From Lachnospiraceae bacterium (GTDB lineage Bacteria; Bacillota; Clostridia; Lachnospirales; Lachnospiraceae), in NCBI GenBank assembly GCA_017525525.1, contig JAFXSQ010000055.1, positions 97,327 through 161,326 on the forward strand: DNA of 64,000 nucleotides, read 5' to 3'. Shown here piece by piece: positions 1 through 64,000 of this stretch (position 1 is the first letter of the stretch; each line of letters begins with the position of its first letter). The notes below the pieces were generated by a model that was given only the letters and a program-made list of their open reading frames with translations, searched no databases and was not told where the DNA came from. The position numbers and the translations under genes were made by a program.

Positions 1-1
1 A

Positions 2-2266
2 AGACATCAGGATAAAACTAAAATAAGCGAAATAATAGCAGGAGCTCTTGTGAGTGCATTCTTTGTGTGCATTGTAATTCTCTATTACCGTATGGTCTAC
101 AATGAGAAGAAAAGCAATATCATCAAGGACGGAAGGATGGCGGCCGTGCAATCGGCAGATCAGTTCGACAAATATCTGTCTACTAATGTTGATATGATTA
201 AATTTGCGGCTTATACTCTTGACGAGATGATTGCCGGGAACAGTACAGACAAGGAGATACAGGACTATCTTGTCAATCAGTCGACTGCGGTTAAGAATGC
301 GGTTCTTGAGAATTCCACAGGTCTTTACGGATATATAAATGGCAGGTTCTTCAGCGGCACCAACTGGGTTCCGCCGGCAGATTATGATGCGACTAACCGT
401 CCGTGGTATTCAAAACCCTTTGAGAATCCGGGAAAGCTTACCATGCTTGAACCCTATGTGGATATTCAGACGGGCAATACCATGCTTGCGCTCGGCAAGA
501 CCTTAAGTGACGGTCAGAGCGTTATATCGGTTGACATTTCATTGGATCAGGTACAGAAGCTTACAGAGGAAGCGGTATTAAAGGAAGACTCGGACATAGA
601 GATGATACTGACCGGAACCGGTGTCGTTGTCACTCACTCCGACATAAACGAGGTTGGAAAAAACTATAGCAATGAGGATGAAACTCTCGGAAACAAGATA
701 TACAACCTTGTAAAAAACTCCGATGAAAGCTTCTTTGAATTCAAATATAAAGGCTGTCATTACATAGTCTACTCAGCGGCTTTTCAGGATAACTGGCACT
801 GTATATCCGTGCATGATGCCACAAGCGTATTTGCATCGCTGACCAAAATCCTTATATTAACGATAGCGGTTATAATCATAACCATCCTTATCATAGGTGT
901 TATGATAGCGCGTTCCACAAGCCGCGATCTTATCGCTGAGCATGCAATATCCGCAAATGAGGCAAAGAATGCATTTCTCTCCAAGATGTCTCACGAGATA
1001 CGCACGCCCATCAATGCGATGCTCGGGATGAATGAGATGATTCTCAGAGAGAGCGATAATAAGGATATCATATCTTATGCTGAGGAGATTAACACCTCCG
1101 GAAATGCTCTCCTCGGCATGGTGGATGAGATAATTGACTATACCAAGCAGGAGGCAGAGGATGACCGGGATTTCTCCTTTCTTCGTCACAGAAAAGAGAG
1201 GGGAGCCGCGGAAAGAGAAGCTTTCACAAAGAATACCTTTATTGCTCCCGATGCGCGGATTCTTGTGTGTGATGACAATCCCATCAACCTGACTGTTTTT
1301 TCGAGTCTGCTTAAGCGTACAAAAATGAAAATAGATACTGCCGTAAGCGCGGATGAGGCTATCGAACTAACACAAAAGAATGTGTATGACATCATATTCC
1401 TCGATCACATGATGCCTAAAAAGGACGGTATCGAAGCACTTCATGATATAGTAAATGATGCAAGCAATCCGAATTGTAAAGATCCCATAGTGGTCATTAC
1501 CGCAAATGCTGTTCCCGGTGCAAAGAAGGAGTACCTGGCCGCAGGCTTCTGGGACTATCTTACAAAGCCGATAGACCCGGAGAAGCTTGAGGAGACAATA
1601 TTAAAATATCTTCCTGATTATATGGTGCAGAGAGTGGATGCGCCGCAAGAAGAAGCTTTGCCACAGGGGCTTCCGGATGAGGTTTTAAACCTGCCCGCAC
1701 AGAGTCTTATTAATTTTGAGGAAGGACTTAAAAACAGTGCGACATATGAGGGCTACAAGCCTTTGTTGAAGATATTCCATACTTCCATTGAAGATAATTC
1801 AAAAGAGATCGAGGATTATTACAACTCAAAAGACTGGAAGAATTACGCAATAAGGGTTCATGCTTTAAAGAGCTCAGCGAGGATAATCGGAGCGTCCGAT
1901 TACGGCGAGGAGGCCCAGGCGCTTGAGAATGCCGCAAAGCGTGAGGATGTTGAGTACATAAAGTCTCACCATGATGGCTTTATGAAAACCTACAAAAGCT
2001 TTAAGGATGTGCTTGCGCCGCTTTTTCCGGCTGAGGCAGAGAATGTTAATAAGCCCGTTGCGGACGAAGAGCTTATAAGCGGCGCTTACGCGGAGCTAAG
2101 GGAAGCTGCCGAGAATATGGATTGTGATACCTTGCTGGCTATATTCGATGAGCTTGGCAATTACAGGATGCCGGAAGGCGATGCCGAGCTATGGAAGAAA
2201 GTCAGGGAAGCGGCGGAAAACTATGATTACGACAAGGTGATTGCGCTCGCCGACAGTCGGAAATAA
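2..2266 (+). CDS. dCache-DHp-receiver-Hpt hybrid sensor without ATPase domain (5' end outside window)
   Basis: Membrane phosphorelay protein whose 5' end lies left of the window: the frame is open from base 2 and a GTG at 50 would cut the first membrane helix in half. Numbering from that GTG: helix 1 about 1-15, extracellular dCache about 35-260, helix 2 about 266-288, DHp helix with SHEIRTP and phosphoacceptor H315, receiver about 402-520 (D408/D409, D452, T484, K507), Hpt with HALKSS (H604), and a helical tail 670-738. The dCache holds Y112-x4-R117-x-W119-Y120, Y136-x-D138 and D162, the arrangement of the amino-acid-binding dCache_1AA class. Between DHp (to about 370) and receiver (from about 400) there is no room for HATPase_c, and no N, G1 or G2 box. 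It cannot autophosphorylate and would need a partner kinase, plausibly the kinases just downstream. Confidence 0.88.
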   Translation, partial: RHQDKTKISEIIAGALVSAFFVCIVILYYRMVYNEKKSNIIKDGRMAAVQSADQFDKYLSTNVDMIKFAAYTLDEMIAGNSTDKEIQDYLVNQSTAVKNAVLENSTGLYGYINGRFFSGTNWVPPADYDATNRPWYSKPFENPGKLTMLEPYVDIQTGNTMLALGKTLSDGQSVISVDISLDQVQKLTEEAVLKEDSDIEMILTGTGVVVTHSDINEVGKNYSNEDETLGNKIYNLVKNSDESFFEFKYKGCHYIVYSAAFQDNWHCISVHDATSVFASLTKILILTIAVIIITILIIGVMIARSTSRDLIAEHAISANEAKNAFLSKMSHEIRTPINAMLGMNEMILRESDNKDIISYAEEINTSGNALLGMVDEIIDYTKQEAEDDRDFSFLRHRKERGAAEREAFTKNTFIAPDARILVCDDNPINLTVFSSLLKRTKMKIDTAVSADEAIELTQKNVYDIIFLDHMMPKKDGIEALHDIVNDASNPNCKDPIVVITANAVPGAKKEYLAAGFWDYLTKPIDPEKLEETILKYLPDYMVQRVDAPQEEALPQGLPDEVLNLPAQSLINFEEGLKNSATYEGYKPLLKIFHTSIEDNSKEIEDYYNSKDWKNYAIRVHALKSSARIIGASDYGEEAQALENAAKREDVEYIKSHHDGFMKTYKSFKDVLAPLFPAEAENVNKPVADEELISGAYAELREAAENMDCDTLLAIFDELGNYRMPEGDAELWKKVREAAENYDYDKVIALADSRK

Positions 2267-2276
2267 TATTCGTACA

Positions 2277-2483
2277 AAAGATTCTTCGAGGGAGGTGCGA
2301 TTATGACAAAGTCATAATTTTGCATCGCACCGACTTTCGTCATAAGGGGTACCGCGAAGCGGTGGATTCCTTATGACATTAGACTGGGCAGGATTGCTTT
2401 AGCAATCGTGCCATTACATATTATACGAGAAGAGGTATTGACATGATGTCATCCGGAGCGAAGCTAAGGCGATTAGATTAAGG
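2277..2483. repeat. composite palindromic intergenic repeat
   Basis: The left end AAAGATTCTTCG is the reverse complement of the family's usual right end. The right part (TGTCATCCGGAGCGAAGC then GATTAGATTAAGG) matches the forward form. In between are nested inverted repeats: GGTGCGA/TCGCACC enclosing TTATGAC/GTCATAA, GTCATAAGG/CCTTATGAC around CCGC/GCGG, and GATTGC/GCAATC. The middle stem is the one found in the copies near 21.8, 62.2 and 63.9 kb, here in reverse orientation. It fills the gap between two kinase genes. Confidence 0.75.
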
Positions 2484-2489
2484 ATAATT

Positions 2490-4172
2490 ATGGATAACGA
2501 AACAAGACAAGCAAAAAATGAACAGTTTATTATGATACTCATTTCGGTGGCTTGCTTCGGACTGACGGGTGAGAGCATACTTATGAGCTGGGAATTCTGG
2601 GTTTCTCCCCTCATCATCATAGGAACCGTCTTTCTGTGGGTGATGAATATATCGGGAAAACCGGAATACAAAATCAGAAGGGTATGCTATCTGGTGTTCG
2701 GAATGCTGGCCGTGCTCTACCACGGAGTTCATGAAACGAGTATATTTGATGCTGCCATAGTCATGGCTCTTCTTATGGTGGGTTACGCCTCCTTAAATCA
2801 GCTTTATATGCAGCATTTATTTTTGTTTGAATACATGATAATTCTTATCCTTCAGATAGGAATGGCATTGGAAAGCGGAAGCACGGTTTTCAATCCGCTC
2901 AACATCTCAAGAGTGTTCCTTCATATAGCTATGGTTTTTCTGATTTATGTATGCTGTATAAAAGCCATAGTCAACAGAGTGGGGGATGCCGAAGCAAAAA
3001 AGGAAAAGGACGAGAGGATAGAGGCTTACGATGCCGATATGGAGGACTTCCTGTCCAATATATCCCATGAGCTTAGGACTCCGGTCAATGTGGTCAACGG
3101 CATGTCGGACCTGCTTATCAAGAAGAATGCGGGAAGTGAGGCTTTCTCCATAAAGGAGGCCGGCATAAGGCTTTCTTACCAGATCGAGGATATACAGGAT
3201 TATACCGAGTGCAAGAGAAATAAGCTTTTGATTGAGGAAGAGGAATACACGAGCATTTCCCTGATAAATGACGTTGTTTCATCCTTCAGAAAAATAGATG
3301 ACGAGAGGAAGCTGGAGCTGGTGGTGGATCTTGCGCCGGATGTACCCGCTAAGATGAGCGGTGACATCAAGAAGCTGCACAAGATATTCCGTTATCTTAC
3401 GCAGAACGCCGTCAAGTTCACAAAGCAGGGCGGTATCCTGGTAAAGATGAATACAGAAAAGATGGACTACGGAGTTAATCTGTGCATAGAGATAACAGAC
3501 ACGGGCATCGGTATGGACAGGAGGGCTATCGCGGCGGTTTCACAGGGCATGTATCAGGTCAATAAGAAGAGAAACCGAAGCTCGGGTGGCATAGGCTTAG
3601 GGCTTTTTATTGCTTACGGTTTCGTTCATGCTATGGGCGGTTTTATTAAGATTGAGAGCGAAAAAGGTATCGGCACCACGGTTCGCGTTACCGTGCCGCA
3701 GCAGGTAACGGATGAAACTGCGTGCCTTGAGCTTACCAAGAAGCACCCGGGAGATATAATCTTTCATGTGAGGTCGGATAAATACAAGGTTCCTCAGGTT
3801 CGCGATTTCTATCGCAACATGGCGGTTAACCTTGCCTCGAGCATACGCGTGCCTCTTTATCCGGCTGAGAGCGTAGAAGAGATTGATCGCCTTAAAGAAA
3901 GGCTCTATGTGAATTATATCTTCATGGGACAGGAGGAGTATGAGGAAAATCCGGCATACTTCGACGAGCTCGCAAAGAGCGATATGGTTGTTGCGGTATC
4001 CGCGGCTGCAGGCTTTAAGCCGACTGAGGGAAGTGAAGTAATCGTTATGCCCAAACCGCTTTACGCATATCCGGTAATCAACGTTATCAACGAAGAAAGA
4101 ATGCGCGCAATATTCAATTGCTGGAAACGGGCGACAAGCCTTCGTTTGAAGGCGTCAAAGCCTTGGTTGTAG
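2490..4172 (+). CDS. Membrane sensor histidine kinase, C-terminus out of frame with its receiver
   Basis: About six hydrophobic segments (residues about 12-165) lead into a DHp helix with SHELRTP (H193) and a full HATPase_c: N-box QNAVKFT, G1 DTGIGM, G2 GGIGLGL. A degenerate domain follows (about 405-530) with the PKPLYAYPVIN segment that in this kinase type links to a receiver. After INEER the last 20 or so residues look random and basic, while the receiver continues in the -1 frame (next entry). The two are best read as one hybrid kinase split by a frame change. Start ATG has AAGGA 6 nt upstream. No extracytoplasmic domain is visible, so the signal may be membrane-borne. Confidence 0.85.
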   Translation: MDNETRQAKNEQFIMILISVACFGLTGESILMSWEFWVSPLIIIGTVFLWVMNISGKPEYKIRRVCYLVFGMLAVLYHGVHETSIFDAAIVMALLMVGYASLNQLYMQHLFLFEYMIILILQIGMALESGSTVFNPLNISRVFLHIAMVFLIYVCCIKAIVNRVGDAEAKKEKDERIEAYDADMEDFLSNISHELRTPVNVVNGMSDLLIKKNAGSEAFSIKEAGIRLSYQIEDIQDYTECKRNKLLIEEEEYTSISLINDVVSSFRKIDDERKLELVVDLAPDVPAKMSGDIKKLHKIFRYLTQNAVKFTKQGGILVKMNTEKMDYGVNLCIEITDTGIGMDRRAIAAVSQGMYQVNKKRNRSSGGIGLGLFIAYGFVHAMGGFIKIESEKGIGTTVRVTVPQQVTDETACLELTKKHPGDIIFHVRSDKYKVPQVRDFYRNMAVNLASSIRVPLYPAESVEEIDRLKERLYVNYIFMGQEEYEENPAYFDELAKSDMVVAVSAAAGFKPTEGSEVIVMPKPLYAYPVINVINEERMRAIFNCWKRATSLRLKASKPWL

Positions 4173-4552
4173 ATGACGAGCCCATGAATTTGGTTGTCGC
4201 CGCAGGGCTTTTCTCTGACTACGGAATGAGCGTAGATACTTCGTTGAGCGGCAAGGAGGCTGTAAATAAGTACAGAGACGGTGACTATGATATAGTGTTC
4301 ATGGATCATATGATGCCGGAAATGGATGGCGTGGAGGCCATGAAGCGGATAAAGAAGGTTGCGGACGAGACCGGCAGAAGCGTTGTGGTTATCGTCCTTA
4401 CTGCCAATGTCGTATCGGGCGCAAAGGAAATGTTTGCGCGTGAGGGCTTTGACGGGTTCCTCTCCAAGCCAATCTACACCAAGGACTATGAAAGGATTGT
4501 GTCACAGCTCCTTTCGGTAAGGTCAGCCGGAAGGGAGGGTGATATGGCATGA
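4118..4552 (+). CDS. Response-regulator receiver (probably the split C-terminus of the preceding kinase)
   Basis: Complete CheY-like receiver: acidic pair in VVDDEPMN, phosphoacceptor Asp in FMDHMMPEMDG, switch Thr in VLTAN, Lys in LSKPI. The only plausible start is a TTG inside the preceding gene, without a convincing ribosome site. The frame is open back to 4037, just after a TGA at 4034. Linker and domain order match kinase-receiver hybrids, so either an indel lies between about 4083 and 4140 or the receiver is made by internal initiation. I see no canonical X-XXY-YYZ slippery heptamer in register. The stop overlaps the next start (ATGA), suggesting translational coupling. Confidence 0.7.
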   Translation: MLETGDKPSFEGVKALVVDDEPMNLVVAAGLFSDYGMSVDTSLSGKEAVNKYRDGDYDIVFMDHMMPEMDGVEAMKRIKKVADETGRSVVVIVLTANVVSGAKEMFAREGFDGFLSKPIYTKDYERIVSQLLSVRSAGREGDMA

Positions 4553-7500
4553 ATAAAAAAGGATTATTCAGATTTGTCATTTCTGCCATAAGAGATCCGG
4601 AGAGGGATTTCTCCGAACGAGTGTACCTGACGCTGGCAATCATCTCTGAGGTTACGGTTTTTCTTGCTTTGCTTGGAGATATAGCTACCGGCGAAAACAT
4701 ACACGAGATTATTGTGCTTATCTCAGTGCTTGTATTTGTTCCGACACTCAGCCTTATCTGTCTTAAGAAGGAAAAGCTTAAATTCGGAATAAGATTTATC
4801 CTGTGCTGTCTGGTATTGCTGATTCTTCCGGCGCTGTTCTTCTTTGGTGGAGGCGTAGAGGGCGGAGGAGTGATATGGGTTATCTTTTCATTCCTTTTTG
4901 TGGGACTTGTGCTTTCGGGAACATGGAGAAATGCTATATTGTTTCTTCTGGTTCTGGTTACGACCGCCTGTTACCTTATTCAGTATTTTCATCCTGAGTT
5001 TGTGTATCAGCACTCGAGAAAAATTTTTTTCATTGACAGCTATCTGTCTATAATATTGGTGGGCGTTGTCTGCTTTGCGATGACCTGGTTCCAGAACGGG
5101 CTTTTCAAGCTTGAGAATGCCCGTGCAAGGAAGGAAGCGGAACGCGCGGAGGAGCTTACACGCGCGCAGAACCGTTTCTTTTCGAGTATGAGTCATGAGA
5201 TAAGAACGCCTATCAATTCTATTTTGGGCTTAAATGAGCTTATACTGAGAGATCATTCGGCTTCTGAAGAAATCGTCAGGGATGCTACGGGCATTCAGGG
5301 ATCGGGTAAGATGCTGCTTGCTCTTATCAACGATATCCTTGATTTCTCTAAGATGGAAGCCGGAAGCATGGATATTGTGTCCGCGGATTATCGTGTCAGT
5401 GATATGATATCCGAGGTTGTAAATATGTTCTGGCTCAATGCCCATGAAAAAGGCCTTGGCTTTGACGTGAATGTGGATCCGAAGGTGCCCTCCGTGCTGT
5501 ACGGCGATGAGGTAAGGATAAAGCAGATTATAATCAATATCTTAAATAACGCGGTTAAGTATACCACAGAGGGTTCTGTAGGTCTTCGCATGGAAAGCGA
5601 GGACTTATCCGAAGACAGGGTGCTCATGCGTATAACCGTATCCGATACCGGCATGGGTATTAAGAAGGAGAGCCTGCCGTATCTTTTTGACGCCTTCAAG
5701 CGTGTGGATGAGGGTAAAAATAAGTATATAGAGGGTACGGGTCTCGGGCTGTCCATAGTGAAGCAGTTAGTCGAGCTGATGGGCGGTACCATAACCGTGG
5801 ACAGTGTGTACGGCGAGGGTTCAACCTTTATTGTTTCAATTCCTCAGACTGTGTCAGACCGCTCCGAGTTGGGCGAGGTATCTATACATAATCAAAGAGT
5901 GGCAAGTCACGGCGCCTATGAGAGCAGCTTTAAGGCACCTTCGGCAAAGGTTCTTATCGTGGATGACAATGAGATGAACTTAGAGGTTGAGAGCAAGCTG
6001 CTTGCCGAAACCGGTATGCAGATAACCACTGTGACCGGAGGAAGGGAGGCGCTGGCTCTCTGTGTCAGAAAGAAGTACGATGTTATACTTATGGATCATT
6101 TGATGCCGGGAATGGACGGTATCGAATGTCTTAAAGCAATAAGGAATCAGACAGGCGGCTTAAACAGGGCTACGCCTATCATTGTTCTTACAGCTAATGC
6201 AGGAAGTGAAAACAAGGAGCTCTATAACAGCTCGGGCTTTGACGGTTATCTGATCAAGCCGGTTTCGGGAGAAAAGCTCGAGGAAACCATGCTCAGGCAT
6301 ATATCACCAGATAAGATTAAAGTCTCGGGAAAGACAACACGTATGAGAATGGATGTGGATATGACCTCTGGCTATGCGAGAAAGCTTCCCGTGATTATTA
6401 CATCCTCGAGCATGTGCGATCTACCCGATGAGATGACAAGACGCTTAAGCATACCTATTATTCCATTTGTTATCACTACGGAAAAAGGTGAATTTAAGGA
6501 CGGCCTTCAGCTCAGCGCGGATGAGCTTGTCCGTTATATAGCCGGCGGAGGAAAAGCCTCCTCTTCACCGCCGGACGTTCAGGATTATACCGAATTTTTT
6601 GCCAATGCCTTAAAGAGAGCTCATCATCTGATACATATATCTATTACCACAAGTATGAGTGATGACTATCAAAGGGCTTTGGAAGCGGCAAAATCCTTCG
6701 ACAATGTTATTGTTGTCAATTCCGAGACGATTTCATCGGCTACGGGAATTCTGGTTCTTATTGCTTACAGACTTGCGCAGCAGGGTGTGTCGGCGGACAA
6801 CATAGTATCCGAGCTTGACAGGTTAAAGTCCAGACTGAGGTGCAGCTTTGTCATCGACAACACGGAGTATATGGCAAGAAAGGGGCTTATTACCGCAAAG
6901 ACACATAAAATAGCCAAGGCCTTAAGCTTACATCCGAGCCTTAAGATAATGGACGATAAGTCAAGTATAGGCAATGTATCCTTCGGAAGCACCAAAAGAG
7001 CATACAAGAGATACATCAAGAAGGCTTTCCCTGTGGATATTATACCGGACTCCGATATAGCTTTTATAACCTATGCAGACATGCCCGAGGAAACTTTGAA
7101 CTGGATCAAGGAGGAGGTCAGCAAGATAGTTTACTTTGAACGGATTGTGTTCATGCAGACATCTGCCGCTATTTCTTCAAACTGCGGTCCGGGAACCTTC
7201 GGTATTCTTTACTTTGTTAAGAGCAACAAGTCGTACAATATCGGTTCTTATGTAAAGGAGGAGGAAGAGGAAGAGGATGCTGCGCTTGAAGATTTCAGAC
7301 AGTCCGAAATCGTTAACGGCGCAGTAATTGATACTTTATCTTCGGAGCTTAAATCAGCTGTGAAGACCGAGAAAAAAGAATGGTATCATCATTTAGAGGG
7401 AATTGACGGAGAACTTGCTATAGAAAACAGCGGATCCGAGAAAGCATTTCTTTCAGTGCTTAAGTTGTTCTACGACGCTATCCCGGAGAAGACTGCTGAA

Positions 7501-7959
7501 TTAAACGGGTATTATGCTTCTGAGGATTTGGAGAATTATACGATTAAGATACACGCCTTAAAGAGCTCTGCAAAGCTTGTGGGCGCCATGGAGCTTTCAA
7601 AGATGGCGCAGGAGCTTGAGTATGCAGGCAAGCGGTCAGATATGAAGTTTATTAAGGACAATCACGGTGCTGCCATGATGGCATTAGAGCGCTACAGGGA
7701 GATACTCAGGGAATACTGCGGCAGCGGCAAGGGAGAGATACAGGATGATAGCAAGCCTGTTGCCGATAACAGCATTATGGAGGGCGTGTATGAAGCGTTC
7801 AAGGAGGCTGCCGAGGCCTTCGACTGTGATGCCATAGATGCAATCTTTAAGGAGATGGAGGATTACTCCATACCCGAGAGTGATAAAGAAAAATACTACG
7901 GAATCAAGGAAAAGGCAGGCAAATTCGACTACGAGGGCATACTTGAACTGCTGAAGTAA
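4549..7959 (+). CDS. Hybrid histidine kinase with inserted DegV-like domain and Hpt
   Basis: 1136 aa. Six or seven membrane helices (about 25-185), DHp SHEIRTP (H216), HATPase_c (NNAVKYT, DTGMGI, GTGLGLS), receiver about 465-585 (D516), then about 608-895 a region I recognise as a DegV fold: TSSSMCDLP start, IPIIPFVI strand, ASSSPPDVQDY, HISITTSMSDDYQRAL, NSETISSATG, and the closing SSNCGPGTFGILYF resembling the H-x-GPG-x-x-G-x-x-Y end of DegV/FakB proteins. An acidic linker, an Hpt with HALKSS (H1002) and the same helical tail as the first gene follow. DegV proteins bind fatty acids, so this kinase may read lipid state; that function is inference. The start overlaps the upstream stop by 4 nt. 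Confidence 0.87.
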   Translation: MNKKGLFRFVISAIRDPERDFSERVYLTLAIISEVTVFLALLGDIATGENIHEIIVLISVLVFVPTLSLICLKKEKLKFGIRFILCCLVLLILPALFFFGGGVEGGGVIWVIFSFLFVGLVLSGTWRNAILFLLVLVTTACYLIQYFHPEFVYQHSRKIFFIDSYLSIILVGVVCFAMTWFQNGLFKLENARARKEAERAEELTRAQNRFFSSMSHEIRTPINSILGLNELILRDHSASEEIVRDATGIQGSGKMLLALINDILDFSKMEAGSMDIVSADYRVSDMISEVVNMFWLNAHEKGLGFDVNVDPKVPSVLYGDEVRIKQIIINILNNAVKYTTEGSVGLRMESEDLSEDRVLMRITVSDTGMGIKKESLPYLFDAFKRVDEGKNKYIEGTGLGLSIVKQLVELMGGTITVDSVYGEGSTFIVSIPQTVSDRSELGEVSIHNQRVASHGAYESSFKAPSAKVLIVDDNEMNLEVESKLLAETGMQITTVTGGREALALCVRKKYDVILMDHLMPGMDGIECLKAIRNQTGGLNRATPIIVLTANAGSENKELYNSSGFDGYLIKPVSGEKLEETMLRHISPDKIKVSGKTTRMRMDVDMTSGYARKLPVIITSSSMCDLPDEMTRRLSIPIIPFVITTEKGEFKDGLQLSADELVRYIAGGGKASSSPPDVQDYTEFFANALKRAHHLIHISITTSMSDDYQRALEAAKSFDNVIVVNSETISSATGILVLIAYRLAQQGVSADNIVSELDRLKSRLRCSFVIDNTEYMARKGLITAKTHKIAKALSLHPSLKIMDDKSSIGNVSFGSTKRAYKRYIKKAFPVDIIPDSDIAFITYADMPEETLNWIKEEVSKIVYFERIVFMQTSAAISSNCGPGTFGILYFVKSNKSYNIGSYVKEEEEEEDAALEDFRQSEIVNGAVIDTLSSELKSAVKTEKKEWYHHLEGIDGELAIENSGSEKAFLSVLKLFYDAIPEKTAELNGYYASEDLENYTIKIHALKSSAKLVGAMELSKMAQELEYAGKRSDMKFIKDNHGAAMMALERYREILREYCGSGKGEIQDDSKPVADNSIMEGVYEAFKEAAEAFDCDAIDAIFKEMEDYSIPESDKEKYYGIKEKAGKFDYEGILELLK

Positions 7960-7985
7960 ACGGCGTTACGACTTACGAGGAGCTG

Positions 7986-8019
7986 TGTCATCCTGAGCGA
8001 AGCAACAGGAAGGATCTTA
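7986..8019 (+). repeat. Short form of the intergenic repeat
   Basis: TGTCATCCTGAGCGAAGC is followed directly by AACAGGAAGGATCTTA, so both ends are present without the internal hairpins of the long copies. It ends 16 nt before the symporter start codon. Confidence 0.7.
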
Positions 8020-8035
8020 ATACAAGGGATAAAAC

Positions 8036-9559
8036 ATGCAAACAGTAGTAAAAATCAACGAAATAGTGAATAACTTTGCCTGGGGAACCTTCGGCCTGAT
8101 ACTTCTTCTCGGAACAGGCGTCATCTGTACACTGATGCTCAAATTCTTCCAGGTTCATCGTGTGGGACACTGGTTTAAGAAGACCTTCGGATGCATGTTT
8201 AAGGAAGGCAGAATCATCAACGATGCAGGCGCGCTTTCGCAGTTCAGGACTATCTGCACTTCGCTTTGCGCGGTTATCGGAACAGGCAATATAGCCGGAG
8301 TATCCGCCGCTATATGTATCGGCGGCCCGGGAGCTGTATTCTGGATGTGGGTGGCAGCCTTCTTCGGAATGATGATTAAGTATTCCGAGAATGTGCTTGG
8401 CGTATATTACAGAAGAAGAAATACCGAGGGCGCGTGGTCCGGCGGTCCGATGTACTACCTTCAGGACGGCCTCGGATCAAAGAAGCATTGCAGATGGCTT
8501 GGCAAGCTTCTCGGTGTATTGTTTTGTATATTTACAATGCTTGCTTCCTTCGGAATAGGCAACATGAGCCAGATAAACAAGATTACCATCAACTTTACTT
8601 CAACATTTCTGTCAGAGGTTGACAGGGGTGAGTTCATGGGAAGACCGGTGGTTGACTGGTGGCTGGGCGTTATTCTGATGTTTGCCACCGCAATGATATT
8701 GATGGGAGGCTTCAGAAGGCTTGCTATAGTATCCGAGAAGCTGGTTCCTTTTATGATTGTATTCTACATCGTCGGTTGTTTTGTGATAATAATAATGCGT
8801 ATTAACAGGATACCTGAGGTATTTGCTTCAATATTCAAATTCGCCCTCGGTCCGGCCGCGGTTAAGGGCGGAGCAACGGGAACCGCTGTTCAGATTGCAT
8901 TTAACACTATAAAAAACGGCTGCAAAAGAGGTGTGTTTTCCAATGAGGCGGGACTTGGTTCATCTGTTATAATCCATAGCAATACATGTGTGAGAGAGCC
9001 GGTAAGACAGGGAATGTGGGGGATTGCCGAGGTTTTCCTTGACACAATGGTTGTATGTACAACGACTGCATTGGTAGTGTTGAGCTCCGGCACCATAGAC
9101 CTTTCCACGGGGCTTGCCGTTCAGGGAACGGAGGATGCCACATTGGTTGCCGGCGTATTCAGACAGTGTCTCGGTCGTCCGGGGGAATGGTTGGTAGTAA
9201 TTGCAATTACGCTATTTGCCTTCACAACGGTTATGGGCTGGTCCTACTACGGCGCCAAGGCTACGGAGTATCTTTTCGGAATAAAGGCGGCCAAGATATA
9301 CAGATTTGTTTTTATACTGATTATCGTGTTTGGCGCCGTGATGGAGTCAAACCTTGCATGGGATATCTCCGATACATTTAACGGATTGATGATGATACCG
9401 AACTTAATAGGCGTGCTTACAATGACGCCGCTTACTATAAAACTGACGAAAAACTATATCCTAAGGAGGATAAAGGGGCAGGACATAACGCCCATGCTTT
9501 CCTTTGACGAGAATATAGAGAAGGATGCCCTGAGGGCTATCAGAAAGGGTGCGGATTAA
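8036..9559 (+). CDS. Alanine/glycine:cation symporter (AGCS family)
   Basis: 507-aa polytopic membrane protein with AGCS hallmarks: the GTGNIAGV loop after TSLCAVIGT, the WMWVAAFFGMMIKYSE helix, GGPMYYLQDGLG, the FSNEAGLGSS motif, and C-terminal GWSYYGAKATEYLFG. The family takes up alanine or glycine with Na+ (or H+). It lies about 75 bp after the DegV-type hybrid kinase with only a short repeat between. That position, and the amino-acid-type dCache sensor at the head of the cluster, suggest a sensing-uptake module (inference). A purine-rich AAGGG precedes the ATG. Confidence 0.9.
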   Translation: MQTVVKINEIVNNFAWGTFGLILLLGTGVICTLMLKFFQVHRVGHWFKKTFGCMFKEGRIINDAGALSQFRTICTSLCAVIGTGNIAGVSAAICIGGPGAVFWMWVAAFFGMMIKYSENVLGVYYRRRNTEGAWSGGPMYYLQDGLGSKKHCRWLGKLLGVLFCIFTMLASFGIGNMSQINKITINFTSTFLSEVDRGEFMGRPVVDWWLGVILMFATAMILMGGFRRLAIVSEKLVPFMIVFYIVGCFVIIIMRINRIPEVFASIFKFALGPAAVKGGATGTAVQIAFNTIKNGCKRGVFSNEAGLGSSVIIHSNTCVREPVRQGMWGIAEVFLDTMVVCTTTALVVLSSGTIDLSTGLAVQGTEDATLVAGVFRQCLGRPGEWLVVIAITLFAFTTVMGWSYYGAKATEYLFGIKAAKIYRFVFILIIVFGAVMESNLAWDISDTFNGLMMIPNLIGVLTMTPLTIKLTKNYILRRIKGQDITPMLSFDENIEKDALRAIRKGAD

Positions 9560-9615
9560 CCTATGAGTAAACAGGACAAGCTTATAGCCACGGGAAATAA
9601 GAGCGGTGGGCAGGT

Positions 9616-9644
9616 TTGAATACGAAACTATAATAGATTATATA
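9616..9644 (+). promoter_or_regulatory. Possible sigma-A promoter
   Basis: TTGAAT, 17 bp, TATATA upstream of the double-receiver gene. Both boxes are imperfect. The rest of this 130-bp gap is AT-rich and shows only an 18-codon open frame without a ribosome site. Confidence 0.35.
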
Positions 9645-9689
9645 GATAACAAAGGATGAAAAAAAAGAATTGTGAGGGAGGACATATAA

Positions 9690-10460
9690 ATGGACAATAA
9701 GAAAAACATAGTCATTGTTTTATATCAGTACAGCGTTGTAGTTAAGGGTATCGAGAGAAAGCTTAAAGAGATGGACTTTAATGTTCAGATCCTGTCGGAA
9801 AATATCGACGATCATGATACACTAGAAAGATATGCAATGAACAACGATACCTTTATACTGTATCTTCCGCCGGACATCAACGAGAACAATCTTAGACGTT
9901 CGGAGATGACCGACATAATTGAGACTGTAAAGGAAGTCAGACGCAGTATTGTGCTCATAGGAGAGAAGAAGGATCACGAAGAGCTTTCTGCCGAAGTTCC
10001 GGGTGTGTCCTCCTGCCGTTGGTTTGACAGACCGGTTGATGTGGCTGCTCTGGCGAACGCCATAGAAAAAGGAGATTTTAAGCCTGTAGCCTCCGACGGA
10101 AAAAAGAGGGTTCTTATTGTCGATGACGATCCCTCCTACGCCGGCATGGTAAGGGAATGGATTCGGGATATGTACCACGTTGATATAGTGACAGCGGGTA
10201 TGCAGGCAATCACATTTCTTGTCAAGAACAAGGTCGACCTTATACTTCTTGACTATGAGATGCCCATAATCGACGGCCCTCAGGTTCTGCAGATGCTCAG
10301 ACAGGAGGAAAGCACAAAGGATATTCCGGTTGTCTTTCTTACAGGCGTGGGTACTAAGGAGGAGGTTGCCCGAGTGATAAGCTTAAAGCCAAACGGCTAC
10401 ATCCTGAAGTCAACCACAAGAGAAGATTTGATTAATTCAATTAAAACAAAAATTGCGTAA
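9690..10460 (+). CDS. Double-receiver protein: pseudo-receiver plus receiver, no output domain
   Basis: 256 aa. Residues 1-115 have the length and strand pattern of a receiver (IVIVLYQY, DTFILYLPPD, SIVLIGEK, WFDRPVDVAALANAIEKG) but lack the acidic pair and a convincing phosphoacceptor Asp. Residues 130-256 are a standard receiver: VLIVDDDPS, LILLDYEMP, VFLTGVG, ILKST. With no DNA-binding or enzymatic domain it may be a phosphate sink or a protein-interaction regulator. The ribosome site GAGGGAGG is strong. The next gene starts 22 nt downstream, so co-transcription with the radical-SAM genes is likely. Confidence 0.82.
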   Translation: MDNKKNIVIVLYQYSVVVKGIERKLKEMDFNVQILSENIDDHDTLERYAMNNDTFILYLPPDINENNLRRSEMTDIIETVKEVRRSIVLIGEKKDHEELSAEVPGVSSCRWFDRPVDVAALANAIEKGDFKPVASDGKKRVLIVDDDPSYAGMVREWIRDMYHVDIVTAGMQAITFLVKNKVDLILLDYEMPIIDGPQVLQMLRQEESTKDIPVVFLTGVGTKEEVARVISLKPNGYILKSTTREDLINSIKTKIA

Positions 10461-10481
10461 TTCATAAATGAGGTAATAATC

Positions 10482-12347
10482 TTGAAGCTTGCTTTACCCG
10501 ACAGAATACTTATGAATATTGAAAAGCCCGCAAGGTACATAGGACAGGAGGTTAACATGGCAGTGAAGGACATCAATTCGGTCGATGTCCGGGTTGCCAT
10601 GTGCTTTCCCGATGTATACGAAATAGGTATGTCCTACCTGGGGCTGCAGATACTTTACGACCTTTTCAACAGATATGAGGATTGCTACTGTGAGAGAGTT
10701 TTCTCGCCATGGCCGGATTTGGACAAGGTTATGCGTGAGGAGAACATAAAGCTTTTTACACTGGAGACACAGACGCCGGTCTGCGACATGGACTGGCTCG
10801 GTATCACAATTCAGTACGAGATGTGTTACACGAACATACTTCAGGTAATCGACCTTTCGGGCATTCCTCTTCTTGCCAAAGACAGGAAGAAGGGCGATGC
10901 CATAGTCATAGGCGGGGGACCCTGCACGGTCAATCCCGAGCCTGTGGCTGATTTCTTTGACATAATCTATGTAGGTGAGGGCGAGGTCTCTTACCGAAAT
11001 CTCCTTGATTTATACAAACAATATAAGAACTCGGATATGACAAGAGAGGACTTTTTACACGAGGCCTCCAAGCTGCCGGGGATATATTCTCCCTCTCTTT
11101 ATGATGTGGACTACAATGAGGACGGAACCGTAAGAGAGATAAGGCCTCTTCGAGAGGGTGTGCCGGAGAAGATAGTATGGCAGGACGTGCTTGATTTTGA
11201 GAATGCGCCTTACCCGATGAAGCCGGTTATTCCTTACTTGAAGGTAACACAGGATAGAGTCGGTCTGGAAATAATGCGTGGCTGCATAAGGGGCTGCCGC
11301 TTCTGTCAGGCGGGTATGATCTACCGACCCACAAGACAGAAGAATGTGGACATGCTCAAGAAGTATGCTAAGGAGATGCTTAAGAATACCGGTTATGAGG
11401 AGATCAACTTAAGCTCCCTTTCTTCGAGTGATTATGACAAGCTTGACGAGCTTCTGACCTTTCTTATAGAGATGAGGGATAACGATCATGTCAATGTATC
11501 GCTGCCGTCGCTTCGCGTCGATGCATTTTCGCTTGATGTGATGAGCAAGGTGCAGGATATAAAGAAGTCCAGCCTTACCTTCGCCTGTGAAGCGGGCACG
11601 CAGAGACTCAGAAACGTAATAAATAAAGGACTTACCGAGGAGTATATCATGGAGGGCTGCCGCCAGGCCTTTGTGGGTGGCTGGGACAAGGTTAAGCTTT
11701 ACTTTATGCTCGGACTTCCGACGGAGACCGAGGAGGATATGCTGGGCATAGCTGAGCTTTCACAGCGCATATCAGAGTGCTTTTTCGACAATGTACCTAA
11801 GGAGCAAAGAAACGGCAGGGTTATGATCACTGCGTCTGCATCCTACTTTGTGCCGAAACCATTTACACCGTTCCAGTGGGCGTCAATGATAAGACCTGAG
11901 GAATTCACAAGAAGGGCTCATGCCGTAAAGGACGCCTGCAACAGTATGCGAAACAAGAAGAGTATAAGGTTCATATACCATGATGCGGATATATCTATCT
12001 TAGAAGGCGTGTTCGCCCGCGGGGACAGAAGACTTTCCAAGGTGATTTTAAGGGCTTACGAAAAGGGCGCAATCTACGATGCCTGGTCGGAATTCTTCAA
12101 GCCTGCAATCTATGATGAGGCCTTTGCTGAGTGTGGTATAGACCCTTACTTTTATACGGAGAGAACCCGCCCGGAGGATGAAGTCTTCCCATGGGATCAC
12201 ATAGATGTGGGCGTGACAAGAAGCTTTCTTCTTAATGAGTGGAGACTCTCACAGCAGGAGAAGGTAACCCCAAACTGCAGGGAGAAATGCTCGGGCTGCG
12301 GCGCGGCAAAGTACGGAGGAGGTGTGTGCTATGAAGCTAAGAATTAA
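10482..12347 (+). CDS. Radical SAM protein, TIGR03960 family (B12-binding-like N-terminus)
   Basis: 621 aa. The N-terminal region (CFPDVYEIGMSYLGLQILYD) and the IGGGPCTVNPEP segment are typical of the TIGR03960 family, followed by the radical-SAM core with RGCIRGCRFCQAG (Cys-x3-Cys-x2-Cys, binding 4Fe-4S). A C-terminal Cys cluster, CREKCSGCG, precedes the end. I chose the TTG start because GAGGT lies about 8 nt upstream and the residues before EKPARYIG match the family's usual N-terminus; an ATG at 10513 is the alternative. It pairs with the following gene as in many Firmicutes. The reaction catalysed is not known to me. Confidence 0.88.
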   Translation: MKLALPDRILMNIEKPARYIGQEVNMAVKDINSVDVRVAMCFPDVYEIGMSYLGLQILYDLFNRYEDCYCERVFSPWPDLDKVMREENIKLFTLETQTPVCDMDWLGITIQYEMCYTNILQVIDLSGIPLLAKDRKKGDAIVIGGGPCTVNPEPVADFFDIIYVGEGEVSYRNLLDLYKQYKNSDMTREDFLHEASKLPGIYSPSLYDVDYNEDGTVREIRPLREGVPEKIVWQDVLDFENAPYPMKPVIPYLKVTQDRVGLEIMRGCIRGCRFCQAGMIYRPTRQKNVDMLKKYAKEMLKNTGYEEINLSSLSSSDYDKLDELLTFLIEMRDNDHVNVSLPSLRVDAFSLDVMSKVQDIKKSSLTFACEAGTQRLRNVINKGLTEEYIMEGCRQAFVGGWDKVKLYFMLGLPTETEEDMLGIAELSQRISECFFDNVPKEQRNGRVMITASASYFVPKPFTPFQWASMIRPEEFTRRAHAVKDACNSMRNKKSIRFIYHDADISILEGVFARGDRRLSKVILRAYEKGAIYDAWSEFFKPAIYDEAFAECGIDPYFYTERTRPEDEVFPWDHIDVGVTRSFLLNEWRLSQQEKVTPNCREKCSGCGAAKYGGGVCYEAKN

Positions 12348-13107
12348 ATACACCAAGACCGGACCTTTAAGATATATAAGTCACCTTGATGTGATGCGCT
12401 TTTTTCAAAAAGCCATAAGGAGAGCGGGCTTTGATGTCTCGTATACGAAGGGTTTTTCGCCTCATCAGATTATAAGCTTCGCGGCTCCGATGCCGCTTGG
12501 GATGACATCTGAGGGAGAGTATTTTGACGGTGAGTTTAATACCGTGACTAATACGGCAGACATGGTTGAAGGCATCAACGAAACCATGCCTCCTTACATT
12601 CAGGTGCTCGATATAATAAAGCTCGAGGATAAGGCAAAACCTTCCATGTCGATAGTTGCCGCATCCGACTATGTGGTTTACGACAATCCTCAGTCTGAAG
12701 TAAGACCGGTAAGCAATCTGATAAGCAAAGGCTTTGAATTGCCGGATGAGCTGGTTGCCTTAAAGAAGACGAAATCCGGAGAGAAAACCGAGGACATAAG
12801 ACCGTATATCTACGGTCTGGGTCTTATGGACACAACAAGCGGAGAGATAAGCAGGTGGATTCTAAAGCCCGAGGGCGCTTCTGACAGAGTTAAGATAGTG
12901 ACGCCTCTTGAAGAGCCGGTGGGGCTTTATATGCTGCTTTCCGCGGGAAGTATAAATAACTTAAAGCCCGAAGCCGTATCGGGCGGGCTTGCGAAATTAT
13001 TCGATTGCCCGTATTCGGCAGGCGACGAGAGGATACACAGGCTTGATACCTTTATGAATTCTGATACGGGCTTTGCTTCGCTTGATAAATCCGGCGAAAG
13101 ATTTTGA
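12331..13107 (+). CDS. TIGR03936/DUF2344 radical-SAM-linked protein
   Basis: 258 aa from the ATG preceded 8 nt upstream by GGAGGAGG; a GTG at 12322 sits inside that ribosome site and is rejected. The N-terminus (KYTKTGPLRYISHLDVMRFF) and GFSPHQIISFAAPMPLG are signatures of DUF2344. In many clostridia this gene overlaps or fuses to the TIGR03960 gene; here they overlap by 17 nt, suggesting a complex or coupled synthesis. It commonly sits beside RNase E/G or the rplU-rpmA genes. Function unknown, possibly RNA-related by context. Confidence 0.87.
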   Translation: MKLRIKYTKTGPLRYISHLDVMRFFQKAIRRAGFDVSYTKGFSPHQIISFAAPMPLGMTSEGEYFDGEFNTVTNTADMVEGINETMPPYIQVLDIIKLEDKAKPSMSIVAASDYVVYDNPQSEVRPVSNLISKGFELPDELVALKKTKSGEKTEDIRPYIYGLGLMDTTSGEISRWILKPEGASDRVKIVTPLEEPVGLYMLLSAGSINNLKPEAVSGGLAKLFDCPYSAGDERIHRLDTFMNSDTGFASLDKSGERF

Positions 13108-13151
13108 TTTATTCGGAAATGAAATCAGAAAATCAAGAAAGAAGATCATAC

Positions 13152-14273
13152 ATGTCAGACAGATTTGTGATAACAGAATACAGGGGCAAGCTTCTTTCTT
13201 TTCTGGTAGAGGACGGTAAAGCCATGGAGATTCGAGGATATGACGAGTGCTCCGTGGTCGGTAATATCTATGTTGCGGTTGTGTCTAATGTATTGGAAAA
13301 CATTGGAGCTGTATTTGCCGACATCAAAAAGGGTGTTTCGGTTTATATTGCGTTGGAAGAATTTGAGAAGAGGCCTAAAAGGGGCGAGCTGATAACCGTA
13401 AGGATCATCAAGGATGCTTACATGAAGAAGAAGGCCGTTGCGACAACGGTTCTTTCCGTGACGACGGATACGGTTGTTGTCTCAACGGATAGCAGGGTAG
13501 GCGTGTCATCAAAGATTAGTTCAGAGGCTGAGAGAGACAGGTTAAAGGTTATATTTAAAGGTGCGTTGGGCAGTCGAAATTATGGCGGTATTATCAGAAC
13601 CTCCGCGGAGGGAAGGGATGAAAAGGAGCTTGAAGGCGCATTTTCCGAGGCGGTAAAAAGCCTTGAAGAGCTTGTAAAAAGCTCCGGTTTTGCAACCGCT
13701 TATTCATGCATCTTCAGTGAGCCCTCGGCATTGGTTAAGGATGTCAGAGAGCTTAAATGCAAGCGAGATATTATCGTTGTTACAGATATAAGGGATGTGT
13801 ATGACCGGATAAGCGCTTCGGGAATGCAGGCTGAGTTCTATGATGACTCAAACTTAAGCCTTATGTCATTTTACAATTTGAACAAGCTTATGGAACGAGT
13901 GCTCTCAAAGAGGGCTTATCTTAAGTCAGGAGGTTTCCTGGTGATTGAGACAACCGAGGCGCTGAATGTGATTGATGTCAACAGCGGCAAGGATATCAAG
14001 GGTTCTGACAGGGAGGAGAGCCTGCTTAACATCAATCTTGAGGCTGCGGAGGAGATTGCCAGACAATTAAGGTTGCGTAATCTGACCGGAATAGTTATAA
14101 TAGATTTCATAAGCATGAAGGAGCCCTCGCATGAGAGGCTTCTTTTAGAGCATCTTGAAGAAGAGCTTTCTAAGGATTTCGTGAAGACGGTTGTGGTTGA
14201 TATAACCAAGCTTGGCTTAGTCGAGCTGACAAGGGCAAAGCAGCGCAAACCCTTGTCTGAACTGCTTTCTTAA
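13152..14273 (+). CDS. Ribonuclease E/G family protein, short clostridial form
   Basis: 373 aa from the ATG giving MSDRFVITEYRGKL, the usual family N-terminus; an in-frame TTG at 13104 overlapping the previous stop is less likely. An S1-like region (GNIYVAVVSNVLENIGAVFADI) is followed by the catalytic core: VIDVNSGKD and LTGIVIIDFISMK carry the metal-binding Asp residues, and NLEAAEEIARQLRLRNL is nearly invariant in the family. The protein ends at RKPLSELLS, just where E. coli RNase E/G continue into the Zn-link CPxC. It therefore lacks the Zn-link and small domain, as I recall for other Lachnospiraceae members. Role: endonuclease in RNA processing or decay. Confidence 0.88.
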   Translation: MSDRFVITEYRGKLLSFLVEDGKAMEIRGYDECSVVGNIYVAVVSNVLENIGAVFADIKKGVSVYIALEEFEKRPKRGELITVRIIKDAYMKKKAVATTVLSVTTDTVVVSTDSRVGVSSKISSEAERDRLKVIFKGALGSRNYGGIIRTSAEGRDEKELEGAFSEAVKSLEELVKSSGFATAYSCIFSEPSALVKDVRELKCKRDIIVVTDIRDVYDRISASGMQAEFYDDSNLSLMSFYNLNKLMERVLSKRAYLKSGGFLVIETTEALNVIDVNSGKDIKGSDREESLLNINLEAAEEIARQLRLRNLTGIVIIDFISMKEPSHERLLLEHLEEELSKDFVKTVVVDITKLGLVELTRAKQRKPLSELLS

Positions 14274-14303
14274 GAAATTCTTTTTTAATGCCCTAAATAC
14301 CCA

Positions 14304-14332
14304 TTGACATAGTAGGTAAGTCGTGTTATAGT
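14304..14332 (+). promoter_or_regulatory. Sigma-A promoter of the sulfur operon
   Basis: TTGACA, 17-bp spacer, TATAGT: a near-consensus promoter about 60 bp before the Rrf2 gene and the only strong promoter found ahead of the 9-kb operon. An imperfect TACC-N13-GGTA inverted repeat (14298-14318) overlaps the -35 box and could be an autoregulatory operator; that part is speculative. Confidence 0.8.
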
Positions 14333-14388
14333 AAGCGCCATATTATTAGTCTTAATATTTTATCGTGGGAAGGGAAAGGAAGGCGCTT
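14333..14388 (+). promoter_or_regulatory. Leader inverted repeat around the Rrf2 ribosome site
   Basis: AAGCGCC (14333-14339), just after the -10 box, is the exact complement of GGCGCTT (14382-14388), just before the ATG. If transcribed, the 7-bp stem would hold the GGAAAGGAAGG ribosome site near its 3' arm. The left arm lies at or near the expected transcription start, so whether it is in the RNA is uncertain. As DNA it could be an operator. Confidence 0.4.
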
Positions 14389-14390
14389 AT

Positions 14391-14831
14391 ATGAAGGTAT
14401 CAACCAGAGTGGAATACGGGCTTATAGCACTTACCGATATCGCAATCTACAGTGAGAACGGCAAGACTGTATCGGCACCGGATATATCCGCGCGTGAGAG
14501 TATCTCACACAAATATCTTGAGCAGATATTGCTTTTATTAAGACAGGCGGGCTTTATAGCGGCGCGAAAGGGACTTAAAGGCGGATATGCGTTGTCGCGT
14601 CCGACGGATAAGATAACTCTTACGGATGTGCTTAACGCATTGGACAACGGGATACTTGCCGAAATGGAGGGTGAGTATGCGGACGACGGCTTAGGCCCGG
14701 TTATAAACGACTGTTTCTGGGGAAAGATAAACAACGAATTAAAGTCCTACACGGACAGTCTTACTTTGGAACATTTCGTGGAGCTTTGCAGGAACAGGAC
14801 ACCTGAAAGCTGGGATATGTATGTCATCTGA
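14391..14831 (+). CDS. Rrf2-family transcriptional regulator, CymR-like
   Basis: 146 aa. The N-terminus MKVSTRVEYGLIALTDIA and the winged-helix segment ISHKYLEQILLLLRQAGFIAARKG are typical Rrf2. The Fe-S cysteine trio of IscR/NsrR is absent; only two scattered cysteines occur. The C-terminal ending (SLTLEHFVELC...DMYVI) resembles CymR, the cysteine-metabolism repressor that acts with O-acetylserine sulfhydrylase. As first gene of a sulfur-assimilation operon that also encodes SAT, a CymR-like repressor responding to cysteine or O-acetylserine status is the natural reading (inference). Confidence 0.88.
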   Translation: MKVSTRVEYGLIALTDIAIYSENGKTVSAPDISARESISHKYLEQILLLLRQAGFIAARKGLKGGYALSRPTDKITLTDVLNALDNGILAEMEGEYADDGLGPVINDCFWGKINNELKSYTDSLTLEHFVELCRNRTPESWDMYVI

Positions 14832-14846
14832 AAGGACATATAAGAT

Positions 14847-16079
14847 ATGGAGTTTAATACTAAACTATTACACGGGAAAACCGCATCGGGATACGGACAG
14901 CGAGAGTTGCTTCCTCCTATATCTCAGGTGACTGCATTTCAGTACGAGAGTATGGAGGAGCTTGAAAAGGTCTTTGCTCACAAGAGTATGGGCTATGCTT
15001 ACACAAGGATAGGCAATCCGACTATCGGCGCCTTTGAAGCCAAGATTAATGAGCTCGAGGGCGGAGCCGGAGCTGTCTGTACCAGCAGCGGTATGAGCGC
15101 AATATCCACGGCACTTCTTGCGGTCTGTTCGAGCGGTGATGAGATCATCGCGGGCAACGGCCTGTACGGAGGAACCATAGACCTTTTTCATGACCTTGAG
15201 AAGCTTGGAATACATACGGTGTTTGCCGGACAGCTTACAGGTGAAAGAGTTAAGGAGCTCATTACCGATAGGACGAGGGTTATATTCGGAGAACTGATCA
15301 GCAATCCTTCGTTGACGGTGATAGACATACCGGAGTTAAGTAGTGTGGCTCATGAGGCGGGCATACCGCTTTTCGTTGATTCAACCACGGCTACACCATA
15401 CATAGCAAGGCCGCTTTCGCTCGGAGCCGATGTGGTTATTCATTCGACTTCAAAGTACATAAACGGCGGAGGCAATTCAATCGGAGGCGTGATAGTCGAC
15501 GGAGGTAAATTTGCATGGAACTTTGATAAGCACACCGCTTTATCAGATTTTAAGAAATACGGTCGTATGGCTCTCCTTTGCAGATTAAGGACTGATATAT
15601 GGGAGAACTTAGGCGGCTGTATGGCTCCGATAAATGCTTATCTATCCTACATAGGAGCCGATACATTAGGGCTAAGGATGGAAAGAATATGCGAGAATGC
15701 CTATGCTTTGGCTAATGCATTAGACAAGGAAGAGGACATAGAGGTAAATTACTTAACACTTCCCTCGCATCCCTTCCATGAATATGTAGAAAAGGAATTG
15801 AACGGCTATGGCGGAGGAATACTTACCTTCAGGGCCGGAACCAAGGAAAGAGCCTATAAGATCATCAATTCATTGAAATACGCATTTATCGCAAGCAACA
15901 TAGGAGACTTAAGAACACTTGTTATACATCCGGCTTCGACGCTTTACATCCATTCCGGAAAGGAAGAAGCAGAGGCTGCGGGAGTATACGAGGATACGAT
16001 AAGAGTAAGCATCGGTATCGAAAATAAGGAAGATCTTATAGAGGATTTCCTGAATGCGATACGACAAAGCAGGGAATGA
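14847..16079 (+). CDS. metY: O-acetylhomoserine sulfhydrylase-like PLP enzyme
   Basis: 410 aa Cys/Met-metabolism PLP enzyme (fold type I): N-terminal FNTKLLHG, YTRIGNPTIGAFEAKINELEGG, SSGMSAIST, LYGGTIDLF, and the PLP lysine in HSTSKYINGGG (K203). Length, the TRIGNPT motif and the LRTLVIHPASTLY end favour MetY (O-acetylhomoserine plus sulfide or thiocarboxylate to homocysteine) over cystathionine gamma-synthase or methionine gamma-lyase, though the latter remains possible. Next to a JAMM peptidase and a ubiquitin-like carrier/E1, it resembles the protein-thiocarboxylate methionine pathway described in Wolinella (MetY with HcyS, HcyD and HcyF, from memory). AAAGGA precedes the ATG. Confidence 0.85.
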   Translation: MEFNTKLLHGKTASGYGQRELLPPISQVTAFQYESMEELEKVFAHKSMGYAYTRIGNPTIGAFEAKINELEGGAGAVCTSSGMSAISTALLAVCSSGDEIIAGNGLYGGTIDLFHDLEKLGIHTVFAGQLTGERVKELITDRTRVIFGELISNPSLTVIDIPELSSVAHEAGIPLFVDSTTATPYIARPLSLGADVVIHSTSKYINGGGNSIGGVIVDGGKFAWNFDKHTALSDFKKYGRMALLCRLRTDIWENLGGCMAPINAYLSYIGADTLGLRMERICENAYALANALDKEEDIEVNYLTLPSHPFHEYVEKELNGYGGGILTFRAGTKERAYKIINSLKYAFIASNIGDLRTLVIHPASTLYIHSGKEEAEAAGVYEDTIRVSIGIENKEDLIEDFLNAIRQSRE

Positions 16080-16085
16080 TGAAAA

Positions 16086-16520
16086 ATGAGTTTTAATAAA
16101 ATACACATAAACGATGAAGTGCTTAAAATCATGGTTTCATCGGTCGAGGCAAGCTACCCTGCTGAGGGCTGTGGGCTTTTGTTTAAGGCTGATGACCATG
16201 CGGGTCCCGAGCTTAAGGTAAAGGCCGCTGCGGTCTGCTTTAATGAGGCAAAGGGGGTATCCGAGCACTACAGGATGGATCCGATGGAGGTCTTTAAGCA
16301 CGAGGAAAACCGCGCAAAGGAGAACTTAAGCCTGTCGGGGATATACCACTCACATCCCGACAAGCCGGCCATACTTTCGGAGGAAGACATAAGGGAGATG
16401 CTTCCGGGCATGGTATATATAGTTTTCTCGGTCTTAAGCGGTAAGGTTAAGGATATCAAAGGATTTATCAAGCACGAGAACGTGGTTCATTATGCAGAAG
16501 TAGAGGTTCAGGGAGGTTGA
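16086..16520 (+). CDS. JAMM/MPN+ zinc metallopeptidase (first of two)
   Basis: 144 aa. The complete JAMM catalytic set is visible: Glu in YPAEGCGLL and YHSHPDKPAILSEEDIR, giving H-x-H-x10-D. Bacterial JAMM proteins next to sulfur carriers cleave after the carrier's Gly-Gly. Mec+ of Mycobacterium releases cysteine from CysO-Cys, and HcyD trims its carrier. Here the next gene begins with a MoaD-like carrier whose Gly-Gly is internal, so cleavage there is the likely job (inference). It lies 7 nt after metY and 4 nt before the carrier-E1 gene. Confidence 0.9.
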   Translation: MSFNKIHINDEVLKIMVSSVEASYPAEGCGLLFKADDHAGPELKVKAAAVCFNEAKGVSEHYRMDPMEVFKHEENRAKENLSLSGIYHSHPDKPAILSEEDIREMLPGMVYIVFSVLSGKVKDIKGFIKHENVVHYAEVEVQGG

Positions 16521-16524
16521 CATC

Positions 16525-17994
16525 ATGAAGATATTTATATCGGCTACGTTGAGAAGCTTCTTCAACCGTGAGCATGAGATAGATGTAAAGGGAAAGACGG
16601 TAGGAGAGCTCCTTGAGAATATAATAAAGGAATACCCGGACAGCAAGAATGCCTTCTATGATGAGACCGGTGAGAGAAGAGGCTTTATAAAGCTTTTTGT
16701 GGACGGTGAGGACAGAACCGGCAGAGATTATGCAGTGTACAGCCTGAGCGAGAAGTCAAAGGTGCTGCTTCTTCCGGTTATCGCCGGAGGCGCGCCATCA
16801 TTAGCACAGACCGAAGCGCTTGTGTCCGATGAGAGAAGAAAAGAGGTTGAGCTTGACAATACGGAGATAGAGAGGTTCAACAAGCATCTTCTTCTTCGTG
16901 AGATAGGCGTCAAGGGACAGAAGCGGATAAAGGCTGCAAAGGTAGTCGTTGTCGGTGCCGGAGCTCTCGGCTCGGCTGTTATCCAGTACCTTGCGGCTGC
17001 CGGTGTCGGAACCATAAAGGTTATTGACAGCAGCGCGGTTGCCTTAGAGGATCTCCAAAGCCAGGTGCTTCACTCGTTAAGAGATGTAAAGCGTCCCAAG
17101 TCGGCATCGGCCAGGGACAGCATAAGAAACATAAACAGAAGCATAGAGGTTATAGCCGAGAATGAGGACATAAGCGCAGACAATGCTTCGGAGCTTATCG
17201 AAGACTTTGATCTCGTGGTTGATTGTTCCGATAATTTCAAAACAAGATATACATTAAATGATGCCTGCATATTAAACGGTATTCCGGTTGTCTTCGGAGC
17301 CATATACCAGTTCGAAGGACAGGTAAGCATACTCGGTCATAACGGAGGACCATGCTTAAGATGCGTATATCCTTCACCGCCGCCGGCAGGTCTTGTTCCA
17401 AGCTGTGCAGAGGGTGGAACCATAAGTCCTCTTGCGGGTATAGTAGGAAGCATACAGGCAAATGAAGCCTTAAAGCTCATTATGGGCATAGGCGAGCATT
17501 TAAGCGGCAAGCTCCTTACGGTAGATACGCTTTACCTAAATTCAAGCGTACTCAATGTAAAGAGAAGCTGTAACTGTCCGCTCTGCGGTGATACACCGAC
17601 AATTACTGAGGTTGAGACCTATGATTACGAAGATTTCTGCGGCTTAAAGGCAAAGGAGGATGAGGTACCTGTTGAAGGCTTTACACCTGAGGAGCTTGCG
17701 AAGAAGATAGATGCCGGTGAACCGCTGAAGATCATAGATGTAAGAGAGCCTCATGAAAGAGCAATACTTAGGTTCCCGGGCGCAGTGGTTATCCCGATAG
17801 GACAGCTTGTAAGAAGGCAGAAGGAGCTTGATCCGAATATCGACACAGTATTCTTATGTAAGCAGGGCAAGAGAAGCATACTTGCCATAAACACATTGAG
17901 AGAGGCGGGCTACACAGGCCCTATGTACAACCTTAAAGGCGGTCTTGACGCCATGAAGGATATCGTCCTTGCAAATGAGGGCGGCTGGCTGTAG
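16525..17994 (+). CDS. MoaD-like carrier / E1-like (MoeB/ThiF) / rhodanese triple fusion
   Basis: 489 aa. Residues 1-89 form a MoaD/ThiS beta-grasp carrier ending LLLPVIAGG, but the Gly-Gly (88-89) is followed by APSLAQ and a linker instead of a C-terminus. Residues about 112-365 are an E1-like adenylating domain: nucleotide loop GAGALGSAV, Zn pairs CLRC and CPLC, catalytic Cys in VPSCAEGG (C294). Residues about 385-489 are a rhodanese with active-site loop CKQGKRS (C445), the MoeZ/MOCS3 type that accepts persulfide sulfur. A carrier fused to its own activator needs proteolysis to expose Gly-Gly, which fits the adjacent JAMM gene. Strong GGGAGG ribosome site. Confidence 0.9.
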   Translation: MKIFISATLRSFFNREHEIDVKGKTVGELLENIIKEYPDSKNAFYDETGERRGFIKLFVDGEDRTGRDYAVYSLSEKSKVLLLPVIAGGAPSLAQTEALVSDERRKEVELDNTEIERFNKHLLLREIGVKGQKRIKAAKVVVVGAGALGSAVIQYLAAAGVGTIKVIDSSAVALEDLQSQVLHSLRDVKRPKSASARDSIRNINRSIEVIAENEDISADNASELIEDFDLVVDCSDNFKTRYTLNDACILNGIPVVFGAIYQFEGQVSILGHNGGPCLRCVYPSPPPAGLVPSCAEGGTISPLAGIVGSIQANEALKLIMGIGEHLSGKLLTVDTLYLNSSVLNVKRSCNCPLCGDTPTITEVETYDYEDFCGLKAKEDEVPVEGFTPEELAKKIDAGEPLKIIDVREPHERAILRFPGAVVIPIGQLVRRQKELDPNIDTVFLCKQGKRSILAINTLREAGYTGPMYNLKGGLDAMKDIVLANEGGWL

Positions 17995-17999
17995 GTATT

Positions 18000-18019
18000 A
18001 AGACCTTTAAAGAAGGCTT
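18000..18019 (+). terminator. Weak hairpin before the encapsulin gene (possible attenuator)
   Basis: AAG-A-CCTT pairs with AAGGCTT (one bulged A, 5-nt loop), followed by TTATAC. It is too weak for a firm terminator call, but it sits in the widest gap of the operon before the R3 repeat and could set shell-versus-enzyme stoichiometry as an attenuator or processing site. Confidence 0.3.
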
Positions 18020-18062
18020 TTATACAATGTATTAATTATTTTTCACCTAGGAGGAAAAAGAG

Positions 18063-19019
18063 ATGGCAAAAGAAACAGAGAAGACAACAGGCATTAACGC
18101 ATTGGGTGCGGCTGCGGCTTATAACCTTGCGAACGTGACCAAGACAAAGCCCCAGTTTGGTGCAATCACACCGAAGTGGCTTACCAAATTCCTTGAGTTC
18201 AAGGGACTTGAGACAGGTATATTCAGAGTAAATAAGGTCGTTGAGGGTGAGACACCCCTTGATGTACTCTGCAGCCAGACCAAGAAATCAGACATCATAC
18301 CGGAAGGCTATGTTGAGTATGAGACAGAGCCCCGTGAGTACAGACTTAATTCGATATCAACCATAATCAATGTTAATACCGCAATCGAGGATGTATACAG
18401 CGCTCCCTACGATCAGGTACAGGAGCAGCTCGGACTTGCTATAGAGTCCTTGAGAGAGCGTCAGGAGAGCCAGCTTATCAACAACGATGACTACGGTCTT
18501 CTCAAGAATATAGCTGACAGCCAGAGAATACAGACAAGGAACGGAGCACCTACTCCGGATGACCTTGATGAGCTTATAACAAAGGTTTGGAAGGAGCCTT
18601 CATTCTTCCTTGCTCACCCGAGAGCTATCGCTGCATTTGAGAGAGAATGCACAAAGAGAGGAGTTCCGCCGGTTGTTGTTAACCTTGCAGGAGGTAACTT
18701 CGTTACATGGAGAGGAATCCCGATCATTCCTACAGACAAGCTTCTTGTTGACGGCCTGAAGAACCCCACCTCACAGAGCGGCAAGACAAACATCCTTCTT
18801 ATTAGGACAGGCGAGGCTAAGCGCGGTGTTATAGGTCTTTTCCAGGCAGGTCTTAAGAATGAGCATTCACGCGGACTTTCGGTACGTTTCCGTGGTATAG
18901 ATGACAAGGGCGTTGCTTCTTATCTGCTTTCATTATACTGCTCTGCAGCCATTCTTGCTGATGACGCTATCGCAGTGCTTGAAGATGTGGAAGTAGGTGA
19001 GTACTATGACTACGAGTAA
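18063..19019 (+). CDS. Family 2A encapsulin shell protein (SrpI-like)
   Basis: 318 aa, HK97-type capsid fold protein. I recognise the SrpI/Family 2A pattern: long N-terminal arm (ALGAAAAYNLANVTKTKPQFGAITPKWLTKFL), NSISTIINVNTAIEDVYS, EQLGLAIESLRERQESQLINNDDYGLL, FFLAHPRAIAAFERECTKRGVPP, FVTWRGIPIIPTDKL and VRFRGIDDKGVASYLLSLYCSAAILADDAIAVLEDVEVGEY (cut here by eye). Family 2A shells self-assemble into nanocompartments that enclose cysteine desulfurase. The next gene is such a desulfurase with a cargo-type extension, overlapping by 14 nt. Very strong ribosome site TAGGAGGA. There are no phage genes nearby, so this is not a prophage remnant. Confidence 0.92.
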   Translation: MAKETEKTTGINALGAAAAYNLANVTKTKPQFGAITPKWLTKFLEFKGLETGIFRVNKVVEGETPLDVLCSQTKKSDIIPEGYVEYETEPREYRLNSISTIINVNTAIEDVYSAPYDQVQEQLGLAIESLRERQESQLINNDDYGLLKNIADSQRIQTRNGAPTPDDLDELITKVWKEPSFFLAHPRAIAAFERECTKRGVPPVVVNLAGGNFVTWRGIPIIPTDKLLVDGLKNPTSQSGKTNILLIRTGEAKRGVIGLFQAGLKNEHSRGLSVRFRGIDDKGVASYLLSLYCSAAILADDAIAVLEDVEVGEYYDYE

Positions 19020-20757
19020 TCCCTTCGGTGGTTTCGAGGAGCTTTACGGTCTTCCGAGCGCGGAGGCTCTGTCGGCTCTTGCCAACGCTTACGAAGGTGA
19101 TGACTTTACCGGAGCAACGGCACCTGCATCCGCAAGTGTGCCCGATTATGCTTCTTCATCCGAGGCAACTGTAGTACCTGCTTATCCGGCACCCGATCCG
19201 GAATCGATACCTGATACAGGTTCAGTATTTACAGCAGTACCGTCTGATGATTATTCGGTTCCGGCCGCAACTGTTCCCGAGCATGAGTACTCAGCACCTT
19301 TTGTAACAGCTCCTTCAGCGGATTACAAGGCTTACTCACAGGCTGCAGGCGGACAGTTCGATTGGGAGCATCCCATCGCATATGCAGCAGCTGAGCCGGT
19401 AAGCTACTCGCCGAGAGTACAGTCGCAGGAGCAGGCCAAGGAAGAGGACAGAAGCATAGATGTTCCGACATCACTTCAAGGTGATGCGGCAGCTAAAGAA
19501 GATGATACCGTAAAGCCCGGAAACTCACGAAATGATAGTATCAGAATAGGCAGCAAGACGCTTCAGCAGATAAGAGATGATTTCCCAATCTTAAAGGAAA
19601 GAATAAACGGTAATCCTCTCGTATGGCTTGACAACGGTGCAACCACACAGCGTCCCAAGGCTGTTATAGACAGAATATCTTATTATTACGAACATGAGAA
19701 TTCAAATGTACACAGAGGAGCTCACACACTCGCTGCAAGGTCTACGGATGCTTACGAGGGTGCAAGAGATATAGTAAGGGATTTTATCGGTGCACCGAGC
19801 TCAGAGGAGATAGTATTCGTAAGAGGCACCACAGAGGCCATAAACCTTGTGGCTAACGCTTATGTAAAGCCTCAACTTGAGCCGGGTGACGAGATAATCG
19901 TATCCATCTTAGAGCACCATGCGAACATAGTTCCGTGGCAGCTTATCGCTCAGAAGACAGGCGCTGTGTTAAAGGTGATCCCCTGCGATGAGACAGGCCA
20001 GCTTATCTTGAGCGAGTACGAAAAGCTCTTTACCAAGAGAACAAAGTTTGTTGCTGTTACACATGTGTCTAACGTATTAGGCACCGTAACTCCTATAGAG
20101 GAGCTTATTGCGATAGCACACAGGCACGGAGTAAGGATACTTATCGACGGAGCGCAGTCTGTTGCACATATCCCGGTAAATGTATCGGCTCTCGATGCTG
20201 ACTTCTTCGTCTTCTCAGGACACAAGATATTTGCTCCTACAGGCATAGGTGTTGTGTACGGCAAGAAGGAGCTTCTTGAAGCTGCAGAGCCATATCACGG
20301 TGGCGGTAATATGATTGCTGATGTTACATTTGAAAGAACCATATACAACGGTATTCCGAACAAGTTTGAAGCGGGTACCGGAAGCATAGCGGACGCGGTG
20401 GGACTCGGTGCTGCATTGAATTACCTTACCGAGATCGGCATGCCATGTGTATACAGATGGGAGCACGAGCTCTTACAGTATGCAATGAGCGAGATGAGAA
20501 AGATCCCCGGACTTACGCTGATAGGTACAGCCTTAAATAAGGCTTCGGTTCTTTCCTTCAAGCTTGACGGTTACTCTGATGATGAGGTCGGAAAGAGACT
20601 TGACAGCTACGGCATAGCGGTAAGAACGGGACATCACTGTGCTCAGCCGGTGCTCAGGCACTTCGGCTACGAGGGTTCGGTGAGACCTACACTTGCGCTT
20701 TACAATTCACCTGAAGATATAGATGCTCTTGTTAAGGTTTTAAGAACCTTTGCATAG
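19006..20757 (+). CDS. Encapsulin cargo: SufS-type cysteine desulfurase with disordered N-terminal extension
   Basis: 583 aa from the ATG with AGGTGA upstream (a GTG at 18997 is less likely). Residues 1-183 are low-complexity (Ala, Pro, Ser, Thr, Tyr, Asp, Glu; recurrent Y-S-x-P and P-x-x-D-Y patterns) starting TTSNPFGGFEELYG: the unstructured targeting domain seen on Family 2A cargo desulfurases. From 184 (KTLQQIRDDFPILKE) follows a group II cysteine desulfurase: WLDNGATTQRP, ILEHHANIVPWQ, PLP lysine in SGHKIFAPTG (K407), catalytic Cys in RTGHHCAQP (C545). It converts cysteine to alanine and enzyme persulfide. The 14-nt overlap with the shell gene couples their translation. Confidence 0.93.
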   Translation: MTTSNPFGGFEELYGLPSAEALSALANAYEGDDFTGATAPASASVPDYASSSEATVVPAYPAPDPESIPDTGSVFTAVPSDDYSVPAATVPEHEYSAPFVTAPSADYKAYSQAAGGQFDWEHPIAYAAAEPVSYSPRVQSQEQAKEEDRSIDVPTSLQGDAAAKEDDTVKPGNSRNDSIRIGSKTLQQIRDDFPILKERINGNPLVWLDNGATTQRPKAVIDRISYYYEHENSNVHRGAHTLAARSTDAYEGARDIVRDFIGAPSSEEIVFVRGTTEAINLVANAYVKPQLEPGDEIIVSILEHHANIVPWQLIAQKTGAVLKVIPCDETGQLILSEYEKLFTKRTKFVAVTHVSNVLGTVTPIEELIAIAHRHGVRILIDGAQSVAHIPVNVSALDADFFVFSGHKIFAPTGIGVVYGKKELLEAAEPYHGGGNMIADVTFERTIYNGIPNKFEAGTGSIADAVGLGAALNYLTEIGMPCVYRWEHELLQYAMSEMRKIPGLTLIGTALNKASVLSFKLDGYSDDEVGKRLDSYGIAVRTGHHCAQPVLRHFGYEGSVRPTLALYNSPEDIDALVKVLRTFA

Positions 20758-20776
20758 GGAGGATACTTAACACTTA

Positions 20777-21736
20777 ATGGAAGATATTATCAAAGAAGAA
20801 GAGATAGACGGAATAGTCGGGACGATTCTTGCGGATTATAAAGGCGGAAAGAATATAGACAATACGGATATATTCAGCAAGCCCGACAAGAAAGAGGTAA
20901 GGGACATTATTCACAATCTGTTCAGGATAATGTTCCCCGGCTATTACAAGGATAAGAATTATAAGATTTATAATCTTAAGAACAGTCTTGCGGTAACCAT
21001 CGAGGATATCTTTTATCACCTGAACAAGCAGGTAATGCTGGCTCTTGACTTCTGCAAGCTCAGGGGCGTGATGACGGAGGATGAGAGAAAAGCTGAGAGC
21101 TACCGCATATGCCGGGAATTCTTCAACAAGCTTCCTTTTGTCAGAGAGTGTGTAGAGACTGATCTTCTTGCAGCCTTCGACGGAGACCCCGCCGCGGGCT
21201 GCTTAGAGGAGATCGTCCTTGCATATCCGGGACTTTACGCGGGAACGGTTTACCGCATAGCACATGAGCTGTATCTGCTTAATGTACCGGTACTCCCGAG
21301 ACTTATGACGGAGTATGCGCATTCTCAGACCGGCATAGACATTCACCCGGGTGCGTCTATAGATAAGTATTTTTTCATAGACCACGGTACGGGCATAGTG
21401 ATTGGCGAAACAGCAGTCATAGGACAGAATGTCAAGATATACCAGGGTGTTACCTTGGGAGCTTTATCCACAAGAGGCGGACAGAAGCTTTCGGGAAAGA
21501 AGAGACATCCGACCATCAAGGACAATGTTACTATTTACGCAGGAGCCTCTATCTTAGGCGGTGATACCGTGATAGGTGAGAATTCCGTGATAGGCGGCAA
21601 TACATTTATCACAAGCTCCATACCTGCGGACACAAGAGTAAGCATTAAGAACCCTGAGATGGATATAAGAACAAACGACAACAAGCATAAGCATGAAGAG
21701 GTTAAGCAGAGCGACGAGTGGTACTATATGATTTGA
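20777..21736 (+). CDS. epsC: Serine O-acetyltransferase, EpsC type
   Basis: 319 aa. The helical N-terminal region (about 1-170) is longer than in CysE; the SAT core has YRIAHELYLLNVPVLPRLMTEYAHSQTGIDIHPGA, then left-handed beta-helix hexapeptides (FIDHGTGIVIGETAVIGQNVKIYQGVTLGALS and KRHPTIKDNVTIYAGASILGG region). It makes O-acetylserine from serine and acetyl-CoA, the acceptor for cysteine synthesis. SAT genes are recurrent neighbours of Family 2A encapsulins. No O-acetylserine sulfhydrylase (CysK/CysM) is visible in the window; MetY or a gene elsewhere must use the product. The C-terminus carries a short charged tail (about 290-319). Confidence 0.9.
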   Translation: MEDIIKEEEIDGIVGTILADYKGGKNIDNTDIFSKPDKKEVRDIIHNLFRIMFPGYYKDKNYKIYNLKNSLAVTIEDIFYHLNKQVMLALDFCKLRGVMTEDERKAESYRICREFFNKLPFVRECVETDLLAAFDGDPAAGCLEEIVLAYPGLYAGTVYRIAHELYLLNVPVLPRLMTEYAHSQTGIDIHPGASIDKYFFIDHGTGIVIGETAVIGQNVKIYQGVTLGALSTRGGQKLSGKKRHPTIKDNVTIYAGASILGGDTVIGENSVIGGNTFITSSIPADTRVSIKNPEMDIRTNDNKHKHEEVKQSDEWYYMI

Positions 21737-21756
21737 GTAAAATCTGAACAAAGCAG

Positions 21757-21893
21757 TGTCATTCTGAGCGAAGCGACGCAGACCTCAATGCGAAGCGTTG
21801 AGGTGCCGGCCTTCGATGTCATAAGGAATCCACCGCAAGCGGTACCCCTTATGACGAAATGCGAGGGCTTGCGAAGCAACAGGAAGAATCTTA
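21757..21893 (+). repeat. Long-form palindromic intergenic repeat inside the sulfur operon
   Basis: Begins TGTCATTCTGAGCGAAGC and ends GAAGCAACAGGAAGAATCTTA. It contains stem CCTCAATGC/GCGTTGAGG and the nested stem GTCATAAGG..CCGC/GCGG..CCTTATGAC. It is nearly identical over its length to the copies near 62.2 and 63.9 kb. Lying between SAT and ThiS, its hairpins could lower or stabilise expression of the downstream half of the operon. Confidence 0.85.
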
Positions 21894-21920
21894 AATTAAC
21901 AGAGAGGAGATGCAAAGATC

Positions 21921-22130
21921 ATGAACATAACCGTAGCAGGAACAAAGAAGGAGGTAGCAGACGGCCTTACCGTATCAGCTCTTATAGAGCTTGAGCAGGT
22001 TGAGACACCTCAGTATGTTACCGTGTCCGTGAACGAGGAATTCATCGGCTCAGATACATTTGATGCACATGTGCTTAAGGAGGGCGATGAGGTTGAATTT
22101 CTTTACTTCATGGGAGGAGGTGCCCGCTAA
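21921..22130 (+). CDS. ThiS-like sulfur carrier with masked C-terminus
   Basis: 69 aa beta-grasp protein: MNITVAGTKKEV start, VTVSVNEEFI and VLKEGDEVEFLYFMGGG. Mature ThiS-family carriers end in Gly-Gly so that the E1 can adenylate the carboxylate; here two residues, Ala-Arg, follow the glycines. Either a peptidase trims it (the JAMM gene two downstream is the candidate) or the tail is a by-product of overlap, since the GGAGGAGGT coding for Gly-Gly-Gly is also the ribosome site of the next gene. Stop and next start share one base (TAATG). Dedicated to cysteine, methionine or thiamine sulfur transfer; operon context favours amino-acid synthesis. Confidence 0.85.
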   Translation: MNITVAGTKKEVADGLTVSALIELEQVETPQYVTVSVNEEFIGSDTFDAHVLKEGDEVEFLYFMGGGAR

Positions 22131-22948
22131 TGCCCTTTACTAACGAACAGCTTGAGAGATACTCAAGACATATAATCTTAAAGGAGATAGGAGCGAAGGG
22201 GCAGAAGAAGCTTCTCAACGCCAAGGTGCTTATAATCGGTGCCGGCGGCTTAGGCGCTCCGGCGGCTTTGTACCTTGCGGCTGCGGGTGTGGGAACCATA
22301 GGCATAGTTGATGCGGATGTAGTTGATCTTTCAAATCTCCAAAGACAGGTTATACATACAACCAATGACATAGGCAAGAAGAAGGTTGAGTCTGCGGCTG
22401 AGACAATGCGCGCAATCAATCCCGATGTCACAGTCAATACCTATTACGATTTCGTAAGCAGTGCGAACATCATGGATCTTATAAAGGACTATGATTTTGT
22501 GCTTGACGGAACCGATAACTTCCCTGCGAAGTTCCTTATCAATGATGCATGCGTTATGGCCAAGAAGCCGCTTTCGCATGCAGGTATTATCAGATTCAAA
22601 GGGCAGCTTACGACTATTCTTCCGGGCGAAGGCCCATGTTACAGATGTATCTTCAAGAATCCGCCACCAAAGGACGCCGTACCTACCTGTAAGCAGGCAG
22701 GAGTAATAGGCGCCATGGGCGGTGTGATAGGTTCGCTTCAGGCTATGGAAGCAGTTAAGTATATCACCGGTGTCGGTGAGCTTTTAAGCGGTTATCTGCT
22801 TACCTATGATGCACTGAAGATGGAATTCCACAAGATTAAGCTGCCACCCCGCGGAAAGGGCTGTGCCGTATGCTCGGATACTCCGACCATCACGAAGCTT
22901 ATCGATTACGAGCAGCCGGCCTGCGAGTTTCACCCGGGAGGGAAATAA
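22130..22948 (+). CDS. E1-like sulfur-carrier adenylyltransferase (ThiF/MoeB family)
   Basis: 272 aa. RYSRHIILKEIGAKGQKKL start, nucleotide loop GAGGLGAPAAL, DLSNLQRQ, GTDNFPAKFLINDAC, Zn-binding CYRC and CAVC pairs, and the acyl-transfer Cys in VPTCKQAGV (C187, equivalent to the ThiF catalytic Cys). It activates the C-terminal Gly of a carrier with ATP for thiocarboxylate formation. No rhodanese is fused, unlike the paralogue 5 kb upstream, so sulfur must arrive from TusA, the cysteine desulfurase or that rhodanese. Coupled to the ThiS-like gene by a 1-nt overlap. Confidence 0.92.
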   Translation: MPFTNEQLERYSRHIILKEIGAKGQKKLLNAKVLIIGAGGLGAPAALYLAAAGVGTIGIVDADVVDLSNLQRQVIHTTNDIGKKKVESAAETMRAINPDVTVNTYYDFVSSANIMDLIKDYDFVLDGTDNFPAKFLINDACVMAKKPLSHAGIIRFKGQLTTILPGEGPCYRCIFKNPPPKDAVPTCKQAGVIGAMGGVIGSLQAMEAVKYITGVGELLSGYLLTYDALKMEFHKIKLPPRGKGCAVCSDTPTITKLIDYEQPACEFHPGGK

Positions 22949-22949
22949 T

Positions 22950-23387
22950 ATGAAGATAACCATCAAAAAATCCGATTATGACAGAATATATGAGCACGCC
23001 TTAAAGGAACGTCCCGATGAGGCCTGCGGCCTTATAGCCGGCGTTGACAGGGAGGACGGTGTAAGGGAGATTCAGAAGGTTTACCTTCTGACCAATATCG
23101 ACCACACCAACGAACATTTCTCCATAGATCCCAAGGAACAGCTTGCTTCTATAAAGGATATGCGTGCAAACGGTCTGTCGCCCTTAGGCAACTGGCATTC
23201 GCATCCCGAGTCTCCGTCAAGACCTTCTGAGGAGGACAAGAGACTTGCAAATGACAGCAAGGCAAGCTACCTTATCCTGTCTCTTCAGGAGGAGGGTAAT
23301 CCGGTTTTGAATGCTTTCCATGTGGAGGGCGAGCAGGGAGCAAGAACTGTCAGAAAGGAAGAACTGATTGTAATAGAGGAGGAATAG
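22950..23387 (+). CDS. JAMM/MPN+ zinc metallopeptidase (second of two)
   Basis: 145 aa from the ATG with GGGAGGG upstream; an earlier in-frame start inside the E1 gene gives unrelated sequence and is rejected. Catalytic Glu in RPDEACGLIAG and WHSHPESPSRPSEEDKR, giving H-x-H-x10-D with the conserved Ser. Close to Mec+/CysO-type peptidases that release cysteine from carrier-amino-acid adducts. Together with the carrier and E1 before it, it completes a second carrier module. Candidate for removing Ala-Arg from the ThiS-like protein, for releasing product, or both (inference). Confidence 0.9.
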   Translation: MKITIKKSDYDRIYEHALKERPDEACGLIAGVDREDGVREIQKVYLLTNIDHTNEHFSIDPKEQLASIKDMRANGLSPLGNWHSHPESPSRPSEEDKRLANDSKASYLILSLQEEGNPVLNAFHVEGEQGARTVRKEELIVIEEE

Positions 23388-23390
23388 TTT

Positions 23391-23636
23391 ATGGCTGAGT
23401 TTAATGTAGATGAGACGATTGATATAACTGATGTAACCTGCCCCATAACCTTCGTGAAGACCAAAGTTGCTCTTGAGGAGATGGATGAGGGCCAGATACT
23501 TCAGGTTCATATCGCCGACGGCGAGCCTATACAGAATGTTCCGAGAAGCATAAAGGAAGAGGGACATGAAGTATTAAAGATTGATGATAACGGTGACGGT
23601 ACCTTTGAGATGTATATCAAAAAGATTGGTGACTGA
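23391..23636 (+). CDS. TusA/SirA-family sulfurtransferase
   Basis: 81 aa with the family's CPITFVKTKVALEEM motif: the Cys-Pro pair near the N-terminus carries the transferable sulfane sulfur. Fold and length fit TusA. Last gene of the operon, preceded by GAGGAGGA and followed by a strong terminator. Expected role: shuttle persulfide sulfur from the cysteine desulfurase to the E1/carrier pair. Confidence 0.88.
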   Translation: MAEFNVDETIDITDVTCPITFVKTKVALEEMDEGQILQVHIADGEPIQNVPRSIKEEGHEVLKIDDNGDGTFEMYIKKIGD

Positions 23637-23656
23637 TTATTAGACATATGCTGAAA

Positions 23657-23693
23657 AAAAAGCCTGCGGAATTGTCCTTGCCGCAGGCTTTTT
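23657..23693. terminator. Bidirectional intrinsic terminator
   Basis: AAAAAGCCTGCGG pairs perfectly with CCGCAGGCTTTTT around an 11-nt loop. A-rich 5' and T-rich 3' flanks make it work on both strands, ending the sulfur operon and the convergent hisK transcript. Confidence 0.93.
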
Positions 23694-23696
23694 GGT

Positions 23697-24524
23697 TTAT
23701 ATTATGTCATAAAACTTCGGTTTTCTTTTAACAAAAGTGGCGTAAGCCTTAAACCCACATTCAAGCAGCAGCTCGCGTGCCTTATCGAAACCGTAACCCA
23801 CATATTTTGAAAAGTGGGCGTCGGAACCGACGGTAATGATCTCACCGCCTAAATCGTGGTAGAGCTTTAGGATTTCTTTATGCGGGTGAGGGTAGGAGAG
23901 GTTCTTATATAACGAGCCTGTGTTTACCTCTATACCGCCCCCGGCGCTGATTATAGTCTTCAATAGTTCTTCGAATATCTCGTAATAATCTTTAAGTTCA
24001 AATACATAATCCTTGTAATCCCCATATCTGACTATGTAGTCTAAGTGTCCGTACACATCAAAATCGGTAAAGCCTTTTACGGTCTCCAGGATACATTCAA
24101 AGTATCTGCCGAAGGCCTGTACGGGGGATTTGCCTTCGTAGTACTCGGAATAGTAAGGATCGTATCCGTCGACTATGTGAGTGCTGCAGATAAGAAAGTC
24201 GAGGTCACTGTGTTCTTTTGCATACTCGGCCGCCTTCTTAACTGTAGAGGGCATAACACCGAGCTCGACACCCTTCTTTAAAGTAAAGCCCTGTGGGAGC
24301 TTTGTTTTGATCTCGTCGATCTCACGACTGTATGCATCGAAATCAAGCTGGAAGGCCATCACTCCCTCCTCATAGGAGTACTTCATGGGGAAGTCTATGT
24401 CATGGTGATCTGTTATGCAAATTTCGTCTATTCCGTTAGACACAGCCTGCTTTATGATATTGTCTAAGCTCTCGTCACTGTCAGTGGAGTGATGAGTGTG
24501 AAGATGATAATCGGGGAATGGCAT
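23697..24524 (-). CDS. hisK: PHP-family histidinol-phosphatase
   Basis: 275 aa. The PHP signature at the N-terminus (DYHLHTHHSTDSDES), ITDHHDID, GVELGV, CSTHIVDGYDPYYSEYY, DVYGHLDYIVRYG and the closing VTVGSDAHFSKYVGYGF supply the metal-binding His/Asp set. Family role: dephosphorylates histidinol phosphate in histidine biosynthesis. Other his genes (hisB, hisIE) lie 20 kb away. Downstream of the SGNH lipoprotein gene by 11 nt with an AAGGAGA ribosome site, so co-transcribed. Confidence 0.88.
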   Translation of the reverse strand: MPFPDYHLHTHHSTDSDESLDNIIKQAVSNGIDEICITDHHDIDFPMKYSYEEGVMAFQLDFDAYSREIDEIKTKLPQGFTLKKGVELGVMPSTVKKAAEYAKEHSDLDFLICSTHIVDGYDPYYSEYYEGKSPVQAFGRYFECILETVKGFTDFDVYGHLDYIVRYGDYKDYVFELKDYYEIFEELLKTIISAGGGIEVNTGSLYKNLSYPHPHKEILKLYHDLGGEIITVGSDAHFSKYVGYGFDKARELLLECGFKAYATFVKRKPKFYDII

Positions 24525-24535
24525 ATCATTTCTCC

Positions 24536-25414
24536 TTATTGATTTAAAGTAGTCGCAATCGTCCCTGCCACAAGCTCGGCGTAAACCTTTGTTCCCTCAG
24601 GTGTCAGATGCACGTGATCGCTGTCGTATACAAGGCCGGGCTGCGAACCGCCCATGGCATTCCAATCGATAAGGGTAACGTTGCTGTTTGCATCGCATAG
24701 TGCCTGTATGGTTGCGTTTGAATCTGCGGTCCACGAAAGAGTGGGACCATATACATTTATCCAGAAGATCTGGTGGTCTGTCCCTATGTGGTCGATAAGG
24801 TCCTGTCCGCTGGATTGTGAGAAGGAGCCGTTGGTGCCAAGTCCGATGATCACGGTATCTGCAAGTGCACCGCTGTCCTTCAAAGCCTTAAGTATATCCC
24901 TTCCGCTGTAGAACTGTCTTCCTACAACTGCGTCTATGTATATCGACGGGATAAGCTTCTTTAATTCATCGGAACCGCCGAGCATGATAGAGTCTCCGAC
25001 AGCAGTGACATCGCATGCGGCTATCTGTGAAATAAGGTCCTTGTTGTAATTCGGCGTGTAGCTTGTATATCCTACCGTAGAGCTCTGGGCAACCGTTGCC
25101 TGGGTTGTCTTTCTTTCGGTAGTGGCGCGGGTTGTGCGCTCGGTCTCGGTTTCTGTTATTCTTTCGGTTGTTGTGAAATAATGCTCATCTAAGTCATCCA
25201 AAGGAGAGTGATATTCGGTTGTGGTCTCATCCTCCATCATGGCCTTAAATGAACCGGCAGGCGCTTTACCGTCGGTTTTTCTTTCCTCTGTGATGGGCAC
25301 AAATCCGGTATATTCCTCGGTGGTAGTGATGTCCTTCTTTCCGCAGGCGGTTAATGCAAGAAGGATAGTCATAAACAGACAGAGTATGAGCGTTTTATGT
25401 CTTTTTATCTTCAT
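24536..25414 (-). CDS. SGNH-hydrolase lipoprotein (OatA C-domain-like)
   Basis: 292 aa. Lipoprotein signal peptide with lipobox LTAC, then a Thr/Glu-rich linker (about 30-115) suited to spanning the cell wall, then an SGNH domain: block I AVGDSIMLGG, IIGLGTNGS, and the C-terminal D-x-x-H in SDHVHLTPEG. Related domains are peptidoglycan or polysaccharide O-acetyl esterases/transferases. It is extracellular and membrane-anchored. The window also encodes an MBOAT/DHHW O-acetylation pair, which makes cell-surface O-acetyl chemistry plausible. Confidence 0.85.
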   Translation of the reverse strand: MKIKRHKTLILCLFMTILLALTACGKKDITTTEEYTGFVPITEERKTDGKAPAGSFKAMMEDETTTEYHSPLDDLDEHYFTTTERITETETERTTRATTERKTTQATVAQSSTVGYTSYTPNYNKDLISQIAACDVTAVGDSIMLGGSDELKKLIPSIYIDAVVGRQFYSGRDILKALKDSGALADTVIIGLGTNGSFSQSSGQDLIDHIGTDHQIFWINVYGPTLSWTADSNATIQALCDANSNVTLIDWNAMGGSQPGLVYDSDHVHLTPEGTKVYAELVAGTIATTLNQ

Positions 25415-25463
25415 ATCGTTAACCTTTCATCTATTTCAAAAAGAACACAAAATGTAGCAACAT

Positions 25464-25469
25464 ATTATA
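25464..25469 (-). promoter_or_regulatory. -10 box for the SGNH-hisK transcript
   Basis: TATAAT on the - strand, 50 bp before the SGNH start, with only a poor -35 (TTCAAA or GTTCAA). It sits in the 139-bp divergent, very AT-rich gap shared with the AIM24 genes. No clean + strand promoter could be placed there. Confidence 0.4.
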
Positions 25470-25553
25470 ACACATTTTTTGATTTTTTGAACACTGTTAT
25501 TAGCAATAAAAATATGATAAAATACAAATACTATTTTTTTGAGGAGGTATTCT

Positions 25554-26309
25554 ATGTATCAGATCGGAAATTTATTTGACAACAAGAATGTAGTCTGCAC
25601 GGCACAGCTCGGGCAGTACAGGGTGCTTGAGCACCAGCAGGACCTGTCGGTGTCTCCGTACAGTGCCGAGACAGCTTACTTTTCATCTAAGATGAATGTC
25701 AGGAGACGTCAGGTTCTGATCGAGCTTAACAACTCTTCGACTAAGATCCAGGCAGGTGCCATGCAGTGGATTCTCGGAAATATTTCCATGCAGACCGGTG
25801 TTACGGCAGGCAATTTTCTCGGAAAGATGGTAGCGGCTAAGGTTACCGGCGAGACTACCGCCAAACCGATTTACAGCGGCCAGGGACATCTCATGCTTGA
25901 GCCTACCTACAAGCATATTTTCATGGTTGATGTTGCTCAGTGGGGGTCTATTGTTCTTCAGGACGGACTTTTCCTTGCCTGCGACACAACCCTTCAGGAA
26001 AAGGTTATCGGAAGAAACAATCTGTCATCCGCGGTTCTCGGCGGAGAAGGCTTATTTAACCTCATGCTTTCCGGACAGGGTATAGCTGTTCTCGAAAGCC
26101 CCGTTCCTCAGCAGGAGCTTATTCAGTTTAATCTTCAAAACGATGAGGTGAAGATTGACGGTAATATGGCTATCGCATGGTCGGGTTCTCTTGAATTCAC
26201 GGTTGAGAAGTCGGCCAAATCACTTATAGGCTCGGCTGTTTCGGGCGAAGGTTTTGTAAATGTATACAGAGGAACGGGATCCATTCTTATGGTTCCTACA
26301 CCTAATTAG
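25554..26309 (+). CDS. AIM24-family protein (first of tandem pair)
   Basis: 251 aa from the ATG with GAGGAGG 8 nt upstream (a TTG at 25539 lies inside the ribosome site). AIM24/DUF124 features: repeated beta-rich segments, GAMQWILGNISMQTG, GKMVAAKVTGETTAKPIYSGQG, GLFLACD, LGGEGLFNLMLSGQG, SAKSLIGSAVSGEGFVNVYRGTG. Bacterial function is unclear; the yeast namesake is mitochondrial. Clearly paralogous to the next gene, 9 nt downstream, suggesting a hetero-oligomer. Confidence 0.85.
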   Translation: MYQIGNLFDNKNVVCTAQLGQYRVLEHQQDLSVSPYSAETAYFSSKMNVRRRQVLIELNNSSTKIQAGAMQWILGNISMQTGVTAGNFLGKMVAAKVTGETTAKPIYSGQGHLMLEPTYKHIFMVDVAQWGSIVLQDGLFLACDTTLQEKVIGRNNLSSAVLGGEGLFNLMLSGQGIAVLESPVPQQELIQFNLQNDEVKIDGNMAIAWSGSLEFTVEKSAKSLIGSAVSGEGFVNVYRGTGSILMVPTPN

Positions 26310-26318
26310 GAGGAGCTT

Positions 26319-27200
26319 ATGGTATCAAACTCAATGGTGAGCTCTGATAATGTGACCGTTAAGAGCCAGTTGGGCGGGATGCAGGTTGTTGAGTATAAGC
26401 GGGATATGAGTGTCAATGCACTGATGTCGAAGATGGAATTCTTCTGTTCGCAGATGAATGTCAATCGAAGGCAGCTTGTACTTAATCTTAACGGTAATTC
26501 CTATATGATCCAGGCGGGAGCCATGCAGTGGATACAGGGCTCGATAAAAATGGATACCGGAGTGAAACCCGGTAAGATATTAGGCAAGATGCTGGGCGCC
26601 GCGGTAACGGGCGAGACCATGGCAAAGCCGATTTATTCCGGTATGGGACAGATGATGCTTGAACCAACCTACAGGCATATTTTGCTTACAGACCTTGACG
26701 AATGGAACGGCAGTGTGGTTTTGGATGACGGCCTGTTCCTCGCCTGTGACGCAGGACTTGAACACAAGATAGTCAAGAGATCGAATGTCGCTACTGCAGT
26801 ACTCGGTGGTGAGGGTATATTTAACCTGTCGGTAAACGGAAGAGGAATACTTGCCTTGGAGAGCATAGTTCCAAAGGAAGAGATATTGGAGATCACTCTT
26901 CAGAACGACATGATCAAGATTGACGGAAATATGGCTATGGCGTGGTCGGGAACCCTTGATTTTACGGTTGAAAAATCAGCAAAATCCCTTATCGGTTCTG
27001 CCGTATCCGGCGAAGGCTTTGTCAATGTCTACAGAGGAACGGGGAAGATATGGATGGCTCCGATGCTTTCGTCCGGTTCGGCCGGAGAGACAAACACAAG
27101 CGAGAATGCATCCGAGGGCAATACAGGAAGCGCAGCCGGGAAGGGAGGCAATTTGGAAAGACTTGAAAAGCTCTCGAGTTTCCTTGACAAATTCAAATAA
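26319..27200 (+). CDS. AIM24-family protein (second of tandem pair)
   Basis: 293 aa. Colinear with the preceding protein through VYRGTG (about residues 10-250), then an extra tail of about 45 residues rich in Ser, Gly, Ala and Glu ending in an amphipathic helix (LERLEKLSSFLDKFK). The shared core segment SAKSLIGSAVSGEGFVNVYR is identical in both paralogues. Strong AGGAGGAG ribosome site. Ends at an intrinsic terminator, so the two genes form a discrete operon. Confidence 0.85.
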   Translation: MVSNSMVSSDNVTVKSQLGGMQVVEYKRDMSVNALMSKMEFFCSQMNVNRRQLVLNLNGNSYMIQAGAMQWIQGSIKMDTGVKPGKILGKMLGAAVTGETMAKPIYSGMGQMMLEPTYRHILLTDLDEWNGSVVLDDGLFLACDAGLEHKIVKRSNVATAVLGGEGIFNLSVNGRGILALESIVPKEEILEITLQNDMIKIDGNMAMAWSGTLDFTVEKSAKSLIGSAVSGEGFVNVYRGTGKIWMAPMLSSGSAGETNTSENASEGNTGSAAGKGGNLERLEKLSSFLDKFK

Positions 27201-27214
27201 ATATCGATTATTAA

Positions 27215-27254
27215 AAAGAGCTGCGTACCTGTATCAATAGGATCGCAGCTCTTT
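27215..27254 (+). terminator. Intrinsic terminator after AIM24 pair
   Basis: AAAGAGCTGCG pairs perfectly with CGCAGCTCTTT around an 18-nt loop; the T-run is short. Confidence 0.8.
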
Positions 27255-27269
27255 GTGTCCGTATTTTTC

Positions 27270-27298
27270 TTGAGTTGCGGGGGCTGTTATGATATAAT
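27270..27298 (+). promoter_or_regulatory. Sigma-A promoter for lepA-hemW
   Basis: TTGAGT, 17 bp, TATAAT, about 50 bp before the lepA ribosome site and just after the AIM24 terminator. Confidence 0.78.
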
Positions 27299-27354
27299 TT
27301 TTCTTTAGTGTCGGTAAAACGGCTTGAAGATTATCATAAGGAGTAATATGAGAA

Positions 27355-29166
27355 TTGTCTGATTATAAGAGTAAGATAAGGAATTTTTGTATAATCGCGC
27401 ATATCGACCATGGTAAGTCAACCCTGGCCGACAGGATCATAGAGAAGACAGGAACCCTGACCGAACGTGAGATGCAGGACCAGGTGCTTGATAATATGGA
27501 TCTTGAGCGCGAGAGGGGCATAACCATCAAGGCGCAGTGTGTGCGTATAGTCTACAAGGCGCAGGATGGGGAGGAGTACATCTTCAATCTGATTGATACT
27601 CCCGGTCATGTGGATTTTAATTATGAGGTTTCAAGAAGTCTGGCAGCTTGCGAGGGTGCTATCCTTGTGGTGGATGCGGCTCAGGGCGTGGAGGCGCAAA
27701 CTCTTGCGAACGTTTATCTCGCTGTGGATGCGGGGCTTGATGTTATGCCTGTTATAAACAAGATCGACCTTCCTTCGGCCGAACCCGACAGGGTTATAGC
27801 CGAGATAGAGGATGTGATCGGTATAGAGGCACATGACGCTCCGAGGATCTCTGCAAAGAACGGAATCAACATAGAAGAGGTCTTAGAGCAGATTGTTCAG
27901 AAAATTCCGGCTCCTTCGGGTGATGAAAATGCACCGCTGAAGGCGCTTATATTTGACAGTGTGTACGACAGCTACAAGGGCGTTATCATATTCTGCAGGC
28001 TTTACGACGGTAAGGTCGGCAAGGGTACGAACATCAGGATGATGGCAACCGGCGCGGAGGCTGAGGTTGTATCTGTTGGTACCTTCGGTGCAGGACAGTT
28101 TTTGCCGTGTGACGAGCTTAAAGCCGGTATGGTTGGTTACATAACAGCCAGCCTTAAGAATGTCAAGGACACAACGGTGGGTGATACGGTAACCGATGCG
28201 GACAACCCGTGTGCAGAGGCACTTCCGGGTTACAAGAAGGCAAACCCGATGGTTTACTGCGGCATGTATCCTGCGGACGGTGCAAAGTATCCGGATTTAA
28301 GAGACGCATTGGAGAAGCTTCAGCTCAATGACGCATCTCTTTCCTATGAGCCCGAGACATCGATAGCCTTAGGCTTCGGTTTCAGATGCGGCTTTTTAGG
28401 GCTGCTTCACCTTGAGATCATACAGGAGAGGCTTGAGAGGGAGTATAATCTTGATCTTGTAACTACGGCTCCGGGCGTTGTGTACCATGTGATAAAGACG
28501 GACGGAACCATGATAGAGCTTACCAACCCGTCGAACCTTCCGGATCCTTCGGAGATAGAATACATGGAAGAGCCGTTTGTCTCGGCTGAGATCATGGTAA
28601 CAACCGATTATGTGGGACCGATCATGCAGCTTTGCCAGGAGAGGCGAGGTGTGTACATAAGCATGGAGTATATAGAGTCTACGAGAGCACTGCTCAAATA
28701 CGAACTTCCTTTAAACGAGATAATATACGACTTCTTTGACGCTTTAAAGTCAAGATCGAGGGGCTACGCTTCATTTGACTATGAACTTAAGGGGTATGTA
28801 AGGTCTGACCTTGTGAAGCTTGACATACTTATCAACAAGGAGGAGGTCGACGCGCTTTCCTTCATACTTCATAAGGATACGGCCTACGAGCGCGGAAGAA
28901 AAATGTGCGAGAAGCTTAAAGGCGAGATTCCAAGGCATCTGTTTGAGATACCCATACAGGCAGCTATCGGTAGCAAGGTTATCGCAAGAGAGACGGTTAA
29001 GGCCGTGAGAAAGGATGTCCTGGCCAAGTGCTACGGCGGTGATATCACAAGAAAGAGAAAGCTTCTTGAGAAACAGAAGGAAGGAAAGAAGCGCATGCGT
29101 CAGATAGGTAATGTCGAGGTGCCGCAGAAGGCCTTCATGAGCGTGCTCAAATTAGATGAGGAATAA
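27355..29166 (+). CDS. lepA: Elongation factor 4 (LepA) GTPase
   Basis: 603 aa, full length. G1 AHIDHGKST, switch I RGITIK, G3 DTPGHVDF, G4 NKIDLP; the C-terminal LepA domain ends [27 protein letters not shown].. (family hallmark). It back-translocates ribosomes under stress. The start is awkward: AAGGAG is followed 4 nt later by ATG, but that ATG reads only four codons (ATG AGA ATT GTC TGA) and overlaps the in-frame TTG used here, 11 nt from the ribosome site. Either TTG is the real start or one extra base is present. hemW follows by 3 nt. Confidence 0.93.
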
Positions 29167-29169
29167 GAT

Positions 29170-30369
29170 ATGCCGAAGAATTTAAGCTTATACATACATA
29201 TACCGTTTTGTGCGCAGAAGTGCAGATACTGCGATTTCCTTTCATGTGACGGCGAAAGCTACGGTACCATACTCAGGTATGTTGATGCGCTATGTAAGGA
29301 AATCAGGCTATACGAGCCTATAGCCGATGAGTATAATGTCCGGACCATCTTTATAGGCGGAGGCACACCGTCGCTTCTCGATGAGTCATTGGTTGCGAAT
29401 ATCCTTGCCTTTATCAGACAGATATTCAAGGTCGAAAGGGGCGCGGAGATAACAATCGAAGCAAACCCCGGAACCCTAGGCAACCAGAAGCTGAACGGTT
29501 ACCTGAAGGCCGGTATCAACAGGCTTTCGCTTGGACTTCAGAGCGCGGACAACGAGCTTTTGAAGAAGCTTGGCAGGATACACAATTTCGACCAGTTTGT
29601 AGCAAGCTACAGCGCCGCAAGACGCGCCGGCTTTAAAAATATCAATATCGATGTTATGTCAGGCCTTCCCGGCCTTACCATACATACTTATGTGGACACG
29701 CTGACCAAGGTCCTCAACTTTGATCCCGAGCATATTTCGGCTTACTCGCTTCAGGTGGAGGAGGGTACGCCTCTTGCGAAGGATGAGGAGCTATTAAAGG
29801 AGCTTCCCACGGATATAGTCGACAGGAGGATGTACGAGATAACAAAGCAGCTCCTTAACGCAAAGGGGTACGACCGTTACGAGATATCCAACTACGCAAA
29901 GAGCGGTTACGAGTGCAAGCATAATATGGTTTACTGGACAGGCGGAGAGTATGTGGGCTTCGGCGTTGGTGCGGCAAGCTATTTCCAGGGCAAGCGTTTT
30001 TCGAACATTAAGGGGATACTTGATTACATCTCGCTTCTTGAAGGAACCTCCGAAGCGGTAGAACCGGCTTCAAAGGAGATGGTTTACAATGAGGCAATGA
30101 AGTCTCTTCGTGAAAATGTAACGCCGGTATACCTGTACTCGCGCATGGAAGAGTTCATGTTCCTCGGGCTTCGCATGACCTGCGGAGTAAGCCGTGAGGA
30201 TTTTCAGGAGCGCTTTAATAAGGATATCTACGAGGTCTATGCTCCGGTGATTAATAAGCACATAGAACAGGGATATATGGCAGAGGTCGGAGACAGGATT
30301 ATACTTACTGATGCCGGCATAGATGTAAGCAATTATATACTTGCGGATTTTATTTTGGATAAAGAATGA
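29170..30369 (+). CDS. hemW: HemW, radical SAM heme chaperone (CPO-like)
   Basis: 399 aa. Radical-SAM motif PFCAQKCRYCDF (Cys-x3-Cys-x2-Cys), FIGGGTPSLL, LGLQSADNELLKKLGR, YEISNYAKSGYECKHN and WTGGEYVGFGVGAASYF are typical HemW. The extra Cys of true coproporphyrinogen III oxidase HemN is not apparent, favouring HemW. The order lepA-hemW is common in Firmicutes. Its stop codon lies at the edge of a half repeat unit. Confidence 0.9.
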   Translation: MPKNLSLYIHIPFCAQKCRYCDFLSCDGESYGTILRYVDALCKEIRLYEPIADEYNVRTIFIGGGTPSLLDESLVANILAFIRQIFKVERGAEITIEANPGTLGNQKLNGYLKAGINRLSLGLQSADNELLKKLGRIHNFDQFVASYSAARRAGFKNINIDVMSGLPGLTIHTYVDTLTKVLNFDPEHISAYSLQVEEGTPLAKDEELLKELPTDIVDRRMYEITKQLLNAKGYDRYEISNYAKSGYECKHNMVYWTGGEYVGFGVGAASYFQGKRFSNIKGILDYISLLEGTSEAVEPASKEMVYNEAMKSLRENVTPVYLYSRMEEFMFLGLRMTCGVSREDFQERFNKDIYEVYAPVINKHIEQGYMAEVGDRIILTDAGIDVSNYILADFILDKE

Positions 30370-30391
30370 CACTGCGTTCAGGATGACACTG
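30363..30391 (-). repeat. Half unit of the intergenic repeat
   Basis: GTGTCATCCTGAACGCAGTG on the - strand matches the left end of the repeat family. No matching right end is visible, so it looks like a fragment or decayed copy. Confidence 0.45.
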
Positions 30392-30457
30392 TATATGTAT
30401 TTACACTTTGTAACAATGTAACAAAAATTTAACAATTCTTAATAAAAATAATAATGT

Positions 30458-30517
30458 ATCCTCTTGCCCTTTGTGATATTATAACAACCAAATGTGCTTA
30501 TAAAAGGGTGAGAGGAT
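30458..30517 (+). promoter_or_regulatory. Inverted repeat that would sequester the MBOAT ribosome site
   Basis: ATCCTCT-TG-CCCTTT (30458-30472) pairs with AAAGGG-TG-AGAGGAT (30503-30517): 13 base pairs with one 2-nt internal loop and a 30-nt apical loop. The 3' arm contains the AGAGG ribosome site and ends 1 nt before the ATG at 30519. In RNA it would block initiation; as DNA it could be an operator. A TTAACA-17-TAATGT promoter candidate just upstream is weak. Confidence 0.6.
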
Positions 30518-30518
30518 C

Positions 30519-31916
30519 ATGTTATTTTCAAGTCTGATTTTTGTATTATTGTTTCTACCGATATTTATATTCGCCTATCACGCGGTGGCAAGGAATCCGT
30601 ATAATATAAAGGGCGCGAATATCGTACTTGTATTAGCTTCACTTATTTTCTATCTGTTCGGAGGCGCCTTCGGCGTTCTCATGCTTTTCATAGCTACAAT
30701 AGTAGGCTGGTCGGGCGGATTTTTGGTCGACATGACGAGGAACAAGCCCGGAGCCCGTAAAGCTGTTTTTGCTTTTATGGTTTTCCTTCTTGTGGGGATG
30801 CTCGGCTTCTTTAAGTATGCTGGCTTTTTCTCGAATATTGTTATGCCTGTGGGCATGAGCTTTTACATCTTCAAGCTTATTTCCTATGTGGCTGACTGCT
30901 ACAACGAGAAGACTGAACCTGAGGAGAGCTTCGTTGCTTTTCTTATCTACACAGCCTGCTTCCATCATGTAATGCAGGGACCTATCATCAGGTATCCGGA
31001 TGTAAGGGAAAGCATATATAACAGAACTTATTCCATTGCAAATATGTCGAAGGGCATCTACAGGTTCTCGCTCGGTCTGTTCAAAAAAACAGTTTTGGCC
31101 GATCACATGGGCGAGATATCCGACATACTTCTTCCGGTCAACGATACGATTACCTCGGTGCCAGCTCTCGGCGTGTGGATGGGCATGTTCGCCTACAGCA
31201 TGCAGCTTTATCTTGATTTCTCGGCCTATTCGGATATGGCGATAGGCCTGGGACAGATGATAGGCTTTGATTACCCCGAAAACTTCAACTATCCTTACAT
31301 ATCCAAGTCTGTCAAGGAGTTCTGGAACAGGTGGCACATATCCTTAAGCACCTTCTTCAAGGATTATGTCTACATTCCTCTGGGAGGCAACAGAAAGGGC
31401 GAGGGCAGAAGAAACTTCAACCTCCTTGTGGTATGGCTGCTCACAGGCATTTGGCACGGAGCAACAGTCAACTTTGTGCTTTGGGGGGTGTTCTACTTTG
31501 TATTCATCGAGATAGAGAACTACTCACAGGGCATACAGAGACTGCCGGGACTTATAAAGCACTTGTACACGATACTTGTGTTCTCAATCGGCTGGCTTAT
31601 CTTCAAATGTACCGATGCCGGAGTTTTGGGTAAAGCATTCTTAGGTCTGTTCGGAATAAACAAGAACGGCTTCACTAATGCGGCTGTAAGGCTTACATTG
31701 TCCAATAATCTGTTCTTTATCATAGTGTGTGTTCTTGCCTGCACACCGCTTTATCATGCTATAGACAAGAAGCTTGCTGCGGGTGTGAAGAAAAATACGG
31801 TGCCTGCGGGAGTCCTTTTCGGGCTGAGAACCATAATCAGTTTTGCGGCGCTTATAGTAGCTATATATGTTATGGCCGGAAGCAGCTTCAGGCCGTTCCT
31901 GTATAACCAGTTCTAA
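30519..31916 (+). CDS. MBOAT-family O-acyltransferase (AlgI/DltB type)
   Basis: 465-aa polytopic membrane protein. MBOAT core motifs: SYVADCYNEK region, FWNRWHISLSTFFKDYVYIPLGG and the catalytic-His segment LLTGIWHGATVNFVLWG. The family moves acyl groups (usually acetyl) across the membrane to extracellular polysaccharides. The downstream DHHW protein is the usual partner. The start ATG is inside a strong inverted repeat (see the preceding entry), suggesting regulated translation. Confidence 0.9.
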   Translation: MLFSSLIFVLLFLPIFIFAYHAVARNPYNIKGANIVLVLASLIFYLFGGAFGVLMLFIATIVGWSGGFLVDMTRNKPGARKAVFAFMVFLLVGMLGFFKYAGFFSNIVMPVGMSFYIFKLISYVADCYNEKTEPEESFVAFLIYTACFHHVMQGPIIRYPDVRESIYNRTYSIANMSKGIYRFSLGLFKKTVLADHMGEISDILLPVNDTITSVPALGVWMGMFAYSMQLYLDFSAYSDMAIGLGQMIGFDYPENFNYPYISKSVKEFWNRWHISLSTFFKDYVYIPLGGNRKGEGRRNFNLLVVWLLTGIWHGATVNFVLWGVFYFVFIEIENYSQGIQRLPGLIKHLYTILVFSIGWLIFKCTDAGVLGKAFLGLFGINKNGFTNAAVRLTLSNNLFFIIVCVLACTPLYHAIDKKLAAGVKKNTVPAGVLFGLRTIISFAALIVAIYVMAGSSFRPFLYNQF

Positions 31917-31929
31917 GGAGGTGTTATAG

Positions 31930-33369
31930 ATGAGTTACGACGGAAAATCTCCTATGTTCAAGAAGAAGATAAAGGCAAAGAAAATGTTCTGGGATCGCAT
32001 AAGGGTTATCGGCTTCTGCGGCATTCTTTTGGTATTCTTCGTGATAGGTCTGCTTTTCTTTATGAGACCGGACAAGTCGGTCATGGAGAAAAGAAAGCTT
32101 GCCGAGTTCCCATCGGTTAAGGCTGAGACGGTTGCGAACGGAGAGTATTTTAACGAGCTTTCGACCTGGTATGCGGATACCTACCCCATGAGGGAGAGCA
32201 TGATTTCTTTTAATTCAAAGCTCAAGAATATGTACGGCCTTCATGGAAATGAGCTCCACGGCGATGTGGCGGCAAATGTCGACGAAATCCCCGATGCCGA
32301 TGATTCCGGCAAGGCTCCGACCATAGCGCCGGTAATCACGACCGAGGCAGGAAAAGATGATAAAGGAAAGGACGATAAAAAGGCTTCTTCAAGTGACGCC
32401 GCGAAGAAGGAAACCACCGAGGAGGAGGGATACAATGTCAAGGATCCCGAGCACGGCAAGGACGGCACTCTGACAGGTAAGGGCGAGGAGGCCGGCACGG
32501 TTTACATTTCCGGTGGAAAGGCCTTTAATGTATATTACTTCGGTCAGGACAATGCAGATTATTATGCGTCGGTTATCAACACGATTGCGACCAAGATTCC
32601 CAAGGGAGTTAAGTTTACCGAGATGCTTGTGCCTACAGCCTTCGGAGTATATCTCGGAGAGAATATACAGAAGGATTTGGGAGGCTCGGATCAGGGTAAG
32701 GCCATCGATTATATGTACGGTATGATGTCGGAGGACATAAATAAGGTTAAGGTTATGGACATATTAAAGGACCATAACGCAGAGTATCTGTACTTTAACA
32801 CCGACCATCACTGGACGCCTCTCGGCGCTTATTACGCGTACTACAGATGGTGCCAGAGCAGGGAGATAGTTCCTCATACTTTGGATCAGTTTGAAACAGT
32901 TGAATATCCGGATTTCCTCGGTACATTTTATGCCGCTTCGGGACAGTCAGAAACCTTAAGACAGAATGCGGATACGATTATCGCATACATCCCGATGGGC
33001 ACGAATGAATGCACATTTATCGAGGGAGGCATGGAGATACCGTGGAATGTCGTATATGATGTATCCGATTATCCGGACAGCGGAAAGTACAGCTGCTTTA
33101 TCGGCGCGGATAACGAGCTTTGTACGATAGTCAATCCCAAGATTAAGGATGGCTCCGCCTGTCTGCTTATAAAAGAATCCTACGGCAATGCGTTTGCCCC
33201 GTTTTTGGTGGATCATTTCGAGAAAACCTTCGTGGTGGATTACAGATACAGCTCTAAAAATCTTGTTGATTTTATCAAGCAGGAGGGCATAGACGAGGTT
33301 ATAATTCTCAACAATATGGAGGCTATCACATCTGAGCATTCCAATCAGATGCTTTACCTCTTCCCCTGA
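31930..33369 (+). CDS. DHHW-motif membrane protein (AlgJ/AlgX-like O-acetylation partner)
   Basis: 479 aa. A short basic cytoplasmic segment, one transmembrane helix (about 27-48), an acidic low-complexity insert (about 115-185, many Asp, Lys, Glu, Thr), then the extracytoplasmic SGNH-like domain with catalytic D292-H-H-W295 in NTDHHWTPLGAYYAY and a later LIKESYGNAFAPF block. Such proteins accept acyl groups from MBOAT enzymes and place them on surface glycans. It lies 13 nt after the MBOAT gene with AAGGAGG, hence the same operon. Confidence 0.88.
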   Translation: MSYDGKSPMFKKKIKAKKMFWDRIRVIGFCGILLVFFVIGLLFFMRPDKSVMEKRKLAEFPSVKAETVANGEYFNELSTWYADTYPMRESMISFNSKLKNMYGLHGNELHGDVAANVDEIPDADDSGKAPTIAPVITTEAGKDDKGKDDKKASSSDAAKKETTEEEGYNVKDPEHGKDGTLTGKGEEAGTVYISGGKAFNVYYFGQDNADYYASVINTIATKIPKGVKFTEMLVPTAFGVYLGENIQKDLGGSDQGKAIDYMYGMMSEDINKVKVMDILKDHNAEYLYFNTDHHWTPLGAYYAYYRWCQSREIVPHTLDQFETVEYPDFLGTFYAASGQSETLRQNADTIIAYIPMGTNECTFIEGGMEIPWNVVYDVSDYPDSGKYSCFIGADNELCTIVNPKIKDGSACLLIKESYGNAFAPFLVDHFEKTFVVDYRYSSKNLVDFIKQEGIDEVIILNNMEAITSEHSNQMLYLFP

Positions 33370-33379
33370 TTTATAATGC

Positions 33380-33408
33380 TTGATAGAGGGGTGAAAATGT
33401 GATATAAT
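33380..33408 (+). promoter_or_regulatory. Sigma-A promoter for lipoprotein-cheV
   Basis: TTGATA, 17 bp, TATAAT, 10 bp after the DHHW stop codon and about 47 bp before the lipoprotein start. Confidence 0.8.
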
Positions 33409-33455
33409 CATGTTATTATTTATGTAATTTTTGTTTTGGGCGAAACGGAGCTGTT

Positions 33456-34337
33456 ATGAAGCGGATAATTGTTTTGGCAATAGTCTGCAGCTTGTGCCTG
33501 TTCATGTGTGGTTGCGATAAGGTTAAGAACCTCTCGGAGGAGGAGAATTACCTGATAGCCGAGTATGCCGCAGAGCTGCTGCTGAAATATAACAAAAAGT
33601 ATCATATGAAGTATGATCCGGAGGCGACTGCCGAGGAGGAATTTACAACAGCCTTTATCGAGACGACCACGGAGGAGTCCACTACCGAAGAGCCTACCAC
33701 CGAGGAAACAACAACGGAGAGCACTACGGAGAAGACTACCGAAGAAAAGTCCACGGATGAGAAGGTAACGACAGAGACAGCTTCTTCGGAAGATAAGACT
33801 GAAGAAAAGACTTCCGATGAGAAGACCACTGAGGGCGGAAACAAGGTCACTCCCGATGTGCCGGATACGGAGAACACGAGCGGTGTGGTTGCGGATCAGG
33901 ACAAGAATTACGATATAGCCACAATCATAGGCGAGGACAACGTGTCTGTCAAATATGCGTATTACATGCTTGCCGACAGTTATCCCTCTTATGATCAGGA
34001 CGGTGTCTATATTGAGATACAGGCTCCTTCGGGGCACAAGCTTCTGGTTTTGAAGTTCGCCATAGAGAACAAGACCAACGAGATGCAGAACCTGGACTTT
34101 TACTCCAAGGACATCGGCTATAATATAATCATTGACAACAGCAAGTCGGCAAAGCAGATGCTTACGATACTCATGGACGACTTGTATACTTATCAGAAAA
34201 AGCTTGATGCGAGCGACAGAGATGAGGCCGTGCTTTTGTTCTCGGTTTCGGATACGATTGCTTCGACATTAAAGGATATAAAATTGAAGGTTTCAAATAA
34301 AAACGGCGACAGCGCAACGCTTCAGCTTGAGAATTAG
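33456..34337 (+). CDS. Lipoprotein with Thr/Glu-rich linker, function unknown
   Basis: 293 aa. Signal peptide with lipobox (FMCGC), a helical segment to about residue 55, a Thr/Glu/Ser repeat-like linker (about 60-140, mostly TTE-type triplets, also repetitive at DNA level), then a compact C-terminal domain (about 155-293) with GHKLLVLKFAIENKT, reminiscent of the immunoglobulin-like DUF4352/DUF5067 folds of Gram-positive lipoproteins; that resemblance is tentative. Followed by cheV after 11 nt. I cannot name a role. Confidence 0.75.
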   Translation: MKRIIVLAIVCSLCLFMCGCDKVKNLSEEENYLIAEYAAELLLKYNKKYHMKYDPEATAEEEFTTAFIETTTEESTTEEPTTEETTTESTTEKTTEEKSTDEKVTTETASSEDKTEEKTSDEKTTEGGNKVTPDVPDTENTSGVVADQDKNYDIATIIGEDNVSVKYAYYMLADSYPSYDQDGVYIEIQAPSGHKLLVLKFAIENKTNEMQNLDFYSKDIGYNIIIDNSKSAKQMLTILMDDLYTYQKKLDASDRDEAVLLFSVSDTIASTLKDIKLKVSNKNGDSATLQLEN

Positions 34338-34348
34338 GGAGGTAGGGC

Positions 34349-35266
34349 ATGGATACAAACATTTTGCTTGAAAGCGGAACTAACGAACTTGAGGTCTTAG
34401 AGTTTGTAATCAACGGTAATCACTATGGTATCAATGTTGAGAAGGTTAGGGAGATTCTTTCATATCAGGAGATAACTCCCGTGCCTAATTCAAACCCGGC
34501 TATCGAAGGTATATTCATGCCGAGAGGTGATATTATCACAGTCATCGACCTCTTTATGGCTTTGGGCTTCCCTTCATCCGAGGACAAGACAAATCATTTC
34601 CTTATCGTAACGAATTTCAACAGCTTGAATATTGCTTTTGATGTGGAGCAGGTGCTCGGCATTAACAGAGTATCATGGACGGATGTGGCAAAGCCGGATG
34701 CAACCGTAAGCGGCGCGGGTTCAGGCGTTGCAACAGGTATTATCAAGAAGGAGAAGACACTTCTAATCATCCTTGACTTTGAGCGCATAGTTGAGGAGAT
34801 ATGCCCTGAGACAAGTCTTAAGGTATCACAGCTTGAAGGTCTTGAGACGAGAGAAAGGAACAACATTCCGATTGTTGTTGCCGAGGATTCCCAGATGCTT
34901 ACTCAGCTTATCAAGGATTCACTCAACATGGCGGGCTACACAAAGCTTATCATGAAAAACAACGGTCAGGAGGCTTGGGATTATCTCGCCGAACTTCTTA
35001 AGAATAACGGCGTTAATTACGGTGTTAAGTGTGTTATAACCGATATCGAGATGCCTCAGATGGACGGACATCATCTTATCAAGAAGATTAGAGAGACTGA
35101 GGGTCTGAAGCATATTCCGATCATCATATTCTCTTCGCTTATCAATGACGATATGAAGAAAAAGGGCGACAGGCTTGGCGCTGATGCTCAGATCAGCAAG
35201 CCTGAGATAGGCCAGCTTGTGAACATACTTGACAATCTTGTGGCAAGTCAGATCTACGGAAAGTAA
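34349..35266 (+). CDS. cheV: CheV chemotaxis coupling protein (CheW-receiver)
   Basis: 305 aa. CheW-like domain (about 12-160: LEFVINGNHYGINVEKVREIL, PAIEGIFMPRGDIITVIDL, IILDFERIVEEI) followed by a receiver (about 172-300: VVAEDSQMLTQLIKDSL, phosphoacceptor in VITDIEMPQMDGH, IIFSSL, SKPEI). It couples chemoreceptors to CheA and helps adaptation; its presence implies chemotaxis. GGGAGG ribosome site. A terminator follows. Confidence 0.93.
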   Translation: MDTNILLESGTNELEVLEFVINGNHYGINVEKVREILSYQEITPVPNSNPAIEGIFMPRGDIITVIDLFMALGFPSSEDKTNHFLIVTNFNSLNIAFDVEQVLGINRVSWTDVAKPDATVSGAGSGVATGIIKKEKTLLIILDFERIVEEICPETSLKVSQLEGLETRERNNIPIVVAEDSQMLTQLIKDSLNMAGYTKLIMKNNGQEAWDYLAELLKNNGVNYGVKCVITDIEMPQMDGHHLIKKIRETEGLKHIPIIIFSSLINDDMKKKGDRLGADAQISKPEIGQLVNILDNLVASQIYGK

Positions 35267-35296
35267 GCTATAATGCAGCAACAATATAGTGTTTTC

Positions 35297-35324
35297 AATG
35301 CCGGCAGGCAATCCTGCCGGCATT
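35297..35324 (+). terminator. Intrinsic hairpin after cheV
   Basis: Perfect 12-bp stem AATGCCGGCAGG / CCTGCCGGCATT with CAAT loop, followed by AGCCATTTTC (weak T-run). Confidence 0.82.
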
Positions 35325-35384
35325 AGCCATTTTCTAAAGTGAAGTAATCATGCCATTACATATATATTAAGAGAGGACAATAAT

Positions 35385-36572
35385 ATGCAAAAAGAAGAAG
35401 TAAAAAAACTATATGAGGATTATTTCTACGATACCTTCAAGCGTTTTGATTTCGTGGCCGAGAAGGGCGACGGCTCTTACATAACAGACGAGAGCGGAAA
35501 GAAGTATCTTGATTTTATGGCGGGCATTGCGGTCAATTCCGCGGGGCACTGCAACGAGAAGGTGGTTGAGGCTATATGCGAGCAGGCGCATAAAATTATG
35601 CATGCCTCAAATTATTTTTATACCGAGCCTCAGGCAAGGGCTGCGGAGCTTATCTTAAAGTCTATCGGCTTTGACAAAATACAGTACCAGAATTCCGGAG
35701 CCGAGGCAAATGAAGCGATGATCAAGCTTGCCAGAAAGTACGGTGTTGAGAAGTACGGTCCTAACAGATATAAGATTGTTACGGCTTTAGACAGCTTCCA
35801 TGGAAGAACTCTTGCAACACTTGCAGCAACAGGGCAACCGGGTTCGGCCATACAGAAGGGGTATGAACCTTTTATCCCCGGTTTTACCTATGCTAAGTTC
35901 AACGATCTTAAATCCTTTGAGGAGGCATGTGACGAGGATACAATTGCTATTATGGTTGAACCCGTACAGGGCGAGGGCGGAGTTTATCCCGCAACGGAAG
36001 AATTCCTTAAGGGCTTAAGAAAGCTCTGTGACGATAAGGGAATGCTTCTTCTCTTTGACGAGGTTCAGACAGGCTGGGGAAGAACCGGTTCTCTTATGGC
36101 TTTTATGGGATATGGCGTAAAGCCTGACTGTGTAAGCATGGCGAAGGCTATGGGAGGCGGTATGCCGATCGGCGCAATGTGCACAACAAAGGAGCTTATC
36201 GAAACCTTCGGCCCGGGCGCTCACGGAACTACATTTGGCGGAAATCCCGTTGCCTGCGCAGCTTCCTATGCTCAGATTAAAGAGATTATAGACAACAAGC
36301 TTCCTGAGAATGCGGCTAAGGTCGGCGCATATTTTATGGATAAGCTTAAAGCTTTGCCTTATGTAAAAGAGGTTCGAGGAAGAGGGCTTATGATAGGTGT
36401 TGAGTTCGAGAAAGATATCGCGACGGATGTTAAGTACAACAGCGCGGATGAAGGCCTGCTTATCACAGCGGTTAGACCTTCGGTTATAAGGCTTGTACCT
36501 CCGCTCAACATAACAGAGGCTGACTGCGATGAGGCATTCGGCATTTTGGATAAGGTTATAAAAGCATTGTAG
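35385..36572 (+). CDS. argD: Acetylornithine aminotransferase
   Basis: 395 aa class III PLP aminotransferase: YLDFMAGIAVNSAGH, NSGAEANEAMIKLAR, DSFHGRTLATLAATGQ, VEPVQGEGGVYPA, FDEVQTGWGRTGSLMAF and the PLP lysine in VSMAKAMGGGMPIGA. Length and motifs fit ArgD (N-acetylglutamate semialdehyde to N-acetylornithine, arginine synthesis). No other arg genes are in the window. AGAGAGG precedes the ATG. Confidence 0.9.
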   Translation: MQKEEVKKLYEDYFYDTFKRFDFVAEKGDGSYITDESGKKYLDFMAGIAVNSAGHCNEKVVEAICEQAHKIMHASNYFYTEPQARAAELILKSIGFDKIQYQNSGAEANEAMIKLARKYGVEKYGPNRYKIVTALDSFHGRTLATLAATGQPGSAIQKGYEPFIPGFTYAKFNDLKSFEEACDEDTIAIMVEPVQGEGGVYPATEEFLKGLRKLCDDKGMLLLFDEVQTGWGRTGSLMAFMGYGVKPDCVSMAKAMGGGMPIGAMCTTKELIETFGPGAHGTTFGGNPVACAASYAQIKEIIDNKLPENAAKVGAYFMDKLKALPYVKEVRGRGLMIGVEFEKDIATDVKYNSADEGLLITAVRPSVIRLVPPLNITEADCDEAFGILDKVIKAL

Positions 36573-36627
36573 ATTATATGGTGCAGATAAGATATTGTAG
36601 ATTTGATTACGAAAGGCGGACATTGAG

Positions 36628-38025
36628 ATGGAAAGAAAGAATGCGTGGAAAAGCTATAAGCAGAAGGCTGTTAAGGAGCTGGACAGCTTGTGCGATGAGT
36701 ATATAGATTACTTAAGCACAGCCAAGACAGAGCGTGAAAATGTAAAGCTTATCAGAGAGTACTGCGAGAAAAACGGCTATAAGGATATGGATGACCTTAT
36801 AGGGAAAAAGAAGAAGGTAAAGGCGGGAGACAAGCTTTATCGCGTGTGCATGAACAAGTCGGTTGTCATGTTCAATGTGGGTATAAAGCCTATAGAAGAG
36901 GGGATGAACATACTCGGCGCTCATATAGATTCTCCGCGTATGGATGTAAAGCAGTATCCGCTATACGAGAAGGAGGAGCTTGCTTACCTTGACACTCATT
37001 ATTACGGAGGGATAAAGAAGTATCAGTGGGTTGCACTTCCTCTTGCGCTTCACGGCGTTATAGTAAAGAAGGACGGCACAACGGTTGATGTGCTTATCGG
37101 AGAGGATGAGAAGGATCCTGTATTCTGCGTGAGCGATCTTCTGATACATCTTGCGGCCGATCAGCTTGAGAAGAAGGGCGCGAAGGTTGTAGAGGGCGAG
37201 AAGCTTGATGTGCTTTTCGGTTCCATACCATTCGTATCGAAGGATAAGGATGAAAAGGAAGCAAAGGATGCGGTCAAGAAGAACGTGTTAAAGCTTCTCA
37301 AGGACAAGTATGATGTGGAGGAAGAGGATTTCCTCTCGGCAGAGATAGAGGTTGTGCCTGCGGGAAGAGCAAGAAACTGTGGCATAGACAAGAGCATGGT
37401 TATGGCTTACGGACAGGATGATAAGGTGTGCGCATTTACATCTCTTAAAGCCATGCTCGATGTGAAGGATGTGAACAAGACAACCTGTACGCTTCTTACC
37501 GACAAGGAGGAGATAGGAAGCGTAGGCGCAACAGGTATGCGTTCCATGTTCTTCGAGAACACTGTGGCAGAGCTGCTCATGCTTATGGGCGACTACAGTG
37601 AGCTTAATCTAAGAAGATGTCTGGCAAAGTCCAGCATGCTTTCCTCGGATGTAAATGCAGGTTACGATCCCTTGTATGCAGAAGCATTTGAGCATGAGAA
37701 TGCTTCCTTCCTCGGAAGAGGCATGGTATTCTCCAAGTTCACCGGATCAAGAGGCAAGTCGGGCTCAAATGATGCAAACGCCGAGTATATAGCAAAAATA
37801 AGAGCCATGATGGACAAGAATAAAATCTTCTACCAGTGCGCGGAGCTAGGCAAGGTAGATGTAGGCGGAGGCGGAACCATCGCATACATTCTTTCGCTTT
37901 ATGGCATGGAGGTAATAGACTGCGGCGTTGCGGTGCTTAATATGCACGCACCCTGGGAGGTTACTTCCAAGGCAGATATCTACGAGACATATAAGGGGTA
38001 TAAGGTTTTCTTGAAGGAAGCATAA
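36628..38025 (+). CDS. M18-family aminopeptidase
   Basis: 465 aa. The metal ligands and motifs of family M18 are visible: GAHIDSPRMDVKQYPLYE, DTHYYGGIKKYQWVALPLALHG, LTDKEEIGSVGATGM, SSDVNAGYDP and the final CGVAVLNMHAPWEVTSK. It is a cytosolic dinuclear-zinc aminopeptidase that trims N-terminal residues, often acidic or hydrophobic. It follows argD after 55 bp with no obvious promoter or terminator between, so possibly co-transcribed. Confidence 0.9.
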   Translation: MERKNAWKSYKQKAVKELDSLCDEYIDYLSTAKTERENVKLIREYCEKNGYKDMDDLIGKKKKVKAGDKLYRVCMNKSVVMFNVGIKPIEEGMNILGAHIDSPRMDVKQYPLYEKEELAYLDTHYYGGIKKYQWVALPLALHGVIVKKDGTTVDVLIGEDEKDPVFCVSDLLIHLAADQLEKKGAKVVEGEKLDVLFGSIPFVSKDKDEKEAKDAVKKNVLKLLKDKYDVEEEDFLSAEIEVVPAGRARNCGIDKSMVMAYGQDDKVCAFTSLKAMLDVKDVNKTTCTLLTDKEEIGSVGATGMRSMFFENTVAELLMLMGDYSELNLRRCLAKSSMLSSDVNAGYDPLYAEAFEHENASFLGRGMVFSKFTGSRGKSGSNDANAEYIAKIRAMMDKNKIFYQCAELGKVDVGGGGTIAYILSLYGMEVIDCGVAVLNMHAPWEVTSKADIYETYKGYKVFLKEA

Positions 38026-38027
38026 GA

Positions 38028-38233
38028 AAAGATCCTTCGCTGACGCTCAGGATGACATAAAGCGTCGTTCGGTGTCATTCTGAGAGGAGAAACGCAAATG
38101 ACGCAGTCATTTTATTAATGCGTTTCGACGACTGGACACGACGTAAGTGAGACTCGAAATCTTTGATTTCGCTAGTCGAACTTATGCAAAGCTACGTCGT
38201 GTCAATACCACCTCTTTAGCCCGAAGAATCTTA
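38028..38233. repeat. Large composite palindromic repeat
   Basis: Starts with the inverted end GATCCTTCGCTGACGCTCAGGATGACA, shown here in two parts: GATCCTTCGCTG then ACGCTCAGGATGACA. A forward TGTCATTCTGAG follows and the element ends CCCGAAGAATCTTA. Inside are AAACGCA/TGCGTTT enclosing AATGAC/GTCATT, and a long stem GACACGACGTA/TACGTCGTGTC enclosing GAAATC/GATTTC. The last module (GTGTCAATACCACCTC.. to the end) recurs reversed at 63.2 kb. It is followed 10 bp later by the propeller-kinase start codon. Confidence 0.8.
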
Positions 38234-38243
38234 ATAAAACTAT

Positions 38244-41200
38244 ATGGAAATGAAGAATTTAAAGAAAAGAATATCGGTTATCATCATAACGATAGCGGCA
38301 TTCCTTGCGGGATGCCTCTTTTCTGTGTCTGAAGCTTTGGCCAAGGACAGCTTTACGGCCGATTATATACAGACTGTCTACAGCCAGTCTACCGGCTTCT
38401 ACAGCAATGAGATAAAGTGCCTGTATCAGTCTGCCTCTGGCTATGTGTGGATAGGTACTGAGAGCGGGCTTTACAGAAGTAACGGAGCTGAATTTACAAG
38501 CATAAGCCTATGGGACTCGGACAGGCCGGATGATTATTCTATAAGCTGTCTTTACCAGGACGGAAGAGGAAGGGTCTGGATTGGAACTGAAAACTACGGA
38601 CTATTTATGTACTTTGAAGGAAGCACGACTCATTTTCGTGAGGACTATTATAACGGTGTCAAGGTCATAAATGATGTTATCGAGGATGCCGAGGGCCGAA
38701 TCTATGTAGCCGCGGCTAACGGTATATACGGAATAACCTCCAATGATGACGGTTATGCTTTAAAGCCTCACGATATACAGGAGATTGCCTCGTTAAAATG
38801 TAAGCAGCTTGCATTGAGAGGCACGGATGTCTACATGCTATCGACGGACAATATTGTCTATCGAGTTAGACAGGATGGAAAAATCAGCTCAATCGATTTC
38901 TCTGATATCTACAAGTATGATCTTACCACCATAGCCGTTATCGACGATACTGTCTATGTCGGTACTGAGGGTAGCAGCATATATTATTTCCAGAATGCGG
39001 GAAATGTAACGGAGCACGCGACACACTTAGAGAATATTCATATCATCAGCAAAGACAGTGAAGGAAGGATATGGGTTGGCGCCGATACGGGTATTGGCTA
39101 CCTGAAGGAGTCCGGCCTTAAGAAATGTACCGGGTGCGAGATTGACAGCTATATTTCCGACATGATACAGGACTATGAAGGAAATTACTGGATTGCATCA
39201 AGCAGAATGGGACTCCTTTATTTGTCCAGGTCCAAATTCAAGGATTACAATACATTTTCGGGACTTAAGGAATCAATGGTCAACGCCGTATGTAAAAAGG
39301 ACGAGCTGACTTACATAGGTACAGATGACGGACTTTATATATACGATGAAAACGGCGCTTTGGTTACGGACGACTTAAGCACTACGCTTGAAAAAACCAA
39401 TATAACGGATATAAGAACCGATAAAGCGGGAAATATGTATGTGAGCACGGCCAGATACAGGGGAGTGTATAAGCTTTCAAAGAACGGCAAGGTGTCCGAG
39501 TTTATCAAGAGCGCGGATCTTCCGGGAAGGACTATCAATACCATACTTCCGCTTTCAGACGGTTTTCTCGCCTGCGGTACCGAGAACGGCTTTGTGTTCG
39601 CCGATAAAACGGGTAAGGTTGAAGAAGACGGCGGTTTCCCGAGGGCTTCGGTAAGATGCATATTCGAGACCGAAGACGGACGAATACTTGTGGGAACCGA
39701 CGGAGACGGTCTTTATGCTTTTGACGGAAGAAACGCGGAGAATATAAGGCATTACACTGTTGATGATGGCTTAAGCTCTAATGTTGTGATAGACATAACA
39801 GAGGGAGAGAACGGAATATATCTCGCTACCGATGACGGTATAACCTTCTACAACGAATCCTTCAGGGCGCTCAGCAATATTGAAAGGGCCAACAACGTAT
39901 ATGACATAAAGATTTCTGACGGCCTGTGCTGGATCACGGGTTCTCTCGGCGTGATTTATGCTACGGAGTCTGAGCTTATAGGAAGCGAGCCCTTGAAGGC
40001 AAGATATCTCTCTGTTGCCGACGGACTTTTGAAGACTGTCAACAACATGGGACACGGCTTTGTCGACAATGACGGCAAATATTACATCTGCTGTAACGAC
40101 GGCCTTTATGTTCTGGACACGATTAACATCCCTGTTAATCAGGTTAAGCCGAGAATAAAGGTTACATCCGTTGAGGTTGACGGACAGATTTATGAGTTTG
40201 ACGATATATCCGGCGGTCTTTCGGTAAGCAGCGATACTTCGAAGATCACTATCAATTTTGCTGTATTTTCTTATGCGAACAGATCCGGTATCAGTGTTAA
40301 TTATTTCCTGGAGGGATTTGATAAGGAGCCGGTGACCGTTCGCGGAAATGATGCGCTTTCGGCTGTATATACCAACCTTGACGGCGGAGATTACCGCTTT
40401 GTGATAAGCGCCGTTAACGGCGACGGAACAAGCTGCGAAGAGCCTGTTTCCTTTGAGATAGTAAAAGATAAGAGCATACTTGAGAACCAGGTTACAAGAG
40501 CGTTGCTAATCGCGCTTTCGATTCTGGTGCTCTTTCTTGTTATACTTGCAGGCTGGAAGATAGCGAGACTTATCAAGAGCAAGAATCAGGCAATCGAGGT
40601 TCTGTCAAAGGAGCATGAAGATGCCGTGAAGACCAGCTCTGCAAAAAATGACTACCTTGCGAATATTTCCAATGAAATAAAAACTCCCGTAAATGCCATG
40701 ATGGCTAAGGCCGATGAGGCCTTAAAGAACATGGATCCCGAATCTGAGTATGCGCCGAGCATAAAGGGCATCTATGATATAGGCGCGGATGTTCTCGACA
40801 GGGTTGATGACATTATTCTTCTTGCTAAGATTGAGGCCGGAAGCATAGGTCTTGAGGAACAGAATTATTCATACATGGTGCTTGTAAAGGAGTTGTCCGA
40901 TTACGCGCTTGAGAAGCTTGTGGACAAGGGCGTTTCATTTGAACTTGAACTCGGAGAGATTGATGCCGACGGTCTGTACGGTGACTACGAGAAGATCAAG
41001 GGTATCATGGAGAGACTTTTGGACAACGCCGTCAAGTTTACAAAAGAGGGCAGGATAGTTCTCTATGCGGATTGTGAATACGAAAACGAAAACAATGATT
41101 CTCTTAAGCTGACTCTTCATGTATCCGATACCGGAATAGGAATACAGGAGGAGAGGGTTGATACCCTTTTTGAGGTCTATAACATAGCGGACAATAAGAA

Positions 41201-42215
41201 AAACAATCCTCACTCGGGCAACGGCGTCGGACTGCCTATTGCGAAGGGGTATGCCGACCTTATCGATGCTATGCTTACGGTAGAGTCGGAATACGGAGTC
41301 GGAACAAGCTTTACACTTCTGGCAACCCAGAAGGCCGGTGTGAAGGAGAAGGCTGTAACCGCCGAGAAGATAGAAGGAGTAGTGTCTAAGGAAACCGCAG
41401 AGAGTCTCTGGTTCCCCGAGGTTAAGGCTCTTGTTGTGGATGATGACGATGTAAGTCTGGAGCTTTCGGTAACAACACTGAAGAACTTCGGCATTGAAGT
41501 TGCAACTGCCGGTTCCGGCATGAGCGCTATTGATTTTGTGATGAATGAACAGTTTGATGTGTGCTTTATCGATCTTTCCATGCCTGTGATGAACGGAGTA
41601 GACACTATGAAGGAAATCCGTGAGCTTTCGGACGACAGCTTTGCCACGCTTCCTATAGTCGCGATGGATATGGATGCGATTGAAGCAGACAAGTCAAGCC
41701 TTCTCGGGGAAGGCTTTACCGACAGTATAGTTAAGCCTATGGAGCCCAGAAGGATAGCCGCAATACTTCGGGACTGCCTGCCTGAGAGTAAGATATCGGT
41801 TAAGCCGATAGAATATGATATAACGGAAGTATTCGGCAATGTGCCCGTGAGCGTACAGGATAAGAATAAGAAAGAGGATTCAAAGAAGCACGGAGCTGCC
41901 AAGCATAAAAATGAGAAACATGATAAGACGGAAAAGCAGGATGCTCCGGATATGTCGGCTAAAGAAGCTCTTACCGATACACCTGAGGAGGTATTTATAT
42001 TAAGCGGAATAGATATTGTGATGCTCGAACAGGTGAGTGCGCTTTCCAAAAAGAAGAATTATAAGGCCGTAAACGTTCTTATGAAGGAACTTTGCAGAAA
42101 TGAATACAAGGGAGAGGATAACGATTTCATGGATGCATTGAAAGCAGCGGTCAAAAAGCGCGACAGCGCACAGATTGCAGATCTTGTGAACACTTATAAG
42201 GCTTTGAAAGAGTAG
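38244..42215 (+). CDS. Propeller-sensor hybrid kinase lacking the phosphoacceptor histidine
   Basis: 1323 aa. Signal peptide or anchor (about 10-30), two-component-regulator propeller repeats (recurrent WIGTESGLYR, WIGTENYGLF, GADTGIG units, about 50-630), a Y_Y_Y domain (about 640-740), a transmembrane helix (about 752-776), then a DHp-like helix reading ANISNEIKTPVNAMM, where the usual H is N810. HATPase_c is complete (LDNAVKFT, DTGIGI, GNGVGLPIA). The receiver keeps D1110 and K1164 but has Asp where the switch Thr/Ser normally sits (IVAMDMDA). A Lys/Asp-rich linker and a helical Hpt-tail-like domain follow, with no HALKSS Hpt. Probably a pseudokinase or a kinase acting in trans. No clear ribosome site. 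Confidence 0.87.
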   Translation: MEMKNLKKRISVIIITIAAFLAGCLFSVSEALAKDSFTADYIQTVYSQSTGFYSNEIKCLYQSASGYVWIGTESGLYRSNGAEFTSISLWDSDRPDDYSISCLYQDGRGRVWIGTENYGLFMYFEGSTTHFREDYYNGVKVINDVIEDAEGRIYVAAANGIYGITSNDDGYALKPHDIQEIASLKCKQLALRGTDVYMLSTDNIVYRVRQDGKISSIDFSDIYKYDLTTIAVIDDTVYVGTEGSSIYYFQNAGNVTEHATHLENIHIISKDSEGRIWVGADTGIGYLKESGLKKCTGCEIDSYISDMIQDYEGNYWIASSRMGLLYLSRSKFKDYNTFSGLKESMVNAVCKKDELTYIGTDDGLYIYDENGALVTDDLSTTLEKTNITDIRTDKAGNMYVSTARYRGVYKLSKNGKVSEFIKSADLPGRTINTILPLSDGFLACGTENGFVFADKTGKVEEDGGFPRASVRCIFETEDGRILVGTDGDGLYAFDGRNAENIRHYTVDDGLSSNVVIDITEGENGIYLATDDGITFYNESFRALSNIERANNVYDIKISDGLCWITGSLGVIYATESELIGSEPLKARYLSVADGLLKTVNNMGHGFVDNDGKYYICCNDGLYVLDTINIPVNQVKPRIKVTSVEVDGQIYEFDDISGGLSVSSDTSKITINFAVFSYANRSGISVNYFLEGFDKEPVTVRGNDALSAVYTNLDGGDYRFVISAVNGDGTSCEEPVSFEIVKDKSILENQVTRALLIALSILVLFLVILAGWKIARLIKSKNQAIEVLSKEHEDAVKTSSAKNDYLANISNEIKTPVNAMMAKADEALKNMDPESEYAPSIKGIYDIGADVLDRVDDIILLAKIEAGSIGLEEQNYSYMVLVKELSDYALEKLVDKGVSFELELGEIDADGLYGDYEKIKGIMERLLDNAVKFTKEGRIVLYADCEYENENNDSLKLTLHVSDTGIGIQEERVDTLFEVYNIADNKKNNPHSGNGVGLPIAKGYADLIDAMLTVESEYGVGTSFTLLATQKAGVKEKAVTAEKIEGVVSKETAESLWFPEVKALVVDDDDVSLELSVTTLKNFGIEVATAGSGMSAIDFVMNEQFDVCFIDLSMPVMNGVDTMKEIRELSDDSFATLPIVAMDMDAIEADKSSLLGEGFTDSIVKPMEPRRIAAILRDCLPESKISVKPIEYDITEVFGNVPVSVQDKNKKEDSKKHGAAKHKNEKHDKTEKQDAPDMSAKEALTDTPEEVFILSGIDIVMLEQVSALSKKKNYKAVNVLMKELCRNEYKGEDNDFMDALKAAVKKRDSAQIADLVNTYKALKE

Positions 42216-42218
42216 GGT

Positions 42219-42355
42219 GCAATGACGGACACGCACCTCACAAGCTTCGCTTGTGAGGTCGCGGCATTCGCCGCATATAAGAAAAGCCGTTGATGCGCAT
42301 ATGAAAGCAAGCTTTCAACGCTTATCAACGACTTTTCTTATGCGTGACTCATTGC
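42219..42355. repeat. Palindromic intergenic element with nested stems
   Basis: Outer GCAATGA..CACGCA / TGCGTGACTCATTGC. Inside is a perfect 10-bp stem CCTCACAAGC/GCTTGTGAGG, then GCGGC/GCCGC, then a long stem ATAAGAAAAG..CGTTGAT / ATCAACG..CTTTTCTTAT enclosing GAAAGC/GCTTTC. The end motifs differ from the main repeat family. No gene fits in it; it may end transcription from the kinase gene. Confidence 0.7.
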
Positions 42356-42362
42356 TTCGCGT

Positions 42363-42391
42363 AAAAAAACCGGTCCATATCGAACCGGTTT
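42363..42391 (-). terminator. Intrinsic terminator of tRNA-Gly
   Basis: On the - strand AAACCGGT, 9-nt loop, ACCGGTTT followed by a T-run of seven, directly after the tRNA 3' end. Confidence 0.9.
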
Positions 42392-42396
42392 AAAAG

Positions 42397-42468
<72 letters not shown>

Positions 42469-42488
42469 TTGTCTTGACGACGAATGAG

Positions 42489-42517
42489 AGTATAACACGG
42501 TGGTACCGGGTTGTCAA
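42489..42517 (-). promoter_or_regulatory. Consensus sigma-A promoter of tRNA-Gly
   Basis: On the - strand TTGACA, 17 bp, TATACT; the -10 box ends about 21 bp before the tRNA 5' end. Confidence 0.92.
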
Positions 42518-42546
42518 GCATAAATTAAAAAAATTAGGAGATTAAT

Positions 42547-43173
42547 ATGAAAACCATAATAGTAGCCGGAGGAGAGGCAGATATAGAACAACTAAAGAGC
42601 GAGTTAGAGCTTGGTTTACACGACCTATTGATAGCTGCAGACTCGGGAGCGGATTATATTATAGGCGCAGGTTTTATGCCTGATATCATCATGGGGGATC
42701 TCGATTCCATGTCAGCCGACAGAGCATCGCTTACCTCGCAGATTATCGAATACCCCGCCGAAAAAGATTTTACCGATCTCGAAGCGACATTTAACCATGC
42801 TGTATCATTGGGCGCCGATGATATTATAATCTACGGAGCTACCGGCAGACGGCTGGATCATTTCTTCGGAAATATCAGTCTCCTGATTAAAGCGGATGAG
42901 CTCTTAATAGATTGCGCCATGTTTGACCGTTACAACAGGATCAGACTTATCAGTTCTGAAATAACGTTGATAAAAGAAAAAACATTCGGCAAGTATATCT
43001 CTATTATCCCTATAGATGATAATGTCAACATAACCCTTACCGGTTTCAAATATCCCCTAGATAATTACCATCTCAAAAGAGACAACGCCCTTGGAGTAAG
43101 TAATGAGCTATCTGCTGATAAAGCAAAAATAACCGTCCACTCCGGAAGAGTACTGTTAATTGAAAGTATCTAA
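42547..43173 (+). CDS. thiN: Thiamine pyrophosphokinase
   Basis: 208 aa. Motifs of the family: AADSGADYIIGAGFMPDIIMGDLDS (ATP/Mg site, shown over two blocks: AADSGADYII and GDLDSMS), EKDFTDLEATFNHA, and YGATGRRLDHFFGN (thiamine site). Converts thiamine to thiamine diphosphate. TAGGAG precedes the ATG. It stands alone here. I saw no TPP riboswitch ahead of it: the gap is occupied by the divergent tRNA promoter. Confidence 0.9.
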   Translation: MKTIIVAGGEADIEQLKSELELGLHDLLIAADSGADYIIGAGFMPDIIMGDLDSMSADRASLTSQIIEYPAEKDFTDLEATFNHAVSLGADDIIIYGATGRRLDHFFGNISLLIKADELLIDCAMFDRYNRIRLISSEITLIKEKTFGKYISIIPIDDNVNITLTGFKYPLDNYHLKRDNALGVSNELSADKAKITVHSGRVLLIESI

Positions 43174-43204
43174 TCTTTAGCGTCATAAACCCAATATAAA
43201 TCTC

Positions 43205-43233
43205 TTGCTTTATAATGTAGTAACTGTTATAAT
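43205..43233 (+). promoter_or_regulatory. Sigma-A promoter for hisB-hisIE (and probably alaS)
   Basis: TTGCTT, 17 bp, TATAAT, about 45 bp before hisB. No T-box or his leader structure was recognised in the short leader. Confidence 0.75.
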
Positions 43234-43277
43234 TATGAGATTGAATTTTTATGTATTATTTAGCAGGGAGTGATTAT

Positions 43278-43871
43278 ATGTCTGACAGGAAATGTGAGCT
43301 TACAAGAAAAACATCGGAGACGGATATAAGCATAACGCTTAATCTGGACGGAAAAGGCAATGCTGAGGTCGACACCGGCATCGGTTTCTTCGACCACATG
43401 TTAAAGAGCTTTGCAAAGCACGGCTTTTTTGACCTAGATCTAAAGTGCGATGGCGACCTCTTCGTGGATTCACATCACAGCATAGAGGATACGGGCATTG
43501 TTCTCGGACAGGCAATCGCTAAGGCGTTGGGCGATAAGAATGGCATAAAGCGCTTCGGTTCATTTCTTCTCCCCATGGATGAAACTCTTGTTATGTGCGC
43601 CATAGATCTGTCGGGCAGGCCGTATCTTTCATACGACTTAAAGCTTACAACACCTCAGGTAGGCTACTTCGACACCGAGATGACAAAGGAATTCTTCTAC
43701 GCCGTTTCATACAGCGCGGGAATGAATCTTCACTTGAAGCAGATTTCGGGCGAGAATAATCATCATATAATCGAGGCTGCCTTCAAGGCTTTTGCCAAAG
43801 CGCTTGATGAAGCGACTTCACCGGAGCCGAGGCTTTCGGGCGAGGTGCTCTCAACAAAAGGAAGTTTATAG
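43278..43871 (+). CDS. hisB: Imidazoleglycerol-phosphate dehydratase
   Basis: 197 aa from the ATG with GGGAG 8 nt upstream; an in-frame ATG at 43251 adds nine unrelated residues. Family motifs: ISITLNLDGKGNAEVDTGIGFFDHML, split as LNLDGKG and TGIGFFDHML, plus DSHHSIEDTGIVLG (metal-binding HHxxE), SGRPYL, NNHHIIEAAFKAFA. Monofunctional dehydratase, sixth step of histidine synthesis; the phosphatase step is the separate hisK. Followed 12 nt later by the HisF-like/HisIE gene. Confidence 0.93.
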   Translation: MSDRKCELTRKTSETDISITLNLDGKGNAEVDTGIGFFDHMLKSFAKHGFFDLDLKCDGDLFVDSHHSIEDTGIVLGQAIAKALGDKNGIKRFGSFLLPMDETLVMCAIDLSGRPYLSYDLKLTTPQVGYFDTEMTKEFFYAVSYSAGMNLHLKQISGENNHHIIEAAFKAFAKALDEATSPEPRLSGEVLSTKGSL

Positions 43872-43883
43872 GAGGAATAAAAA

Positions 43884-45149
43884 ATGGACTACAAAAAGAT
43901 AATCCCATGCCTGTCCATGGATAATCCGGTGGAGGATGCGCTTTTCTTCAATGATGCAGGTGCGGATGAGATAGCATTTTTTGATCCCTCATGCGAAAGA
44001 GAAAATATAGATAAAAATATAACTCTTATAAAGGAGATTACCAGACAGGTAGATGTTCCGCTTATCGCCTGCGGTGGCGTCAGGAGACTTGAGGATGTAA
44101 AGAAGCTTCTCTACGCAGGCGCGGTGAAGGTCTGCATGAAGACCGCTCCTTTAATAGATATCAATATTGTCACCGAGGCTGCTGACCGTTTCGGTTCGGA
44201 GAGAATAATAGTGACTATTGACTTAGACACCTGTGAGGATCCGGTAAGCTATGCGAAGGCAGTTAAGAATGCCGGTGCAGGCGAGCTGCTTATCATAAGC
44301 AATAAGGGCATTGAAGGGTATGCGGATCTGGTAAAGCAGATCAGAAAGGAAGCGGCCCTTCCGGTTATTGCCCAGGATAAGTCAACGGATCCGGAGAAGA
44401 TAGCCGATATGCTCAAAGCAACGGGCGCCGAGACCATAGGTCTTTACGACATATCAAGACATGATGTGGTTGAGATCAAGCAGGTCTGCCGTGAGAAGGG
44501 CATTCCGGTCAATCTGTTCGAGAGTTCGCTGGAGTTCTCCGAGTTTAAAACCGATGACAAGGGTCTTATTCCGGTTATAGCGCAGCATTATAAAACCGGC
44601 GAGGTTCTTATGCTTGCTTACATGAACGAAGAAGCATTTAAGAAGACCATACGTACAGGGCGCATGACCTACTTTTCAAGAAGCAGGAACAGGCTTTGGA
44701 CAAAGGGTGAGGAGAGCGGACATTTCCAGTTTGTCAAGGCTCTGACCATAGATTGTGACAGGGATACAATCCTTGCGGAGGTTTCCCAAATAGGTCCCGC
44801 ATGCCATACAGGCAGTCCTACATGCTTCTTCACTGATCTGGTAAGGAAGGAGTACAACAAGACAAATCCCCTCAAGGTATTCACTGAGGAGTATGACATA
44901 ATCGCGGACAGAAAGAAGAACCCTAAGGAGGGTTCATACACAAATTATCTGTTCGATAAGGGTATCGATAAGATATTGAAGAAGGTTGGCGAGGAAGCAA
45001 CCGAGATAGTTATTGCCGCTAAAAATCCCGATCCAGAGGAGCTTAAATACGAGCTTTCGGATTTCCTGTATCACGCCATGGTGCTTATGGTAGAGAAGGG
45101 ACTTACATGGGATGATGTGATAAATGAATTAAGTGACAGGAGGAAATAA
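43884..45149 (+). CDS. hisIE: HisF-like barrel fused to HisI and HisE
   Basis: 421 aa. Residues 1-205 are a HisA/HisF TIM barrel ([45 protein letters not shown]), but the HisF catalytic Asp and the KDGRVVKG-type loop at the N-terminus are missing ([11 protein letters not shown]), as is the second catalytic Asp region. It is probably not an active cyclase. Residues about 225-320 are HisI ([36 protein letters not shown], Zn Cys in DCDRD and CHTGSPTCF). Residues about 335-421 are HisE ([34 protein letters not shown]). It carries out steps 2 and 3 of histidine synthesis. Confidence 0.9.
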
Positions 45150-45150
45150 A

Positions 45151-45300
45151 ATGACAGCAGTATTAAGCGAATTGCTTACTTATCTTTTCAAGTTCATTGT
45201 TATGCTTGTGTGTGCTTTCTGCGGAATACTCGTCGGAAAGAAGTTAAGAGCAAACAAGGATCAAAAAGAACTGGCTATTGCAAAGGAGAGTAAGGAATAG
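45151..45300 (+). CDS. 49-aa single-span membrane protein between hisIE and alaS
   Basis: A small open frame with a full AGGAGGAAATAAA ribosome site: MTAVLSELLTYLFKF, hydrophobic IVMLVCAFCGILVG, then a basic charged tail (KKLRANKDQKELAI..KESKE). One membrane helix, N-terminus out by the positive-inside rule. The start lies 1 nt after the hisIE stop and its stop shares one base with the alaS start, so translation is coupled through all three. Function unknown. Confidence 0.8.
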   Translation: MTAVLSELLTYLFKFIVMLVCAFCGILVGKKLRANKDQKELAIAKESKE

Positions 45301-47969
45301 TGGAAAAGTACGGAGTAAACCAATTAAGAGAAATGTTTTTGAGCTTCTTCGAGAGTAAGGAGCATCTTAGGATGAAGAGCTTTTCGCTTATTCCTCATAA
45401 CGATAACAGCCTTCTTCTTATCAATTCGGGCATGGCGCCCTTAAAGCCTTATTTCACGGGACAGGAGATACCTCCGAGAAGGAGAGTTACCACCTGCCAG
45501 AAGTGTATAAGAACCGGAGATATCGAGAATGTTGGTAAGACCGCAAGACACGGTACATTTTTCGAGATGCTCGGCAACTTCTCTTTCGGAGATTATTTCA
45601 AGAATGAGGCTATAGAGTGGAGCTGGGAATTCTTAACCAAGGTTGTAGGTCTTGACGAGAACAGACTTTATCCTTCGGTTTACCAGGATGACGACGAGGC
45701 ATTTGATATATGGAATAAGAAGATTGGCGTTGCAAAGGAAAGAATATTCAAGTTTGGCAAGGCTGATAACTTTTGGGAGCATGGCGCAGGTCCCTGCGGT
45801 CCCTGTTCTGAGATCTACTATGACAGAGGCGAGAAGTACGGCTGCGGAAAGCCTGATTGTACCGTAGGCTGCGACTGCGACCGTTACATGGAAGTTTGGA
45901 ACAACGTGTTCACTCAGTTCGAGAATGACGGCAAGGGCAACTATACAGAGCTTGTTCAGAAGAACATCGATACCGGTATGGGACTTGAAAGACTTGCTGT
46001 TGTTGTTCAGGATGTGGATTCAATCTTTGATGTGGATACAATCAAGGCGCTTCGCGACAGGATATGCGAGCTTGCTCATGTAACCTACAAGGCTGACGAG
46101 AAGAAGGATGTGTCAATCCGTCTTATCACAGACCATATCCGTTCCGTAAGCTTCATGACAAGCGACGGCATCCTTCCTTCGAATGAAGGAAGAGGCTATG
46201 TATTGAGAAGACTTCTTCGCCGCGCCGCAAGACACGGCAGGCTGCTCGGCATAGAGGGAAGATTTTTGGCAGAGCTTTCGAAGACTGTCATCGAGACCTC
46301 AAAGGATGCTTATCCCGAGCTCTTTGACAAGAGAGAGCACATCTTCTCCGTACTTGACACCGAGGAGAAGAATTTCAATAAGACCATAGACCAGGGACTT
46401 AACATCTTAAGCGGTTACACGGACGAGTTAAAGTCCAAGGGAACAAGCGAGCTTTCGGGCGAGAACGCTTTCAAGCTTTATGACACCTACGGTTTCCCAC
46501 TTGACCTCACCAAGGAGATACTTGAGGAAGCAGGTCTTACCGTGGATGAAGAGGGCTTTAACAAGGCTATGAAGGAGCAGCGAGAGAGAGCAAGAGCTGC
46601 AAGAAAGGTAAGCAACTACATGGGCGCTGACGCAACCGTGTACGAGCAGCTTGACGCAAATGTATCCACAAGCTTCGACGGATACGACAAGCTTTCCATG
46701 GATGCAAAGGTTTATGCAATCACAAAGAGTGAGAAGGCAGAGGACGGCAGTGTAAATACCGTGCTTTGCGATTATATATCAGACGGAGACAACGGCTCTG
46801 TTATCACAGACGTAACATGCTTCTACGGAACCATGGGCGGTCAGACCGGTGACAAAGGTATAATCAAGACCGACAACGGTACATTTGTTGTAACGGATAC
46901 TGTTCATGTGGTAGGAAACAAGGTTGCGCACATCGGTTACATGGAGTCGGGCGAGCTGAATGTGGGAGACAATGTAAGCCTTAATGTGGATGAGGCAGGC
47001 CGTACGAATACATGTAAGAACCACTCGGCCACACACCTTCTCCAGAAGGCGTTAAAGATAGTTCTCGGCAACTATGTTGAGCAGGCAGGCTCATATGTGG
47101 ACGGCGAGAGATTAAGATTTGACTTTACACACAACCAGGCTATGACAGCCGAGCAGATTGCCGAGGTTGAGGCTTTGGTTGCAAAAGAGATAAAGGAAGG
47201 TCTTGCGGTTGAGACTGCGGTAATGACCTTGGATGAGGCAAAGAAGACCGGAGCCATGGCTCTCTTCGGAGAGAAGTACGGTGATACCGTAAGAGTGGTA
47301 AGCATGGGTGACTTTTCGAAGGAGCTTTGCGGTGGTACTCATGTTAAGAATACATCGGTCATCGGCACATTTAAGATAGTTTCCGAGCAGGGCGTTGCAG
47401 CCGGTGTAAGACGTATTGAGGCGCTTACCGGCGACGGTGCGCTTGCGTACTATACGAATGCCGAGGCAGAGTTAAAGGCTGCCTGTGACGCTGCGAAGGC
47501 CGAGCCTTCAAAGCTTGCCTCAAGAATTGAGGCAATGCTTGCCGAGATTAAGGCGCTTACGGCAGAGAACAACAAGCTCAAGGACAAGCTTGCCAAGAAT
47601 GCTGCAGGCGATGTGCTTGACAACGCGATTGACGTAGACGGTATAAAGGTTCTTGCCACAAAGCTTTCCGGCGTAGACATGAACGCTTTGAGAAATCTTG
47701 GAGATGACTTCAAAAACAAGCTTAAGAGTGCGGTATTGGTACTTGCTTCGGAGATAGACGGTAAAGTAAATCTTATATCAATGGCTACCGATGATGCGGT
47801 TGCAAAGGGAGCACATTCAGGTAATATTATTAAGGCTATAGCTCCTCTTATCGGCGGTGGCGGCGGCGGACGCCCGAATATGGCGCAGGCCGGCGGAAAA
47901 GATGCATCCGGAATAGACGCGGCACTTGAGAAGGGACTTGAAGAAGTAAAGTCGCAATTAAAAAAATAA
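45300..47969 (+). CDS. alaS: Alanyl-tRNA synthetase
   Basis: 889 aa, full length. Class II core: NQLREMFLSFFESKEH, NSGMAPLKPYF, TTCQKCIRTGDIENVGKTARHGTFFEMLGNFSFGDYF (blocks), GMGLERLA; editing domain HSATHLLQKAL (HxxxH) and CGGTHVKNTS (Cys/His Zn site); C-Ala domain with GGGGGGRPNMAQAGG. Starts at GTG overlapping the upstream stop (TAGTG). Coupling to his genes and no T-box in the gap suggests expression with hisB-hisIE. Confidence 0.95.
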   Translation: MEKYGVNQLREMFLSFFESKEHLRMKSFSLIPHNDNSLLLINSGMAPLKPYFTGQEIPPRRRVTTCQKCIRTGDIENVGKTARHGTFFEMLGNFSFGDYFKNEAIEWSWEFLTKVVGLDENRLYPSVYQDDDEAFDIWNKKIGVAKERIFKFGKADNFWEHGAGPCGPCSEIYYDRGEKYGCGKPDCTVGCDCDRYMEVWNNVFTQFENDGKGNYTELVQKNIDTGMGLERLAVVVQDVDSIFDVDTIKALRDRICELAHVTYKADEKKDVSIRLITDHIRSVSFMTSDGILPSNEGRGYVLRRLLRRAARHGRLLGIEGRFLAELSKTVIETSKDAYPELFDKREHIFSVLDTEEKNFNKTIDQGLNILSGYTDELKSKGTSELSGENAFKLYDTYGFPLDLTKEILEEAGLTVDEEGFNKAMKEQRERARAARKVSNYMGADATVYEQLDANVSTSFDGYDKLSMDAKVYAITKSEKAEDGSVNTVLCDYISDGDNGSVITDVTCFYGTMGGQTGDKGIIKTDNGTFVVTDTVHVVGNKVAHIGYMESGELNVGDNVSLNVDEAGRTNTCKNHSATHLLQKALKIVLGNYVEQAGSYVDGERLRFDFTHNQAMTAEQIAEVEALVAKEIKEGLAVETAVMTLDEAKKTGAMALFGEKYGDTVRVVSMGDFSKELCGGTHVKNTSVIGTFKIVSEQGVAAGVRRIEALTGDGALAYYTNAEAELKAACDAAKAEPSKLASRIEAMLAEIKALTAENNKLKDKLAKNAAGDVLDNAIDVDGIKVLATKLSGVDMNALRNLGDDFKNKLKSAVLVLASEIDGKVNLISMATDDAVAKGAHSGNIIKAIAPLIGGGGGGRPNMAQAGGKDASGIDAALEKGLEEVKSQLKK

Positions 47970-48055
47970 TGCTGCATGTGCAATATCCGGATAGAAAACG
48001 TTGATTGAATGGTTGTAAGACAAAAACATTACATCTTATTAAGGAGGAAATCAAT

Positions 48056-48673
48056 ATGGCATTAGTACCTACCGTCATTGAGACAACTAGCAGAGGCGAG
48101 AGAGCCTACGACATTTACTCGAGATTATTAAAGGAGAGGATCGTCTTCCTCGGGGATGAGGTTAATGATGTAACGGCAAGTCTTGTTATAGCGCAGCTTC
48201 TTTTCCTTGAGTCCGAGGATCCCTCGAAGGACATTGCGCTTTACATCAACAGCCCGGGCGGCTCGGTTTCCGCAGGCTTCGGTATCTACGATACCATGCA
48301 GTACATCAAGTGCGATGTGTCTACTATCTGTGTCGGCATGGCTGCCTCCATGGGAGCATTTCTCCTTTCTGGCGGCGCAAAGGGTAAGAGAATAGCTCTT
48401 CCAAACTCAGAGATCATGATTCACCAGCCGTTGGGCGGTACTCGCGGACAGGCTTCCGACATGGAGATTGAGGTTGAGCACATGCTCCGTATTAAGAAGA
48501 AGCTTATCGGAATTATGGCTGATAACTGCGGTAAGGATTATGATACAGTCTTAAAGGACTGCGACAGAAATAACTGGATGTCAGCCGAGGAGGCTAAGGA
48601 GTACGGACTTATCGATCACATCTTCACAACCCGTGAGGAAGGCGCAGATAAGGATACAAAAGAGAAGAAGTAG
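48056..48673 (+). CDS. clpP: ATP-dependent Clp protease proteolytic subunit
   Basis: 205 aa from the ATG with AAGGAGG 8 nt upstream; an earlier in-frame start is rejected. N-terminus [27 protein letters not shown], catalytic Ser in [14 protein letters not shown], His in [13 protein letters not shown], and Asp in the [19 protein letters not shown] region. It forms the tetradecameric barrel used with ClpX/ClpC. clpX is not next to it here. Confidence 0.95.
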
Positions 48674-48705
48674 CATCGCACTTACATTTACCACGGGAGA
48701 AAACT

Positions 48706-51700
48706 ATGGAATACAATATCTATTTCGATGCGTGTGCTGTAGTCATATCTTTAATTGCAATTATTTACATGGTATTAAAGAAGGGTACCAGGAAGGCCTC
48801 CAACAAGGTCTTCCTGGCTCTTCTTGTTTGCTGTTTTTTAGCCTCCATAACCGATATCGTGAGTTCGCTTTATGATACAAATCCGAATTATCTATATAGT
48901 CCTGTTAAAGCTTTCTGGAACTATGTTTTCTTATCAATTCATCTGACCATGGCATTTTTTGCCGTTCTTTATGTGATCTATATGCTTAATTTAGAAGGGG
49001 CATACAGGAAATACGGCTTTGCTTTGCTCGCATTTCCGCTATTTGTGTGCATTCTTTTGATACTTACGGATCCTTTCCATAACATGATATGCCGAGAGAG
49101 TGAAAGAGTGCTTTATTCTCATGGTCCGCTTTTTGCGGTGCTTTATGCTGTGGGCTTCCTGTACCTTCTTTTCGGTTTCGTGCTTGTATTAAGGTATAAG
49201 AATAATGTCCGTAAGGTGGAATATATACTGCTGATTGTATTTATCATGTTTTGCTTTGTTCCGATGGTTATACAGATATTCTTCCCGTATAACCTGATAG
49301 AGCTTTTTTTCCAGTCCATCGGTATGTTCCTTATCCTGCTTTCGATAGACAACGACAGCGATCTTTTGAGGTACATAACAGGACATGACGGAAGCTCTGA
49401 TAAAAGAAGTCTTAAGGATAAGTGGTGCTTCCGAGTCAGCTTTCTGAGCTTGCTGCTGATAGCGATATGCATAGGAATAAATATACTCGGAAGGGCGGCG
49501 GCCTCGGCCTTGAACCTGCCGCTTTGGCTTGACGCCGTAGGCACCATAACATCAGCCATCTGTTTGGGGCCCATAGGCGGAGGCTTAACCGGTGCGCTTA
49601 CAAATCTGATTATATGGGCTATCAAGCATGAGAGCCTTTATTATATATTCGTAAATATAGGTGTCGGCATTACCGTCGGACGTTTCTTCCCGAGAGGAAA
49701 GAAGGTGGAAGCTTTCCCGGCCATAGCAACCGCGGTTTTGGCAGGCTTTGTTGCGGTTGTTTTGTCTACCCCGGTAAACATGGTCATTTATGAAGGCATG
49801 TCCGGTAATATTTGGGGGGACGGTCTTTACGCCATGCTTTACAGGAATATCCATGTTCCTGTTTTCTGTAGCATCTGCGGAGAGGCCTTTGTAGACATGC
49901 CTGACAAGGCCATATCCATGTTCCTTGCCCTGGCCTTGAGTATACTGCCGATTAAGCTGCTCAAAAGGAGCGAGATTAAGAGAAATAAGAAACTGAAATT
50001 TACACCGAGCGCAATTATTCTTGCGCTTACAATAAGCTTTATGCTTCCGGGGCTTGAAGGACTTTCGGCAGAGGACAGAGCGAAAAAAACCATAGATTAT
50101 GAGTCTCGTTTTGAGGCTGTTACCTATGATACCAATGACGGTCTTTCCTGCGCGGAGATCAATGCCATAGCCCAGACACCCGACGGCTATATATGGACAG
50201 GCACTTATTCGGGCATTTACCGCTTCGACGGTTCACGCTTTGAACCGGTAAAGCTTGATGACAGAATCAACAATGTCATGGTTTTATTCGTGGATTCAAA
50301 GGGCAGACTGTGGATAGGAACCAATGACAGCGGCGTGGGCTGCTATGATTGCATTACCGGTAAAATAAGCTTTCTTGATACCGAGGGAGGCTTACCGTCT
50401 GATTCTATCCGCGCCATAACCGAGGATGACAAGGGAAATATCTATATAGGTACCTCGGGTGAGCTTGCGGTTGTAAATGCTGATATGCAGATTATTACAG
50501 ATGAATCCTTTGACGGCGTTACCGGTACAAGATCTCTTTCATCCTCCGGGAATGTGATTGCCGGAGTAAACAACAGCGGTGAGCTTTTCTTTGCGGAGAA
50601 CAATAAGTTTCTGGCAAGCTCGTACTTAAATCAAGGTGTAGGCGTTTTAAGCTTCTGCGCCGTATGTGGCTGCGGTGACGGCGATTTTCTTGTGGGTACC
50701 TCCGGAAATAAGCTGTACAGATTTTCATACAAGGACGGAAACATAAAATCCGGAGATGAGATAGATACCGGTCTTTTGAATTATTACAACCGTATTTATT
50801 ATGACAAGGAAGCGGACGGCTTCTTCCTGTGCTGTGAAAACGGTTTCGGTTTCCTTGATTCCGACGGAAAGCTGCTCAATATGAGCACCAATGATTTTGA
50901 CAGCTCGGTAAGCGATGTGACAAAGGACTACCAGAATAACATCTGGGTAGTGTCCAACAAGCAGGGAGTAGTCGAGTACGCAATGACGCCCTTTACAGAC
51001 ATGTTCTCTTTCTCGGGTGTGGGCAGTACCGTTGTCAATGCGCTTTCCATAAGAGGCGACGACCTTATCGTGGGTACTGATTCAGGGATGTTCGCATTAG
51101 ATAAGAAAAGCGGTGAATTAAAAAAGGACAAATATCTTTCCTGCGCGGACGGTATGAGAGTAAGACATATCATGACTGACAGCAATGACAACATGTGGGT
51201 TTCCACTTACGGTGAGGCAGGTCTGATATGTATTGACAAGAATGAAAAGATAACAACGTATGACGAGAATAAGGGAACCATGGGAAGCCGTTTCAGATCT
51301 ACTTTGGAATTGAAGGACGGTTCTATAGTTGCGGCTTCGAATGTCGGGCTTACATTCTTTAAGGACGGCGAGATAACGGGAACTCTCGGCAGTGAAGACG
51401 GACTTGACACTCCGCAGATTCTTTCCATGATCGAGACAGCGGACGGAAGCATACTCTGCGGATCTGACGGTGACGGTGTATATATTGTTAAAAACGGCAG
51501 GATGGCCGGACGAATAGATAAAAGAGACGGACTGGACTCTCTGGTTATTCTTCGTATAGTTCCTTATGGAAAGGGTTACTTCTATGTGACGAGTAACGCG
51601 CTTTACTATGATGACGGAAGTCATAAGAAGGTAGTCAGACTTAAGAACTTCCCTTACAGCAACAACTATGATATCTATGACGCCGGTGGCGGTAAGATTT

Positions 51701-54009
51701 GGATTTCATCAAGCGCCGGCATTTATATAACAGATGCCGCAGAGCTTATAGCTGGAAATGACATAAGCTACGAGCTGCTTAACCGCTCGAGAGGCTTCTA
51801 TACGACTCTTACCGCAAATGCCTGGAATGCGGTAGAGGGAACAAAGCTTTATCTGTGCTGCAGCGACGGTGTAAAGCTTATTGATACGGCTAATTACAAC
51901 AGTTATGTAGGCGATTTTAATATTAAGATTAACTCAGTGCTTTCGGGCGATAACGAGGTTCCTTTAGAGAACGGAGTGTATGAGCTTCCCGAGGGAGAAG
52001 CGCGAATTAAGATATCGGTTGCGGTTTTGAACTTCACGCTGTCAAACCCGAGGATATCGCTTACACTTGACGGTTCGGGTGATGAGGGCATGATATGCAC
52101 CCAGAATGAACTTACTCCCCTCAACTTTACAAATCTTCCTTACGGAGATTATACTCTGTATGTAAGGATACTTGCCGATAACACGGACGAGGTTGTAAGA
52201 GAGGAAAGCTTTAAGTTCCACAAAAATGCTCAGATCTACGAGAAGATGTATTTTAAGCTTTATCTGCTCGCTGTCTGTACAGTGTTCGTGGCCTTCCTGG
52301 TATGGATGATATCCAAGCTCGGAAGCATGGCCATAATCAACAGACAGTATGACCAGATCAATCAGGCAAAGAAGGAGGCGGAGGAGGCAAATCAGGCCAA
52401 GTCCAAATTCCTTGCCAGCATGTCTCACGAGATAAGAACTCCGATTAACGCTATTCTAGGTATGGATGAGCTTATCCTGAGAGATGATATCAATTCGTCT
52501 GTCAGGGAATATGCTACTGATATAAGACAGGCGTCAAATGCATTGCTTGACTTAGTCAACGATATCCTCGATTTATCAAAAATCGAGGCCGGCAAGATGG
52601 AGATTATAAACGATCCTTATGACACTGCGGAGCTCCTTACAAGTGTTGCCACCATGCATAAGGTTAGAGCGATGAAGGCCGGACTTGACTTTAATTTGGA
52701 GGTTTCATCGGGTATTCCTTCGGTTATGTACGGAGATGAGGCAAAGCTAAGACAGATACTTGTAAATCTCTTAAGCAATGCTGTAAAATACACCGAGAAG
52801 GGCAGCGTTTCATTTACCGTTGAGTTGCTTTCAAAGACAGACGATAGTGTAAGAATCAAGTACAAGGTAAGTGATACCGGAATAGGCATAAAGCCGAAGG
52901 ATACAGAAAACTTAGGCGAAGCCTACAGAAGATTTGACGAGAATGCCCATAAGGACATACAGGGAACCGGCCTCGGACTTTCGATAACTACAGAACTCCT
53001 TGAGCTTATGGACAGTAAGCTCTATGTGGAAAGCGTGTATGGTAGCGGAAGCACCTTCTCCTTTGACCTGGTACAGAAGTTTGAAGGTACAGATGTACTC
53101 GGTACCAACTGGGAAAAGTCTCATAAGGAGAAGCTCAAGGACGACAGCGAGGAATATATTTCGATGTTCACTGCGCATAAGGCTCATATACTGATTGTGG
53201 ATGATAACGATATGAACCTAATGGTTGCAGCGGGTCTTCTAAAGCCAACTCTGATGAAGACGGATACGGCATTAAGCGGAGAGGAGTGTCTTGAAAAGCT
53301 TAAGGAAAAGAGGTATGATCTGATTCTTCTCGACCATATGATGCCTGAAATGGACGGTATAGAGACTCTGCAGAAGATGCGTGAGATGGGAATAAATACG
53401 ACCGCCATAGTATTGACCGCCAATGCTACTCCGGGTATAAGGAGTATGTATATAGAAAAGGGTTTTGCGGATTATATATCAAAGCCTGTTACGGGAAGAA
53501 CCTTAGAGGAGACTATAATAAAGTATCTTCCCGCATCACTTATCGATAAAGAGAGACCGGTGGTGTCAAAGCCGCCTGTTTCAGAGACAGCAACAGTAAA
53601 AGCTCAAAATGATAATGTAACAAATAACAACACAGAAAAACCTAAGGAGGCCGGAAACATGAGTAATTCAATCATCGAGAAGATCAGGGACAGGGAGGAC
53701 GTAAATATAGCTGACGGTTTAAGCTATTGCGGAAACGAGGAAGGCTATGAGATGGCTCTCGAGATATACAGAGACGGCATAGACAAAAAATCGGCTGAGA
53801 TTGAGAAGTTCTATAACGAAGGCAATATGAAGAACTTTACGGTAAAGGCTCACGCCTTAAAGAGTTCATCGAGAACCATAGGACTTCATGTTCTCTCGGA
53901 GAAGGCCAGACTGCTCGAGGAAGCCGGCAAGAACGAAGATAAGGCTTATATCGATGAACATCTTCAGGAGGTTCTGGATATGTACCGTTCCTACAAGGAG
54001 GTATTATGA
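48706..54009 (+). CDS. Giant 7TM / ECF-S-like / propeller hybrid histidine kinase
   Basis: 1767 aa. Order: a 7TM kinase-type membrane region (about 1-225); a second membrane region (about 235-425) with LPLWLDAVGTITSAICLGPIGGG and TGALTNLI, strongly like the substrate-binding S component of ECF vitamin transporters; a signal-peptide-like hydrophobic stretch (about 428-446); propeller repeats (GYIWTGTYSGIYRFDG, GRLWIGTNDSG, about 460-1080); Y_Y_Y (about 1085-1170); membrane helix (about 1183-1205); DHp SHEIRTP (H1241); HATPase_c (SNAVKYT, DTGIGI, GTGLGLS); receiver (D1543); Hpt HALKSS (H1716). Every catalytic residue is present. ATGA overlap with the HD-GYP gene indicates a shared circuit. Confidence 0.88.
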   Translation: MEYNIYFDACAVVISLIAIIYMVLKKGTRKASNKVFLALLVCCFLASITDIVSSLYDTNPNYLYSPVKAFWNYVFLSIHLTMAFFAVLYVIYMLNLEGAYRKYGFALLAFPLFVCILLILTDPFHNMICRESERVLYSHGPLFAVLYAVGFLYLLFGFVLVLRYKNNVRKVEYILLIVFIMFCFVPMVIQIFFPYNLIELFFQSIGMFLILLSIDNDSDLLRYITGHDGSSDKRSLKDKWCFRVSFLSLLLIAICIGINILGRAAASALNLPLWLDAVGTITSAICLGPIGGGLTGALTNLIIWAIKHESLYYIFVNIGVGITVGRFFPRGKKVEAFPAIATAVLAGFVAVVLSTPVNMVIYEGMSGNIWGDGLYAMLYRNIHVPVFCSICGEAFVDMPDKAISMFLALALSILPIKLLKRSEIKRNKKLKFTPSAIILALTISFMLPGLEGLSAEDRAKKTIDYESRFEAVTYDTNDGLSCAEINAIAQTPDGYIWTGTYSGIYRFDGSRFEPVKLDDRINNVMVLFVDSKGRLWIGTNDSGVGCYDCITGKISFLDTEGGLPSDSIRAITEDDKGNIYIGTSGELAVVNADMQIITDESFDGVTGTRSLSSSGNVIAGVNNSGELFFAENNKFLASSYLNQGVGVLSFCAVCGCGDGDFLVGTSGNKLYRFSYKDGNIKSGDEIDTGLLNYYNRIYYDKEADGFFLCCENGFGFLDSDGKLLNMSTNDFDSSVSDVTKDYQNNIWVVSNKQGVVEYAMTPFTDMFSFSGVGSTVVNALSIRGDDLIVGTDSGMFALDKKSGELKKDKYLSCADGMRVRHIMTDSNDNMWVSTYGEAGLICIDKNEKITTYDENKGTMGSRFRSTLELKDGSIVAASNVGLTFFKDGEITGTLGSEDGLDTPQILSMIETADGSILCGSDGDGVYIVKNGRMAGRIDKRDGLDSLVILRIVPYGKGYFYVTSNALYYDDGSHKKVVRLKNFPYSNNYDIYDAGGGKIWISSSAGIYITDAAELIAGNDISYELLNRSRGFYTTLTANAWNAVEGTKLYLCCSDGVKLIDTANYNSYVGDFNIKINSVLSGDNEVPLENGVYELPEGEARIKISVAVLNFTLSNPRISLTLDGSGDEGMICTQNELTPLNFTNLPYGDYTLYVRILADNTDEVVREESFKFHKNAQIYEKMYFKLYLLAVCTVFVAFLVWMISKLGSMAIINRQYDQINQAKKEAEEANQAKSKFLASMSHEIRTPINAILGMDELILRDDINSSVREYATDIRQASNALLDLVNDILDLSKIEAGKMEIINDPYDTAELLTSVATMHKVRAMKAGLDFNLEVSSGIPSVMYGDEAKLRQILVNLLSNAVKYTEKGSVSFTVELLSKTDDSVRIKYKVSDTGIGIKPKDTENLGEAYRRFDENAHKDIQGTGLGLSITTELLELMDSKLYVESVYGSGSTFSFDLVQKFEGTDVLGTNWEKSHKEKLKDDSEEYISMFTAHKAHILIVDDNDMNLMVAAGLLKPTLMKTDTALSGEECLEKLKEKRYDLILLDHMMPEMDGIETLQKMREMGINTTAIVLTANATPGIRSMYIEKGFADYISKPVTGRTLEETIIKYLPASLIDKERPVVSKPPVSETATVKAQNDNVTNNNTEKPKEAGNMSNSIIEKIRDREDVNIADGLSYCGNEEGYEMALEIYRDGIDKKSAEIEKFYNEGNMKNFTVKAHALKSSSRTIGLHVLSEKARLLEEAGKNEDKAYIDEHLQEVLDMYRSYKEVL

Positions 54010-55913
54010 GATATAAAAGACAATTCTTAATGACGGTAAGCGTTATATTGCTCTGTCTTGCGGGTCTTGTGAGTTATAATCTTATAACTTATTACAAGAG
54101 CTCCTTGGAGTATGTAAAGTCTCTCGGAGAAAGCTCTCTTGCCTATGAGACCGAGAAGATACAGAGTTATCTTCAGAAGGGCAGGGATATAGTCTGTATA
54201 ACGGCCGATACCGTGGATCACATGATCAAAATCGGCTCGGCTAATTCGGAGATATTAAGATATCTTACAGAACAGTCCGAAAAGCAGAGTCTAAACTTTG
54301 ATGAGAATTTTACCGGCATATACGGATGGATCAACGGAGAATACCTTGACGGCGTGGGCTGGATTCCGCCGGAGGATTATGTCGCAACCAAGCGTGACTG
54401 GTATGAGGCCGCGCTTGAGGGTGAAGGCAAGCCTGTTATAGTACAGCCGTATCTTGATGCCCAGACACAGACGGTTATGATATCCGTTGCGCAGCTTTTG
54501 ACCGACGGTCGAAGCGTCGTTTCCTTTGACATAGCTTTAAATGAGATACAGAACATAACCGAGAATATCCAGATAGGCGGCGTCGGTTACGGTTTTATCA
54601 TGGATGACGACGGCCTTATCATTGCGCATTTTGATGTGGATGAGACGGGAAAGGTATATCCCACAGATGATGAGCAGGCGGTTCTTGTTGATAAGCTCAA
54701 GAGCACTCCTTCAGGTAATTTTCATATTACTTTGTCCGGTGAGAAGTGTACCGTATTCACCAACAAGGTCATGAACGACTGGCATGTGGTGATGGTCGTA
54801 AGCGACACCAGGCTTTTTGCAGATGTCAGGACCAAGCTTATCATACAGGGCGCTGTAAGCGTAGTTGTGTTCGTGATTATATTTGTGTTCATGTTTATTG
54901 CTTACAAGAGGATATTACACTACAGGGATAAGAATGAAGAGAATAACAAGAAGTTAGAGAAACTCAATGACAATGTCATCAAAGCTCTTGCATTTACCAT
55001 AGACGCAAAGGACAGATATACGAGTGGTCACTCGCAGCGAGTGGCAAACTATTCTTTGGAGCTTGCCAAGAGAATGGGCAAGAGCGAAGAGGAGCAGAGA
55101 ATCATTTACTATGCGGGCCTGCTTCATGATGTGGGCAAGATAAGGGTGCCCGAAGAGGTGCTGAATAAGCCCGGCCGCTTGAATGACGACGAGTTCAACC
55201 AGATCAAGATACATACCATAAGCGGTTATCACATCCTGAAGGATATCTACGACGAGCCGCATATCGCCTTAGGAGCTAAGTACCACCATGAGCGTTACAA
55301 CGGCAAGGGTTATCCTGACGGCTTAAGCGGCAATAATATTCCCGAGGTTGCAAGGATAATCGCGGTTGCGGATGCATACGACGCCATGGCAAGTAACCGA
55401 AGCTACAGAGATGCGCTTCCTCAGGAGGTCGTAAGGCGTGAGGTTGAGAACGGTAAGGGTGAGCAGTTCGATCCGCAGATTGCGGATATCATGCTTCAGA
55501 TGATAGATGAGGATACGGAGTATACCATGAAGCAGGTTGAAAGCGCACAGAAGAATATCCTTATGATAGATGATGAGATGCTCAACATCAAGATTGTAGA
55601 GAACATCATCAAGGATGAGCCTGTATACAATCTGCTCGGCGCAGAGACCTTTGACGACGGCATGATCATTTTAAAGGAGGAGCATATCGATCTCGTTCTG
55701 CTCGACCTTATGATGCCTGATATAGACGGTTTTGAGGCCTTCAAAAAGATCAAGGAGGTTTACCCCGATATCCCCATAGTCTTCATGACGGCCGACAAGA
55801 ATATCGAGTCTATCGGTAAGGCTGGTGAGCTCGGCGCAGACGACTACATCACTAAGCCGTTCCTGCCACTGGCGCTTAAAGAGAGGATACATGGTATAAT
55901 TTATAGCTTGTAA
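54006..55913 (+). CDS. dCache / HD-GYP / receiver: c-di-GMP phosphodiesterase
   Basis: 635 aa. Membrane helix (about 8-28), extracellular dCache (about 40-275) with Y125-x4-R130-x-W132-Y133, Y149-x-D151 and D175 (amino-acid-type dCache_1AA pattern), helix (about 280-302), coiled segment, HD-GYP domain (about 325-505) with SGHSQRVANY, GLLHDVGKI, HHERYNGKGYPDG and ADAYDAMAS, then a receiver (about 515-635: DDEMLN, VLLDLMMPDIDG, FMTAD, TKPF). HD-GYP domains hydrolyse cyclic di-GMP. Receiver placement after HD-GYP is the reverse of RpfG. Phosphate could come from the preceding kinase's Hpt, with which it overlaps by 4 nt. Confidence 0.9.
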   Translation: MRYKRQFLMTVSVILLCLAGLVSYNLITYYKSSLEYVKSLGESSLAYETEKIQSYLQKGRDIVCITADTVDHMIKIGSANSEILRYLTEQSEKQSLNFDENFTGIYGWINGEYLDGVGWIPPEDYVATKRDWYEAALEGEGKPVIVQPYLDAQTQTVMISVAQLLTDGRSVVSFDIALNEIQNITENIQIGGVGYGFIMDDDGLIIAHFDVDETGKVYPTDDEQAVLVDKLKSTPSGNFHITLSGEKCTVFTNKVMNDWHVVMVVSDTRLFADVRTKLIIQGAVSVVVFVIIFVFMFIAYKRILHYRDKNEENNKKLEKLNDNVIKALAFTIDAKDRYTSGHSQRVANYSLELAKRMGKSEEEQRIIYYAGLLHDVGKIRVPEEVLNKPGRLNDDEFNQIKIHTISGYHILKDIYDEPHIALGAKYHHERYNGKGYPDGLSGNNIPEVARIIAVADAYDAMASNRSYRDALPQEVVRREVENGKGEQFDPQIADIMLQMIDEDTEYTMKQVESAQKNILMIDDEMLNIKIVENIIKDEPVYNLLGAETFDDGMIILKEEHIDLVLLDLMMPDIDGFEAFKKIKEVYPDIPIVFMTADKNIESIGKAGELGADDYITKPFLPLALKERIHGIIYSL

Positions 55914-55916
55914 TTT

Positions 55917-56100
55917 GTTACTATTCACAGTTATTGCAAAACCAAGTGAAAGTTTGTTGTGCTTGCACATAAGAAATTTCACTTGGTTTTGTGATAAAAC
56001 TGCGAAGCAGTGACTCCGCGTATACCCATGCCCATAAGCGGCGAAGCCGCGACGGATGCGAAGCAGACGGGGCGTGGGTTACGTAACTGTGAATAGTAAC
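55917..56100. mobile_element. Small non-autonomous element with 17-bp perfect terminal inverted repeats
   Basis: GTTACTATTCACAGTTA (55917-55933) and its exact reverse complement (56084-56100) bound a 184-bp unit with an inner perfect 14-bp stem AAAACCAAGTGAAA/TTTCACTTGGTTTT and small GAA-loop hairpins CTGC/GCAG and GCGGC/GCCGC. TATAATTTATA occurs just right of it and at 55895-55905, 11 bp from its left edge, a possible but offset target duplication. No coding capacity. This fills most of the 315-bp gap before rpsU; a shorter copy lies at 59235. Confidence 0.75.
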
Positions 56101-56120
56101 TATAATTTATAAAAAATCTG

Positions 56121-56149
56121 TTGACGAATGCTGAAATAGTGAGTATAAT
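56121..56149 (+). promoter_or_regulatory. Sigma-A promoter of rpsU
   Basis: TTGACG, 17 bp, TATAAT, immediately after the small palindromic element and about 80 bp before rpsU. Confidence 0.88.
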
Positions 56150-56163
56150 ACTTGTGTTGCAAA

Positions 56164-56222
56164 TTTTTGGAGGAACCCAAAGAGTTGCGAATACATAATA
56201 TGCAACCGGAGGGGAGGTTTGG
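56164..56222 (+). promoter_or_regulatory. Structured leader of rpsU
   Basis: Leader of about 75 nt with hairpin GTTGC (56184-56188)/GCAAC (56202-56206). CCCAAA (56176-56181) can pair either with upstream TTTGG or with TTTGG just after the GGAGGGGAGG ribosome site. The two pairings exclude each other, so autoregulation by S21 is possible but unproven. Confidence 0.35.
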
Positions 56223-56228
56223 AAGCGA

Positions 56229-56405
56229 ATGTCTAACGTAATAGTTAAGGAGAACGAGACTCTTGACAGCGCACTCAGAAGATTTAAGAGAAATTGCGCT
56301 AAGGCAGGCATCCAGCAGGAGATTCGTAAGAGAGAGCATTACGAGAAGCCGAGTGTAAGGCGTAAGAAGAAGTCTGAAGCAGCAAGAAAGCGCAAATATA
56401 AATAA
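56229..56405 (+). CDS. rpsU: 30S ribosomal protein S21
   Basis: 58 aa: [41 protein letters not shown], then the basic tail [17 protein letters not shown]. Length and sequence are typical of Firmicute S21, which acts in translation initiation. The ribosome site GGAGGGGAGG lies 11 nt upstream. It has its own promoter and terminator. The usual neighbours in this phylum (phoH and ybeY) follow. Confidence 0.96.
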
Positions 56406-56417
56406 GACTTATATTCC

Positions 56418-56445
56418 GAGCAGGGGAAAGCAAAGTCCCCTGCTC
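56418..56445 (+). terminator. Intrinsic terminator of rpsU
   Basis: Perfect 10-bp stem GAGCAGGGGA/TCCCCTGCTC, 8-nt loop, then TATTTCATT. Confidence 0.9.
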
Positions 56446-56459
56446 TATTTCATTAAAAA

Positions 56460-56533
56460 AAGATTCTTCACTTCGTTCAGGATGATATTACTTTATGAAA
56501 TATATGTCATTCTAAGCAAAGCGTAGAATCTTA
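56460..56533. repeat. Two repeat ends in inverted orientation
   Basis: AAGATTCTTCACTTCGTTCAGGATGA is followed 17 bp later by TGTCATTCTAAGCAAAGCG and TAGAATCTTA; each half is under the family consensus and together they make one imperfect hairpin ending 13 bp before phoH. The first segment is given here in words of its ends, AAGATTCTTC and TTCAGGATGA. Confidence 0.65.
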
Positions 56534-56545
56534 AAAGGATAGATT

Positions 56546-57520
56546 ATGAGTTCATTTGATGAAGTGATAATTCCTGCCGGGCATATGCAGAATGTGTTCG
56601 GGCAGTTTGACAAGAATATTAAGAACATAGAAAAGACCTATCATGTGTCAATCATAGTCCGCGGAGACAAGATTAGAATCACAGGTGTAGAGGGCAATGT
56701 AAAGCAGGCCCGTTCGGTAATCGACCAGTTGGTTTCAATATCCGAGTCGGGCGGTGTGGTTGAGGACCAGAAGGTTAATTACACCATGGAGCTTGCAAAA
56801 ACCGGCGAAGCAGAGAAGATGTCCGAGATTGTGAGCGGCTCGGGAGTGATATGTCATACCATACACGGTAAGCCCGTAAAGCCAAAAACCTTGGGGCAGA
56901 AGTCTTATGTGGAGGCAATCGACAACAATATGATAGTCTTCGGCATAGGTCCTGCCGGAACCGGAAAGACTTATCTTGCCATGGCCAAGGCGATTACGGC
57001 GTTCAAGGCGGGAGAGGTAAACAGAATCATTTTAACCAGACCTGCTATAGAGGCCGGAGAGAAGCTGGGCTTTCTTCCGGGAGATCTGCAGAGCAAGGTC
57101 GATCCCTACCTGAGACCGCTTTACGATGCTCTGTATGAGATAATGGGCGCCGAGCAGTTCATGAAGAATATGGAAAGCGGTCTGATAGAGGTTGCACCTC
57201 TTGCTTACATGAGAGGGCGTACTCTTGACAATGCTTACATAGTTCTCGATGAGGCGCAGAATACCACACCTGCTCAGATGAAGATGTTTTTAACCCGTAT
57301 AGGCTACGGTTCGAAAGCCATAATAACCGGAGACTTGTCGCAGAAGGATTTGCCAAAGGACGTGCAGTCGGGCCTTGAACAGGCGGTTAAGATATTAAAG
57401 TCCATAGAGGATATAGCCATGATCGAGTTTACGGCAAGCGATGTGGTTAGGCATCCGCTGGTTCAGAGGATTGTCAATGCATACGAAACCTATGAGCAGA
57501 AGCTGAGTAAGAAAAAGTGA
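56546..57520 (+). CDS. phoH: PhoH-family ATPase
   Basis: 324 aa. An N-terminal KH-like segment (about 15-75: HVSIIVRGDKIRITGVEGN) and the PhoH P-loop ATPase: GIGPAGTGKTYLAMAKA (Walker A), LTRPAIEAGEKLGFLPGD, AYIVLDEAQNTTPAQMKMFLTR (Walker B, in two blocks VLDEAQN and MFLTRIG), ITGDLSQKDLP. Probable RNA-associated ATPase; the next gene, ybeY, encodes an rRNA-processing endonuclease, and the pair is conserved across bacteria. Confidence 0.93.
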   Translation: MSSFDEVIIPAGHMQNVFGQFDKNIKNIEKTYHVSIIVRGDKIRITGVEGNVKQARSVIDQLVSISESGGVVEDQKVNYTMELAKTGEAEKMSEIVSGSGVICHTIHGKPVKPKTLGQKSYVEAIDNNMIVFGIGPAGTGKTYLAMAKAITAFKAGEVNRIILTRPAIEAGEKLGFLPGDLQSKVDPYLRPLYDALYEIMGAEQFMKNMESGLIEVAPLAYMRGRTLDNAYIVLDEAQNTTPAQMKMFLTRIGYGSKAIITGDLSQKDLPKDVQSGLEQAVKILKSIEDIAMIEFTASDVVRHPLVQRIVNAYETYEQKLSKKK

Positions 57521-57560
57521 GCGAAGTGTCATTTAAGAGGGCGCATCCCGAAGAATCTTA
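57518..57560 (+). repeat. Degenerate short repeat unit
   Basis: TGAGCGAAG..GTCATTTAAGAGGGCGCA..CCCGAAGAATCTTA. The phoH stop TGA is part of the unit, so the repeat abuts the coding end. Confidence 0.5.
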
Positions 57561-57568
57561 TAAACAAC

Positions 57569-57597
57569 TTGCCAGATTTTACAAGATATAGTATAAT
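57569..57597 (+). promoter_or_regulatory. Sigma-A promoter for ybeY and the DUF3048 gene
   Basis: TTGCCA, 17 bp, TATAAT, 22 bp before the ybeY ATG, which gives a very short leader. Confidence 0.75.
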
Positions 57598-57619
57598 AAA
57601 GCGATTGTGAGTACGAAAT

Positions 57620-58138
57620 ATGAGTGTTTTTATCGAAAATGAGCTTGAAGATAGCGAGAGCTTTCCCGAAAAGTACATCTCTATCATAAAAGAGATTATA
57701 TCTGCTGCCGGTGAGTATGCGCAGTGTCCGTATGAATGCGAGGTCAATGTCCTTATTACGGACAACGAGGGCATACAGGCAATCAACAGCGAGCAGCGAG
57801 GAATTGATGCTCCGACGGATGTCTTATCGTTTCCTATGATAGAGTATGAAAAAGCCGGAGATTTCTCGGGTATAAGGGATGAGGACGAGTGGCTCTTTGA
57901 CCTTGAGAACGGCGAGCTTATTTTGGGTGACATAGTTCTAAACTATGACAGGATAAAGGCACAGGCTGAGGAGTTCAACCACGCTGTGGCAAGAGAGGTT
58001 GCATTTCTCACCGCTCACAGTATGCTGCATCTGTTCGGGTACGACCATGTGGAGGATGACGAACGCGTGGAGATGGAGAGGATGCAGGAAGAGATCATAA
58101 GCAAAAGGGGATATACGAGAGATTATGAAGAAGAATAA
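57620..58138 (+). CDS. ybeY: rRNA maturation endoribonuclease YbeY
   Basis: 172 aa. The zinc motif H-x3-H-x5-H is visible in HSMLHLFGYDH, preceded by REVAFLTA. Upstream TDVLSFPM and ILGDIVLNYDRIKAQAEEF are standard. It processes 16S rRNA 3' ends and takes part in ribosome quality control. No good ribosome site precedes the ATG, which lies 22 bp after the -10 box. The 3' end overlaps the next start by 14 nt. Confidence 0.93.
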   Translation: MSVFIENELEDSESFPEKYISIIKEIISAAGEYAQCPYECEVNVLITDNEGIQAINSEQRGIDAPTDVLSFPMIEYEKAGDFSGIRDEDEWLFDLENGELILGDIVLNYDRIKAQAEEFNHAVAREVAFLTAHSMLHLFGYDHVEDDERVEMERMQEEIISKRGYTRDYEEE

Positions 58139-59231
58139 GATTGCTTTAATGTTAACCGGCGCCATGCTCGTTACCGCTTTGATGGGCGGCTGCGGAAAGA
58201 AGGATGAGACAACTGCTACTACCGCTGTAAGCACGGAAAGCATAGCGGAGCTTACAGTGAAGAATGTTGCTTCCATGTCTGATGCGGAAGGCATCGAGAT
58301 TGGCAACAAAAAGAAGGACGGTTGTATCTTGAGTGATTATACCGGCGAGTGGATAGACGAGAAGTTCGAGAATGTGCGTCCGTTTGCGTTCATGATCAAC
58401 AACGTTGAGGACTCACTTCCGCAGTACGGTATAGAGGGCGCAGATGTCATCTACGAGTTCAAGGTTGAGGGAGGTATCACAAGACTTCTCGCGGTGTTCC
58501 AGGATTGGTACAATATCGAGAGACTTGAGTCCATCAGAAGTTCAAGACATTATTATGTATATATGGCTTATTACCTGAATGCCTTCTACGGACATGCAGG
58601 CTGGAGCCCGCAGGCTAGCGATACCATCGCAGCTTTGGGCATACCGTTCTTAAACTACGGCGCCAACGCTTACATGGCCTTCGACAGGGATAACAGCAGG
58701 GAGGCTCCGCACAATGTGTATACCAACACGGAGATGCTTCAGGAGGGTATAGAAGCTCTTAATTACGGCATCTACCACGATCCGAGATATGTTAAGCCTT
58801 TCGCATTCAATGAAGAGGAAACTCCTTTAAACAGCGGTAAGAAGGCTGTGAAGGTTCAGACGCTTATGAGCGGTTATACACATCCTTACTTCGAGTATGA
58901 CGAGAAGGAAAAGGTTTATTACCGTTTCCAGTTCGGCGATAAGCACATAGATGCAAACACCGGCAATCAGCTTAAGTTCAAGAACATCCTTATTATGGAG
59001 GCTGCATATTCAACCATAGATGATTACGGCAGACAGGATGTAGACTTGAGCGGCGGAAAAGGCTGGTATGTATCGGACGGTGAGTATATACCGATCACCT
59101 GGGCTTGCGAGAACAACAATAATATCGTCTACTACACCGAAGACGGAAAGCAGCTCAAGATGAACCCGGGCAAGACTTTCATAAGTGTGTGCGACAGCAC
59201 AGATTCAGAGGACAATGTGATATTTGAATAA
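58125..59231 (+). CDS. DUF3048-domain lipoprotein (YerB-like)
   Basis: 368 aa. Lipoprotein signal with lipobox (MGGC), Thr-rich linker, then DUF3048: RPFAFMINNVEDSLPQYGIEGADVIYEFKVEGGITRLLAVF (blocks MINNVEDSLPQYGI and GGITRLLAVF), ESIRSSRHYYV, FYGHAGWSPQA; C-terminal DUF3048_C with YRFQFGDKHIDANTG and GKTFISVCD. Secreted and membrane-anchored; function unknown. The ATG is 14 nt inside ybeY, so translation is coupled. Confidence 0.9.
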   Translation: MKKNKIALMLTGAMLVTALMGGCGKKDETTATTAVSTESIAELTVKNVASMSDAEGIEIGNKKKDGCILSDYTGEWIDEKFENVRPFAFMINNVEDSLPQYGIEGADVIYEFKVEGGITRLLAVFQDWYNIERLESIRSSRHYYVYMAYYLNAFYGHAGWSPQASDTIAALGIPFLNYGANAYMAFDRDNSREAPHNVYTNTEMLQEGIEALNYGIYHDPRYVKPFAFNEEETPLNSGKKAVKVQTLMSGYTHPYFEYDEKEKVYYRFQFGDKHIDANTGNQLKFKNILIMEAAYSTIDDYGRQDVDLSGGKGWYVSDGEYIPITWACENNNNIVYYTEDGKQLKMNPGKTFISVCDSTDSEDNVIFE

Positions 59232-59234
59232 TAT

Positions 59235-59296
59235 GTTATTATTCACAGTTATCGCAAAATTAAGTACAAGTTCGTTGTGTGGCTGGGAATAGTAAC
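59235..59296. mobile_element. Internally deleted copy of the 17-bp-TIR element
   Basis: GTTATTATTCACAGTTA (one mismatch to the 55917 repeat), then GCAAAA..AAGT..AAGTTCGTTGTG similar to the left part of that element, ending GAATAGTAAC as its right tip. 62 bp against 184 bp, so the middle is missing. Confidence 0.65.
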
Positions 59297-59306
59297 TCAA
59301 AAACTA

Positions 59307-59338
59307 AGAAGGGACATGAGGTAATCCATGTCCTTTCT
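59307..59338 (+). terminator. Intrinsic terminator after DUF3048 gene
   Basis: AGAAGGGACATG pairs with CATGTCCTTTCT (one G-T), 8-nt loop, then TTAGTATA. Confidence 0.75.
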
Positions 59339-59352
59339 TTAGTATAAAGAAG

Positions 59353-59417
59353 TGTCATTCTGAGCACAACGGATAATTATGTGTCATTCTGAGGACCGTA
59401 GGTCCGAAGAATCTTTA
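59353..59417 (+). repeat. Tandem repeat-family ends
   Basis: TGTCATTCTGAGCACAAC, then a second TGTCATTCTGAG followed by GGACC-GTA-GGTCC and GAAGAATCTTTA. Two left ends share one right end, showing modular growth of the family. It ends 16 bp before the flavoprotein ATG. Confidence 0.65.
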
Positions 59418-59433
59418 TATAAGGAATAACAAT

Positions 59434-60648
59434 ATGAATAACGAATCTGTTAAATTTGATTATTGCATAATAGGAGCGGGCGCCTCGGGCCTTTCCTGTG
59501 CCATAGCGGCAGCATCTAACGGTAAGAGCGTCATCGTGCTTGAGAAGAATAAGAAGGCGGGAAGAAAGCTTTATGCCACCGGAAACGGGCGCTGTAACCT
59601 GACAAACCGCTATGCCGATACAGCCTGCTATCGCTCAAAAGAGGGCGGGTATATGGAGCTTTTGTTTAACCTGTGTCACGGGGTGGATATTTCCGAGCAG
59701 GTATGCAGCTTTATGAACGCATTAGGCATAATGACTACTGAGATAGACGGATATGTGTATCCTGCATCGTACCAGGCTTCTTCAGTCGTATGGGGTATGC
59801 TGGATGAATTAAAGAGACTAAAGGTAAGCATTAACTGCGATTGTGAGGTCATCGGTATCGCGCAGTATGGCGATGAGTATAAGGTTACGTGCAGTGATAA
59901 GGAGTATACTGCGTCAAATGTTGTGCTTGCGGCAGGCAGTTGCGCATATCCTTCACTCGGAGGAAGCAAAAGCGGGTATAGTCTTGCCGAAAGCCTCGGA
60001 CTTAAGGTAAGTGAGCCGGAGCCGGCGCTTACGGCGCTTAAGATTAAAGAGACAAAGCATTTTGAGCTTCTTAAGGGTGTAAGGGCGAAGGGCAGGGTAG
60101 ATGCCTGTGACAGACACGGAAGGCTTATGGCTTCGGAGTACGGGGAGGTTCAGTTTGCCGAGGACACTCTTTCGGGCATAGTATGCTTTAATATGGCTTC
60201 GCTTAAGCCGGACAGATTAAGAATATGCTTCTTTGACAAGGTGCCGGACAGGGAGATATTCTTAAAGCATGCCGACAGGACGCTTGTGGGAGTATTAAAC
60301 GGTTTTGTGAACGACAAGCTTGCGCAGTACATGGTTGAAAGCTTCGGACTTAAGAAAAGCTCATGTGTCAGTGATATAAGCATAAAGGAGATAGATTCTT
60401 TTGTAGGGCATATAGCCGAGCTTGAGTTTAATATAACAGGCACGGAGGATTTTGAAAAAGCTCAGGCTGCTACAGGAGGGATATGCCTTGATCAGATTGA
60501 TCCCTCAACCTTTGCGGTAAAGGGGCGAAAGGGGCTTTATGCCTGCGGAGAGCTGCTTGATATAGACGGCAAATGCGGAGGATATAATCTGACCTTTGCA
60601 TTTCTTTCAGGACTTAAAGCCGGAGGAGGGTATAATGCTCAGACTTAA
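59434..60648 (+). CDS. HI0933-family FAD-dependent flavoprotein
   Basis: 404 aa. FAD-binding GAGASGLSCAIAAAS at the N-terminus, GRKLYATGNGRCNLTN (family signature), VLAAGSCAYPSLGGSKSGY, ALTALKIKE, and the C-terminal GLYACGELLDIDGKCGGYNLTFAFLSG (blocks GLYACGEL and GKCGGYNL). The HI0933/YhiN group is widespread and poorly characterised. It overlaps the next flavoprotein by 14 nt; the two are commonly adjacent in Lachnospiraceae as I recall. Confidence 0.88.
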   Translation: MNNESVKFDYCIIGAGASGLSCAIAAASNGKSVIVLEKNKKAGRKLYATGNGRCNLTNRYADTACYRSKEGGYMELLFNLCHGVDISEQVCSFMNALGIMTTEIDGYVYPASYQASSVVWGMLDELKRLKVSINCDCEVIGIAQYGDEYKVTCSDKEYTASNVVLAAGSCAYPSLGGSKSGYSLAESLGLKVSEPEPALTALKIKETKHFELLKGVRAKGRVDACDRHGRLMASEYGEVQFAEDTLSGIVCFNMASLKPDRLRICFFDKVPDREIFLKHADRTLVGVLNGFVNDKLAQYMVESFGLKKSSCVSDISIKEIDSFVGHIAELEFNITGTEDFEKAQAATGGICLDQIDPSTFAVKGRKGLYACGELLDIDGKCGGYNLTFAFLSGLKAGGGYNAQT

Positions 60649-62194
60649 CGAGATCAAGGTTCCGGTTCTTGCGGGTGAGGAGGCTCTCACCGAGCAGATA
60701 GCAAGAAGGCTAAAAAAATCGGATTTTACATTAGAACGAATAGTCAAAAAATCGATAGATGCAAGAGACAAAACGAAGCTTTGCTATATCTATTCCGTTG
60801 ATGTGTCTACATCGGGGGAGAAGAATTATCTCTCACACGACAGTAAATATATTATGTTAACAAAAGAGGTGAAATACCAGTTTCCTGCGCCAAATGCTCC
60901 GGCAGAGCTTACCGAACGACCGGTGATAATCGGAGCCGGACCGGCGGGATACTTTGCAGCTCTCTATCTTGCAAGAGCGGGATTTAAGCCTGTTCTATAC
61001 GAGCGCGGCGCAGATGTGGATAACAGGACTAATGCGGTAGACAGCTTTTGGAAGGGCGGCAGAATAGACAGGGATACCAACGCCCAGTTTGGTGAGGGCG
61101 GGGCAGGTACATTTTCGGACGGAAAGCTTGCCAGCGGAATAAAGGACAAGAGTGGAAGGATAGGCGCGGTTCTTTTTGATTTCGTCAGCTTTGGGGCTCC
61201 TGAAGATATAGCCTACCTTGCAAAGCCTCATATAGGCACTGACAGGCTTAAGACTGTTTTGAAGAATATGCGCGGTGAGATTATCCGGCTCGGAGGCGAG
61301 ATTCATTTTAATTCTTATATGAATTCTCTTAAAAGTAATGAGTGCGGAAGAATAGAGTACGAGATTTTGAGTGAAGGAAAAAGCTTTATCGATAACACTA
61401 AAGCTTTGATACTTGCCATAGGCCACAGCTCGCGCGAGACATTTCTTATGCTTGATAAAGCCGGCGTGCCTATGGAGAGTAAGCCATTTGCCGTAGGGCT
61501 TAGGTTTGAGCATCCGGCGAAATTGATAAATAAAGGTCAGTACGGCGACAGTGATGAGGCGAGAGCGCTGCCGGCTGCCGATTATAAGATGACTTATACA
61601 ACTAAGGATAACAGGCCTGTGTTTTCCTTCTGCATGTGTCCTGGAGGTTATGTGATCAACGCATCTTCTGATGATGAGCAGTGCGTTGTGAACGGTATGT
61701 CTGAGTACAAAAGAGACGGTAAATTCTCGAACTCGGCTATAGTAGCAGGGGTTAACGATAAGGACTTTGAAGCATATCGTGAACACGGACTTTTCGCCGG
61801 TATGTATTTCCAGAAGGATATGGAAAAAAGAGCTTATGATGCTGGTGGCGGAAGGATACCTGTGTCTGAGTTTGGTACATTTGCAAAGGGCGGTTCAAAG
61901 CTAAATAACTGTTTGCCTGAATATATAAATAATGCTATAATCGAAGGGATTGTACACTACGGAAAAAGGCTTGAAGGCTTTGACATGCCGCAGGCTTTAG
62001 TTTACGGAGTCGAGACGAGAACTTCGTCTCCGGTGAGGATAATTCGCGACGGTAATATGATGTCGAAGGTCACCGGGCTTTTTCCCTGCGGTGAGGGAGC
62101 CGGCTACGCAGGAGGCATAACAAGCGCCGCAGTGGACGGAATAAAGGCTGCCGAACAGGTGGCACTTTACTTGTCCGGAAAAGTGTCATCCTGA
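60635..62194 (+). CDS. FAD-dependent oxidoreductase, uncharacterised dehydrogenase family
   Basis: 519 aa from the ATG 4 nt after GGAGGAGGG; an earlier in-frame ATG is inside the previous gene. An N-terminal cap (about 1-90: LNEIKVPVLAGEEALTEQIARR) precedes the FAD motif VIIGAGPAGYFAALYLARAG, then GEGGAGTFSDGKL, AIGHSSRETF, FCMCPGGYVINAS and the closing LFPCGEGAGYAGGITSAAVDG. Catalytic role unknown. The final codons and stop (Val-Ser-Ser-stop) are read from the left end of an intergenic repeat, TGTCATCCTGAG. Confidence 0.87.
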   Translation: MLRLNEIKVPVLAGEEALTEQIARRLKKSDFTLERIVKKSIDARDKTKLCYIYSVDVSTSGEKNYLSHDSKYIMLTKEVKYQFPAPNAPAELTERPVIIGAGPAGYFAALYLARAGFKPVLYERGADVDNRTNAVDSFWKGGRIDRDTNAQFGEGGAGTFSDGKLASGIKDKSGRIGAVLFDFVSFGAPEDIAYLAKPHIGTDRLKTVLKNMRGEIIRLGGEIHFNSYMNSLKSNECGRIEYEILSEGKSFIDNTKALILAIGHSSRETFLMLDKAGVPMESKPFAVGLRFEHPAKLINKGQYGDSDEARALPAADYKMTYTTKDNRPVFSFCMCPGGYVINASSDDEQCVVNGMSEYKRDGKFSNSAIVAGVNDKDFEAYREHGLFAGMYFQKDMEKRAYDAGGGRIPVSEFGTFAKGGSKLNNCLPEYINNAIIEGIVHYGKRLEGFDMPQALVYGVETRTSSPVRIIRDGNMMSKVTGLFPCGEGAGYAGGITSAAVDGIKAAEQVALYLSGKVSS

Positions 62195-62321
62195 GCGATA
62201 GCGACGCAGACCTCAATGCGAAGAGTTGAGGTGCCGACCTTCGATGTCATAAGGAATCCACCGCAAGCGGTACCCCTTATGACGAAATGCGAGGGCTTGC
62301 GAAGCAACAGGAAGGATCTTA
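62184..62321 (+). repeat. Long-form palindromic intergenic repeat
   Basis: Same layout as the 21.8-kb copy with a few substitutions (GAGTTGAGG for GCGTTGAGG; GCCGACC for GCCGGCC; GGATC for GAATC). Its left end supplies the stop codon of the flavoprotein, and its right end is 2 bp before the proB ribosome site. Confidence 0.88.
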
Positions 62322-62336
62322 AAAAGGAGTTTGAAA

Positions 62337-63188
62337 ATGGACGCAAGAACAAAGCTTCTCGGAAAGCAGAGAGTAGTAATAAAGATAGGCTCATCGAGCC
62401 TTATGCATCCCGAAACCGGCAAGGCTGATCTTCGTAAGATTGAAAAGCTTGTCAGAATAATATGTGATCTCAAGAATACCAACAAGGATGTAATCTTAGT
62501 GTCGTCGGGCGCCATCGCAATCGGCGCGCAGACATTAGGACTTAATACTAAGCCCAAGACCCTGTCTTTAAATCAGGCCTGCGCCGCAGTCGGACAGGCA
62601 CAGCTGATGATGATATATCAGAAGCTCTTTTTGGAATATAACCATATAGCCGCTCAGGTTCTTCTTACCTTTGATGCAATCTCGAATCCCGAGAGAAGAA
62701 GGAATGCGGAGAACACCTTAAATGAGCTTCTGCAGCAGGATATAATACCAGTTGTCAACGAGAATGATACGGTTGCTATTGAGGAGATAGAGTTCGGTGA
62801 TAACGATACTCTGTCAGCTATAGTGGCTCATCTTATCAAGGCTGATTTGCTTATCCTCTTGTCGGATATCGACGGGCTTTATACGGACGATCCTCACAAG
62901 AATCCGGAGGCAAAGAAGCTCTCGGTGGTTGAGGTTATAGATGATAAGATTAAAGATATGGCAAAGGGCGTGGGAAGCTCTTACGGAACCGGAGGAATGG
63001 CCACAAAGATTGCAGCAGCGAGAATTGCCACGGATTCCGGCGCTGATATGGCTATCTTAAATGCAGCGGACCTAAACCTTATCCATGCGCTGCTTGACGG
63101 CGAGGATGTGGGAACTCTTTTCTTGGCACATGACACCGAAGGTTTTGATACGGTTGAATTCATAACCAGCAAGGAGTATTTGCAATAA
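62337..63188 (+). CDS. proB: Glutamate 5-kinase
   Basis: 283 aa from the ATG with AAGGAG 7 nt upstream; a TTG at 62331 is too close to that site. Kinase motifs: RVVIKIGSSSLM, LVSSGAIAIGAQ, DIIPVVNENDTVA, FGDNDTLSAIVA, LLILLSDIDGLYTDDP, GTGGMATKIAAARIA. Length fits the short form without the C-terminal PUA domain. First step of proline synthesis. proA, usually adjacent, is not between this gene and the next; a repeat lies there. Confidence 0.93.
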   Translation: MDARTKLLGKQRVVIKIGSSSLMHPETGKADLRKIEKLVRIICDLKNTNKDVILVSSGAIAIGAQTLGLNTKPKTLSLNQACAAVGQAQLMMIYQKLFLEYNHIAAQVLLTFDAISNPERRRNAENTLNELLQQDIIPVVNENDTVAIEEIEFGDNDTLSAIVAHLIKADLLILLSDIDGLYTDDPHKNPEAKKLSVVEVIDDKIKDMAKGVGSSYGTGGMATKIAAARIATDSGADMAILNAADLNLIHALLDGEDVGTLFLAHDTEGFDTVEFITSKEYLQ

Positions 63189-63215
63189 GTATAGGTAGTG
63201 TAAAGTATACTATGA

Positions 63216-63279
63216 AAAAGATTCTTCGGGCTAAAGAGGAGGTGTTGACACGACTTAAGTGAAGCCCGAAAAATCTTTT
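63216..63279. repeat. Long hairpin of the repeat family, possible terminator
   Basis: AAAAGATTCTTCGGGC pairs with GCCCGAAAAATCTTTT (15 of 16) around a loop containing TAAAGAGGAGGTGTTGACACG, whose sequence matches, reversed, the last module of the 38.2-kb repeat (loop motif given by its ends TAAAGAGG and TGACACG). The T-run after the stem makes it a plausible terminator for proB. Confidence 0.65.
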
Positions 63280-63298
63280 AATATTGGGGGTGTGTGTA

Positions 63299-63859
63299 AT
63301 GACTTTAGGAGAAGAAAAAAAGGAATTAAGGCGTAAGGTCTTAAACGAGAGAAGAAGACTCTTTTCGGATGTGGTTGAGGAGGACTCGACCGTTATCTGC
63401 GAGAAGCTTCTTACAGAAACTGAAATACTTAAATGCGATAAGATATGTCTTTACATGCCCATCAACAACGAGGTTGATGTAAAGCTTATCTTCGACAGGC
63501 TGCTTTCTTTGGGAAAAGAGATATATATCCCGAAGGTTTGCGGACAGGAGATTATTTTCTACCTCTACGAGGGGCAGGAGTCTCTTGCTGTCGGAAGCTT
63601 TGGAATTATGGAGCCTACATCGGGCAAGGAGCTTGAAGCTGACGAGAATACATTTGTTGTATTGCCCGGAGCGGTATTCTCGAGGGAAAGAGACCGCGTC
63701 GGTTACGGCGGCGGCTTTTACGACCGCTTTATGAAGAAGCATCCCGGCATAAAGAATGCGGCTGTCTGCTATGACTTGCAGATCTATGTAAAGATACCTG
63801 CGGGCAAGCATGACATCAAGCCTGACATGATAATAACCGAAAAAGAGATTATCAGATAG
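63299..63859 (+). CDS. 5-formyltetrahydrofolate cyclo-ligase
   Basis: 186 aa from the ATG, 8 nt after GGGGG; an in-frame TTG at 63284 is rejected. Family motifs: KKELRRKVLNERR N-terminus, ICLYMPINNEVDV, KEIYIPKV, and the signature VVLPGAVFSRERDRVGYGGGFYDRFM (blocks LPGAVFS and RVGYGGGFYDRF). ATP-dependent conversion of 5-formyl-THF to 5,10-methenyl-THF in one-carbon metabolism. Followed at once by a long repeat copy. Confidence 0.92.
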   Translation: MTLGEEKKELRRKVLNERRRLFSDVVEEDSTVICEKLLTETEILKCDKICLYMPINNEVDVKLIFDRLLSLGKEIYIPKVCGQEIIFYLYEGQESLAVGSFGIMEPTSGKELEADENTFVVLPGAVFSRERDRVGYGGGFYDRFMKKHPGIKNAAVCYDLQIYVKIPAGKHDIKPDMIITEKEIIR

Positions 63860-63861
63860 CG

Positions 63862-64000
63862 TGTCATGACTTACGCGAAGTGACGCAGACCTCAATGCGA
63901 AGCGTTGAGGTGCCGGCCTTCGATGTCATAAGGAATCCACCGCAAGCGGTACCCCTTATGACGAAATGCGAGGGCTTGCGAAGCAACAGGAAGAATCTTA
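63862..64000 (+). repeat. Long-form palindromic intergenic repeat at the window end
   Basis: Nearly identical to the copies at 21.8 and 62.2 kb from GACGCAGACCTCAATGC to AGGAAGAATCTTA; only the left 20 bp differ (TGTCATGACTTACGCGAAG). It ends exactly at the window edge. Confidence 0.85.

Follow-up and report, generated by a model that had tools for sequence, protein, structure and literature searches.

Encapsulins loaded with a cysteine desulfurase (CyD) store elemental sulfur, a function for which we found no paper in the open-licence full-text literature, and the destination of that sulfur is, to our knowledge, an open question. The 64,000-nucleotide stretch of Lachnospiraceae DNA analyzed here (the window) bears on this question, as it contains an operon of a gut-type bacterium in which a nanocage and a sulfur-releasing enzyme are joined to two ubiquitin-like carrier systems. 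A likely sulfur receiver, an E1-rhodanese protein mostly accompanied by a ubiquitin-like carrier and a JAMM metallopeptidase, is encoded beside the shell gene. Among the best 80 of at least 563 confirmed encapsulin matches in named genomes, ranked by likeness to the window shell, 74 loci have 1.5 kb or more of sequence before the shell gene, and in 70 of these the gene immediately 5' of it encodes an E1-rhodanese, which makes the sulfur-fate question testable with one operon. Since these 80 loci were chosen by shell likeness, the shares given here are valid for this clade only, and because many contigs are short, absence often goes unseen; locus maps were drawn with BLAST and custom HMMs on raw ORFs.

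Our ORF and profile check of the window found the eleven genes proposed in the first-pass annotation open, on the + strand and at the positions given there, in the order Rrf2, MetY-like, JAMM1, MoaD-E1-rhodanese fusion, family 2A encapsulin, CyD, serine O-acetyltransferase (SAT), ThiS-like carrier, E1, JAMM2 and TusA, and flanked, as had been claimed, by one promoter element and one terminator. The promoter with its likely operator (14300-14332, + strand; CCCATTGACATAGTAGG, consensus CCTATTGACATAGTAGG) has a CCTA...TAGG dyad over the -35 box and TATAGT as the -10 box. The TTGACA-17-TATAGT promoter itself (14304-14332, 11 of 12 matches) lies inside a 17-bp element conserved among related loci, and promoter-like sites are not enriched in the whole region (11 vs 14 in shuffles). 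This element, which was defined post hoc from sequences already inspected, is present once in the window and occurs 24 times with at most two mismatches in the best 80 of at least 563 loci, vs 0.2 times in block shuffles, with 20 of the 24 occurrences no more than about 505 bp ahead of an operon gene. The first gene (14391-14831, +) encodes an Rrf2-family protein (PF02082, 89.6 bits) that is likely the regulator of its own operon. Downstream, a hairpin terminator with a U run was found at 23657-23693 (+), the stretch 23637-23700 folding at -21.3 kcal/mol (z -3.40). Between the two halves lies a dispersed, structured, MITE-like repeat of about 140 bp (21756-21894, no strand assigned) with 40 scored near-copies (93-100%) in the genome, which is no part of the pathway. 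It is contained in the 184-bp gap between the SAT and ThiS genes, which folds at z -4.15, and because of this gap co-transcription of both halves in this strain is graded as likely and no higher.

The shell protein (18063-19019, +) matched the family 2A encapsulin model NF041162 at 492.5 bits (cut-off 380) and the SrpI chain 6x8m, with PF19307 as its sole Pfam match, as in an SrpI-type HK97 shell without a cNMP domain. A phage capsid identity was also considered and ruled out by the encapsulin score above cut-off. The cargo-type desulfurase gene CyD (18997-20757, +) overlaps the end of the shell gene by 23 bp, and its product passes the SufS model TIGR01979 (543.6, cut-off 475.1) and scores slightly below the cut-off of the cargo model NF041166 (790.4 vs 800). 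It consists of a SufS core and an N-terminal extension of about 190 residues with a loading-type motif, LSALANAY, at residues 25-32; CyD cargo motifs of the LARLANEFFS type, and a second one, AASPYYFLDG, have been published (available parts of PMC8049743). Among the best 80 of at least 563 loci, with patterns drawn up after data inspection, 39 of the 73 CyD proteins carried a strict form of the motif, against a maximum of 2 in shuffles, and 68 of 73 carried a loose form, for which shuffles gave a mean of 7.9. CyD has been found to be more active inside the encapsulin shell than free, according to the available text of PMC8049743. The next gene encodes the SAT (20777-21736, +), which matched NF041874 at 150.9 (cut-off 150) and TIGR01172 at 164.8, below the cut-off of 210.65.

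Upstream of the shell gene, a MetY-like PLP enzyme of the O-acetylhomoserine/O-acetylserine sulfhydrylase family (14847-16079, +; nearest solved chain 8sf5) is followed by JAMM1 (16086-16520, +; PF14464, 61.7 bits; HSHP...SEED motif intact) and by the MoaD-E1-rhodanese fusion (16525-17994, +; PF02597 24.4, cut-off 22.5; PF00899 246.7; PF00581 55.9). The names CymR and MetY proposed in the first-pass annotation held at the family level, with PF01053 matched at 348.6 by the PLP enzyme, and did not hold beyond it (CymR, NF047409, 75.2 vs cut-off 195; MetY proper, TIGR01326, 395.3 vs cut-off 495.1), so it is safer to speak of an 'Rrf2 regulator' and a 'Cys/Met-metabolism PLP enzyme'. The fusion protein comprises a MoaD domain with an internal diglycine (G88-G89), a linker, an E1 domain and a rhodanese with the loop CKQGKRS. 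Its MoaD domain matched the solved chains 4n6e_B (E 1.5e-15) and 3dwg_C (E 7e-14), the latter of which we take to be CysO, in comparisons that, like the phylogenies, were made at the sequence level. Because the MoaD domain matches the CysO structure, the rhodanese is fused and CysM adjoins in relatives, module 1 is by its sequence features of the CysO type; CysM itself was not found in a Pfam scan of the operon proteins, which therefore lack the complete CysO/MoeZ/Mec+/CysM set. In a 39-row alignment, which covers 39 of the 56 fusions and leaves out, among others, the diglycine-less L054 and L055, only L9, P84, A87, G88 and G89 of the MoaD part are invariant; one further comparison left out L053, L054, L055 and L061 as long rows. 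Additionally, 20 ORFs were labelled as free carriers in the best 80 of at least 563 loci, and apart from 2 that are off-frame they have an IAGG with a tail of 0 to about 50 residues behind it. The internal diglycine of the fusions together with the variable tails of the free carriers indicates that carrier maturation probably needs JAMM cleavage.

Module 2 consists of a ThiS-like sulfur carrier in precursor form with the C-terminus YFMGGG-AR (21921-22130; TIGR01683 61.6, cut-off 37.45), an E1-like adenylyltransferase without rhodanese (E1b, 22130-22948; PF00899, 295 bits), JAMM2 (22950-23387; PF14464 91.4; 2kks, E 3.5e-36; HSHP...SEED motif intact) and a TusA/SirA-like sulfurtransferase with its CP motif (23391-23636; PF01206, 74 bits), all on the + strand. 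Of 32 ThiS-like carriers among the best 80 of at least 563 loci, 31 terminate in GGG and a further 1-6 residues, and module 2 classes as TusA/HcyS type. The carrier module had been described as duplicated, which we reject: the two E1s are 42% identical, the JAMMs 32% over 79 residues, and the neighbours elsewhere differ, so that by sequence two distinct modules of different type were joined. What stands of that earlier description is the union of encapsulin, CyD and SAT with JAMM, ubiquitin-like carrier (UBL) and E1 genes behind one conserved promoter element, also in other phyla.

The co-occurrence search that the first-pass annotation had called for located all ten structural genes together in 17 of the best 80 of at least 563 loci, in four phyla by title. 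In the same best 80, CysM is present in 21 loci, MetY at 50% identity or more (the line that we set for the MetY/CysM split) in 29, of which 24 have module 2, and module 2 in 29, with CysM alongside in L065 only; CysM and module 2 thus almost exclude one another. A profile of the fusion matched 44 of 391 genomes of the class at E 1e-60 or better, two of them at full length and both with this shell. Around six shells at 45-65% identity (L007, L099-L103; L101 with only 450 bases upstream) no JAMM, MoaD or E1-rhodanese was seen nearby, although a lone E1 lies 5 kb upstream in L103. As the source of the 88-97% identical shells, a recent transfer and contamination of MAGs were discarded: the shell genes of the window and of 8 loci agree at a fraction of only 0.21-0.49 of their four-fold synonymous sites, which is more in keeping with strong purifying selection and an older transfer. 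Furthermore, operon-type shells are found in records not labelled as MAGs (L026, L038, L091 and L095 by title) and on an Aliarcobacter cibarius plasmid, with 6 of the 32 matching plasmid records examined and PLSDB gene tables incomplete. The recurrence of related sets in several phyla suggests a shared route taking sulfur from cysteine to rebuild amino acids. This operon as the sole route to cysteine was rejected, since CysK/CysM was above cut-off in 19 of 19 hand-picked genomes (6 shell-bearing ones and fairly complete congeners) searched for CysK/CysM and sulfite reductase, including two such genes outside the operon in its own genome. With these two genes and a sulfite reductase gene in the same genome, the first-pass proposal that cysteine and homocysteine are made without free sulfide is speculative.

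Gene identities and order, motifs, conserved glycines, variable tails, the promoter element and the patterns of co-occurrence, all of them visible in the DNA, lead us to favour, at slightly better than even confidence, a sulfur salvage and re-assimilation operon with two inlets. By analogy with homologues, from which we infer catalysis, transfers, Rrf2 binding, the assembly and loading of the shell and the pairing of carriers with PLP enzymes, CyD would be loaded through its N-terminal motif into the encapsulin and strip sulfur from cysteine, the persulfide or polysulfide being held in or at the shell. The sulfane sulfur would be accepted by the rhodanese domain of the fusion protein, JAMM1 would cleave the fusion past its internal diglycine to release a CysO-like carrier, and the E1 would adenylate this carrier, with the rhodanese sulfur ending up as a C-terminal thiocarboxylate. 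In parallel, the ThiS-like carrier would be trimmed by JAMM2 to its glycine end and loaded by E1b and TusA with sulfur that probably comes from sulfite reduction. A PLP enzyme, MetY in this operon and CysM in many related ones, could then combine the thiocarboxylates with O-acetylhomoserine or with the O-acetylserine supplied by SAT, after which a JAMM would free homocysteine or cysteine; the Rrf2 protein would tune the operon via the element over the -35 box. Counting against this reading are the CyD score slightly short of the cargo cut-off, the two CysK/CysM genes elsewhere in the genome, the absence of CysM from this operon, the repeat between its halves, the two fusions without a diglycine, and loci in which JAMMs were not seen: in the best 80 of at least 563, JAMM1 in 8 loci with fusion and module 2, and any JAMM in 8 further fusion loci (L054, L095, L052, L093 and L061, with 1.4 to 8.5 kb ahead of the fusion gene, and L055, L046 and L030, with almost none).

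Two other readings use the same genes differently, and we consider both unlikely, at about one chance in four each. Module 1 could be degenerating, the fusion being a mere E1-rhodanese that feeds encapsulin sulfur to the ThiS-like carrier after capture of MetY and an HcyS-type module. Several observations in the best 80 of at least 563 loci are consistent with this: CysM is kept in just one of the 29 module-2 loci; no JAMM1 was seen in 8 loci with fusion and module 2, of which 7 have upstream sequence and L043 does not; and the diglycine is lost in two planctomycete fusions, L054 and L055, the former having upstream sequence and no JAMM. In addition, JAMM1 diverges fastest (dN 0.63-0.88, window vs 7 loci; shell 0.03-0.08, vs 8 loci), and the MoaD domain is likewise quick to diverge. 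Despite this divergence, 54 of 56 fusions in the best 80 of at least 563 loci retain the diglycine, and 87 of 88 ORFs retain the JAMM motif HxHP...SxxD, so both still look to be under selection in most lineages seen. Alternatively, the halves could be separate neighbouring pathways, with encapsulin and module 1 in sulfur storage or Fe-S and module 2 in sulfate assimilation. In this regard, 15 of the 19 hand-picked genomes were searched for neighbourhood; 6 of the 15 have sulfite reductase, and in 5 of these module 2 (ThiS, E1b, JAMM2) lies no more than 2 kb from it. The module is remote from the shell gene in G064 and G068 and downstream of it in G406, whereas G006 and G035 have no shell; its placement relative to the shell genes is variable (before, after or divergent), and the repeat separates the halves in the window. 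The clustering of the ten structural genes across four phyla, the presence of just one such promoter element in the window and the near mutual exclusion of CysM and module 2 argue instead for the joint operon.

Readings outside sulfur assimilation appear far less probable. It is very improbable that the set serves ubiquitin-like conjugation or defence against phages (E1-JAMM-UBL) and contains sulfur genes by chance: PADLOC E1-E2 and JAB models do match the E1s and JAMMs, but the E1-E2 matches are confined to the E1 stretch, or to the JAB stretch for JAMM2, Pfam scans of the eleven operon proteins found no E2 domain and hence no E1-E2-JAB set, and the fused rhodanese, TusA, PLP enzymes and SAT indicate sulfur transfer. 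Equally remote is a role in molybdopterin or thiamine synthesis, which would be favoured by the MoaD/ThiS family names and by the occurrence in this genome of MoaC and of one partial ThiG match just above cut-off (25.3 vs 23), the presence of MoaC leaving the molybdenum link not wholly closed. However, a search of 6 genomes with an encapsulin, of which two are no more than 80% complete, and of the own genome found no MoaE, the molybdopterin synthase partner, and ThiG in these 6 is partial in three and absent in three. The only ThiS/MoaD domains found in the own genome are the two of the operon.

Taken further, the two-inlet salvage operon can tentatively be read, at somewhat under even confidence, as a sulfur bank with a ubiquitin-like withdrawal line. 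Encapsulin and CyD would make the deposits, a JAMM-cut carrier-E1-rhodanese pro-enzyme would withdraw sulfur as thiocarboxylate for cysteine or homocysteine, and the set would have passed between gut bacteria that belong to several phyla, exchanging CysM for MetY upon gaining the sulfite-linked module. This would offer a traceable series of two carrier pathways merging into one operon. The component genes are of known kinds, and the encapsulin/carrier union and the self-fused pro-carrier appear to be new in the main texts of open-licence papers.

Lastly, four known systems come closest to the operon. The HcyS/HcyF/HcyD system of Wolinella, from a 2011 paper cited in PMC5764234, reportedly has a tailed carrier, a rhodanese-less E1, a JAMM, SirA/TusA and an O-acetylhomoserine sulfhydrylase. 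All of these features, which in the available parts of Iyer et al. 2006 (PMC1779556) define type 4e neighbourhoods, are present in the window, where the module is joined to an encapsulin operon, with sulfite reductase on another contig. With SrpI of Synechococcus elongatus the operon shares the shell family, a SufS-type desulfurase with a long N-terminal extension, a nearby SAT, a rhodanese and the sulfur setting (available parts of PMC8049743 and PMC8346489, and the annotated pANL region). In contrast, the annotated pANL region has CysK, EpsC and a lone rhodanese, with no JAMM, UBL or E1 within 8 kb of SrpI, whereas the present operon has its rhodanese as a domain of the MoaD-E1 protein and a carrier-type synthase. 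The CysO/MoeZ/Mec+/CysM pathway, corresponding to type 4c neighbourhoods (PMC1779556, as far as available) and in which MoeZR generates the CysO thiocarboxylate (PMC3227635, in part), is matched by the CysO-like carrier with diglycine, the E1 with rhodanese and the JAMM, and also by CysM in relatives such as L011, L071, L074, L075 and L077. Unlike that pathway, the window group is linked to encapsulin and CyD, MetY replaces CysM, and carrier and E1 form one protein in which the diglycine is internal, not terminal. MoaX of M. tuberculosis and MoaD-MoaE of Deinococcus radiodurans likewise carry a MoaD internal diglycine that needs release by a protease; such fusions are cleaved after GG, in Deinococcus by a JAMM, DRJAMM (available parts of PMC4326299 and PMC8832034). 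The partner in the window is the carrier's own E1-rhodanese and not MoaE, and with cleavage presumed, this ubiquitin-fold carrier, joined in one protein to the enzyme that activates it and with a near-invariant internal diglycine, would be a bacterial parallel to ubiquitin precursors.

Gene calls, domain scans, and promoter and fold checks bore out the positions given in the first-pass annotation for the promoter, the terminator and the eleven genes of the operon (14304-23693; Rrf2, MetY-like, JAMM1, MoaD-E1-rhodanese fusion, family 2A encapsulin shell, the cargo-type cysteine desulfurase CyD, serine O-acetyltransferase SAT, ThiS-like carrier, E1b, JAMM2 and TusA). Adjacent genes overlap or lie at most 70 bp apart, and CyD starts within the shell gene. 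The sole longer gap, of 184 bp between SAT and ThiS, contains a dispersed MITE-like structured repeat (21756-21894), for which the genome gave 255 first-look candidates, 40 of them scored as near-identical copies; the corresponding ORF-to-ORF gaps in the related encapsulin loci L018, L020 and L026 are of 97, 16 and 19 bp.

A 17-bp element, CCTATTGACATAGTAGG, overlaps the -35 of the operon promoter. At up to 3 mismatches it has a single copy in the window, its own site with 1 mismatch, and since 15 of 100 shuffled windows also held at least one match, its weight rests on conservation in other loci. In this regard, the best 80 loci contain 24 occurrences at up to 2 mismatches, against 0.2 from block shuffles, and 20 of these lie within about 505 bp upstream of rrf2, metY, JAMM1, cysM, tusA or the fusion gene. 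The other four precede cysK (L051), lie at L036 10788 and 12228 ahead of other or unlabelled genes, or have no labelled gene downstream (L064); the additional L036 copies hint at a wider regulon. We infer that Rrf2 is the protein binding this element.

A family 2A shell was found in 6 of 99 genomes of the same genus and nearby and in 7 of 391 genomes of a class sample. Scanning of named genomes gave at least 563 shell relatives, and the best 80 of 563 were retained; their titles name Lachnospiraceae and other Clostridia, Fibrobacter, Succinivibrionaceae, planctomycetes, Treponema and other spirochaetes, Synergistaceae, Desulfovibrio, Enterobacter and others. About 20 titles mention deer or reindeer as the source or a site in the ruminant gut, and the bin names of others presumably denote rumen or termite gut sets. 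The union of encapsulin with both carrier modules, proposed from the window, recurs in these named genomes: all ten structural genes occur together in 17 of the best 80 loci, in varying order (L028 and L034, for instance, have SAT at the end, and L019 and L022 start with module 2). Furthermore, the E1-rhodanese gene lies immediately upstream of the shell gene in 70 of the 74 best-80 loci with at least 1.5 kb of upstream sequence, the exceptions being L069, L083, L096 and L065, where E1-rhodanese is present and its ORF continues into the shell. In L065, a Clostridia MAG, E1-rhodanese and encapsulin share one frame with no stop between them (9191-10942), possibly a rhodanese-shell fusion; the MoaD part ahead of it contains an in-frame stop, so the sequence or its assembly may be faulty here.

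With up to four candidates scored per genome, the fusion profile matched at E 1e-60 or better in 44 of the 391 class genomes, over its full length in two, both with a window-type shell; the other 42 matches stay between profile positions 48 and 396 of 487 and so cover mainly the E1 part. Additionally, the complete plasmid pACIB of Aliarcobacter cibarius (L120), typed mobilizable, carries cysteine synthase, JAMM (M67), MoaD, an E1-rhodanese region, shell, CyD and cysE; IS elements lie within this gene set, one breaking the E1-rhodanese region. No JAMM, MoaD or E1 is listed within 8 kb of four annotated family 2A loci (Synechococcus SrpI, Azospirillum, Variovorax and Methylosinus; 55-59% identity).

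The carrier module had initially been regarded as duplicated, a description that did not hold, as partners and neighbourhoods place the two modules in different kinds. A CysM-like gene occurs in 21 of the best 80 loci, only one of them (L065) with module 2, and the nearest solved enzyme to the L011 protein is OASS-B; a MetY-like gene (at least 50% identity) occurs in 29, of which 24 have module 2, and three of the remaining five have little downstream sequence. By this partition, module 1 resembles the CysO pathway, and module 2 the TusA-linked type. Sulfite reductase was found in 6 of 15 genomes searched. Five of these six have a module 2, with matches to each of ThiS, E1b and JAMM2, no more than 2 kb from it; the remaining one is the window's own genome, whose sulfite reductase is on contig C22. 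No sulfite reductase was found in G012, an 80% complete genome with both modules. In the two loci closest to the window, JAMM2 and TusA share one reading frame as a JAMM-TusA fusion (L018 12699-13493, L020 9555-10280). Likely sulfate-assimilation genes lie near the operon in L098, L032 and L022, encoding a PAPS-reductase-domain protein, an FAD protein that we take to be AprA-like, an EF-Tu-type GTPase, presumably CysN-like, and sulfite reductase. Upstream of the CysM-type locus L071 is a PP-loop protein (6062-6898; weak Pfam match) that we assume resembles LarE. E1-rhodanese trees imply two changes between free and fused forms and three between CysM and MetY; a clade of 33 rows (support 100/99) unites 22 from Bacillota with Fibrobacter, one planctomycete and one row from Pseudomonadota, suggesting transfer between phyla without proving it.

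Against eight loci, the window's shell protein is 88-97% identical, with four-fold sites 0.21-0.49 identical; JAMM1 could be compared for seven loci and shows 28-39% identity. MoaD is likewise fast-diverging (33-58% where the best match is the window's MoaD). Such rates fit a carrier and a peptidase that are still bound to each other but no longer to a third partner, perhaps CysM; slow decay of module 1, the main rival, fits them too. As for the motifs, 87 of 88 ORFs have an intact JAMM motif, and the exception retains H, H, S and D. Among 20 ORFs labelled free MoaD, two were off-frame and all 18 in-frame ones have IAGG with a variable stretch of 0 to about 50 residues behind it. Fused MoaD retains the diglycine in 54 of 56 cases, 8 to 32 residues before the E1 start motif, and in the fusion alignment (39 rows) the diglycine is invariant and the residues after it are not. 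The two losses, in rumen planctomycetes (L054, 7141-8775; L055, 3-1559), have GE and a cysteine-rich linker, and no JAMM match was present in the 7 kb upstream of the L054 fusion. In 31 of 32 ThiS-like carriers, GGG is followed by the last 1 to 6 residues of the protein.

A relay in which encapsulated CyD makes sulfane sulfur, and rhodanese and TusA with their E1 proteins load the two carriers, would have precedents in the CyD of SrpI shells, whose activity is higher inside the shell (PMC8049743), and in CysO loading by MoeZR (PMC3227635). The window's genome has ordinary CysK/CysM genes, so the operon would be an additional route. Thiamine and molybdopterin are unlikely uses, since the only ThiS/MoaD domains found in this genome are the two operon carriers, MoaE was not found and the single, partial ThiG match exceeds its cut-off only slightly, despite the presence of MoaC.

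The open-licence literature, to which our search was confined, held no paper combining encapsulin with ThiF or with "sulfur carrier", and one unrelated paper on encapsulin and rumen; encapsulin was absent from the 40 papers listed out of 145 that met a wider query. According to the main text of PMC8346489, in which the terms "ubiquitin" and "ThiF" do not occur, the neighbours most enriched are SAT and rhodanese. Relative to these sources we rate the parts as known, their union as new and the pro-carrier as unusual. A diglycine needing peptidase release, as would probably apply to that inside the fusion, is documented for MoaX, cleaved between Gly82 and Ser83 by a protease yet to be identified at that time (PMC4326299), and for Deinococcus radiodurans MoaD-MoaE, whose diglycine is freed with DRJAMM (PMC8832034). 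Lastly, the kinds of both modules are among the neighbourhood types described by Iyer et al. (2006; PMC1779556), which notes that some ThiF proteins carry a fused Ub-like domain of a different sort and gives the two kinds, 4c and 4e, as separate neighbourhoods.
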